Below, one piece after another: positions 1 through 35,528 of a stretch of 35,528 nt of DNA. Numbering within the stretch: position 1 is the first letter of the stretch; each line of letters opens with the position of its first letter. Under the pieces are notes generated by a model. The model was given only the letters and a program-made list of their open reading frames with translations. It searched no databases and was not told the origin of the DNA. The stretch spans positions 1 to 35,528 of the IMG/VR virus record IMGVR_UViG_3300032271_000184; one strand, given 5' to 3'. A program made the translations under genes and the position numbers. This DNA is from a virus.

Positions 1-2
1 TA

Positions 3-1103
3 CTTTCGTGTTCATCGACAACAGCATTCGAGGCCGTAACCCTCTCCATCAGCGGCACAACGATAACGGTAAACACAGCAGCCACAGCAACTCTATCAGC
101 CAACATCAACGCATTTGCAGACGGATGCGGCTTGATCGCAGTCGGGTCTAGCTTTGTCACAAGCTATACAGTAACCACACCAGAAGCGCAGATTCGGGCG
201 CTTTCAATAAGTGGGACGACAGTAACCATAGGGAGCGCTACTGTACTTGATGGGACTAATGCGGGGTTGATGGTCAACGCAAATAACACCGGCGTTATCA
301 CACTTTCGTGGGCATCAACAACGCTGTACACAAATTACTATGGTGTAAGTGGAACAACGCTAACTACAGGCACAGGTGCCACTTCCTCTTCAGGTACTTA
401 TGCCAGTAATGGAATGAAACTAACTGCCCTTGGTACGCGATGGGCGTTTGTTGCCTTCGATGGTACTGCTGGCACTAGAGCAGGAGTTATCTCTTTGTCA
501 GTAACTGTTGTGACAATGAGCATCGTGGTGATGGTAGCAAGTACTGGCGAATATCCAACTGATGCTATGGTTGTTGGCAGTACAAAACTGCTTGTACTGA
601 CTGCAAAAAGTAGTGGCAATGCCAACATCCTGACAGACACAGCAGGTGTAGCATCTGCGGGGACTGCGATTACTTTGGATGGTGGGACGACAAAAGCTGC
701 ACTTTTTGTAAACGGCACGGATGTGTATGTAGGCAGCTTCCAGACTTACCCCGGCGTGCATCGGGTTGATTGTTCTGGTGCTTCACCAGTTCTCACAAGT
801 TCAACTAGAGCGCAGACAAATAACGGTAATGTGGCATTAACTTCGGTGTCCAATGCTGTTCTTTCTCGCAGTGCGTCAAAAGTATACGGAACAAACTTTG
901 CACAGATCATTGTTTCTGGAACTGCGGGGCAAACATCCATACTTACTGTGAATGCCAGCGGTTTGTCTCAAAGACTCAGCAGCTACCCACAGAACAGTGC
1001 AACGCTTACAGCAGAGTGGACACCTTACAGGGGTAAATCAAATTCCGAACGCTGGTGCGCTGATGGCTCAACCGTCATTACAAAAATGGAGTGTGTCGCA
1101 TGA
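3..1103 (+). CDS. Tail fibre-like protein, 5'-truncated by the window edge
   Basis: The reading frame is open from the first complete codon at position 3 to a TGA at 1101-1103 (366 residues visible), so the true start lies outside the window. A TTG at 132 is not a credible start because the frame continues upstream with the same kind of sequence. The protein is Thr/Ser/Gly/Ala-rich and repeats short stretches such as SISGTTITV, SISGTTVTIGS and GVSGTTLTTG, which look like blades of a beta-rich repeat fold. It is clearly related to the C-terminal half of the next gene: both share AVGSSFV and LTDTAGVA in the same order. By position, just before a fibre with NGGTG motifs and a tail chaperone, it is probably a receptor-binding or fibre protein. 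That role is inference; the paralogy is seen directly. Confidence 0.6.
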   Translation, partial: LSCSSTTAFEAVTLSISGTTITVNTAATATLSANINAFADGCGLIAVGSSFVTSYTVTTPEAQIRALSISGTTVTIGSATVLDGTNAGLMVNANNTGVITLSWASTTLYTNYYGVSGTTLTTGTGATSSSGTYASNGMKLTALGTRWAFVAFDGTAGTRAGVISLSVTVVTMSIVVMVASTGEYPTDAMVVGSTKLLVLTAKSSGNANILTDTAGVASAGTAITLDGGTTKAALFVNGTDVYVGSFQTYPGVHRVDCSGASPVLTSSTRAQTNNGNVALTSVSNAVLSRSASKVYGTNFAQIIVSGTAGQTSILTVNASGLSQRLSSYPQNSATLTAEWTPYRGKSNSERWCADGSTVITKMECVA

Positions 1104-1158
1104 AAGCCCTAACAACCCCCGGGGCAACTTCGGCCCATTCAAACAACCGGAGTAAAAC

Positions 1159-3420
1159 ATGGCAGTAACTAATTTCACCCCCCTCTTGGGTCTGGCACTA
1201 CCTACCACAGGCGATCTGCAAGGCACATGGGGAACCACGGTCAACACCGCAATCACTACTCTGCTCGACTCAGCGGTTGCTGGTACTACTACGCTCTCTG
1301 CGGATGCCGATGTAACCCTGAGTACAACCAACGGCGCAGCCAATCAAGCACGTAACGCAATCATTCTGTGGACGGCCAGCAATGGCGCAACTACCCGCAA
1401 CATCACGGCCCCCGCGCAGAGCAAGGCATACATCGTCATTAACGCAGGTACTGGTTCTGTTGTTATTCGAGGCGCTGGTCCTACAGCAGGCGTTACGGTA
1501 ACCTCTGGGTATAAAGCACTTGTGGCTTGGAATGGTTCTGATTTTGTAAGAATTGCTTCTACTTTAGTCAGTCTAACCTCAGAGGTAACGGGAACATTGC
1601 CTGTAGCCAATGGCGGCACTGGCGTTACAACATCTACGGGTACTGGCAACAACGTGTTATCAACAAGTCCTACGTTGGTAGCTCCAAATCTTGGCACTCC
1701 TACAAGCATAGATTTAACAAATGCTACTGGATTACCTACAGCTAGTATTACAGGCACCGTGGCGGTATTAAATGGCGGTACTGGCCAAACAAGCTATACA
1801 AATGGTCAATTGCTTATTGGTAACTCCACGGGCAATACGCTTACAAAAGCAACACTAACTGCTGGCTCTGGCATTAGTATTGCCAGCGGGGCTGGCGCAA
1901 TTACAATTACAGCAATCGGAAGTCCTACAACGGTTCCAATTGGCGCAGATGTAACTGTTACTAATTATTCATTGACACTGGCTGCTGCACTATCAGTTAA
2001 TGTTTCATCCACCATTAGAACTCAAATGGTGGCACTTGATGCCACTCGTGAATTAATTTTATTTTTGGGCGCAGCAAATATGCAAGCTGTGGTGTATGAC
2101 AGCAGCGCGGATGCGTTTGGAGCTGTTGTTCTTGTTAGAACAGCTTCTTTTTCATCTATTCCTATTGTTAGCGAAGCTGCTTTAAGTTTAATTTCATCAT
2201 CATCGGTATTGGTGTGTTCTTTGGTATCGGGAACAGATGCGCTTCAAACTGTTGTTTTGTCAATTACTAACAGCACAATTACAGTTAACACTGCTGTGGC
2301 AACAACATTAGCAGCAAACAATAGCTTGATTAATGCAAATACACGTTTAGTTGCTGTTGGTTCATCTTTTGTTCTTAATTATTTTACTGGTACTGCAACT
2401 GGTTTGCCTAAATTTAGAGCAATAACGGTAAGCGGAACAACGCCAACTATAGGTTCAGAACTTGCTTATGCTGGTGGTGATAATTTGCATCATTCGTATG
2501 CCTACACTAGTTCTGTTTTATTGCATATAAGTTGCAGTAATACCGCTGTTTATGTTTATCCAATTTCAGTGAGCGGTTCTACTTTAACTGGTGGAACAGC
2601 AACAACATTAACGGCATCTGATTTTGACTCATCACTACTACTTAATTCTGGAGTGTTAAGCACCGGGCGTGTAGCTATCGCTTATAAAACATCATTAACA
2701 GTTATATCATGCGCTGTGATTTCAGTAACAGGCACCGTGGCATCTTCTTCCATTGCTGCAAACACTCTGGCTACGACCAGTGGGTCTAGTATTTCAATGC
2801 AAATTTTTAGCAACCAAGCATTTGTTTATGGTTATGCCTCCACTGGTAATAATGAGATAAAGGTTCTAACAGATACTGCTGGAGTAGCTACGGTAGGGAC
2901 TGGCAATTCGCCCGGAAATTATCAAATGGTTGGCTATTTAAGCACTGGAAAAGTATTATTATCAAGCGCTATAAGTGCATCCGGTATTCCATATAATTCT
3001 TCATATCTTCAATATGGGATTTCTTCTGGAGATGTTGTATTAGAAAAAACCTTTCAAACAACAATAGTCAATGGCACTTTAATTACTAATAGCGCCACCA
3101 GTCCTCTTGGAATTGTCAGTGGGGCTCCATATAAATTCCCACTATCTGGACCTCCAAACTCTGGGAATAGATACCCAAGTTCATTTAGTAATTTAAGTTT
3201 AAGAACATCAGCTGGTAAAACGTGTTCTATGCAAACGGACGGCCTTCCGTTTACAACAAGTATTGATGGAAATACAGTAGCAAGAAGTCAACAAGCGGGA
3301 ATTACGATAGCAAATAACTCTGTGTCAGATGCTCTATCTACTGCAACAGGCTGGTTTTTTTACCTAACCTTATCTACTACCTCTTTAATTTTTAATGTAA
3401 GAAAGATGGTTTTGTCATGA
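1159..3420 (+). CDS. Phage tail fibre protein with NGGTG repeats
   Basis: This 753-aa protein starts at ATG 1159, about 7 bases after a GGAG ribosome site. The N-terminal 130 residues form a conserved-looking module (LLGLALPTTGDLQGTWG near the start) that probably anchors the fibre to the virion. Residues about 145-215 carry GTLPVANGGTG and AVLNGGTGQTSY, motifs common in phage side fibres. From about residue 260 to the end the protein is beta-rich and resembles the preceding truncated gene. Its DNA there becomes visibly richer in A and T than the first 400 bases, which suggests the receptor-binding part was acquired separately. It overlaps the next gene by ATGA at 3417. Assignment as a fibre is well supported by motif and context; the receptor is unknown. 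Confidence 0.75.
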   Translation: MAVTNFTPLLGLALPTTGDLQGTWGTTVNTAITTLLDSAVAGTTTLSADADVTLSTTNGAANQARNAIILWTASNGATTRNITAPAQSKAYIVINAGTGSVVIRGAGPTAGVTVTSGYKALVAWNGSDFVRIASTLVSLTSEVTGTLPVANGGTGVTTSTGTGNNVLSTSPTLVAPNLGTPTSIDLTNATGLPTASITGTVAVLNGGTGQTSYTNGQLLIGNSTGNTLTKATLTAGSGISIASGAGAITITAIGSPTTVPIGADVTVTNYSLTLAAALSVNVSSTIRTQMVALDATRELILFLGAANMQAVVYDSSADAFGAVVLVRTASFSSIPIVSEAALSLISSSSVLVCSLVSGTDALQTVVLSITNSTITVNTAVATTLAANNSLINANTRLVAVGSSFVLNYFTGTATGLPKFRAITVSGTTPTIGSELAYAGGDNLHHSYAYTSSVLLHISCSNTAVYVYPISVSGSTLTGGTATTLTASDFDSSLLLNSGVLSTGRVAIAYKTSLTVISCAVISVTGTVASSSIAANTLATTSGSSISMQIFSNQAFVYGYASTGNNEIKVLTDTAGVATVGTGNSPGNYQMVGYLSTGKVLLSSAISASGIPYNSSYLQYGISSGDVVLEKTFQTTIVNGTLITNSATSPLGIVSGAPYKFPLSGPPNSGNRYPSSFSNLSLRTSAGKTCSMQTDGLPFTTSIDGNTVARSQQAGITIANNSVSDALSTATGWFFYLTLSTTSLIFNVRKMVLS

Positions 3421-3779
3421 AAAAGATTATTACTGACGCTGGAAAATTTGGCCCTTACGAAACAGTCGATGTTTTGGAAGACCGCTATCGTGTGAACGGT
3501 GCTGCTGACTTGCCTTTTACCGTTATCGGTCAAGGTGAAATAAGCGATGTAGTAGATGGGGACTTCCCCCCGCCATCCACTACGCCATCAGACAAGCAAA
3601 CAGCCGAACAAGCCGAAGCTGTACGCCAAATTCGCAATGACAAGCTCAAAGAAACCGACTGGCGGTTTCGCAGTGATATGACACCCTCGCAGGCGTGGAA
3701 AGATTACTGCCAAGCCCTGCGCGACGTACCAGCACAAGCGGGTTTTCCTTGGACTATCGACTGGCCTGTAGCCCCTTAA
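3417..3779 (+). CDS. Tail assembly chaperone-like protein
   Basis: A 120-aa protein overlapping the fibre gene by ATGA, as fibre chaperones often do. The C-terminal 50 residues (about 70-120) match the pattern of the phage tail assembly chaperone family found after fibre genes: RNDKLKETDWR, then a Trp-Lys-x-Tyr/ALRDVP segment and a terminal GFPWTIDWP. The N-terminal part (KFGPYETVDVLEDRY) is variable in this family and may contact the fibre tip. It is expected to help fold or attach the upstream fibre in the infected cell. The domain match is by recalled family pattern, not by a search. Confidence 0.7.
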   Translation: MKKIITDAGKFGPYETVDVLEDRYRVNGAADLPFTVIGQGEISDVVDGDFPPPSTTPSDKQTAEQAEAVRQIRNDKLKETDWRFRSDMTPSQAWKDYCQALRDVPAQAGFPWTIDWPVAP

Positions 3780-3788
3780 AGAGACACT

Positions 3789-4058
3789 ATGAACTGGTCA
3801 GACGTACTCAAGGCGGTCATACCCATCATCGTAGCGTCCCTTGCTTGGCTTCTGGGTCAGGTCAATGACTTCTCTACGCGGTTGACTCGAATTGAGGGCG
3901 CGATGCCTGCCTTGATTACGAAGGAAGGTATACCAACCGACAGTCCAATTTCTGCGGACAGAAGAGCCATCATGAAAGAGCAATTGATGAACCACATTAA
4001 CGAACTGCAAGTCAAAGTTAGATTGCTTGAAGAGCGTGAAAAGATGGGGAGAAAATAA
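3789..4058 (+). CDS. Small membrane protein with coiled coil (candidate spanin or holin)
   Basis: An 89-aa protein with one N-terminal transmembrane segment (about residues 7-25, VLKAVIPIIVASLAWLLG). A charged, helix-forming tail follows (about 60-88, containing INELQVKVRLLEEREK). That layout fits an inner-membrane spanin subunit or an accessory holin; no lipoprotein partner (outer-membrane spanin) was found embedded or adjacent. It sits directly before the endolysin, with its stop overlapping the endolysin start (TAATG at 4056-4060), so the two are probably translationally coupled. The role in lysis comes from context, and the exact class is uncertain. Confidence 0.5.
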   Translation: MNWSDVLKAVIPIIVASLAWLLGQVNDFSTRLTRIEGAMPALITKEGIPTDSPISADRRAIMKEQLMNHINELQVKVRLLEEREKMGRK

Positions 4059-4573
4059 TGGCTCAGTTTGAACCCGCCTTTGAACAGATGATGCGTGACG
4101 AGGGCGGCTACGTCCTTCATGAAGTTCCCGGTGATACCGGAGGCATGACCTACGCTGGCATTGCCAGAAACAAGAACCCGCAGTGGCCCGGCTGGGCGCT
4201 CGTAGACAGGAAAGAGTTTGGTGGCTCCCTTACTCCAATGGTGCGTGAGTTCTACCGGGCTGAGTTCTGGGACAAGATGCGCGGCAACGAGATTTCAAAC
4301 CAAGACGTAGCCAACACCATTTTTAATTTTGGGGTCAACGCTGGCATGGGCATGGCTGTGAAGCTGGCGCAACTCGTTGTAGGTGCTACCCCTGACGGCG
4401 GCATTGGCCCGAAGACGGTTGAAAAACTCAATCAGATACCTGACGGTCAGCGGTTCAAAGAATCCTACGCCTTGGCAAAAATTGCACGGTACGTTGAAAT
4501 ATGCAACAAAAACCCTGTGCAGGTTAAGTTCCTCAAGGGTTGGATTAACCGCACGTTGAAAGGTTTAGCATGA
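4058..4573 (+). CDS. Endolysin, GH108-type N-acetylmuramidase
   Basis: A 171-aa peptidoglycan hydrolase. The N-terminal domain has the glycoside hydrolase 108 signature: the catalytic glutamate E15 in RDEGGY, followed by GDTGGMTYAGIA (residues 25-36). The C-terminal part (about 90-170), with VVGATPDGGIGPKTVE, fits the peptidoglycan-binding domain usually fused to GH108. No signal peptide or signal-anchor segment is present, so export to the periplasm should depend on the holin encoded next. The length is typical of this family. It is coupled to the holin by ATGA at 4570. Confidence 0.85.
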   Translation: MAQFEPAFEQMMRDEGGYVLHEVPGDTGGMTYAGIARNKNPQWPGWALVDRKEFGGSLTPMVREFYRAEFWDKMRGNEISNQDVANTIFNFGVNAGMGMAVKLAQLVVGATPDGGIGPKTVEKLNQIPDGQRFKESYALAKIARYVEICNKNPVQVKFLKGWINRTLKGLA

Positions 4574-4989
4574 GTTTACTTGGCATTGGAGAAATTATCG
4601 GAGCCGTTGGCAAGATTGCTGGAGACTTGATTACCACCGACAAGGAGCGGTTGGAGATGGCAATTGAGCAGCGCAAACTTGACCTTGAAGAGAAGAAGCT
4701 CGACATGGCCGGGGACATGGCTCAGATTGAGGTGAACAAAGAAGAAGCCAAAAGCAGCAGCTTTTTTGTTTCTGGATGGCGACCTTTTATTGGCTGGGGC
4801 TGCGGTATTGCGTTTATTTATTCCGCGCTGATTGAGCCAATTTCCCGCTTTGTTGCAACCACTATTTTCATGTACAGCGGCACTTTCCCAACCATTGATA
4901 CTGACTTGACCATGCAGGTAATGTTGGGTATGCTTGGCCTCGGCGCAATGCGTTCATACGAGAAGAAGAGTGGCGTTGCCAGCAAATAA
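4570..4989 (+). CDS. Holin of the 3TM / GTA-holin type
   Basis: A 139-aa membrane protein. Residues 3-21 (LLGIGEIIGAVGKIAGDLI) form a hydrophobic or amphipathic N-terminal helix. Residues 25-65 are a charged helix rich in Glu and Lys. FFVSGWRPFIGWGC (about 65-78) begins a long hydrophobic stretch, and a last helix lies near 112-131 (MQVMLGMLGLGAM). The GWRPFIGW motif after a Lys/Glu helix is characteristic of the 3TM holin family first noted in gene transfer agents. Overlap with the endolysin gene supports the role: it would form the inner-membrane lesion that releases the muramidase. A GGTG ribosome site for the next gene follows the stop. Confidence 0.75.
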   Translation: MSLLGIGEIIGAVGKIAGDLITTDKERLEMAIEQRKLDLEEKKLDMAGDMAQIEVNKEEAKSSSFFVSGWRPFIGWGCGIAFIYSALIEPISRFVATTIFMYSGTFPTIDTDLTMQVMLGMLGLGAMRSYEKKSGVASK

Positions 4990-4998
4990 AGGTGACCC

Positions 4999-7113
4999 AT
5001 GCCACTACAAAAAATTGCATTTAAGCCTGGAGTAAATCGGGAAAACACTCGTTATACAAACGAGGGTGGTTGGTATGAATGCGACAAAGTTCGTTTTCGT
5101 CAAGGAACGCCTGAAAAAATTGGCGGCTGGGCTAATTTTGCCGGAGATGTTTTTCTTGGCATTTGCCGTTCTTTGTGGAATTGGATTACCCTTGCAGGGC
5201 TAAACTTGGTTGGTGTTGGTACAAACCTGAAATTCTATATTCTGAGTGGTGGTAGCTATTACGACACTACTCCAATCCGCAAAACAATTACGCTGACAAA
5301 CCCATTCACGGCCACTACGGGGTCTGCGGTTATTGCTGTTTTTGATGTAAAACACGGTTGCGTGCAGGGTGATTTTGTGACGTACAGCGGCGCGGGTATT
5401 ACAAGCCTTGGTGGAAATATCACGGCTGCGGTGCTCACAAATACATTTCAGGTTGTTTTTATTGACAACAACAACTACACCATCACCGCATCTGCTACAG
5501 CCAATAGCTCAGATACCGGACACGGCGGCACAGTCGTAACTCAATACGAAACCAATACTGGCCCGTCTTATCAAATACCGCTTGTCGGCTGGGGTGCTGG
5601 CACATGGGGTGGTGGCACCTGGGGCAACGGCTCGGTTACCTCTAGTTCTTTGCAGTTGTGGAACCAGCAGAACTTTGGTGAAGATTTAATCTACGGCCCT
5701 CGTGGGCAGGGTATCTACTACTGGAGTGCCAACGTAGGGCTTACGCCTATACAGGTTACTATCAGTATTGCATCGCCCGGTGTTATTACGCTGCCCGTAG
5801 GGTTTTCGTTTCCAGACGGTACAACAATCTCATTTACGTCTACAGGCGCATTGCCAACTGGTTTGACCGTAGGGCAGGTGTACTTTGTAGTGAACTCCAC
5901 GGGTGGCACGTTTAACGTGTCTACTTCTATTCAAGGCACGCCAGTCACTACATCAGGGGGTCAATCAGGCATTCAACGTATTTCCCAGCGCGGCATTGAC
6001 TTGGCCGATGCTGGTGATAACGATGCCCCGCTGTTCCAGAATTACATATTGGTGTCGGATGCGTTTCGTTTTGTACTGGTGTTTGGCACGAACGACTACG
6101 GTGCTGATTACATTGACCCGATGCTAATTCGCTGGTCAGATCAAGAAGACCCGTACACATGGACACCAGCGATTACAAACCAAGCAGGTAGCCTGAAGCT
6201 GTCTCATGGCTCATCAATCGTTACCGCCATCCAATCGAGGCAAGAGATTGTGGTGTTTACGGATTCTTCGCTCTATTCGTTGCAGTATGTTGGCCCCCCA
6301 TATGTATGGACGGCCCAACTGATTGCAGATAATATCTCTATTGTTGGGCCAAATGCTGCCACCATTGCTTCTGGTGCGGTGTATTGGATGGCGGTGGATA
6401 AATTCTACAAATACGATGGCCGCGTACAAACACTAAACTGCGACTTACGCAGATATGTGTTTGGTGACTTCAATGTTCTACAAACGCAACAAGTTTACGC
6501 AAGTACGAACGAAGGTTTTAATGAAATTTGGTGGTTCTACTGCTCTGAAAATGCCAATCAAAGCGACCTTTATGTTGTATATAACTACTTAGAAAACGTA
6601 TGGTATTACGGCACTATGGGGCGTTCGGCTTGGCTGGACTCGGGCTTACTACCATTGCCTATTGCTGCTACCTACGACAGTGAACTCGTACAGCATGAAG
6701 ACGGCGTGGATGCCTATGTATTGGGTAATATTACTGCGTTACCAGCTAACATTTCTTCTTCAGAGTTTGACATTGGTGACGGCCACAACTTTGGTTATGT
6801 GTGGCGCGTATTGCCTGACCTGACATTTTCAGGGTCATCCAATGTAGCGGGTACATCAGGTTCCGGCGTACCAACTCCTGCGGTAACCATGACACTTTAC
6901 CCTATGCAGAACTCAGGGTCTGGCACTGGAAACGCGGCTGAGGCAAGCGTGACCAAAGGCTCCAACTACGTTATTACTGAAGAGTTTACGGGGCAGATAT
7001 ACACCCGCGCTCGTGGCCGTCAGATGATTTTTAAAATCTCATCAGACCAAATTGGCACGACGTGGCAACTGGGTGCGCCTCGACTGGACATCAAACCTGA
7101 CGGACGTAGGTGA
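4999..7113 (+). CDS. Large phage structural protein, possible tail or head-completion propeller
   Basis: A 704-aa virion-type protein. The N-terminus (FKPGVNRENTRYTNEGGWYECDKVRFRQG, here split as FKPGVNRENTRYT and GGWYECDKVRFRQG) is a pattern I associate with podophage structural proteins annotated as stabilisation or tail proteins. Residues about 430-560 contain WMAVDKFYKYDG and later EIWWFYCS and WYYGTMGRSAW, consistent with a beta-propeller of the P22 gp10 type. The centre (about 100-330) holds inserted beta-rich domains with Thr/Gly/Val repeats. It follows the lysis cassette and precedes other virion genes. The function is inferred from the N-terminal pattern and position, and the P22 gp10 analogy is tentative. 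Confidence 0.5.
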   Translation: MPLQKIAFKPGVNRENTRYTNEGGWYECDKVRFRQGTPEKIGGWANFAGDVFLGICRSLWNWITLAGLNLVGVGTNLKFYILSGGSYYDTTPIRKTITLTNPFTATTGSAVIAVFDVKHGCVQGDFVTYSGAGITSLGGNITAAVLTNTFQVVFIDNNNYTITASATANSSDTGHGGTVVTQYETNTGPSYQIPLVGWGAGTWGGGTWGNGSVTSSSLQLWNQQNFGEDLIYGPRGQGIYYWSANVGLTPIQVTISIASPGVITLPVGFSFPDGTTISFTSTGALPTGLTVGQVYFVVNSTGGTFNVSTSIQGTPVTTSGGQSGIQRISQRGIDLADAGDNDAPLFQNYILVSDAFRFVLVFGTNDYGADYIDPMLIRWSDQEDPYTWTPAITNQAGSLKLSHGSSIVTAIQSRQEIVVFTDSSLYSLQYVGPPYVWTAQLIADNISIVGPNAATIASGAVYWMAVDKFYKYDGRVQTLNCDLRRYVFGDFNVLQTQQVYASTNEGFNEIWWFYCSENANQSDLYVVYNYLENVWYYGTMGRSAWLDSGLLPLPIAATYDSELVQHEDGVDAYVLGNITALPANISSSEFDIGDGHNFGYVWRVLPDLTFSGSSNVAGTSGSGVPTPAVTMTLYPMQNSGSGTGNAAEASVTKGSNYVITEEFTGQIYTRARGRQMIFKISSDQIGTTWQLGAPRLDIKPDGRR

Positions 7114-7116
7114 CCT

Positions 7117-7512
7117 ATGACAATGCTTCAGAACCGCTCATCACCTAATATCCCACAAGCCCCTGCGGAGTATGATGTTGCGTACATGAATTCGTTGAGC
7201 AACGTCATCCGTTTGTTCTTTAACACGATTAATACAGTTCAGCAGTTAAATTTGGCAAGCCTGAATTTCGACTTGCGCACCCTGCCAACTGATGCGGATT
7301 ACAACAACCTACGCTTAGGCGATGTTTACAGGGATACGCAAGGCGGTACGCTGCAAACAGGCGCGAACATATTGCGAATTAAGGTACCAATTGACCTGCT
7401 TGGAGTACGAGGTACGGGGGCGGTAGGCAGTGTTGGGCCTGTTGGAGGCACAATGACTCGAAGTTTAACTGGTGTTTCTGGGGTCGGAAGAGTTGGCACA
7501 ACGGCTCCTTAA
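7117..7512 (+). CDS. Conserved phage protein, probable small virion component
   Basis: A 131-aa protein starting 3 bases after the previous stop, so the two are presumably co-translated. The first 85 residues are ordinary, with AYMNSLSNVIRLFFNTINT as a likely helix and LRLGDVYRDTQGGTL as a beta turn. The last 40 are Gly/Val/Thr-rich (VRGTGAVGSVGPVGG), which resembles a low-complexity surface tail. I know similar short proteins beside the large structural protein in podophages but no established function. The possible promoter at 7493-7521 overlaps its 3' end. Confidence 0.5.
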   Translation: MTMLQNRSSPNIPQAPAEYDVAYMNSLSNVIRLFFNTINTVQQLNLASLNFDLRTLPTDADYNNLRLGDVYRDTQGGTLQTGANILRIKVPIDLLGVRGTGAVGSVGPVGGTMTRSLTGVSGVGRVGTTAP

Positions 7513-7521
7513 TACTAAAAT
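7493..7521 (+). promoter_or_regulatory. Possible sigma70 promoter for the late virion operon
   Basis: TTGGCA (7493-7498) and TAAAAT (7516-7521) are separated by 17 bases; each hexamer differs from consensus at one position. A start near 7528 would leave a short leader containing the AAGGAG ribosome site of the gene at 7545. This is a sequence match only. It lies over the end of the upstream coding region, which is common for internal phage promoters. Confidence 0.4.
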
Positions 7522-7544
7522 GTAAGATAACCAAGGAGAATATT

Positions 7545-8624
7545 ATGGCTGGTGGTGGTGTTGGCGAAGCAATGCTGATTGGCGCAGCAATGGGCGGCGG
7601 CTCTGCCGCTCTTACTGGTGGCGATCCTCTAAAGGGCGCTCTTCTCGGTGGTTTGACTGGCGGTGCTGGCGCGGGTGTTGGTGGCTTTTTGGCGGGTGGG
7701 GCAGAAGCTGCTACTTCTACCCTAGCTGCTGCGGCCCCAGAGGCGGCTGGTGCTGCGGGTGGGGCTGGGGGTGCTGCGGGCGGGGCCGGGAGTGCTACAG
7801 GTACGGCTATTGGCACTTCGCTTCCACCTTCGGGGGGTATATCGGCGTTAGACGCTAATGGATTTGGCAATGCTGCGGCGTTTAATCCGCCTGTATCAGC
7901 GCCCGTTGCCCCGATTCCCACCGCTGCCATTTCCCCCGTCCCTTCTGGAGGCATGTCTGCGTTAGATGCCAATGGACTGGGAAGTACTGCTGGTTATACA
8001 GGATCTGCACCAAATGCAGTGCCTTCTGCTGTTACTGCCCCCCCCGCATCGGGTGGAACATTTACCGAAGATATGGCTAAGTTTGCCAATAACCCAATAG
8101 CTTCTATTAAGGCCAATCCTTTTACCGCTGGCGCTTCAGCTTTGGCGGGTGCTGTTGGTGCTCGACGGGACTTTCAACCCCCAGACACAAGCTACAACGG
8201 GCCATTGAGCCGCTTTAAATTTAACCCAGATACTTACCGCTCTGCTTTTGCTGAAGGCGGCATTACTAATTTGGCTTCTGGTGGATATGACCGGATGATT
8301 GGTGAGCAGCCCGACTATCCATCCAACATGGCCCACGGCGGCATTTCGGATCTTGGCAGTTACTCTGATGGTGGCCGCATGCTGCGTGGCCCCGGTGATG
8401 GGATGAGCGACAGCATCCCTGGTGTAATTAACGGCAAGCGCCCTGCACGTTTGGCTGACGGCGAGTTTGTAGTACCTGCTGATGTAGTGTCTCATCTAGG
8501 AAATGGATCAACTGATGCTGGTGCAAAGCATCTGTATTCAATGATGGACAAAGTTCGTCAAGCCCGTACAGGCCATAAATTCCAAGGCCGTGAAATTAAC
8601 GCTAATAAATACGTCCCGGCGTAA
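7545..8624 (+). CDS. Internal virion / tail-associated protein with a GDGMSDSIPG motif
   Basis: A 359-aa protein with a strong ribosome site (AAGGAG) before ATG 7545. Residues 1-150 are extremely rich in Gly and Ala (AMGGGSAALTGGDPLKGALLG), suggesting packed helices able to enter membranes. The C-terminal 130 residues contain FAEGGITNLASGG, GPGDGMSDSIPG, LADGEFVVPADVVSHLGNGS and LYSMMDKVRQAR. I recognise this block as recurring in internal virion proteins of podophages, with no assigned biochemical role. SALDANGFGNAA and SALDANGLGSTA are an internal repeat about 40 residues apart. It opens the run of virion genes leading into the ejection module. Confidence 0.6.
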   Translation: MAGGGVGEAMLIGAAMGGGSAALTGGDPLKGALLGGLTGGAGAGVGGFLAGGAEAATSTLAAAAPEAAGAAGGAGGAAGGAGSATGTAIGTSLPPSGGISALDANGFGNAAAFNPPVSAPVAPIPTAAISPVPSGGMSALDANGLGSTAGYTGSAPNAVPSAVTAPPASGGTFTEDMAKFANNPIASIKANPFTAGASALAGAVGARRDFQPPDTSYNGPLSRFKFNPDTYRSAFAEGGITNLASGGYDRMIGEQPDYPSNMAHGGISDLGSYSDGGRMLRGPGDGMSDSIPGVINGKRPARLADGEFVVPADVVSHLGNGSTDAGAKHLYSMMDKVRQARTGHKFQGREINANKYVPA

Positions 8625-8634
8625 GGAGAATAAT

Positions 8635-9513
8635 ATGAGCTATGGTGGTGTCGCCCCTGGCAGTTCTGTTCCTCAACCCGGCAGTACTGCTCCTCAAAAT
8701 AATCCCAATCAGTACACGTCTGCAAACCGTACAAACTATGTTCCGGTTGGTGCAAATGGGCAGGTTAACCCGCCAATTTATCAACAGCAAAGCCAAAATT
8801 ACAACACTGGCAATAACATGAATGTTAGCCAGTACGGCCAACAACCCCAGAATGTTTCCTCGCAAACAATGCAACCTGCACAGCAAACGTCTATGTTTGG
8901 CGGTCAAATGCAAGGTGGCGGTTATGGTCAGTTTGGTACAAACAACCCGTACAACCCGAATTCAAATTCATTTTTGAATATAAATCAAAATATAAACCAA
9001 GGAACCGAAGCGGAAAAAATTGGTGCATATCGAGACTCCCTCAATAGGGGGTTTAATGATCAACAGATACAAAGTCAAGTAACTGGATTATTTGGCCCAC
9101 AGACCTCGGCTGATACAAGGTATCTGCAAACTCAAGCGAGACTACCCGTACAGCCTGCGCAACAACAGCAAATTCAGTACGGAGCGCGGCCACCTCAACA
9201 GCTAACCTCATCCATGGAGGGGCAACAACAGCCAACGCAAGAAATGATGAATAATTTTCAAAATGCCCAGCAAATGCCAAGGAGCCAACCTGTTTTACAA
9301 CAATCTTATAGTGGGCAAGGGGCTCTAAATATGGGCTTAGGTGGTAGCGGTGGAAATCTGCAAACTCAAGCGCGACCCCCCGTACAACCTGCGCAAGCTA
9401 ACTACGGGCCAAGCCAGGCAGTTGTGGGTAGGTCTTCTCAAATACGCAGCACCCCGAACGTCATGCGCCGTGCTGGGGGTGGGATTGCGTCTTTGATCGG
9501 CAACGTTAAATGA
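8635..9513 (+). CDS. Gln/Asn-rich virion protein of unknown function
   Basis: The start is placed at ATG 8635 because AAGGAG lies 8 bases upstream; an earlier in-frame GTG at 8590 would overlap the previous gene by 35 bases. The 292-aa product is dominated by Gln, Asn, Pro and Gly (for example NNPYNPNSNSFLNINQNINQ) and looks intrinsically disordered. A motif is duplicated: LQTQARLPVQPAQ near residue 165 and LQTQARPPVQPAQ near 245. The end, RAGGGIASLIGNVK, resembles short Gly-Gly-Ile motifs in neighbouring virion proteins. Position suggests a structural or assembly role. No family is recognised. Confidence 0.5.
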   Translation: MSYGGVAPGSSVPQPGSTAPQNNPNQYTSANRTNYVPVGANGQVNPPIYQQQSQNYNTGNNMNVSQYGQQPQNVSSQTMQPAQQTSMFGGQMQGGGYGQFGTNNPYNPNSNSFLNINQNINQGTEAEKIGAYRDSLNRGFNDQQIQSQVTGLFGPQTSADTRYLQTQARLPVQPAQQQQIQYGARPPQQLTSSMEGQQQPTQEMMNNFQNAQQMPRSQPVLQQSYSGQGALNMGLGGSGGNLQTQARPPVQPAQANYGPSQAVVGRSSQIRSTPNVMRRAGGGIASLIGNVK

Positions 9514-9941
9514 GCCTGACTGTTCGCCCCGTTGACACTAACCATATCCAGCAAGTCTGGCCTATGGTGCAAGGTTACATCCAGAAAGCTCTTGATGAAA
9601 GAGAAGATTTTCCTGATTGGGCAGATGGATACAACATTTCGCATGTACAAATGTTTTTGACTTCAGGGCAGTGGTTGCTTCTGGTAGCGGTGGATGAAGA
9701 GCAAACAATTCACGGGGCCATGACGGTTTCGTTTATTAACTACCCTCTACACCGGGTAGCATTTGTGACCACAACGGGTGGTAAATTCATTGCAAACCCA
9801 GAGCTTCTGGAACAGCTAAAAACGTTGGTTAAAACTCATGGCGCGACTAAAATACAAGCATTCTGCCGGGAATCTATGGTACGCCTTCTGTCACGCGCTG
9901 GCTTTGAACCCCGCAATACTTTAGTAGAGGTTCTTGTATGA
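9510..9941 (+). CDS. GNAT-fold protein similar to T7 gp13
   Basis: A 143-aa protein coupled by ATGA to genes on both sides (9510 and 9938). The order of elements fits an acetyltransferase fold: TVRPVDTNHIQQVWPMV at the start, a central WLLLVAVDEEQTIHGAMTVS pair of strands, and RLLSRAGFEPRNTLVEV at the end, as in a GNAT C-terminus. T7 gp13 (internal virion protein A, about 138 aa) belongs to this fold group and is also encoded directly before the ejection proteins, so size and position both agree. Whether it binds acetyl-CoA is not evident, since no clean Q/RxxGxG/A loop is visible. It could be catalytically dead and act in assembly. Confidence 0.6.
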   Translation: MSLTVRPVDTNHIQQVWPMVQGYIQKALDEREDFPDWADGYNISHVQMFLTSGQWLLLVAVDEEQTIHGAMTVSFINYPLHRVAFVTTTGGKFIANPELLEQLKTLVKTHGATKIQAFCRESMVRLLSRAGFEPRNTLVEVLV

Positions 9942-12900
9942 TAATTTTTAACAAACACAGCGGGTATTTCCGTGACGGCATCCGTAGATACTACAGCGGT
10001 GGTGGTAGCAGTGGCCCTACAACATCTACAGTTAACCAATCTAATATCCCGGACTATTTGCGTCCGCAGGTTGAAACGTTGCTTGGTGGCGCAACCAAAG
10101 AGTTGTTTAACACAACGAGAGATGCTGATGGCAATTACAGCATTGATAGTACAAAGCCGTTTACGCCCTACAGCAACAATGTAAATGACTATGTAGCGGG
10201 CTTTAACCCACTACAACAGCAAGTTCAGACAAATGTCGCCAACTTGCAAATGCCAGGTCAGTACAACCAAGCTACCAGTTTTGCAAATGCCGCAGGGCAA
10301 GGGGGGATGAACTCTGCTGCCCAAGGCGCAGGTTATGGTAATGCGGGGTTTCAGTTCGGCCAGGAGGGACAAGGCATTGGCTCACTTGCCGCACAAGACG
10401 CTTTGGATCGAGCCAATCAAGCAGCGGGTTTTGCAGTACAACTTGGTGGAGAGGCTCGTTCTGCCGGGTTTCAAGGCCAAAATATTGGCTCACTTTCCCA
10501 ACAAGATGCTTTAAATCGCGCCAATTCAGCAGCACTTGTGGCGGGTAATTACGGTCAGCAGGGCCAAGACTACGGACATGTAGGAGCACGTGTAGGCACA
10601 GAAGGCGGCGCTGCATACGGACAACAAGGTGCTAACTACGGCGCTATGGGACAAGCTGCCGCCCAGCAAGCCGCCGACCAAGCCGCAAATGCCTCTTATG
10701 GGTACGGCGCACAAGGCACAAATGTTGGGCAACAAGCCGCCAACTACGCAACAATGGGTGGAGCGCAAGCCCAGCAAGCTGCTAATCAAGCGGCTGGTGC
10801 TTCTTATGGTTACGGTGCACAAGGGGCAAATATTGGGCAACAAGCAGGCCAAGTAGGCGCATTCAATGCCGCCCAAGCCGCCCAAGCCGCCCAAGCTGCA
10901 TCTCAAAACGCTGGTATGTATGGCCTTCAAGGCACGCAGGCAGGCAACCGTGGAGAGGGCATCGCTGCTCTTGCCGCGCAAGACGCTTTTAGCCGAGCTA
11001 ATAACACATCCAATTTAGCGGAACAAGCTAGCCAATCTGGCTTTCAATCTGGACAAATGGGTCAGGGACTAGGCGTTCAGCAAGGGGGCGAGTTCGGTCA
11101 AACAGGGCTTCGTTCTGGAATGCTTGGGCAAGATATAGGCACCCAAGGGGGTGCGCAATACGGCAATATAGGTGCTCAGGCTGGTTCTCAAGGGCAACAG
11201 TCTGGCCTGATGGGCCAAAATATAGGCACCCAAGGCGGTGCAATGTACGGCAATATGGGTGCTCAAGCTGGCGCTCAAGGGCAGCAGTTCGGTCTGGCAG
11301 GTCAACAAGCTGGCGCACAAGCGGCTCAACAAGCTGCTGCCGACGCTGCGCAAGGTAGATCCACTGGTTATGGCTACGGCGCTATGGGCGTTCAGGCTGG
11401 CGTGCAAGGGCAACAACTTGCTCAACAAGCTGCTAATCAAGCGGCTAATGCTTCTTATGATTACGGGACGCAGGGTTCTGGGTACGGCGCTCAAGCTGGA
11501 CAAGTAGGCGCACTCAACGCCGCAATGGCTCAAGAAGCTGCCCGACAAGCCTCTGAAAATGCTGGTATGTATGGGCAAATGGGCTTACAAGCGGGTAGCC
11601 GTGGCGAAGGTATTGCTGCTCTCGCCGCGCAAAATGCTAGCAACCGTGCAAATATGGCTACGAGTGCTGCGCAGCAATCGGGTGCTCAAGGGCAACAGTC
11701 GGGTTTGCTTGGACAAAATACAGCCATCCAGGGCGGCGATAAATACGGCAGCATGGGCGCGGGCTACGGTTCCCAAGCCGCTGACTTATCTGGTCAAGCG
11801 GTGGAATATGGTAAATCAGGTTCCAGTTCAGGACAAATAGGACAACAGCTTGCCCTCGATGCTGCTAATCGTTATGGTGCCATGGGCGCTGAGGCGGGTG
11901 CTCAAGGGCAACGGTCTGGTCTGATGGGCCAAGATATTGGCACCCAAGGCGGCGATAAATACGCCGGTATGGCTGCTGGTTATGGCTCCCAAGCTGCTGA
12001 ATTAGCCAATCCGGCGTTGGGGTATGGCCAAGCAGGTTTCAGTGCAGGAGAAATGGCACAGAAATTTGCCATGGATGCCGCCAAACTTTATGGTGACATG
12101 GGCTCGGATTATGGGAAGCAAGGCGCTGAAGCTGGTGCGTCGGGGCAATATTACGGCAATCTAGGCGCTAACTACGGTCAGCAAGCTGCGGCACTCTCGC
12201 CGCAAGCGCAAGCGTATGGTGCCCAAGGCGCAGGGTATGGACAACAAGCTGCTAAATTAGCTGACAATGCGTTAGGGTACGGGCAGGGCGCTGCCGATAT
12301 TGGCCGCATGGGACTTCGCGCTGAGACACTGGGGCAAGACATTACGGGGCAGGCACGAGGATACGCGGCTCAAGCCGCAGGTGCTGGACAGCAGTATGCC
12401 AGCCAAATCACCAACCCAAATGCTATGCAGTCGTACATGAATCCGTACACGCAAAATGTTGTGGATGTACAGAATCAAGCCGCCCAACGACAAGCCGATA
12501 TTGCTCGTACACAGCGCGGTTCGCAAGCTGCTCGTGCGGGTGCTTTTGGTGGTGCTCGTCAGGCTATTGAAAACGCGGAAGCTGACCGCGCATTACAGAC
12601 TTTGATGAACGCCAACCAAGCTCAAGGGCTACAAAGCGCGTATCAACAGGCACAACAAGCTCAACAGTTTGGCGCGAATCTTAATCTTCAGGGACTGCAA
12701 GGGGCGCAGCAGGGTCTGGGTACGGCGCTGCAAGGTGGTCAATTGGGCTTGTCAGGTATTGGGCAAGCTATGGCGGGGCAGCAAGCGGGTATGCAAGGGG
12801 TAGGACAAGCTGGCTCAATGTATGGTCTTGGAATGCAGGGTGCACAGTCTGGCTTGGCTGGACTTAATGCGGCTAATCAGTTTTATCAAACTGGCCTTCA

Positions 12901-15109
12901 AGGCGCTCAAGTTGGCCTATCTGGCGTGGATCGTCAATTGGCTGGTACCGCCCAAGGTATGCAAGGCGCTGGCATGGGGCTCCAAGCTGCGCAATTGGGG
13001 CTTCAAGGAACCGCTCAAAGTATGCAGGGCGCTCAAGCAGGGTTGTCGGGTGTCAGTGCCGCAAACCAAGCTGGTCAGACTGGCATTCAAGGCGCTCAAG
13101 CGGGGCTTCAAGGCGTAGACCGCCAACTAGCAGGTACCACTCAAGGCATACAAGGCTCCCAAGCTGCCATGCAAGGCGCGAATATGGGGCTTCAAGCCGC
13201 ACAAACTGGGCTTCAAGGTACGGCTCAAGGTATGCAAGGCGCACAAGCAGGTATTGCTGGTTTAAATCAAGCAGGCAACCTTTACGGCCTCGGCATGCAA
13301 GGCGCGGGTATGGGCTTGCAGGGGGTCAACGCTCAACTGGCTGGCACCGCTCAAGGTATGCAGGGTTCACAAATCGGTCTTTCTGCCGCAGACCGCGCAC
13401 TTGCCGCAGGTCAACTTGAACAGCAAGGGATCAATACAAGTTTGGCGGGTACTGGTCAAGCTATGCAGGGTGCTAGCATTGGTCTTCAAGGTACGGGTCA
13501 GCAGTTGGCCGCAGGTCAGCTTGGCTTGTCAGGTGGCGCTCAGAACATCCAAGCTCTGCAAGCTGCCATGCAAGGTGCAGGCGTGGGACTTCAAGGAGCC
13601 AATCAAGCTATCAATGCTGGACAGCTTGGCCTCCAAGGTTCCCAGGCAGCTATGCAAGGGGCTGGTGTTGGTTTGGCTGGAGCAGATCGAGCAAATGCCG
13701 CATCACAACTTGCCCTGTCAGGTGCAGACCGCGCACTGGCGGGTACTGCGCAGGGTATTCAAGGTTCACAAGCAGCTATGCAAGGTGCGGGTCTTGGCCT
13801 GCAAGGAGTCAATGCGCAACTTGCTGGCACCGCTCAAGGCATCCAAGGCTCCCAAGCGGCTATGCAGGGGGCGGGTGTTGGCCTACAAGGAGTTAACGCT
13901 CAACTTGCTGGTACGGCTCAAGGGATGCAGGGTGCTCAAGCTGCAATGTCTGGTTTAGACCGTCAACTTGCCGGAACTGCCCAAGGAATGCAAGGCGCTC
14001 AACTCAGTATGTCCGGTATAGACCGTCTTATTGCTTCGGGTCAACTTGCACAACAAGGAGCCAATACAGGTTTAGCTGGTACTGCACAATCCATGCAAGG
14101 CGCAGGTATTGGTCTTCAGGGTACGGGCCAACAATTAGCTGCCGGACAACTTAATCTAGCGGGTGGTGCTCAAAATCTTCAGGGTCTACAATCCGCTATG
14201 CAGGGTGCGGGTATGGGACTACAAGGGGCAAATCAAGCCATTAATGCTGGGCAACTTGGTTTGCAGGGTACTCAGGCAGGGCTGCAAGGCTACAACGCGG
14301 CGCTACAAGGCAACGCGCAGGGTTTGCAGGGTGCCAATCAAGCCATCAACGCTGGACAACTTGGTATTCAAGGCGGTCAATTGGGTATTCAAGGTGCTCA
14401 AGCTGGACTGTCTGGTGTGGATCGCCAACTTGCCGGCGTTGCTCAAGGCATGCAAGGCTCTCAAATCGGCTTGTCCAGTGTAGACCGTGCACTTGCTTCA
14501 GGCCAACTTGCGCAGCAAGGAGCCAACACGAATTTAGCAGGTAACGCCCAAGTGATGCAAGGCGCTCAAACTGGTTTGTCCGGAATAGACCGTTTAGTTT
14601 CTTCAGGTCAACTTGCTTTGTCTGGCGCAGATCGCGGACTGGCTGGAACTGCTCAAGGCATGCAGGGCGCTCAAGTCGGTCTTGCTGGCGTAGGAGCACA
14701 GCAAGCGGGATACGGGTTATCCAATCAATCAGCGGCTAATTTAGCCAATATTGGTTCACAACAATTGGCTGGACAGACTAGCATCTTGGGATTGCAAAAC
14801 CAGATTGGTGGACAACAGCAATCTCAAGAACAGCAGTACATCAACCAAGCAATTCAGAACTACGCTAATGCTCAAAATGCGCCGATGGATAGACTGCAAC
14901 AGTACAACTCGTTGCTGCGTGGCTATGCAATACCCGGCACAACCACAACCCAGTATCAAGCACAGCCTACACTTACCAATCAACTTGCGGGTTTAGGTAC
15001 TACTGCGTATGCTGCATCTCAATTAGTCAAAAAGAAGGGTGGTCTACTCCATGCGCCAAAACGCAGTGGGTTGCACACCTTGGCCTTACGTAATGTTATG
15101 AGGGCATAA
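9938..15109 (+). CDS. Giant heptad-repeat internal virion (ejection-type) protein
   Basis: A 1723-aa protein made largely of Gln, Gly and Ala. Residues 1-100 are an ordinary N-terminal domain (SNIPDYLRPQVETLL). Residues about 115-820 are Gly/Ala/Gln repeats with Gly spaced alternately 3 and 4 apart. Residues about 826-911 form a non-repeat block (NPYTQNVVDVQNQAA, AGAFGGARQAIENAEADRAL) that I recognise as the conserved core of a podophage structural protein family. Residues 912-1590 are 97 perfect seven-residue repeats. The C-terminus (YNSLLRGYAIPGTTTTQY, LAGLGTTAYAASQL) is again family-like. Relatives are, as far as I recall, much shorter, so the repeats look like an expansion. Between a gp13-like gene and two further ejection-type genes it occupies the position of T7 gp14. 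A membrane-conduit role is inference. Confidence 0.65.
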   Translation: MIIFNKHSGYFRDGIRRYYSGGGSSGPTTSTVNQSNIPDYLRPQVETLLGGATKELFNTTRDADGNYSIDSTKPFTPYSNNVNDYVAGFNPLQQQVQTNVANLQMPGQYNQATSFANAAGQGGMNSAAQGAGYGNAGFQFGQEGQGIGSLAAQDALDRANQAAGFAVQLGGEARSAGFQGQNIGSLSQQDALNRANSAALVAGNYGQQGQDYGHVGARVGTEGGAAYGQQGANYGAMGQAAAQQAADQAANASYGYGAQGTNVGQQAANYATMGGAQAQQAANQAAGASYGYGAQGANIGQQAGQVGAFNAAQAAQAAQAASQNAGMYGLQGTQAGNRGEGIAALAAQDAFSRANNTSNLAEQASQSGFQSGQMGQGLGVQQGGEFGQTGLRSGMLGQDIGTQGGAQYGNIGAQAGSQGQQSGLMGQNIGTQGGAMYGNMGAQAGAQGQQFGLAGQQAGAQAAQQAAADAAQGRSTGYGYGAMGVQAGVQGQQLAQQAANQAANASYDYGTQGSGYGAQAGQVGALNAAMAQEAARQASENAGMYGQMGLQAGSRGEGIAALAAQNASNRANMATSAAQQSGAQGQQSGLLGQNTAIQGGDKYGSMGAGYGSQAADLSGQAVEYGKSGSSSGQIGQQLALDAANRYGAMGAEAGAQGQRSGLMGQDIGTQGGDKYAGMAAGYGSQAAELANPALGYGQAGFSAGEMAQKFAMDAAKLYGDMGSDYGKQGAEAGASGQYYGNLGANYGQQAAALSPQAQAYGAQGAGYGQQAAKLADNALGYGQGAADIGRMGLRAETLGQDITGQARGYAAQAAGAGQQYASQITNPNAMQSYMNPYTQNVVDVQNQAAQRQADIARTQRGSQAARAGAFGGARQAIENAEADRALQTLMNANQAQGLQSAYQQAQQAQQFGANLNLQGLQGAQQGLGTALQGGQLGLSGIGQAMAGQQAGMQGVGQAGSMYGLGMQGAQSGLAGLNAANQFYQTGLQGAQVGLSGVDRQLAGTAQGMQGAGMGLQAAQLGLQGTAQSMQGAQAGLSGVSAANQAGQTGIQGAQAGLQGVDRQLAGTTQGIQGSQAAMQGANMGLQAAQTGLQGTAQGMQGAQAGIAGLNQAGNLYGLGMQGAGMGLQGVNAQLAGTAQGMQGSQIGLSAADRALAAGQLEQQGINTSLAGTGQAMQGASIGLQGTGQQLAAGQLGLSGGAQNIQALQAAMQGAGVGLQGANQAINAGQLGLQGSQAAMQGAGVGLAGADRANAASQLALSGADRALAGTAQGIQGSQAAMQGAGLGLQGVNAQLAGTAQGIQGSQAAMQGAGVGLQGVNAQLAGTAQGMQGAQAAMSGLDRQLAGTAQGMQGAQLSMSGIDRLIASGQLAQQGANTGLAGTAQSMQGAGIGLQGTGQQLAAGQLNLAGGAQNLQGLQSAMQGAGMGLQGANQAINAGQLGLQGTQAGLQGYNAALQGNAQGLQGANQAINAGQLGIQGGQLGIQGAQAGLSGVDRQLAGVAQGMQGSQIGLSSVDRALASGQLAQQGANTNLAGNAQVMQGAQTGLSGIDRLVSSGQLALSGADRGLAGTAQGMQGAQVGLAGVGAQQAGYGLSNQSAANLANIGSQQLAGQTSILGLQNQIGGQQQSQEQQYINQAIQNYANAQNAPMDRLQQYNSLLRGYAIPGTTTTQYQAQPTLTNQLAGLGTTAYAASQLVKKKGGLLHAPKRSGLHTLALRNVMRA
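10302..12390 (+). repeat. Imperfect Gly/Ala/Gln repeat region in the 1723-aa protein
   Basis: The encoded residues keep Gly or Ala at alternating spacings of 3 and 4, with occasional one-residue phase shifts. A superrepeat of about 72 residues (216 bp) is visible: GGDKYGSMGAGYGSQAADL at 11732-11788 returns as GGDKYAGMAAGYGSQAAEL at 11948-12004, with matching flanks. GEGIAALAAQ recurs near 10953 and 11606. Confidence 0.7.
12671..14707 (+). repeat. 97 tandem 21-bp (seven-residue) units
   Basis: The 2037 bases equal exactly 97 units of 21 bp with no phase break. Typical units read GTAQGMQ, GAQAGLS, GVDRQLA and GAGMGLQ. Position 1 is Gly, Ala or Ser in 94 units, and position 6 is Leu, Met, Ile or Val in roughly nine of ten. 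Six copies of GTAQGMQ (from 12944, 13217, 13343, 13910, 13973 and 14645) all use different codon strings, so the protein pattern is kept while the DNA has diverged. Confidence 0.9.
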
Positions 15110-15111
15110 TT

Positions 15112-16488
15112 ATGAGCATCGCTCAGAGCATACTAGCGAACCCCGGCAAATACTCGCTGGAACAACTGAAGCAAGGCGTGGAGGATGGAGTTATCCCCGC
15201 GTACATTGGTGTGCCAATCATTCAAGAGATGCTGCAAAACCAATCTCGTGGAAAGGCTATGGGGCAAGAACAAATGCCCCCCGTGATGGATCAAATCATG
15301 GCCCAAGCGGATCAAGGGCTTGAAGCACTGCCGTCCAACCTACCTCAAGAATACGCTGGCGGCGGGATTATTGCATTCCAAAATGGCGGGCAAACCCAAG
15401 CGCCTATGCGTTTTGTCAATGAAGGACTTGTCCCCGAGTATCCTGACGAACTAGCCGGAGAGGAAATATTAAAGCGGGAGCGCGATGCTCAGTTATCTCC
15501 AGAAGAGATGACAAACCAAAAAGTGCAATCGTATGTGGATCGATACAAACGCTTGATGCCTGAAAAAGACCCGAGGATGATTGCATACGAAGCCTCGCTT
15601 ACCAAGTCACCAGAAGAACTGGAAGCACGCAAGAGCCAAGACATAAACATGGCGCTGGCTCAGTTAGGTCTGGGCCTGATGGGGTCAAAAGCTCGCACAC
15701 TTGCAGGCGGTATAAGCGAAGCTGCACAACCAGTACTGCCATCTGTGCAAGCTGCTTTACTGGCCCGCAGAACGGCAGAAGATACAGCACTGAAAAACCG
15801 TGCCGACTTGGCCAGGGCCGATAGAGCCGAGAACATTGCTGCTCTTACAGGCGGTGTTGGCATGTACGAAAAAGAACAAGAGCGCTCGTCAGAGCTTGCC
15901 AAAGAAATGGCAAAGCGAGCAGCAATGGCGGCTACGGGGCCGAAGCCAACGGATATGGCTAATTTTGTATCTGCTTATGTTAGAAATGCTAAAGACAATC
16001 CAAACAACAAACTGTCCGATAATGCTCTAGCCATAGAAGGGTACAAGATGTACTTTGCAGAGGGGCCAAAGTTTGCCGCCCCAGGCATTGGAGCACAAAT
16101 GGCAATTGCGGGTGGACAGCAAGCAGTTCAAACTGCTGGTCAAGAAAACACGGCATTTAACAACGCAGTCAATCAGTTTAATGGTTTGAAGTCGACCGAT
16201 CCCATTAAACGAGAATATCGAGATTTGGCAAAGCAAGATCAAACCAACAAAGCTGCTGGTAACCCCACCAATCTTGCAGAAACATATAGAGCAAATCAAA
16301 TTAATTTAATGGCGGGACGACCCATAACCCCTGCGGCTCGTGTTGCACCACCCGCCGCACCCGGCGTTACACCTCTTGCCGAAAAAACCATGACCAGGGC
16401 CGATGTATCGGCCACAGCCAAAGCCCGAGGAATCACCGAAGCGGAGGTTGAGGCAGCGGCCAAACGCGCTGGCTATACTATTAAATAA
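15112..16488 (+). CDS. Internal virion protein, position of T7 gp15
   Basis: A 458-aa protein beginning 2 bases after the giant repeat gene. It opens with helical segments (SIAQSILANPGKYSLEQLKQ) and then YAGGGIIAFQNGG, a motif I associate with podophage internal virion proteins. A long, charged helical middle follows (about 110-260, including LARRTAEDTALKNRADLARADRA, which I split as LARRTAEDTALK and NRADLARADRA). The end, ADVSATAKARG with EVEAAAKRAGYTIK, is another pattern recurrent in such proteins. It is smaller than T7 gp15 (747 aa). Placement between the 1723-aa and 2566-aa proteins suggests it is part of the ejected core. I see no enzymatic motif. Confidence 0.55.
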   Translation: MSIAQSILANPGKYSLEQLKQGVEDGVIPAYIGVPIIQEMLQNQSRGKAMGQEQMPPVMDQIMAQADQGLEALPSNLPQEYAGGGIIAFQNGGQTQAPMRFVNEGLVPEYPDELAGEEILKRERDAQLSPEEMTNQKVQSYVDRYKRLMPEKDPRMIAYEASLTKSPEELEARKSQDINMALAQLGLGLMGSKARTLAGGISEAAQPVLPSVQAALLARRTAEDTALKNRADLARADRAENIAALTGGVGMYEKEQERSSELAKEMAKRAAMAATGPKPTDMANFVSAYVRNAKDNPNNKLSDNALAIEGYKMYFAEGPKFAAPGIGAQMAIAGGQQAVQTAGQENTAFNNAVNQFNGLKSTDPIKREYRDLAKQDQTNKAAGNPTNLAETYRANQINLMAGRPITPAARVAPPAAPGVTPLAEKTMTRADVSATAKARGITEAEVEAAAKRAGYTIK

Positions 16489-16499
16489 AAGGATACGTT

Positions 16500-19400
16500 A
16501 TGGCCGGGCGCGATTTTAGCAATGAGTTGTTTGGCACGTCAGCACCCAGCGGTGGCAGAGACTTCAGCAGCGAACTATTTGCGGAGCCTGTAAAGCGAAA
16601 GGTGGCTCTTGAAGATATCCCTGCTACTGATGCAATGGGTAACTTCACCAATGCTCTACCAGTGGCCGAAGAGCCAGCCCCGTCAGCGCCAGACAACAGA
16701 GGCATGATCAGTCGTGTCGGTGATTTCCTACGTCCGGGTTTCAAGAGCGTATTAGAAGCCCCCGTAACGCCCGAGCAGCAACAGTTAAATGCCGACCGCC
16801 GATTGGGCTATGGCGCTGGCCCGATTTCACCTGAAACAGAAGCTGCTGCCGTTGCTGCTCGTGCTGGCAAAGAAGCCACCAAAAACAAGACTGTAAATAA
16901 AGTGGCCCGCGCCATGAATGCGCAGGATGACTCTTCATTTGAGGACATGATTGTTAGAGCTAAAGATCCAGAAATAATGCGGGCAGCAAGGGACGCAAAG
17001 GCAAACGAATTTCGCAGTGCTGGTGAATGGGCGGCTGACACTTTATCCGGCATAAGCCAGGGTACGGTGGGCTTGGTTGAGTTACCTCTCAATATCTTTG
17101 CACCGAGCGGAGGGTTAGCAAAAACATTACGCAAAACGCAAAATGAATTACAAGCACAAGAGTCAGACGTGCTTAAAGCCCAAAGATATCAACTGCTTGA
17201 GCGCGTCCAAAATGAAGATGGATTCTTTGGCAAATATTTTGCAACCGTAGAGGGATTGGTAACTAATCCAGCACTAGGTATCTCAGAAGCCGTCAAACAA
17301 GTACCTAATTTCTTGAGCATCATGGGTGTTGCCAAATTGGGTGGTGCTTTGACTGGCTCGGCAGTGCAGGCGGCTAGTCGTTTTAGCCCAAGCATTGCTT
17401 TGTCCGAGGCTATCAGTGGTAATGCGTTACGCGCTGGAGCGCAGGCGGCTGGTACCACAGCGGGCGGCTTGGGTGCTTCAATACTGATGACGAGCGGTGA
17501 TGCGGCCGGGAATACTTACCAAACACTGACCGATCCCAAAAAAACCCCAATGTCGGTTTGGAAAACCAATCCCGACTTTCAAGAGCTTGTCTCTCAGGGT
17601 AAAACCCCAAAGCAAGCTATTGAAGAAATCTCAACGACCAAGGCACGTTTAGCCGCTGCTCTCGTTGCGCCTTTGGGGGCTTTGGGTTTTATGGGTGCAG
17701 AAGCAGCTATCTTGGCAAGGCCAGGATCACGCGCCGCATTGCAAGCCGCGACACCAAAGGGTGCGGCCAAAATATTTGCCAAAGAACTTGGCGGCGAACA
17801 AATTGAAGAGGGCGGCACACAACTGGGTAGTAACGTGGTTACCCAGACAGTCAACCCCCAGCAGGGCTTGACCGAGGGTGTACCTGAAGCAATGGCAACT
17901 GCGGCTGTTACGGCTGCGCCTTTTGCGGGTGCGGCCGTAGCGTCTCAGGCGGCACGAGCTTTGCAAACCCCACAAGCAGACTTGCTTGCAGAGGGCGAAG
18001 CACGTAGACGACTTGATCCTCAGTCTTATGAGGCAAGTCTTGTCAATCCAGCCTCCACAAGAAAACCCTCAGTCCGTGCGGCACCGTCAAAAGAACCAGC
18101 ATTAACGAACGAATCCCTGAACGCAGGCGTTGATCCGATGGGCCGTATCGAGCCATCACTGGAAAAGACAACCCCGGTGCGTGAAGAAATTCCGGGTATG
18201 GTCTCAGAGTCAGACCTTGACATACAAGAGAAAGTAACACCTGTTACACTGAGGGAAAACCCTAATGAAGTACCAGAGGTAACGCCAGAACAGGCAACCA
18301 AAGCCAAATGGTTAAAAGCGATTAACGACCAAAACCGCATGCAGCCAGAAGGCGGTGTGCAGTTAACCGTCACGCCCGAAGGCAAGCTCAATTTCATGGG
18401 TAACCCCGGCGCAACAAAGCAGGGTAAAGCGCTTGAGGCAACTTTAAACGAGGCAGTCAAGGCGGGCGCAACGGTTGAAGAAATAGCCGAGTCCATCAAC
18501 AACGCCAAGCAACCTGCCGCCGTTGCGTCTGAGAATGTCGCACCCATTACTCCGGCCTCTTTTGCCGCCGACATGGCAGCAGGCAAAAAGAAAACCACGC
18601 CTGAAGACGTGCAGTTTTATTTAAATAACGCGGTAGAAATTGAAGCAGAGTTACGCAAGCTGCTTGCAAAGACTGAAACAGAAACGCCTGCACCGCCACC
18701 GCCACCTGCCGCACCAGTTACGCAGCCTGCTCCCTCTGAGGGAACTGCGGGAACCACGGGAACTGCGGGAACCACGGGAACTACGGAGGAAGGGGCCGGA
18801 AATATCCAGCCGCCGCAGGCTGCACCTACACCACCGCCTGCCGCTGTCCAGCCCACCAAAGCTGCGGAGTCCATACCTGAGACACCAACAGTACCCCCGG
18901 CCAAAACACCCAAGTTGTTTGAGCCACCAGCAGAACAGCACGAGGCTGCTGACCGACCGACTGTCCCGGTGCCAGTGGCTGATCTCAAATTGTCTGAGGA
19001 CGTGCCGCAATTCAAAGCTGGTGCCACAGAGAAGGGTGTTGTTGAACCACTCACAGGGAAATTCTCATCAGAAGGAACAGCGCCGATTGCTGTATGGCGC
19101 AGGCTAGACGGAACGTTAGAAGTCATCTCTGGCCGTCATCGTTTTGACCTAGCCCAGCGCAGCGGAACCAAGTTTATAAATGCACAGGTGTATGACGAAG
19201 CCCAGGGGTTTACCGCAGCCGATGCGTCCATATTGGATGCAAAGTTAAACATTAGGGATGAACAAGGAAAGGTCAAAGATTATGTCAACTACTTTAAAAC
19301 CAGCGGCACAGACAAACAAGCAGCCGAGTCAGAAGGACTTCTGGGACGGGTTAAGGGCAAGCGGGGTTTCGCAATCGCAAATCAGGGATCGGATGTTCTT

Positions 19401-22400
19401 ATCGCCGCGCTTAATGCCGATCAAATCGGGGACGAAGCGGCGTTCTACATCGCGCTAAATGCACCAAATAATTCAGGACTCCAAGCCGTAGGTTTACGCG
19501 CCATTATGGATGGCAAGTCTATGCAGACAGCCGTGAACATCATGGAAGCCGTCAAAACCATGAAGGGCGCAGGCAATACTCAGCGCGTGTTATTTGAGGA
19601 TGATCACAGCTTAATTGATGCAGCAAATGCGATGGCAAAGATTGCCTCCAAGATGCAGCAGTCCATCAATAGCCGACTTTCTGCAATCTCGGGTGCGGCC
19701 AAGAACCCGGATATGGCCAAAGCAGAGGGTATAGATGTACGCGACCCAGAAGCAATAAAAGTGCGTATCAATGAGCTTAAAGCCGAAAAAGCAGTGCTTG
19801 AGAACTGGTCAACCAACCCGGAGTTAGTTGCCAAAATTCGTGCAGCCAGTGGAGTAAAAGAGTCTGAATTTGAGTTGAAGAGTGAGACTCCAGAAGAAAC
19901 GGTTGCAAGAGAATCTACGCAAGATGCCGAGCGTCAAGCGCAAGAAGCAAAAGACATGGCAGACCGGGAAAGAGATTTCTTCCAACTGCAACCGCAAGCA
20001 GGCGAGCGTGAAGAGGCTCCAACGATAGACATGTTTGGTGCCGCTGATATGGCGCAGCAACCTGCACAAACAGCACCCGTAGCACCGCCCGTAACGGATG
20101 GCTTGTTTGCGCCCGCGAACCAAGCTGCACCAACAACGGCTGAGAACGAAGTCGCCGCACCAGTAGAAACAACTACCCCAGCTCAACGCGAGGAGGCAGA
20201 GAATCACGCCAAGGAAGTGGGCGGTACCCTGGTCTGGCAAGACGGTGACTACGCGCTAATCCGAGGCTACTCACTGTTAAGTGGCGACCCAGTTTATGTG
20301 CCTACGATTGGCAGCAGCCGCGCCAGAACCGACATTGCTTCTTTCACTGGCAAACAAATTCCAGAAGATGTCAAGCAAACAATGGTGGAGGTTAAACAAC
20401 GTTTGGAGGATGAGGAAACGGCCAAGCATGCAACCAATCCTTTCATTGTGTTTGATCGCGGCATGGCGTTTTCTCCAGACGTTCCGGAGGCACTGGCTAA
20501 CGTTGCACGTGGATGGAAAGACCTGCTTAAACTTAAACCCAATATCTACATTTCAACCGTAGCCTCTGCCAAGGAAAACAAAGATAACTTTACCGGGCCG
20601 CACCGTCGGATTGGTTCGGCTGCGCTTGACTCAAACTCTCGCGGATCAACTCGGAGAATGACAGACGACAGTCATTACATTGTGGTTTCCAAGTCCACAA
20701 GTCCTACGCTCATGCTTGAAATAATTGCCCATGAGTTAGGGCATATTCACGAAAAAGAATATTTCAATCAAGCATCTCCGGATGTCAAAGAAGCGCTGAA
20801 GAAAGCACATGCTGCGTGGGCTAAAAGCCAAAAGGGAAAAAGTGCCAAAGAGTTAGTTGACTCATTGCGCGGCAGGGCAACAGCCCGTGTTATGGCGATT
20901 GATCCAAATGCTAAAGCTGACAATCTGAGTGTGTACTGGACATCGTTTGGCGAATGGTATGCAGACCAGACCTCCCGCTGGGCATTGACTTCAAAATCAC
21001 CAGTCTCTGTGGTAGAGAAGTTCTTTAAAAGATTGGCCGTTCAATTGCGCATGTTTTATCAAAAACTGCGCCATGCCAAATATCTGCCCAATGAAACGTT
21101 TGCAAAATACATTGAAGAGGCAACTGGCAAATCAGTAGATTTAACGCCTAAAGATGATCGAGCCAGTCAGATGGCAACTGGGAACGAGGAAGAAAAAACT
21201 GGCGATGTTTTAGAAGTAAGTAAAACAGGTAAAAGCGCAAGCATTGAGGACGACAAGAAGCTGGTTGAGAAACACAATCGGCCACCGACTCCGCAATTAG
21301 ACCCAACGCCCACCAAGACTACGCTGGTGAATGCAACAAAAGCAAGTAAAGAGTATTTGAAATATGCTTTTGATGCCCCGATGGATGCACTGGGTACTGC
21401 GGCTAATGCCATTGATCGTGGCGTGATGTATGCCCGCAATAAGAATGTTTGGTTTGGCTCTGGCTTGAATGCGGTTGACGCTGCCAATTACAACGGCCAG
21501 CTAAAAACTAGTCAAGGTTTGGCGATTGCTTCTGTTGCGCTGGACAATGCTATCCGCGGAGGTCAGATTGCTGTCGAAGTAATTTTCCAAGGCGGGATTA
21601 GGTTTGATTCCAAAAGTCTCACTTTTGTAGCCACCGAGAAACCTTTGGGCATGCGCGGCGTGTATGAGGCCGAGAACGAGCTTAAAAAGAAATTGGGTAA
21701 CCAGCTAGGCGCTGACATCATTCAAGGCTACCTTGAGGCCAAGCGAAGCCGCAGCATTCAAAATGAATTCTATGACCGCCAAGCAAACTTGGAAACGCTG
21801 AAAGAAACATACGAGCAGATGCTTGAAAGCGGCGCTTCTGAAAAAGATATTAAAGTTGCTAGAGATGCTTTTGCTGATGCCAAAAAAGAGCTTCAAGACA
21901 TCGAGATTGTGTTCAACAAAATCAACATGTCTGATGCTGAGATTGATGAGTTCATAGCCCGCGACAAAGTGCATCCCGAGCTTGGCAAGATCATGAAGAA
22001 CTGGTCTGCCATCAACCAAAACATGCTGAACCTCTGGCGACAAGTGGGTTTACTCTCTAAAAAGAGGTACGAGGCTCTATCCAACATCCAAGACTATGTA
22101 CCGTGGCAGCGGATTATGAATGACGAGGCAGACATTCATTCACCAGTACAAGCTACCAACAGGACGATGACTAACATCGGGCTAGAGCGCGTTTTCAAAA
22201 AGGGAACGCCTACTGTCACTACCAACTTTAAGGCTACTGAAGGACAACAAGATTTCAAAGTTCAGCCCGCCAAAGTGATGTCGGTTGAGGTTAATGGCAA
22301 GACCGTTGATCCGGCCAACATTGAGTCATTGCCCGAGGGTAAAGTGCGTTTGAATGTACCGATTGCCAAAGGCGATCTGGTGGTGTTCACGGCCAGCCGG

Positions 22401-24200
22401 GAAATAGAAAACATTATTTCCAACATGACGAGCAACGTGACGCGGATGACGATGAATGGTTTACGCCAATACGCTGCACAGCGGATTGTCTCTGAGTACG
22501 CTACACGCAACGCCAAAAAACAAGTGATGACTTTCCCCAAGGTTGATCTGTCAAAAGGGCGGTTCAGTTTTATCACCAACGGCAAACGAATTGTTGTTGA
22601 GATACAAGACCCACTGATTGCAGAGTCAGTCATTGGTATGGAGACGCTGGGCATTGCCATGTATAAGCCCCTGGCAATGGCGGCCAACATTACGCGCCGT
22701 GCCATCACTTTGTCTGGTGCATTCCAAATCAAACAGATCTTTAAAGATGCGCCCACTGCGGCTTTGGTGACGGGCGTAAAAAATCCGCTGGCGCTGATGG
22801 GAGGTGTGTACAAAGGATTTGTTACTAGCCTGCTCAACACAGATCCTACAGTGCAGATTTTAAAGTCTGCTGGTATTGGTGGATTCCAAAGCGCAGCACG
22901 AACGCCAGAGGCCGAGATTAAGCGCCGCCTCGGTATCATGAATAGGAACGTCTTTGACTTCATGATCAAAGGGCTAGATCACATTGGAGATGCGTCTGAT
23001 ATGGCGCAGCGAGTTGCTGTCTACAATCGGGTATTGGCTGAAACCGGGAATGAAGCGCAAGCACTTTACCAAGCGGCGAACGTCATCAACTTCTTACACC
23101 ACGGATCAGGTCAAGTGGCACAGTTTGTTGTGAAGACCGTCCCGTTCGCTGGCGCGTATGCCAATTCAATTGACGTGCTTGCGCAAGGACTGGCGGGTGG
23201 TGGCTTAAAGGGTAACTCCAGAGCCAAGAATCTCCAACGTCTCGCTGTAACGGGTACGCTGCTGACGACCATGACCTTGTTGTACTGCATGATGGTCGGC
23301 GATGATGATGAGTACAACCAGATGGATGACCAAACCAAGCTGAGAAACTTCATGATTCCCGGCACGAAGATTATTCTTCCCATGAACACCAGCGCAGCGT
23401 ATTTCTTTAAAGCTATTCCCGAGATGCTTTACAACAAAGTTGTCAAAGAGGGTACAAAGAACGCTGTTGACGAACGTCGATTAAGGACTGCATTGAAAGA
23501 GGCTGCAATAGATCTATTGCTTGGCCCTACACCCGTACCTTCAGCCGTCAAACCTTTCCTAGAGCTTGGCCTCAACAAAGACTTTTTTACGGGCCGTCCA
23601 GTCGTACCTGATTCGGTGGCGAAATTGGATGCTGCCGTGCGCTACACGGCAGAAACCAGCGAACTTGGGAAGCGTATTTCCGCTTTGACCGGGACGGACG
23701 AAAAACGTCTGCTCGATCCGATACAGGCCGATCACATTGTTCGCGGTATCTTTGGTTCAGCGGGTGCTATGGCGCAGTGGTTCTCCAACAGCATCGGTGC
23801 TGCGGCTGATGCACGGGTTGCTCCAACTGATAAACAGAAGCCGATTGTTGGGCCGTTCTTGCGCGATGAAGTGCCGCGTCGAAACGAAGATTTGTTCTAC
23901 AACTTCAAAGAACTTGTGGACAATAAATACGGCACGTACACAAAGATGATTGAGCGCGAAGACTTTGATGCAGCCGACAAGTACTTGGACAAGCATTCAG
24001 ACCTCGTGGAGTCCCATGACTACATCACTGAGGCTGGCACTGAATTGGAGGACATCAATTCAATGATTCGCTACTACGGTGAGTCCAAAGATACGGGCCT
24101 GACACCTCAAGAGCGCCGCAAAGAAATCATTGATTTGCAGCGACTCAAACAGGAAGTCTTGGATGACGTGATTGAGTTCCGCAAGAACGCCGGACTGTGA
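16500..24200 (+). CDS. Giant polyvalent ejection protein: ParB-like fold, HExxH zincin, LPD38-like C-terminus
   Basis: A 2566-aa protein with AAAGGA before ATG 16500. The N-terminus repeats a short motif, GRDFSNELF (residues 3-11) and GRDFSSELF (19-27). Residues about 260-480 contain Ala/Gly-rich hydrophobic helices. A Pro/Thr-rich linker covers about 727-790. A ParB/sulfiredoxin-like domain runs from about 822 (VPVADLKLS) through SGRHR (877-881). A zincin-like protease domain has H1411-E1412-x-x-H1415 and a likely third ligand E1485 in GEWYADQ. The last 500 residues (IKQIFKDAPTAALVTG, NVINFLHHGSGQ, then a membrane-like helix near 2247-2266) resemble LPD38 of polyvalent phage proteins. It is the last gene of the late block and sits where T7 has gp16. 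It is probably packaged and injected, with the protease and ParB-like parts acting early in the new host; this is inference. Confidence 0.7.
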   Translation: MAGRDFSNELFGTSAPSGGRDFSSELFAEPVKRKVALEDIPATDAMGNFTNALPVAEEPAPSAPDNRGMISRVGDFLRPGFKSVLEAPVTPEQQQLNADRRLGYGAGPISPETEAAAVAARAGKEATKNKTVNKVARAMNAQDDSSFEDMIVRAKDPEIMRAARDAKANEFRSAGEWAADTLSGISQGTVGLVELPLNIFAPSGGLAKTLRKTQNELQAQESDVLKAQRYQLLERVQNEDGFFGKYFATVEGLVTNPALGISEAVKQVPNFLSIMGVAKLGGALTGSAVQAASRFSPSIALSEAISGNALRAGAQAAGTTAGGLGASILMTSGDAAGNTYQTLTDPKKTPMSVWKTNPDFQELVSQGKTPKQAIEEISTTKARLAAALVAPLGALGFMGAEAAILARPGSRAALQAATPKGAAKIFAKELGGEQIEEGGTQLGSNVVTQTVNPQQGLTEGVPEAMATAAVTAAPFAGAAVASQAARALQTPQADLLAEGEARRRLDPQSYEASLVNPASTRKPSVRAAPSKEPALTNESLNAGVDPMGRIEPSLEKTTPVREEIPGMVSESDLDIQEKVTPVTLRENPNEVPEVTPEQATKAKWLKAINDQNRMQPEGGVQLTVTPEGKLNFMGNPGATKQGKALEATLNEAVKAGATVEEIAESINNAKQPAAVASENVAPITPASFAADMAAGKKKTTPEDVQFYLNNAVEIEAELRKLLAKTETETPAPPPPPAAPVTQPAPSEGTAGTTGTAGTTGTTEEGAGNIQPPQAAPTPPPAAVQPTKAAESIPETPTVPPAKTPKLFEPPAEQHEAADRPTVPVPVADLKLSEDVPQFKAGATEKGVVEPLTGKFSSEGTAPIAVWRRLDGTLEVISGRHRFDLAQRSGTKFINAQVYDEAQGFTAADASILDAKLNIRDEQGKVKDYVNYFKTSGTDKQAAESEGLLGRVKGKRGFAIANQGSDVLIAALNADQIGDEAAFYIALNAPNNSGLQAVGLRAIMDGKSMQTAVNIMEAVKTMKGAGNTQRVLFEDDHSLIDAANAMAKIASKMQQSINSRLSAISGAAKNPDMAKAEGIDVRDPEAIKVRINELKAEKAVLENWSTNPELVAKIRAASGVKESEFELKSETPEETVARESTQDAERQAQEAKDMADRERDFFQLQPQAGEREEAPTIDMFGAADMAQQPAQTAPVAPPVTDGLFAPANQAAPTTAENEVAAPVETTTPAQREEAENHAKEVGGTLVWQDGDYALIRGYSLLSGDPVYVPTIGSSRARTDIASFTGKQIPEDVKQTMVEVKQRLEDEETAKHATNPFIVFDRGMAFSPDVPEALANVARGWKDLLKLKPNIYISTVASAKENKDNFTGPHRRIGSAALDSNSRGSTRRMTDDSHYIVVSKSTSPTLMLEIIAHELGHIHEKEYFNQASPDVKEALKKAHAAWAKSQKGKSAKELVDSLRGRATARVMAIDPNAKADNLSVYWTSFGEWYADQTSRWALTSKSPVSVVEKFFKRLAVQLRMFYQKLRHAKYLPNETFAKYIEEATGKSVDLTPKDDRASQMATGNEEEKTGDVLEVSKTGKSASIEDDKKLVEKHNRPPTPQLDPTPTKTTLVNATKASKEYLKYAFDAPMDALGTAANAIDRGVMYARNKNVWFGSGLNAVDAANYNGQLKTSQGLAIASVALDNAIRGGQIAVEVIFQGGIRFDSKSLTFVATEKPLGMRGVYEAENELKKKLGNQLGADIIQGYLEAKRSRSIQNEFYDRQANLETLKETYEQMLESGASEKDIKVARDAFADAKKELQDIEIVFNKINMSDAEIDEFIARDKVHPELGKIMKNWSAINQNMLNLWRQVGLLSKKRYEALSNIQDYVPWQRIMNDEADIHSPVQATNRTMTNIGLERVFKKGTPTVTTNFKATEGQQDFKVQPAKVMSVEVNGKTVDPANIESLPEGKVRLNVPIAKGDLVVFTASREIENIISNMTSNVTRMTMNGLRQYAAQRIVSEYATRNAKKQVMTFPKVDLSKGRFSFITNGKRIVVEIQDPLIAESVIGMETLGIAMYKPLAMAANITRRAITLSGAFQIKQIFKDAPTAALVTGVKNPLALMGGVYKGFVTSLLNTDPTVQILKSAGIGGFQSAARTPEAEIKRRLGIMNRNVFDFMIKGLDHIGDASDMAQRVAVYNRVLAETGNEAQALYQAANVINFLHHGSGQVAQFVVKTVPFAGAYANSIDVLAQGLAGGGLKGNSRAKNLQRLAVTGTLLTTMTLLYCMMVGDDDEYNQMDDQTKLRNFMIPGTKIILPMNTSAAYFFKAIPEMLYNKVVKEGTKNAVDERRLRTALKEAAIDLLLGPTPVPSAVKPFLELGLNKDFFTGRPVVPDSVAKLDAAVRYTAETSELGKRISALTGTDEKRLLDPIQADHIVRGIFGSAGAMAQWFSNSIGAAADARVAPTDKQKPIVGPFLRDEVPRRNEDLFYNFKELVDNKYGTYTKMIEREDFDAADKYLDKHSDLVESHDYITEAGTELEDINSMIRYYGESKDTGLTPQERRKEIIDLQRLKQEVLDDVIEFRKNAGL
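18740..18784 (+). repeat. Five 9-bp tandem units in a Pro/Thr linker
   Basis: Units of the form GGGAACTGC and GGGAACCAC alternate, and the fifth is GGGAACTAC. They encode Gly-Thr-Ala/Gly-Thr-Thr inside the flexible linker before the ParB-like domain. This is probably a simple slippage array. Confidence 0.8.
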
Positions 24201-24229
24201 AAAAAGGGGGGCCGAAGCCCCTCCAAAAA
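24201..24229. terminator. Hairpin oriented as a leftward intrinsic terminator
   Basis: GGGGGGC (24206-24212) pairs with GCCCCTC (24217-24223), with one G-T pair, around a four-base loop. Read on the - strand the loop is TTCG closed by C-G, and the stem is followed by TTTTT (complement of 24201-24205), a textbook intrinsic terminator. On the + strand the stem is followed by CAAAAAC, not T residues. It therefore faces leftward although no leftward gene is evident. Confidence 0.6.
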
Positions 24230-24273
24230 CCAACAGTGGCAACGGCTGGTGCGTCCAGTCTAGCCCACTAATC

Positions 24274-24291
24274 AAAAGGGCGCAACCGCCC
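24274..24291 (-). terminator. Second, weaker leftward terminator-like hairpin
   Basis: GGGCG (24278-24282) pairs with CGCCC (24287-24291) around CAAC. On the - strand it is followed by TTTT (complement of 24274-24277). The short stem and T-tract make it weaker than the hairpin 65 bases to the left. Both point the same way. Confidence 0.4.
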
Positions 24292-24383
24292 ACCCACTAC
24301 GCTTAAACGCCGGGCCATGCCGTGCTCTACGCCATGCTTTTCGCCTTTATTTGCAACACATGAATGACAATAGGTACAAGCAG

Positions 24384-24412
24384 TTGACAAGTCTGGAAAA
24401 GTCATGCACAAT
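24384..24412 (+). promoter_or_regulatory. Sigma70-type promoter of the early operon
   Basis: Perfect TTGACA (24384-24389), a 17-base spacer, then CACAAT (24407-24412, four of six matches). It lies 35 bases before the first gene of the recombination block, which has an AAAGGAGC ribosome site. The -35 sits in CAGTTGAC, which recurs at the two promoters near 33.1 and 33.5 kb. Confidence 0.65.
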
Positions 24413-24447
24413 TATTTCGTGTCTACATTTCAAAGGAGCAAAAAGAC

Positions 24448-25326
24448 ATGAAATTGACCAACAAATTCAACATCCCGCAGACGTTTGTCAACGTATTGCA
24501 CCGACCAACTTACAGCAAAGGAAAGGCAAATCTCAGTGCCACACAGTTAATTAACAGCCCCAAAATCGTGGCTTTGACAGCCCAGCATCAAGAGGACCTG
24601 GAAGAGGATGTGGCTGATATGGTCTGGTCTATTTTTGGCTCTGCCGTTCACTCTATCTTGGAGCATGGCAAGGACGAGAACCACATTGTCGAGCAGCGGC
24701 TGCATGCTCAGGTGGACGGATGGAACATCAGCGGTGCAGTGGACTTACAGATCCTGACTGATGAGGGAGTCCAGATTCGAGACTACAAAACCACCAGCGC
24801 TTGGGCGGTGATGAACGAGAAAGTTGAGTGGGAGCAGCAACTTAATATCTATGCGTGGCTTGTTGAAGCGGCCAGGGGTGTCAAGGTAAGCGATCTGGGT
24901 ATTGTTGCAATCATCCGTGACTGGAGCCGAAGGGATGCTGGAACACGCGAGAACTATCCAGAAGCACCAATCAAAGAACTGCCCATCAAGCTGTGGTCGA
25001 TGGAAGAGCGCGAGGCATTCATCCGCAAACGGATTGAATTGCATTCTGCTTGTGACTTTGCGCTTGAGATACAAGAAGAGCTACCACACTGCACGCCTGA
25101 AGAGATGTGGGAGAAGGCCACCGTATACGCCGTTCGCAAAAAAGGCGGCGTGAGAGCCAAGGCTTTGCATGCAACGAAAGAAGCAGCAGATGAAGCATTG
25201 ATGGTTTTGGGAAAAGATTACGAGCTAGATATTAGACCGGGAGAGCGCACTCGCTGTGCCAACTTCTGTTCAGTAAATCAGTGGTGCTCTCAGTGGCGCG
25301 ACTACCAAGCAAAGGAAAAAACATGA
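24448..25326 (+). CDS. PD-(D/E)XK (RecB/Cas4-like) exonuclease
   Basis: A 292-aa protein with an AAAGGAGC ribosome site. The nuclease core shows H68 in GSAVHSILEHG, E82, D99 in GAVD, then D112-x-K114 in RDYKTT, and a QLNIYAWL helix after it, the order expected for the RecB-type PD-(D/E)XK fold. Near the C-terminus Cys270, Cys274 and Cys280 (RCANFCSVNQWC) resemble the cysteines that hold an iron-sulfur cluster in Cas4/AddB-type nucleases; the usual N-terminal cysteine is absent. The next gene encodes an annealing protein, so the pair likely forms a phage recombination system in which the exonuclease resects double-strand ends. ATGA coupling at 25323 supports joint expression. Confidence 0.8.
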   Translation: MKLTNKFNIPQTFVNVLHRPTYSKGKANLSATQLINSPKIVALTAQHQEDLEEDVADMVWSIFGSAVHSILEHGKDENHIVEQRLHAQVDGWNISGAVDLQILTDEGVQIRDYKTTSAWAVMNEKVEWEQQLNIYAWLVEAARGVKVSDLGIVAIIRDWSRRDAGTRENYPEAPIKELPIKLWSMEEREAFIRKRIELHSACDFALEIQEELPHCTPEEMWEKATVYAVRKKGGVRAKALHATKEAADEALMVLGKDYELDIRPGERTRCANFCSVNQWCSQWRDYQAKEKT

Positions 25327-26042
25327 CAGTACATCGTAAGCTAATGGAGGCGCGAGTGCGACTTCTAAATACCGAGCTTAAAAAATCGGGGCTAAATAAG
25401 TTTGCAGGGTACAGCTATTTTGAACTGGGCGACTTCATACCAGCGATACAGACCATCTTCCATGACTTAGGTCTGTGTGGCGTGGTGAGCTACAAGACTG
25501 ACTATGCAGAGTTAAGCATTGTTGATGTTGATGATGGCACCGTCATTGTTATTACTTCGCCAATGGCCGATGCAAACCTGAAGGGTACGCACCCCATCCA
25601 AAACTTGGGTGCGGTTGAGACGTATCAACGGAGATACCTGTGGATGACTGCGATGGAGATTGTGGAGCACGATGCTATTGACGCATCTGGCGGCGCAGAG
25701 CCTAAGCGTGATGTCCCTGTACCGCCGCCAGTCATAGAGGTAAAGAAGCCCAATACCCCGCCGCCTGCATCCCGGCCACCGTCCGTGATTGTGGGCGCAG
25801 AGGGTAACTGGCAAATGAAGGTTGAGATGGGGCCGAAAGGCACTGTCGAAGCGTGGCTCTCCGTCATTGACGAAGCAGTGATGCTGATGATTGGACAGAC
25901 CCACTCGCAAAAAGATGTCAAGCAAATCTTTCTCAAGAACAAGCAATTGTTTGAGTCAGTTAAGCAGCAAGATCCACTGTTCTTCAAAGCACTGATGGAC
26001 AAACTTTCAATAGCACTTAAACAATTCCCGGAGGTAGCATGA
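25323..26042 (+). CDS. erf: ERF-family single-strand annealing protein
   Basis: The start is ATG 25323, overlapping the nuclease stop (ATGA); an upstream in-frame start at 25281 has less support. The 239-aa protein carries the ERF pattern in its first 125 residues: KFAGYSYFELGDF, then HPIQNLGAVETYQRRYLWM, where the GxxxTYxRRY-type segment is diagnostic. A proline-rich hinge follows (about 135-160, VPVPPPVIEV and NTPPPASRP). The C-terminal 80 residues are helical. ERF proteins bind single-stranded DNA and anneal complementary strands during phage recombination and genome circularisation. The neighbouring nuclease and SSB-like protein complete the set. Confidence 0.85.
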   Translation: MTVHRKLMEARVRLLNTELKKSGLNKFAGYSYFELGDFIPAIQTIFHDLGLCGVVSYKTDYAELSIVDVDDGTVIVITSPMADANLKGTHPIQNLGAVETYQRRYLWMTAMEIVEHDAIDASGGAEPKRDVPVPPPVIEVKKPNTPPPASRPPSVIVGAEGNWQMKVEMGPKGTVEAWLSVIDEAVMLMIGQTHSQKDVKQIFLKNKQLFESVKQQDPLFFKALMDKLSIALKQFPEVA

Positions 26043-26332
26043 ATTACACACCAAAACCCAACACTGGCATGTTGTGGCCCAACGATTACAAGAACGCAGA
26101 AAACCAGCCCGACAAGCGCGGCGATTTGTTTCTAGACCGTGCTTTGTTGAAGCGCTTGATGAATTCAGATGCAGACTTAATAAAACTCACCATCTCTGGT
26201 TGGTCAAAAAATTTGAACGGCAAAGACTGCCTGTCCATACAAGCTGCTGAACCATATGTCAAAGCACAGCCAGCACAACCCAAGGCTGCTCTTAAGGTTG
26301 AAGACGAAGACGACTCGGACATCCCATTTTGA
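26039..26332 (+). CDS. Small SSB-like protein with an acidic IPF tail
   Basis: A 97-aa protein coupled to the annealing protein by ATGA. It has LIKLTISGWSKN and GKDCLSIQAAEPY, which look like strands of a small OB-type domain, and it ends in EDEDDSDIPF. The acidic tail with a terminal Asp-Ile-Pro-Phe is the hallmark of bacterial SSB C-termini, the docking site for repair and replication proteins. The protein is shorter than a full SSB (about 110-170 aa), so an atypical phage SSB is the best reading. Context with a nuclease and an annealing protein agrees. Confidence 0.65.
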   Translation: MNYTPKPNTGMLWPNDYKNAENQPDKRGDLFLDRALLKRLMNSDADLIKLTISGWSKNLNGKDCLSIQAAEPYVKAQPAQPKAALKVEDEDDSDIPF

Positions 26333-26333
26333 T

Positions 26334-26759
26334 ATGAAAACTCTTCAATTTGAAGCCATCAAACTGGCTATGAAACAAGACAAGGAGGGTTACGTGTTGA
26401 ACCTCCGCATGCACCCTGAAGAGATACCTGAAGACTTGCTGCGCGATTTTGTAGGTGCGCGGTATCAGTGTGTTCTTGTCAGGCTTGATGGGAATGACAA
26501 GCCCATGAACAAAGAGACTGAGTACGCAGGCGACAGGATTGTCCAAGCGGCTGGCGTTACGTGTAAAGACCCCGAGTTCTGGCAATACCTATTTGATGAT
26601 CTGCGCATTATGGAGCAGTCAGAAAAAGACGCTACCAACTGGCTGCGTGATTATTTGGGCATCCAGTCTCGCACCGAGTTACGCACCAACACTGTTGCAC
26701 GTGATCAATTTAATTTACTGCATAAGGAGTTTCTGCAATGGAAGCAAGGAAGAAATTAA
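26334..26759 (+). CDS. Conserved phage protein of the recombination block
   Basis: The start is placed at ATG 26334, one base after the previous stop; an earlier in-frame start at 26256 would lie deep in the SSB-like gene. The 141-aa product begins KTLQFEAIKLAMKQDKEGY, suggesting strands, and has FVGARYQCVLVRLDGNDKPM and later AGDRIVQAAGV. I recognise it as a protein often found beside phage ERF/SSB genes, but I know no function. Its 3' end overlaps the next gene by 22 bases. Confidence 0.5.
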   Translation: MKTLQFEAIKLAMKQDKEGYVLNLRMHPEEIPEDLLRDFVGARYQCVLVRLDGNDKPMNKETEYAGDRIVQAAGVTCKDPEFWQYLFDDLRIMEQSEKDATNWLRDYLGIQSRTELRTNTVARDQFNLLHKEFLQWKQGRN

Positions 26760-27022
26760 TTCCGTATTCGGTGTACCTGCCGCCTGAGTACTACGCCAAG
26801 ATTAAAGCTGCCGCCAAAGACCGCAAGGCATCTGGGATTGTGCGTGACGCAATCGTGCTCATGCTTGACGGTGGTGATGCATTCAAGAGCGGCTACAACA
26901 AAGCCATCAAGGATGCGTCTCAAGTAGTTTACGACTGCAAAGAAGCACAGATGGTGGCTATCAATGGCCGGGACATGGGAGCAGTCCTGACCAGCCAAAT
27001 TAACTTGTTAAAAATGCCATAA
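26738..27022 (+). CDS. Ribbon-helix-helix DNA-binding protein
   Basis: A 94-aa protein starting at ATG 26738, with AAGGAG eleven bases upstream inside the previous gene. Residues 7-45 fit a ribbon-helix-helix fold: a strand (IPYSVYLPPEYY), a helix (AKIKAAAKDRK) and a second helix (SGIVRDAIVLMLDGG). The C-terminal half is an additional helical region. Such proteins act as dimeric operator-binding repressors. Here it may regulate the early operon, although no operator was identified. Confidence 0.65.
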   Translation: MEARKKLIPYSVYLPPEYYAKIKAAAKDRKASGIVRDAIVLMLDGGDAFKSGYNKAIKDASQVVYDCKEAQMVAINGRDMGAVLTSQINLLKMP

Positions 27023-27032
27023 GGAGAACAGT

Positions 27033-27194
27033 ATGAATATCAAACTTGCACGTAGGGCAATCAGTTTGTACAACTACGACCTGGCCCCGAAACACATCAA
27101 TAGACACAACCAGAGAAGTTGGCTGCGTATGGTGGCCTTGCTAGGTGACAAGTGGCTGCTTGCAAAACCCTTGAGGCGCGAGGATTTTTTATGA
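27033..27194 (+). CDS. Small basic protein, 53 aa, unknown
   Basis: ATG 27033 is preceded by AAGGAG with ideal spacing, and the stop overlaps the next start (ATGA at 27191). The 53-residue product is strongly basic (KLARRAISLYNYDLAPKH, then NRHNQRSWLRMVALLGDKW). It may bind nucleic acid, but no family is recognised. Its ribosome site and coupling are the main support. Confidence 0.5.
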   Translation: MNIKLARRAISLYNYDLAPKHINRHNQRSWLRMVALLGDKWLLAKPLRREDFL

Positions 27195-27295
27195 AGCTGG
27201 TCACAATTTTATTTTTGTGGGTGGTTTTTACTGCATGGTTTGCACTGTTCGCATTCCTGGCAGGTGTGGTTTTTGACTTTTACTTCAAAGGATAG
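27191..27295 (+). CDS. Tiny single-pass membrane protein, 34 aa
   Basis: This 34-residue product is nearly all one hydrophobic helix (VTILFLWVVFTAWFALFAFL), ending in a short FDFYFKG tail. It overlaps the previous gene by ATGA and is followed 2 bases later by another membrane-type small gene. Such micro-proteins in phage early regions may act on the host membrane; the function is unknown. Confidence 0.45.
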   Translation: MKLVTILFLWVVFTAWFALFAFLAGVVFDFYFKG

Positions 27296-27297
27296 AT

Positions 27298-27420
27298 ATG
27301 AAAAATTTGTACCAAGCAATCACATCCGCAGTGCTTGCCGGAATTTTCTGTGCATACAGCGAGTACCGTTTTGTCCGGCATATGCAAAATGGTGGCAACC
27401 CTGACGACCTACCATTCTAA
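27298..27420 (+). CDS. Tiny membrane protein with an SSB-like tail, 40 aa
   Basis: A 40-aa product with a hydrophobic N-terminal helix (about residues 4-20, LYQAITSAVLAGIFCAY), a basic patch (EYRFVRH) and a C-terminus NPDDLPF. The final Asp-Asp-Leu-Pro-Phe closely resembles the SSB interaction tail and the end of the SSB-like protein 1 kb upstream. It could tether SSB-tail-binding proteins to the membrane, or the match may be chance. Confidence 0.45.
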   Translation: MKNLYQAITSAVLAGIFCAYSEYRFVRHMQNGGNPDDLPF

Positions 27421-27432
27421 GCAGCAAATACT

Positions 27433-27672
27433 ATGAAGTACATAGCAGAGATTGAGTCAAGTGTTGCTGGTATACCTTGCGTTATCGGCGTTATCGAGTA
27501 CCAGCAGGGTGATAGTCGAGCAGACAGTGACCATGACTTCAACGGTTACAGCGAGTGGCACATATGCGACCACCGTGGACGCACAGCGCCCTGGTTGGAA
27601 AGCAAGTTAACCAATGCAGAGCAGATCCGAATTGAGTCTGAAATCACCGAGCACTTGCAGAAGGAGAAATGA
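27433..27672 (+). CDS. Conserved small phage protein, 79 aa
   Basis: A 79-residue product with an alternating pattern (YIAEIESSVAGIPCVIGVIEY) and a His/Trp-containing middle (FNGYSEWHICDHRGR). I know similar small proteins from phage early regions but no function. Its last codons (CAGAAGGAGAAA) supply the AAGGAG site for the next gene. Confidence 0.5.
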   Translation: MKYIAEIESSVAGIPCVIGVIEYQQGDSRADSDHDFNGYSEWHICDHRGRTAPWLESKLTNAEQIRIESEITEHLQKEK

Positions 27673-27673
27673 A

Positions 27674-27886
27674 ATGAATGAACGAATCAAAGAGCTTGCG
27701 GAACAGGCTGGAGCAGTTTTTACTGATTCTCATGCTGCATCGTTGTTAGACGGTGAAATAGAAAGGTTCGCCGCACTGATTGTGCGTGAGTGTGCTGAAG
27801 TCGCGGCTGAAACAGTTTGCGAGGCAGAAGGTGTTGATTTTGGTTTGGTAGAAGAATGCTATAAACATTTTGGAGTTAAAGAATGA
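27674..27886 (+). CDS. Small accessory protein with an RECAEVA module
   Basis: The start is ATG 27674, after AAGGAGAAATGAA; an in-frame start at 27614 lies inside the previous gene. The 70-aa product reads IKELAEQAGAVF, then IERFAALIVRECAEVA. This layout (a helix, then an Arg-Glu-x-Cys-Ala core) is shared with the next three genes, where the core is EREACA. I know such proteins from Betaproteobacterial phages without a function. It is coupled to the next gene by ATGA. Confidence 0.5.
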   Translation: MNERIKELAEQAGAVFTDSHAASLLDGEIERFAALIVRECAEVAAETVCEAEGVDFGLVEECYKHFGVKE

Positions 27887-28125
27887 CACACACAGAAGAA
27901 CTGATTGCGCGTCTGCGCGACACCGCAAGCCGGGGCGTATCGGCATGGGGTGACTTGCAGCAAGAGGCCGCTGATGAGCTTGAGACGCTGATGAATGCAG
28001 TAGCCGAAGAGCGCGAGGCGTGTGCGAAGGTGTGTGAACATGAATGGTCAAACGCTGTTGAACGTGAATTCAGCGAACAGTGTGCCGCAATTATCCGGGG
28101 CCGCGAACTAAGGGAACAGGCATGA
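27883..28125 (+). CDS. Small accessory protein with an EREACAKV module
   Basis: An 80-aa product with ELIARLRDTASRGV at the start, LQQEAADELETL in the middle and AEEREACAKVCEHEW near residue 41-55. The Cys pair in the module could bind metal, but spacing is not conserved in its neighbours. It overlaps genes on both sides by ATGA. The last codons include AGGGAACAGGC, the putative ribosome site of the next gene. Confidence 0.5.
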   Translation: MTHTEELIARLRDTASRGVSAWGDLQQEAADELETLMNAVAEEREACAKVCEHEWSNAVEREFSEQCAAIIRGRELREQA

Positions 28126-28328
28126 CACAAGATGAAATATTTGAGATAGCTAAACAAGCTGGGTTTATGCGGCACCTTGGGGTTATCTGTATCCCCAATT
28201 TCCAAAGTCTTGAACGCTTTGTTGAGTTGATTGCAGCGGACGAGCGTGAGGCGTGTGCGAAGTGGCTTGAGGACGAAGTAGACGCGCCAAATTGGGCAGA
28301 GCAAATCAGAGCAAGGGGACAAGCATGA
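28122..28328 (+). CDS. Small accessory protein with an EREACAKW module
   Basis: The start at ATG 28122 overlaps the previous stop (ATGA). The 68-aa product begins QDEIFEIAKQAGF, similar in plan to the gene at 27674, and continues LERFVELIAADEREACAKWL. It ends ARGQA, where the DNA AGGGGACAAGC serves as the next gene's ribosome site. Function unknown. Confidence 0.5.
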   Translation: MTQDEIFEIAKQAGFMRHLGVICIPNFQSLERFVELIAADEREACAKWLEDEVDAPNWAEQIRARGQA

Positions 28329-28642
28329 ATAATAAACAACCCCGCGAAGGTTTTGAGGCGCACATCAATGATTGCATTGAGAGCGAAGGCGGCTTAATGC
28401 AGGCTTTGCAGCGTGACGCGGCTGGCGACTACGTGACGCATTGGGTCGCTGAAAAGTTTGTGATTTGGCAAGTCGCATCTTCAAAAGAGCGCGAGGCCTG
28501 TGCAGAGGTGGCAAAAGAGCAAGCAGCAAAGTACGCACCGGGCGGCAGCTTACACACAATGATGAACATTGACACCACACGGGCGGCTGCGGCGGCTTGC
28601 GAACACGTAGCGCATCTTATTAACGAAAGGGGACAAGCATGA
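28325..28642 (+). CDS. Small accessory protein with an EREACAEV module
   Basis: The start at ATG 28325 overlaps the previous stop (ATGA). The 105-aa product has FEAHINDCIESEGG, then WQVASSKEREACAEVAKEQ and CEHVAHLINERGQA at the end. The final ERGQA is encoded by nearly the same junction DNA as the end of the preceding gene. It is the fourth member in a row with the R-E-x-C-A-type core. Function unknown. Confidence 0.5.
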   Translation: MNNKQPREGFEAHINDCIESEGGLMQALQRDAAGDYVTHWVAEKFVIWQVASSKEREACAEVAKEQAAKYAPGGSLHTMMNIDTTRAAAAACEHVAHLINERGQA

Positions 28643-29493
28643 CTAAATATCGCAAAAAGCCCGTGGTCATTGAGGCCACACAATGGTTCAAGATGGGCGA
28701 CCACCCGATGGTTCATAAACCTATAACAACGGTGGAATTAAATTCGGAATGGGAAAGGCGGCAGGGACTTCCTGAAGGTTCGCTTGGCGAAATAAAAACT
28801 CTTGAAGGCTACCTGTTAGTCACCCCCGGCGACTGGATTATCACAGGCGTAAAGGGCGAGCATTACCCTGTAAAATGTGACATTTTTGAGTTGACCTATG
28901 AGTTGGCGCAGCCAGTGCAGGAGCCGGGGAAACTTTGGCTATGGAAAAACTTTGTTGACGGCAAGCCGGAATATTTGGCTTTTGACAACGCATTTCCTTG
29001 TATGTCGGAAGGTGGCGACCCGCTAACTATTGGAGAGCCATGCGGATGGGCGCTTTTAAAACCTTCTGTCAACGGCCGACCAACAAGGAGGTCTGAGCAG
29101 GAGGCAGTTGACACAGTGATGCGCCTTACACCCCTGCCAGTGCAGCCAGTGGGACAACTTTGCGAGGAGGCATATGGGCGTGGGCAAGTCATGTGGTTCA
29201 AACAACCTGCTGACGGTGCACTGCTTTATGCCGCTCCAACCATGCCAGTGCAGGAGCCTGATTACTGGCTTGGATATGGATTGCAAACTCATACAGAGAA
29301 GCCATTTGAAAACGCCACCGCTCTCTACACCACCTCACCAAAGCGCGAATGGGTAGGGCTGACGGATGAGGAGATTTGTCGGGAGTATCAAAGTATTTGG
29401 TCTTTCCACCCACGACATGAACCTGAGTTGGCTAAAGACACTATTAAGTTATTTCGAGCTTTGGAAGCCTTGTTAAAGGAGCGCAACACATGA
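28639..29493 (+). CDS. Modular phage protein: YRKKPVVIEA domain plus EWVGLTDEE module
   Basis: A 284-aa product. Residues 1-90 form a domain widespread in phages: KYRKKPVVIEATQW, later VTPGDWIITGVKGEHYPV and DIFELTYE; it resembles the PGDYG-type family, function unknown. The middle (about 180-200, RGQVMWFKQPADGALLYAAP) looks like another reused piece. Residues about 237-250 contain REWVGLTDEEICREY, a module that also appears in the next gene and in variants near 30.7 and 31.2 kb. The gene looks like a fusion of three exchangeable modules. It is coupled at both ends by ATGA. Confidence 0.6.
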   Translation: MTKYRKKPVVIEATQWFKMGDHPMVHKPITTVELNSEWERRQGLPEGSLGEIKTLEGYLLVTPGDWIITGVKGEHYPVKCDIFELTYELAQPVQEPGKLWLWKNFVDGKPEYLAFDNAFPCMSEGGDPLTIGEPCGWALLKPSVNGRPTRRSEQEAVDTVMRLTPLPVQPVGQLCEEAYGRGQVMWFKQPADGALLYAAPTMPVQEPDYWLGYGLQTHTEKPFENATALYTTSPKREWVGLTDEEICREYQSIWSFHPRHEPELAKDTIKLFRALEALLKERNT

Positions 29494-29744
29494 CTAACCT
29501 AGCTAAAACGAGTGAAATAATAAATAAAGTCTTACGCCAAATTATGGAAGAAAAGTTTGAGCGTGAGTGGGTAGGGCTGACCGATGATGAGTTAATGAAG
29601 TGCGTGGTATTTAAACAAATTCCGTATGACCCGCCCTATATCGACAAGGACGGTGTGAAGTTTGTAGCCAGCCATGAAGTGTCGCTACGGGCAACCTACG
29701 AGAAAATTGAACAAGCCCTGAAGGAGAAGAACAATGAGAATTGA
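29490..29744 (+). CDS. Small accessory protein with an EWVGLTDDE module
   Basis: An 84-aa product with REWVGLTDDELMKC near residues 25-38, nearly identical to the module in the preceding gene. It ends EQALKEKNNEN; the codons for KEKN read AAGGAGAAGAAC and act as the ribosome site for the gene starting at 29734, which overlaps by 11 bases. Function unknown. Confidence 0.5.
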   Translation: MTNLAKTSEIINKVLRQIMEEKFEREWVGLTDDELMKCVVFKQIPYDPPYIDKDGVKFVASHEVSLRATYEKIEQALKEKNNEN

Positions 29745-29952
29745 CGGGCTACTAATCTGCGCGGTGTGCGACAAGCCCGTGGAGAAAATGCAGGTTTATG
29801 ACGAGGCGCTTACGGATACCAAGGTGTTTACGGCTTACTGCCACGGCGAAACGGAGCGGCAAGTATTGACCTCGTTCTTCATGCTCAATGCGGACAAGAT
29901 TAATTTTGTTCGTGCGTTTGAAAGACCTGTGTTGGAGAAAAACAATGGATGA
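29734..29952 (+). CDS. Small protein with a possible zinc site
   Basis: A 72-aa product with Cys9-x-x-Cys12 (LICAVCDKP) and Cys36-His37 (AYCHGETE), an arrangement compatible with one zinc ion. The second half (TSFFMLNADKINFVRAFE) is probably helical. It overlaps both neighbours, and its final LEKNNG codons hold the GGAG site for the next gene. No family recognised. Confidence 0.5.
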   Translation: MRIDGLLICAVCDKPVEKMQVYDEALTDTKVFTAYCHGETERQVLTSFFMLNADKINFVRAFERPVLEKNNG

Positions 29953-30124
29953 CAAAGAACTGCTTGATTACGTTGAGCAAGAGCTGTTCTACGCAATGCT
30001 CAATGGCGTTGCAACCTTAGACCATCTTGGTTATACCGAGTTTGAGTCTGGCTCTTGGTCAGTGCGGCTCCGCGCAGATCAGATTGCCCGACTGTTGGAC
30101 ATGTCGAAAGGAAAGAACAAATGA
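29945..30124 (+). CDS. Small phage protein, 59 aa
   Basis: ATG 29945 is chosen because TTGGAGAAAAAC lies just upstream; an in-frame start at 29888 is buried in the previous gene. The product is acidic at first (DDKELLDYVEQELFYAML) and contains TLDHLGYTEFESGSW. It ends SKGKNK with a GGAAAGAAC ribosome site inside those codons. Unknown function. Confidence 0.45.
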   Translation: MDDKELLDYVEQELFYAMLNGVATLDHLGYTEFESGSWSVRLRADQIARLLDMSKGKNK

Positions 30125-30300
30125 AAACGAAACAAGAAATCAAAGAAGAAATCATTGAGTTGTATGGGGCAACTCAAGCCTTGGGCGAGGCAATGAACTT
30201 CCTTCATGCACAACGCATGGAAAAAAGCAAACAGATGATGGCGCTAAACCATATGCTCAGATACATGGGCGAAGACGATTCTGAGGAAAAGAACAAATGA
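30121..30300 (+). CDS. Small helical protein, 59 aa
   Basis: The start at ATG 30121 overlaps the previous stop (ATGA). The product is almost entirely predicted helix (KQEIKEEIIELYGATQAL, then MNFLHAQRMEKSKQMMALNH) and could form a coiled-coil dimer. It ends EEKNK, and the codons GAGGAAAAGAAC precede the next ATGA. Unknown function. Confidence 0.45.
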   Translation: MKTKQEIKEEIIELYGATQALGEAMNFLHAQRMEKSKQMMALNHMLRYMGEDDSEEKNK

Positions 30301-30476
30301 AACCATTTGAAGAAATTGCCAAAGAAGCCAAGGTAGAACTAACCCCCGAGATGCGCCTGTTTGGGTGTTTTGTGCAACGCTATGCCCTGATTGAGTACTG
30401 GGAGGCGGCGGCAAAGCAAGCAAAATATCAGCACGACACATTTGAAAAGTTTTTAAAAGGGGAGAAGAACACATGA
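30297..30476 (+). CDS. Small phage protein, 59 aa
   Basis: It opens at ATG 30297, overlapping the previous stop, and closes at TGA 30476, overlapping the next start. The 59-residue product (EEIAKEAKVELTPEMRLFG, then CFVQRYALIEYWEAAAKQ) is largely helical and ends KGEKNT. The coupling at both ends and the AAAGGGGAGAAG site in its last codons support it as a real gene. Unknown function. Confidence 0.5.
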   Translation: MKPFEEIAKEAKVELTPEMRLFGCFVQRYALIEYWEAAAKQAKYQHDTFEKFLKGEKNT

Positions 30477-30772
30477 CACGAGACGAAGAAATTGAACGCC
30501 AGAACGAAAAAATTCAGTTCCTTGCCCGAACCAATATGTTGTATAGCGATTGGGAGCATCGTGATACACAAGTCACAAGCCAGTTAATCCGCAAAGGTAT
30601 TGACGAAGCAAAAATCAATGCTGAGTTACGAGCAGAGATTGAGCAACTCAAACAACGTGAATGGCGGGAATTAACAGGCGCGGAGGTTAAAGCGATTAGA
30701 GACGAGGCAGGGTCAATCGACGATGCTATATACATCGCAGAGCGCAAACTCAAGGAGAAGAACACCACCTGA
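30473..30772 (+). CDS. Coiled-coil accessory protein with an EWRELTGAE module
   Basis: A 99-aa product. Residues about 35-65 form a helical coiled-coil segment (INAELRAEIEQLKQREW). REWRELTGAEVKAIRDEAG is a diverged version of the EWVGLTDEE module. It ends KLKEKNTT with AAGGAGAAGAAC in the codons, although no gene begins there, so this may be the relic of a lost coupled gene. 116 bases follow before the next gene. Confidence 0.5.
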   Translation: MTRDEEIERQNEKIQFLARTNMLYSDWEHRDTQVTSQLIRKGIDEAKINAELRAEIEQLKQREWRELTGAEVKAIRDEAGSIDDAIYIAERKLKEKNTT

Positions 30773-30888
30773 ATGCTATCTGCCCCAAGGCTTTTTCTGT
30801 AATTTCCAGCGGGGCGGTAAAGTGCGTCAAACGCGGGCGGCAAATGCGTGACAGTCGGAGAGACGACACCTAACTAACTGGAGAAGAA

Positions 30889-31113
30889 ATGAACGAACAA
30901 AACAACGGTGGCCCAGCGTTTCCAGCGCCAGCAGGAGTGAGCCACATCACAGAACAGGGCATGACCTTACGCGATTATTTTGCAGCGAAGGCGTTGACGG
31001 GGATTCTTTCTGCAAATGGTGATGCAAACGGGTATCTTGAGTATGAAGAAAATATGGTTGCAAAGAATGCGTACAAATTGGCAGACGCAATGCTGAAAGC
31101 GAGAGCAGCATGA
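30889..31113 (+). CDS. Conserved phage protein with a GMTLRDYFAAKAL motif
   Basis: A 74-aa product with GGAG before ATG 30889. It begins NEQNNGGPAFPAPAG, then GMTLRDYFAAKALTG, and ends AYKLADAMLKARAA. I recognise this as a very common small phage and prophage protein of unknown function. It is coupled to the next gene by ATGA at 31110. Confidence 0.65.
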   Translation: MNEQNNGGPAFPAPAGVSHITEQGMTLRDYFAAKALTGILSANGDANGYLEYEENMVAKNAYKLADAMLKARAA

Positions 31114-31388
31114 CCTACGAAGAGTTTTTAACATTTATACCCACCGAGTGCATGTACGAAGCTAATTACACGGACAGCGATGGTCGAGACATTCTTGTGA
31201 TTCGAATGCTTGATGCATATGGCATGGTAAACAAAGCACAGCGCCAGTGGCAGGGACTAACAGATGAGGAGCGAGACAGCGTGCTTGACTCTGTTCCCGC
31301 AAACAATATAGGCGGTGAGTACTACAGCGAAGAGATTACTGAAATTGCAAAAGCCATTGAAGCCAAACTTCAACTTAAAAACAGATGA
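31110..31388 (+). CDS. Small accessory protein with a QWQGLTDEE module
   Basis: A 92-aa product with FIPTECMYEANYTDSDGRD at the start and RQWQGLTDEERDSVLD in the middle, a further variant of the EWVGLTDEE module. The rest (EEITEIAKAIEAKLQ) is helical, ending KNR before the NinG-like gene. Unknown function. Confidence 0.5.
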   Translation: MTYEEFLTFIPTECMYEANYTDSDGRDILVIRMLDAYGMVNKAQRQWQGLTDEERDSVLDSVPANNIGGEYYSEEITEIAKAIEAKLQLKNR

Positions 31389-31975
31389 AGCAAGACTACA
31401 AAACTCAAAAGCAAAAGAAGTGCGCCGTTTGTAAATTGAGTTTTACGCCGTGGATGCCGATGGCTAAAGTGTGCTCTCCTGCTTGTGCTGTTTCCCTAAC
31501 CGTCTCCAGGCGAAGCAAAGCCGAAAAGTTGGCGGCTATTAAGGATCGCAAAGAGACAAAGGTAAGACTGGAGCGTCTTAAAACACCGTCTCAGCATGAA
31601 TCCGAATGCCGCGCTATCGTGCAGAAGATTGCCCGCATCCGTGATCGGTTTGACGGTTGTATCTCATGCCATATGCCAGCCAACTACGGCGGTATGTGGC
31701 ACGGCTCACACTTTAGGCCAGCCGGGAATAATGCTGCTGTTCAATTCCATCTGTGGAATATCCACAAGGCTTGCGCACAATGCAACCTACACAAGAGCGG
31801 TAACTTGTCAGCCTACCGTCCGCGCCTGATTGAGAAGATCGGTGCCGACAAAGTAGCTTGGCTTGAATCTCAAAACCAAGTCGTCAAAACCAGTGTGCCT
31901 TACCTCATTCGGTTCAAGGCCGTGATGGGTAAGAGGCTGCGTAGACTTGAGAAGCAAATTGCTTTACACAACTAA
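31385..31975 (+). CDS. ninG: NinG/Rap-like recombination endonuclease
   Basis: A 196-aa protein. Two metal-type Cys clusters are visible: Cys13-x-x-Cys16 with Cys30 and Cys34 (KKCAVC, KVCSPAC), and Cys92-x-x-Cys95 with Cys130-x-x-Cys133 (GCISC, ACAQCN). Between them GMWHGSHFRPAGN and FHLWNIHKAC carry the histidines and asparagines of an HNH-like core. That plan and the final NLSAYRPRLIEKIG match lambda NinG (Rap), which cleaves branched recombination intermediates. It would complement the nuclease/ERF pair upstream. The length is close to lambda NinG (204 aa). Confidence 0.85.
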   Translation: MKQDYKTQKQKKCAVCKLSFTPWMPMAKVCSPACAVSLTVSRRSKAEKLAAIKDRKETKVRLERLKTPSQHESECRAIVQKIARIRDRFDGCISCHMPANYGGMWHGSHFRPAGNNAAVQFHLWNIHKACAQCNLHKSGNLSAYRPRLIEKIGADKVAWLESQNQVVKTSVPYLIRFKAVMGKRLRRLEKQIALHN

Positions 31976-31999
31976 AACTAGATAATTGAAAGCATAACT

Positions 32000-32092
32000 A
32001 TGACCTACACTCAAAAAGTTGTGATTGGTGCTGCAACGTTGTATCAAGGTGACTGCATGGCTTACATGCCAGGTGGTGGAGGGCAAGCGTAA
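32000..32092 (+). pseudogene. Short open frame resembling the N-terminus of a DNA methyltransferase
   Basis: The 30-codon frame reads VVIGAATLYQGDCMAYMPGG before a stop immediately followed by the intact methyltransferase start. The Leu-Tyr-x-Gly-Asp-Cys pattern matches the N-terminal strand of phage N4/N6 methyltransferases, and the next gene has HFGDCLETL at the same place. It is probably the stump of a replaced or duplicated methylase; a functional leader peptide cannot be excluded. No clear ribosome site precedes it. Confidence 0.45.
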
Positions 32093-33100
32093 ATGAGCGA
32101 ATGGATTAACAAATGTCACTTCGGTGATTGCCTTGAAACGCTTCAGCGTATGCCTAATGGCATCGTCAATACCTGCGTAACAAGTCCTCCATACTTTGGC
32201 TTGCGTGACTACGGCAATGATGGGCAGATTGGGCTAGAAGCTACGCCTGACGAGTTCATTGCAAAGCTGGTGGCGGTGTTCCGTGAAGTGCGCCGGGTGC
32301 TGCGTGACGATGGGACGCTGTGGCTGAACATTGGGGATAGCTATGCCAACAATACATCTGCTGGTGATAAAACTTTTGGGAATCCAGAATTTAACAAAAA
32401 CCGTCCGAGTAGGGCTGCCACAAAAACAGCATCAAAATCTGTTCCATATGGATGCAAGCCAAAAGACCTAATCGGCATCCCTTGGCTTCTGGCCTTCGCA
32501 CTTCGCGCTGATGGCTGGTATCTGCGTCAGGACATCATCTGGCACAAGCCGAACCCTATGCCTGAGTCGGTGCAAGACAGATGCACTAAAGCGCATGAGT
32601 ACATTTTCCTGTTGAGCAAGTCGGAGCGGTATTACTACGATGCGGGGGCGATTGCGGAGCCTTCAAACCCTGATTACAAGTCCAGATATGACTCTGACTT
32701 TACAGGCAGGCCGGGTCTTGTGATGCCAGATGGGAAGGCTCAGGGAATCGCTATAAAGGGGAGTAGGGAATGGAAGGAAACCCGCAACAAGCGCAGCGTC
32801 TGGACTGTGACCACTAAGCCATATACGGGAGCACACTTTGCCGTATTTCCTACAGAGTTAATCGAGCCTTGCATCCTTGCTGGCGCTCCTGTTGGCGGTG
32901 TAGTGCTTGACCCGTTTTTTGGTAGCGGTACTACTGGTCAAGTTGCACAGGCGCTAGGGCGTAAATACATCGGCTGCGAGCTAAACGCTAATTACAAGCC
33001 ACTGCAAGACCGTCGCCTTGAGCAGCCATCGTTTGAGTTTGCGGAGGCCGCATCAGGTGCAGGAGGCTTTGCTGTGACTAAGGGTTTTCCCTCAGTGTAA
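32093..33100 (+). CDS. Site-specific DNA methyltransferase (N4-cytosine / N6-adenine, SPPY class)
   Basis: A 335-aa enzyme. Motif IV TSPPYFGLRDYG begins at residue 30, and the AdoMet-binding motif I is DPFFGSGTTG (273-282) followed by GRKYIGCELNANY. Motif IV before motif I is the permuted beta-type order. SPPY is most often seen in N4-cytosine or N6-adenine enzymes; the target sequence cannot be read from the protein. The middle (about 125-170, IPWLLAFALRADGWYL and DIIWHKPNPMPESV) is the usual target-recognition neighbourhood. No companion endonuclease is adjacent, so it is probably an orphan methylase protecting phage DNA or altering expression. It is the last gene before the structured RNA. 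Confidence 0.85.
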   Translation: MSEWINKCHFGDCLETLQRMPNGIVNTCVTSPPYFGLRDYGNDGQIGLEATPDEFIAKLVAVFREVRRVLRDDGTLWLNIGDSYANNTSAGDKTFGNPEFNKNRPSRAATKTASKSVPYGCKPKDLIGIPWLLAFALRADGWYLRQDIIWHKPNPMPESVQDRCTKAHEYIFLLSKSERYYYDAGAIAEPSNPDYKSRYDSDFTGRPGLVMPDGKAQGIAIKGSREWKETRNKRSVWTVTTKPYTGAHFAVFPTELIEPCILAGAPVGGVVLDPFFGSGTTGQVAQALGRKYIGCELNANYKPLQDRRLEQPSFEFAEAASGAGGFAVTKGFPSV

Positions 33101-33135
33101 CACCTGTTACTCTGCAAAAAAAGTATTAAAAACAG

Positions 33136-33166
33136 TTGACAGCCATAGACTAGCTGTGTTTATAAT
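33136..33166 (+). promoter_or_regulatory. Sigma70-type promoter of the structured RNA
   Basis: Perfect TTGACA (33136-33141) and perfect TATAAT (33161-33166), with a 19-base spacer that is longer than ideal. A start about 7 bases on, near 33173, falls just before the complementary 5' arm of the RNA described below. The -35 is embedded in CAGTTGACA. Confidence 0.6.
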
Positions 33167-33172
33167 TACCCT

Positions 33173-33263
33173 GTTGCAGTCGTGTGCAGCGAATGAAAGC
33201 CGTTACTCATGCATTGGCCTCCGGTTGGAGGACACGACCCAGTGCAGTAGTAACGGCTTTTTT
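33173..33263 (+). ncRNA. Structured small RNA, C4-antisense-like candidate
   Basis: About 90 nt from the likely start to a T-tract. Stem P1: 33196-33207 pairs perfectly with 33249-33260 (12 bp, AAAGCCGTTACT with AGTAACGGCTTT). Stem P2: 33210-33217 with 33239-33246 (8 bp, one G-T). Stem P3: CCTCC (33218-33222) with GGAGG (33227-33231) around GGTT. The unpaired ACACGAC (33232-33238) is exactly complementary to GTCGTGT (33179-33185) in the 5' arm, giving a possible 7-bp pseudoknot. It has its own promoter and terminator and carries no supported ORF. Size, phage context and the pairing 5' arm recall the C4 antisense RNA class of P1-type phages, but this identification is from memory and untested. 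Confidence 0.6.
33196..33263 (+). terminator. Intrinsic terminator of the structured RNA
   Basis: The 12-bp P1 stem ends in GGC, followed by TTTTTT (33258-33263; three T residues also pair). It closes the small RNA and would also stop read-through from the methyltransferase gene 150 bases upstream, making it the likely end of the early operon. Confidence 0.65.
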
Positions 33264-33529
33264 ATTGCCACGACTTCAACCGTACTCCGCACGTAGTAGC
33301 GCACTTGAATCGGTGGCTCGGAAGAAAAGACACGACAAACTCGACACCCCGGTTTGCCGTACCAGCCTGTTAGCGAGGGACTGGTGTAGTCATCGGGACA
33401 AAGGGTGGGATAACCAAGCTCGATGATGAATGAATCGCTACCTCCGGGGGACTGGGGTCAGGCACATGTCTGGTCTGGGTCAGGGTCTAATCCACCCCTT
33501 GGGGGAACTAGATGCGAAAAATGCAACAG
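33264..33529. other. Non-coding gap with RNA-pairing sites and a short direct repeat
   Basis: No convincing gene. CACGACTTCAAC (33269-33280) is complementary to the small RNA 5' arm at 11 of 12 positions. CAACCG (33277-33282) is complementary to CGGTTG in the P3 loop, and ACACGAC recurs at 33330-33336. ACCAG (33361-33365) and CTGGT (33381-33385) close a small hairpin. CTGGGGTCAGG (33452-33462) and CTGGGTCAGG (33475-33484) form a near direct repeat with a period of 23. A regulatory leader or replication-related site is possible. Confidence 0.4.
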
Positions 33530-33559
33530 TTGACTCACGCGGAAGTCATGTGTTATATT
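33530..33559 (+). promoter_or_regulatory. Extended -10 promoter of the ParB-like gene
   Basis: TTGACT (33530-33535), an 18-base spacer, then TATATT (33554-33559) preceded by TGT, giving the extended -10 motif TGnTATATT. Transcription would start near 33566, about 24 bases before the next gene. It shares CAGTTGAC and AGTCATG with the promoter at 24384. Confidence 0.6.
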
Positions 33560-33589
33560 GGATAACCCTAACAAAACTATGGAAAACTG

Positions 33590-34396
33590 ATGAAAAAACT
33601 GAACCTGGCGCTGATACGAATTGATGGTGATACGCAGGCACGGGAGGAGCTATCACAGGAAAAGGTGGCCGAATACGCAGAGCTAATGCAGGACGGCGTG
33701 GTCTTCCCGCCAATTGAAGTGTTCTTTGACGGCAGCGATTATTGGCTGGTCAATGGGTTTCACCGTTACTTTGCCGCAAAAAAAAACGGATTAGTAAGTA
33801 TCGAGGTCATCATCCACATTGGTACGCTGGAAGAGGCCCAACTATTTTCCTGTGGTACAGACAAAGGGAACGGGTTGTCTTGGAATACAAAAGATAGGTG
33901 GCGCAATATCATGCGCATGCTCAAGCATCCCGTCTGGGGCTTGTGGACTAATGCAGAGATAGCACGGCACGTAGGCTGTTCCAAAATGACCGTAGGCCGG
34001 GTTAAAGCAAGCATGCAAGAGCCGGAACCCCAAACAAAGAAAAAATACCGGGACAAGCACGGTAAAGAGCAAGTCATTCAGACCAAAAACATTGGTCGCC
34101 AAAAAGAGAAAGAGAAAGAAGATGACGGCGAAGCCCACCGGGTTGTAGAACTTACCGATACCGTGAACGACTTGAGCAAAGAAAACCAAGCGCTGCGCGA
34201 CAAGATAGCGATAGGCCAGTGGGATGCCAGCGAGATTGAAAAGATCGATGTTCATGACACCGTAGCTGAGTTGCGGGAGCAGATCCGGGTGCTGGAGATA
34301 GACAACAAGGCATTGCGTGAAAGTCGTGACATGTACCAGAACAGAAACGCAGAGTTAATGAAAACCGTCAAAGCATTGCAAAATAAACTGAAATAA
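33590..34396 (+). CDS. ParB-like DNA-binding protein with HTH and coiled coil
   Basis: A 268-aa protein; GGAAAA lies shortly before ATG 33590. Residues 5-75 form a ParB/sulfiredoxin-type domain: LALIRIDGDTQARE, then FPPIEVFFDG and NGFHRYFAAKKNG, where GFHR (56-59) replaces the usual GxRR motif. Residues about 116-142 form a helix-turn-helix (NAEIARHVGCSKMTVGRVK). The C-terminal third is charged and coiled-coil-like (KENQALRDKIA, LEIDNKALRESRDMY). Phage proteins of this kind act as transcription regulators or replication accessory factors. With its own promoter and a helicase downstream, a replication or regulatory role is likely. No ParA partner is visible. Confidence 0.7.
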   Translation: MKKLNLALIRIDGDTQAREELSQEKVAEYAELMQDGVVFPPIEVFFDGSDYWLVNGFHRYFAAKKNGLVSIEVIIHIGTLEEAQLFSCGTDKGNGLSWNTKDRWRNIMRMLKHPVWGLWTNAEIARHVGCSKMTVGRVKASMQEPEPQTKKKYRDKHGKEQVIQTKNIGRQKEKEKEDDGEAHRVVELTDTVNDLSKENQALRDKIAIGQWDASEIEKIDVHDTVAELREQIRVLEIDNKALRESRDMYQNRNAELMKTVKALQNKLK

Positions 34397-34442
34397 AGGG
34401 CATTGCCCGACCCACACCGGAGGGATTCCGGCAGGAAATATC

Positions 34443-35528
34443 ATGGAATTAAATCTAAGACAGCATCAGTTAGAGGTGATTGATGCGCTAAGAGAAGGCT
34501 TCAAGCAGGGCCACAAAAGTCAATTGCTGTATGCCCCTACGGGGTTCGGTAAGACTGAGGTGGCTATCGCCCTTATGAGGGCTACAGCAGAGAAGTTAAA
34601 ACGTGCGGCAATCGTGCTGGACAGGCTGGTATTGGTAGACCAGACCAGCATGCGTCTAACCAAGTACGGTTTAAACCATGGCGTGTACCAGTCAGGCCAT
34701 TGGAAATTTGATCGAGGCGAACGGCTGCAAGTCTGTTCAGCCCAAACGCTGGAAAGCAGAGACGATTTCCCGGTGGTTGACCTGCTAATAATCGATGAAT
34801 GCCATATCGCCAGAAAGCAGACAACCGAGTTTATTAAAGCTAACCCCGGCATCAATGTCGTTGGACTCACCGCCACACCGTTCACCAAAGGGCTAGGCAG
34901 CATCTATCAGAATGTCGTTTGTGGCGCGACAAATAACTGGCTGGTGGATAACCATTGGCTTACCCCTTTGAAGGTCTACATCGCCAAAGAAATCGACATG
35001 ACGGGGGCTAAAAAGATTGGTGGAGAATGGAGCCAAGAGATTGCCACGACCAGGGGCATGCAGATCACCGGAGATATCGTCGAAGAGTGGATCAAGAAAA
35101 CTCATGAAGTATTCGGCAAGCCACGCAAGACCATCGTTTTTTGTGCTGGCGTAGCGCACGGCGCAGACTTGGTGCAGCAGTTTGCAGAGAAGGGCTATAA
35201 CTTTGTCTCGATATCCTACAAAGACAATGACGATTACAAGCGTGAAGCTATCGAGGATTTCAGCAAGCCAGATACGGAAATTCATGGCCTGATTGCCACC
35301 GACATTCTCACGCGGGGATTCGATGTTTCTGACGTGATGATTGGTGTATCGGCTCGGCCATTTTCCAAATCGTTTTCCAGCCACGTCCAGCAAATGGGAC
35401 GGGTCATGCGCCCACATGAAGGGAAAGATTTTGCCTTGTGGCTTGATCACAGCGGTAATTTTCTCAGGTTTAGGTCAGACTGGGATGATCTGTACGTTGA
35501 CGGAGTGTCAGATCTCGACACCAAAGAA
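34443..35528 (+). CDS. Superfamily 2 DEAD/DEAH-type helicase, 3'-truncated by the window
   Basis: From ATG 34443 the frame stays open to the last base (362 residues visible). Helicase motifs appear in order: Walker A APTGFGKTE (31-39), motif II DECH (118-121), motif III TATP (143-146), ATDILTRGFDV (285-295) and motif VI QMGRVMRP (317-324). The N-terminal LRQHQLEVIDAL is the Q-motif-like region. This is a phage SF2 helicase of the UvsW/RadD-like general type, expected to unwind DNA or branched intermediates during replication and recombination. A 46-base gap separates it from the ParB-like gene. The C-terminal domain is outside the window. Confidence 0.85.
   Translation, partial: MELNLRQHQLEVIDALREGFKQGHKSQLLYAPTGFGKTEVAIALMRATAEKLKRAAIVLDRLVLVDQTSMRLTKYGLNHGVYQSGHWKFDRGERLQVCSAQTLESRDDFPVVDLLIIDECHIARKQTTEFIKANPGINVVGLTATPFTKGLGSIYQNVVCGATNNWLVDNHWLTPLKVYIAKEIDMTGAKKIGGEWSQEIATTRGMQITGDIVEEWIKKTHEVFGKPRKTIVFCAGVAHGADLVQQFAEKGYNFVSISYKDNDDYKREAIEDFSKPDTEIHGLIATDILTRGFDVSDVMIGVSARPFSKSFSSHVQQMGRVMRPHEGKDFALWLDHSGNFLRFRSDWDDLYVDGVSDLDTKE

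Follow-up and report, generated by a model that had tools for sequence, protein, structure and literature searches.

A pseudoknotted terminator at the head of a predicted ~330-nt non-coding RNA gene in aquatic phages

Introduction

In phage HK022, put RNAs occur within early operons, where they suppress termination in cis by contacting RNA polymerase. In the Pistol-type fold, the loop of a 5′ hairpin pairs with one strand of the internal loop in the hairpin that follows. The Betaproteobacteria-1 RNA (RF02932) was reportedly defined in a 2017 paper. GOLLD, ROOL and OLE are large, ornate RNAs of unknown function with several pseudoknots, and GOLLD and ROOL are free-standing, borne by phages or prophages, and found beside tRNA genes (PMC12286853).

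The window analyzed here is a whole 35,528-bp IMG/VR virus record (IMGVR_UViG_3300032271_000184). An initial annotation had marked a promoter, a nested hairpin, a 7-bp pseudoknot and a T6 tract in it, and had proposed a self-contained structured RNA, either a C4-type antisense RNA or a new class of phage RNA. All four elements lie where they had been placed. Comparative analysis points to a real and previously undescribed RNA, in which a ~91-nt pseudoknotted terminator is the start of a ~330-nt non-coding RNA gene (about 33173–33505, plus strand) present in more than 100 aquatic phage fragments.

Results

Promoter and fold of the 5′ domain

The RNA is preceded on the plus strand by a −35 element TTGACA (33136–33141) and a −10 element TATAAT (33161–33166), with its first G located 7 nt past the latter. 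Since the spacer between the two elements is 19 nt long and a simple promoter scan accepts only spacers of 16–18 nt, such a scan missed this promoter. In all 66 distinct upstream regions of homologues, the best −10 element ended 6–8 nt upstream of the GUUG with which the RNA begins, at a distance of 6 nt in 34 and 7 nt in 31 of them against a flat background, while the −35 element was exactly TTGACA in 19 of the 66. This fixed distance makes 33173 ± 1 the likely transcription start.

The transcript is predicted to open with the P1 hairpin (33173–33190; arms 33173–33177/33186–33190), the loop of which presents the pseudoknot arm X (GUCGUGU, 33179–33185). It is followed by a terminator hairpin with its U-tract (33196–33263), comprising stems P2 (33196–33207/33249–33260), P3 (33210–33217/33239–33246) and P4 (33218–33222/33227–33231), a 7-nt internal bulge X′ (ACACGAC, 33232–33238) and the T6 (U6) tract (33258–33263). 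X and X′ are perfectly complementary over 7 bp. The minimum free energy (MFE) of 33173–33263 was −46.7 kcal/mol, as compared to −24.7 ± 3.0 for dinucleotide shuffles (z = −7.2; 0/200 as stable). An 80-aa frame at 33184–33423 has no Pfam match and overlies the conserved RNA, and was rejected as a gene.

Searching for the terminator stem as an exact pattern gave 36 viral contigs, and a second pattern, on P3 and the bulge, matched 80 stretches, one of them (L151, 14.6 bits) by chance. Close homologues of the 5′ domain occur in about 80 IMG/VR contigs. Of 51 distinct sequences, 38 went into a covariance model, which scores them at 88–110 bits.

Across these 38 homologues, 99.9% of cells pair, and covariation reached 0.219 versus 0.104 in shuffles and at most 0.087 in slid controls (0/500). 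The pseudoknot is complete in each of the 38 sequences, with none of its seven pairs broken or changed on one side only; four are invariant and three carry two-sided changes (e.g., UA 17, AU 14, CG 7). The initial annotation had made its case depend on covariation in homologues, and this is what the alignment contains. Because the CGAC part and P3 belonged to the search pattern, their columns are invariant in part through selection; no such constraint applied to the three variable pseudoknot pairs, P1 or P4. P1, which the initial annotation did not include, is 100% paired in the alignment, with UA, UG and CG at columns 5/14.

The covariance model also picked out divergent copies that precede homologues of the window's ParB-like gene (L006, L007, L008 and L051), with weaker matches in the same position in L003, L004 and L009–L011. 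In the divergent copies the letters of the pseudoknot change and its complementarity stays: GUAGGAA/UUCCUAC, GUGAGAA/UUCUCAC and GUGGAAG/CUUCCAC.

A second structured domain follows the terminator

The next part of the transcript, also beyond the scope of the initial annotation, is a structured RNA domain at 33281–33505, referred to here as module 2. In the window it lies directly 3′ of the pseudoknotted terminator. An alignment of 42 sequences gave 98.6% of cells paired, two-sided changes at 20 of 35 pairs and covariation of 0.543, where shuffles gave 0.187 (0/500) and slid controls never exceeded 0.089. Its core hairpin, CCAGCCUGUUAGCGAGGGACUGG (33362–33384), exposes the loop UAGCGA (33371–33376), which forms a second pseudoknot (PK2) with UCGCUA at 33435–33440. 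This pairing, YARCGA with UCGYUR, has no exception in the 42 sequences and is realized by 28 C-G and 14 U-A at one pair and by 37 G-C and 5 A-U at another. A long hairpin (33389–33427; arms 33389–33396/33420–33427) shows two-sided changes at all 8 pairs. The claim that the 91-nt element is self-contained was only half borne out: it has a promoter and terminator of its own, but the comparison identifies it as the 5′ domain of a larger covarying RNA gene.

A separate promoter (TTGACT, an 18-nt spacer, TATATT; 33530–33559), found by the promoter scan, serves the ParB-like gene at 33590–34396 and shows where the RNA gene ends. L006, L008 and L051 carry CATGTGTTATATTGG, similar to the promoter of the ParB-like gene.

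In five loci the downstream domain is the Betaproteobacteria-1 RNA (RF02932, 90–103 bits), located directly behind a pseudoknotted terminator of this kind: L076 (6892–7009), L078 (309–425), L129 (6482–6600), L146 (782–899) and L157 (2495–2612). The Rfam model of this RNA spans 120 nt and excludes the terminator domain, past which its matches begin. The window's own downstream domain has no match to the RF02932 covariance model. The pseudoknotted terminator may be the missing 5′ domain of this orphan RNA. An unannotated RF02932 domain without the terminator domain was found directly after the primase gene of Acidovorax phage AP1 (OM049504; L156 2461–2584). In L075 and L143, module 2 contains an extra domain with a long inverted repeat at its bounds (ACCACATACAGATGGTGG and TGATTGATGATGGTG, respectively), as if inserted.

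Loci chosen by module 2 alone

The downstream core AGCCTGTYARCGAGGGACTRG, searched alone and without reference to the arm, recovered at least 119 viral contigs and had no match in GTDB genomes; the two exact patterns run on about 85,000 genomes of bacteria and archaea both came back empty. Among the matches listed, 81 of 95 distinct loci carried, just upstream of module 2, a hairpin of 8 bp or more with four or more T behind it, and 12 of the 95 lacked the 5′ domain; together with AP1, these 12 mean that the long RNA can at times do without it. The matches listed included 75 distinct hairpins, in which the arm scored 19.87 against its own loop and 15.00 (s.d. 0.30) against permuted loops (0/20,000, uncorrected for kinship). 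Arm and loop form 7–13 contiguous pairs in 73 of these 75, with 53 distinct arm sequences between them, such as GCGCUCGAACCGC/GCGGUUCGAGCGC in L220 and GGCGAUUACC/GGUAAUCGCC in L179. The T-run was 5–8 long in 69 of the same 75 listed loci, and a promoter scoring at least 9/12 stood at the right place in 41, where ~0.6 would be expected.

Seven loci (L160, L164, L191, L227, L234, L240 and L271) carry another 5′ domain, without terminator, upstream of module 2; several of these contain a tRNA T-arm-like stretch, TCTGGTTCGATTCCAGA.

A competing helix and the proposed short and long RNAs

The fold revealed a further helix, likewise new relative to the initial annotation. The 5′ arm (33173–33189) is also complementary to a segment just past the U-tract, X″ (33265–33280), giving a helix that we call PB. 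In the first set, PB scored −12.56 with the locus's own partner and −10.47 (s.d. 0.27) with permuted ones; in the set selected by module 2, among the matches listed, the values were −15.88 and −14.11 (s.d. 0.34), with 0/20,000 in both cases and kinship uncorrected in both. PB is nearly perfect in MW202545 (L157; GUUGGAUGUGGAAAA with UUUUCCACCUCCAGC) and weak in some loci, e.g., L110 and L138. Since the arm pairs either in P1 and X:X′ or in PB, the helices are mutually exclusive. In the window, isolated energies are −8.9 for the pseudoknot duplex plus −6.4 for P1, versus −18.8 kcal/mol for PB. The MFE fold of 33173–33515, a model that leaves the pseudoknot outside, picks PB (−138.2 versus −130.3 kcal/mol with P1 enforced).

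Because X″ exists only after read-through, the conservation of PB suggests, indirectly, that read-through transcripts matter and are selected and that the long RNA is real. Both conformations leave the terminator stem whole, so exchanging partners cannot by itself decide termination. We restrict ourselves to the weaker proposal that the partner of the arm would differ between terminated and read-through RNA, and make no claim that the arm controls termination.

The reading that we favor, with a probability of about 0.55, is a free-standing, moron-like cassette for a trans-acting non-coding RNA, in which the terminator sets the ratio of short to long RNA and the arm switches partner. RNA polymerase would start at 33173 and make the pseudoknotted intrinsic terminator first. 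A stop at the U-tract in vivo would yield a ~91-nt RNA with its 5′ end locked by P1 and X:X′, whereas read-through would add X″ and module 2, giving a ~330-nt RNA in which X″ would draw the arm out of the pseudoknot into PB. The terminator would thereby fix the short-to-long ratio, and the partner of the arm would follow that choice. In both forms the 5′ end would be paired from its first nucleotide and possibly shielded from 5′-dependent decay.

The ~91-nt terminated RNA could instead be the end product, working as a stable sRNA in trans or by binding protein, with module 2 as a separate neighbor. We consider this unlikely, given that the 5′ arm covaries with a segment past the terminator and that the 5′ domain lies immediately upstream in most of the listed module 2 loci (81/95), even though the element has its own promoter and terminator, the terminator stem and P3 sequences of the window subtype are conserved far beyond structural need, and more than one kind of downstream domain follows the same 5′ domain (the window type and the Betaproteobacteria-1 type).

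Quite unlikely in our estimation is one constitutive large RNA, in which the hairpin and U-tract serve as a folding domain and polymerase as a rule runs through them, possibly with the aid of a phage antitermination factor or a put-like RNA contacting RNA polymerase, and the pseudoknot is a transient intermediate of co-transcriptional folding, replaced by PB. The MFE selection of PB, with the pseudoknot outside the model, would agree with it, as would the copies in structural operons (beside the gene for the terminase large subunit or immediately ahead of that for the major head protein), since a functional terminator there would impede late transcription. A pure folding domain would need no T-run, yet the run is kept despite changes in the stem in nearly all listed loci (69/75).

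Genomic context

In the window, the RNA gene neighbors a methyltransferase gene and the ParB-like gene. Across loci, its neighbors include terminase small and large subunits, a major head protein, a primase, a DNA methyltransferase, an exonuclease and RuvC, and in related terminase loci the cassette follows the large-subunit gene in some and precedes it in others. Because the neighbors are so diverse, cis-control of one gene is unlikely; a cis-riboswitch was rejected on the grounds that the downstream genes differ. The RNA, as judged from this context, is probably trans-acting, so under the favored reading its product would work in trans.

One-sided changes in the 5′ domain and module 2 give G-U on the plus strand and not A-C, so the molecule is an RNA of the plus strand. 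This strand-specific tolerance, together with a sigma-70-type promoter at fixed spacing in all copies, makes it very improbable that the locus is a DNA-level element (a replication origin, or packaging or recombination hairpins), as its position beside replication genes in the window and beside terminase genes elsewhere might suggest.

A tRNA gene lies within 1 kb of the RNA in 9 of 147 loci; 20 tRNA hits (duplicate loci included) fall within that 1 kb, versus 21 in all distinct loci together. The distance is 80–120 nt in L077, L081, L113, L127, L135 and L148, and L157 carries five tRNAs at 1745–2226. The L113 contig also contains an int-alpA RNA (RF02996; 5427–5494).

Elsewhere in the window, a run of small ORFs (27883–31388) repeats short peptide motifs (EREACAK..., REWVGLTDEE...), which look like one domain copied onto many small proteins. 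A 1723-aa protein (9938–15109), consisting largely of degenerate Gln/Gly-rich repeats (QGLQGAQQGLG-like), had no match in PHROGs, and a 2566-aa protein (16500–24200) bears an LPD38 polyvalent-protein domain near its C-terminus.

Discussion

Precise covariation, a promoter of its own, and occurrence in more than 100 aquatic phage fragments among differing neighbors imply that this RNA must be useful to phages. More tentatively, the cassette may move horizontally between phages, each with a private arm code, the arm pairing inside its own terminator in the short RNA or just beyond it in the long one. The segments would then diversify fast while keeping their complementarity, comparable to the loops of plasmid incompatibility systems. 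The orphan Betaproteobacteria-1 RNA gains a context, named phages are at hand (Acidovorax phage AP1, MW202484 and MW202545), and the role of pseudoknots within intrinsic terminators becomes a testable question.

No Rfam family fits the window at E ≤ 1 or the 33100–33620 segment at E ≤ 10 in cmscan; relaxed-threshold matches to mir-451, SNORD50 and PreQ1 were rejected as chance. When the RNA of the window was compared directly with 50,697 phage records by BLASTn, none matched, and relatives were reached only with L076 as a query. A literature search for Betaproteobacteria-1 and pseudoknotted-terminator phage RNAs, covering sources other than the defining paper of RF02932, found no description. 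The proposal of a new, pseudoknot-containing class of phage RNA was supported, given covariation without exception and no matching Rfam family. We regard the locus as a new composite family, its 3′ domain partly a known orphan RNA, that is not in Rfam as a whole and is not C4.

An antisense RNA of the C4 type (RF01695), acting on an adjacent antirepressor-like gene, is barely credible despite the similar size, several helices and phage context of these small structured RNAs, since the Rfam scan gave no C4 model match at E up to 10, the new RNA has its own promoter and terminator, its neighbors vary, its complementarity is internal, and an adjacent antirepressor (ant) operon with leader complementarity, a C4 trait, was seen neither at the locus nor in its relatives. 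With the put RNAs, compared by description only, it shares a promoter-proximal phage RNA structure near a terminator, but its context is not fixed. As in the Pistol-type fold, the loop of its 5′ hairpin pairs with an internal-loop strand of the next hairpin; it differs in having no Rfam match, a U-tract that follows, and no sign of a cleavage core.

The Rfam models of GOLLD, ROOL and OLE matched neither the window nor any of 31 related loci. GOLLD and ROOL form a homo-oligomeric cage. The new RNA resembles these two in being free-standing and phage-borne, with several pseudoknots and a minority of copies beside tRNA genes, and differs from GOLLD, ROOL and OLE in being shorter (~330 nt) and led by a pseudoknotted terminator.
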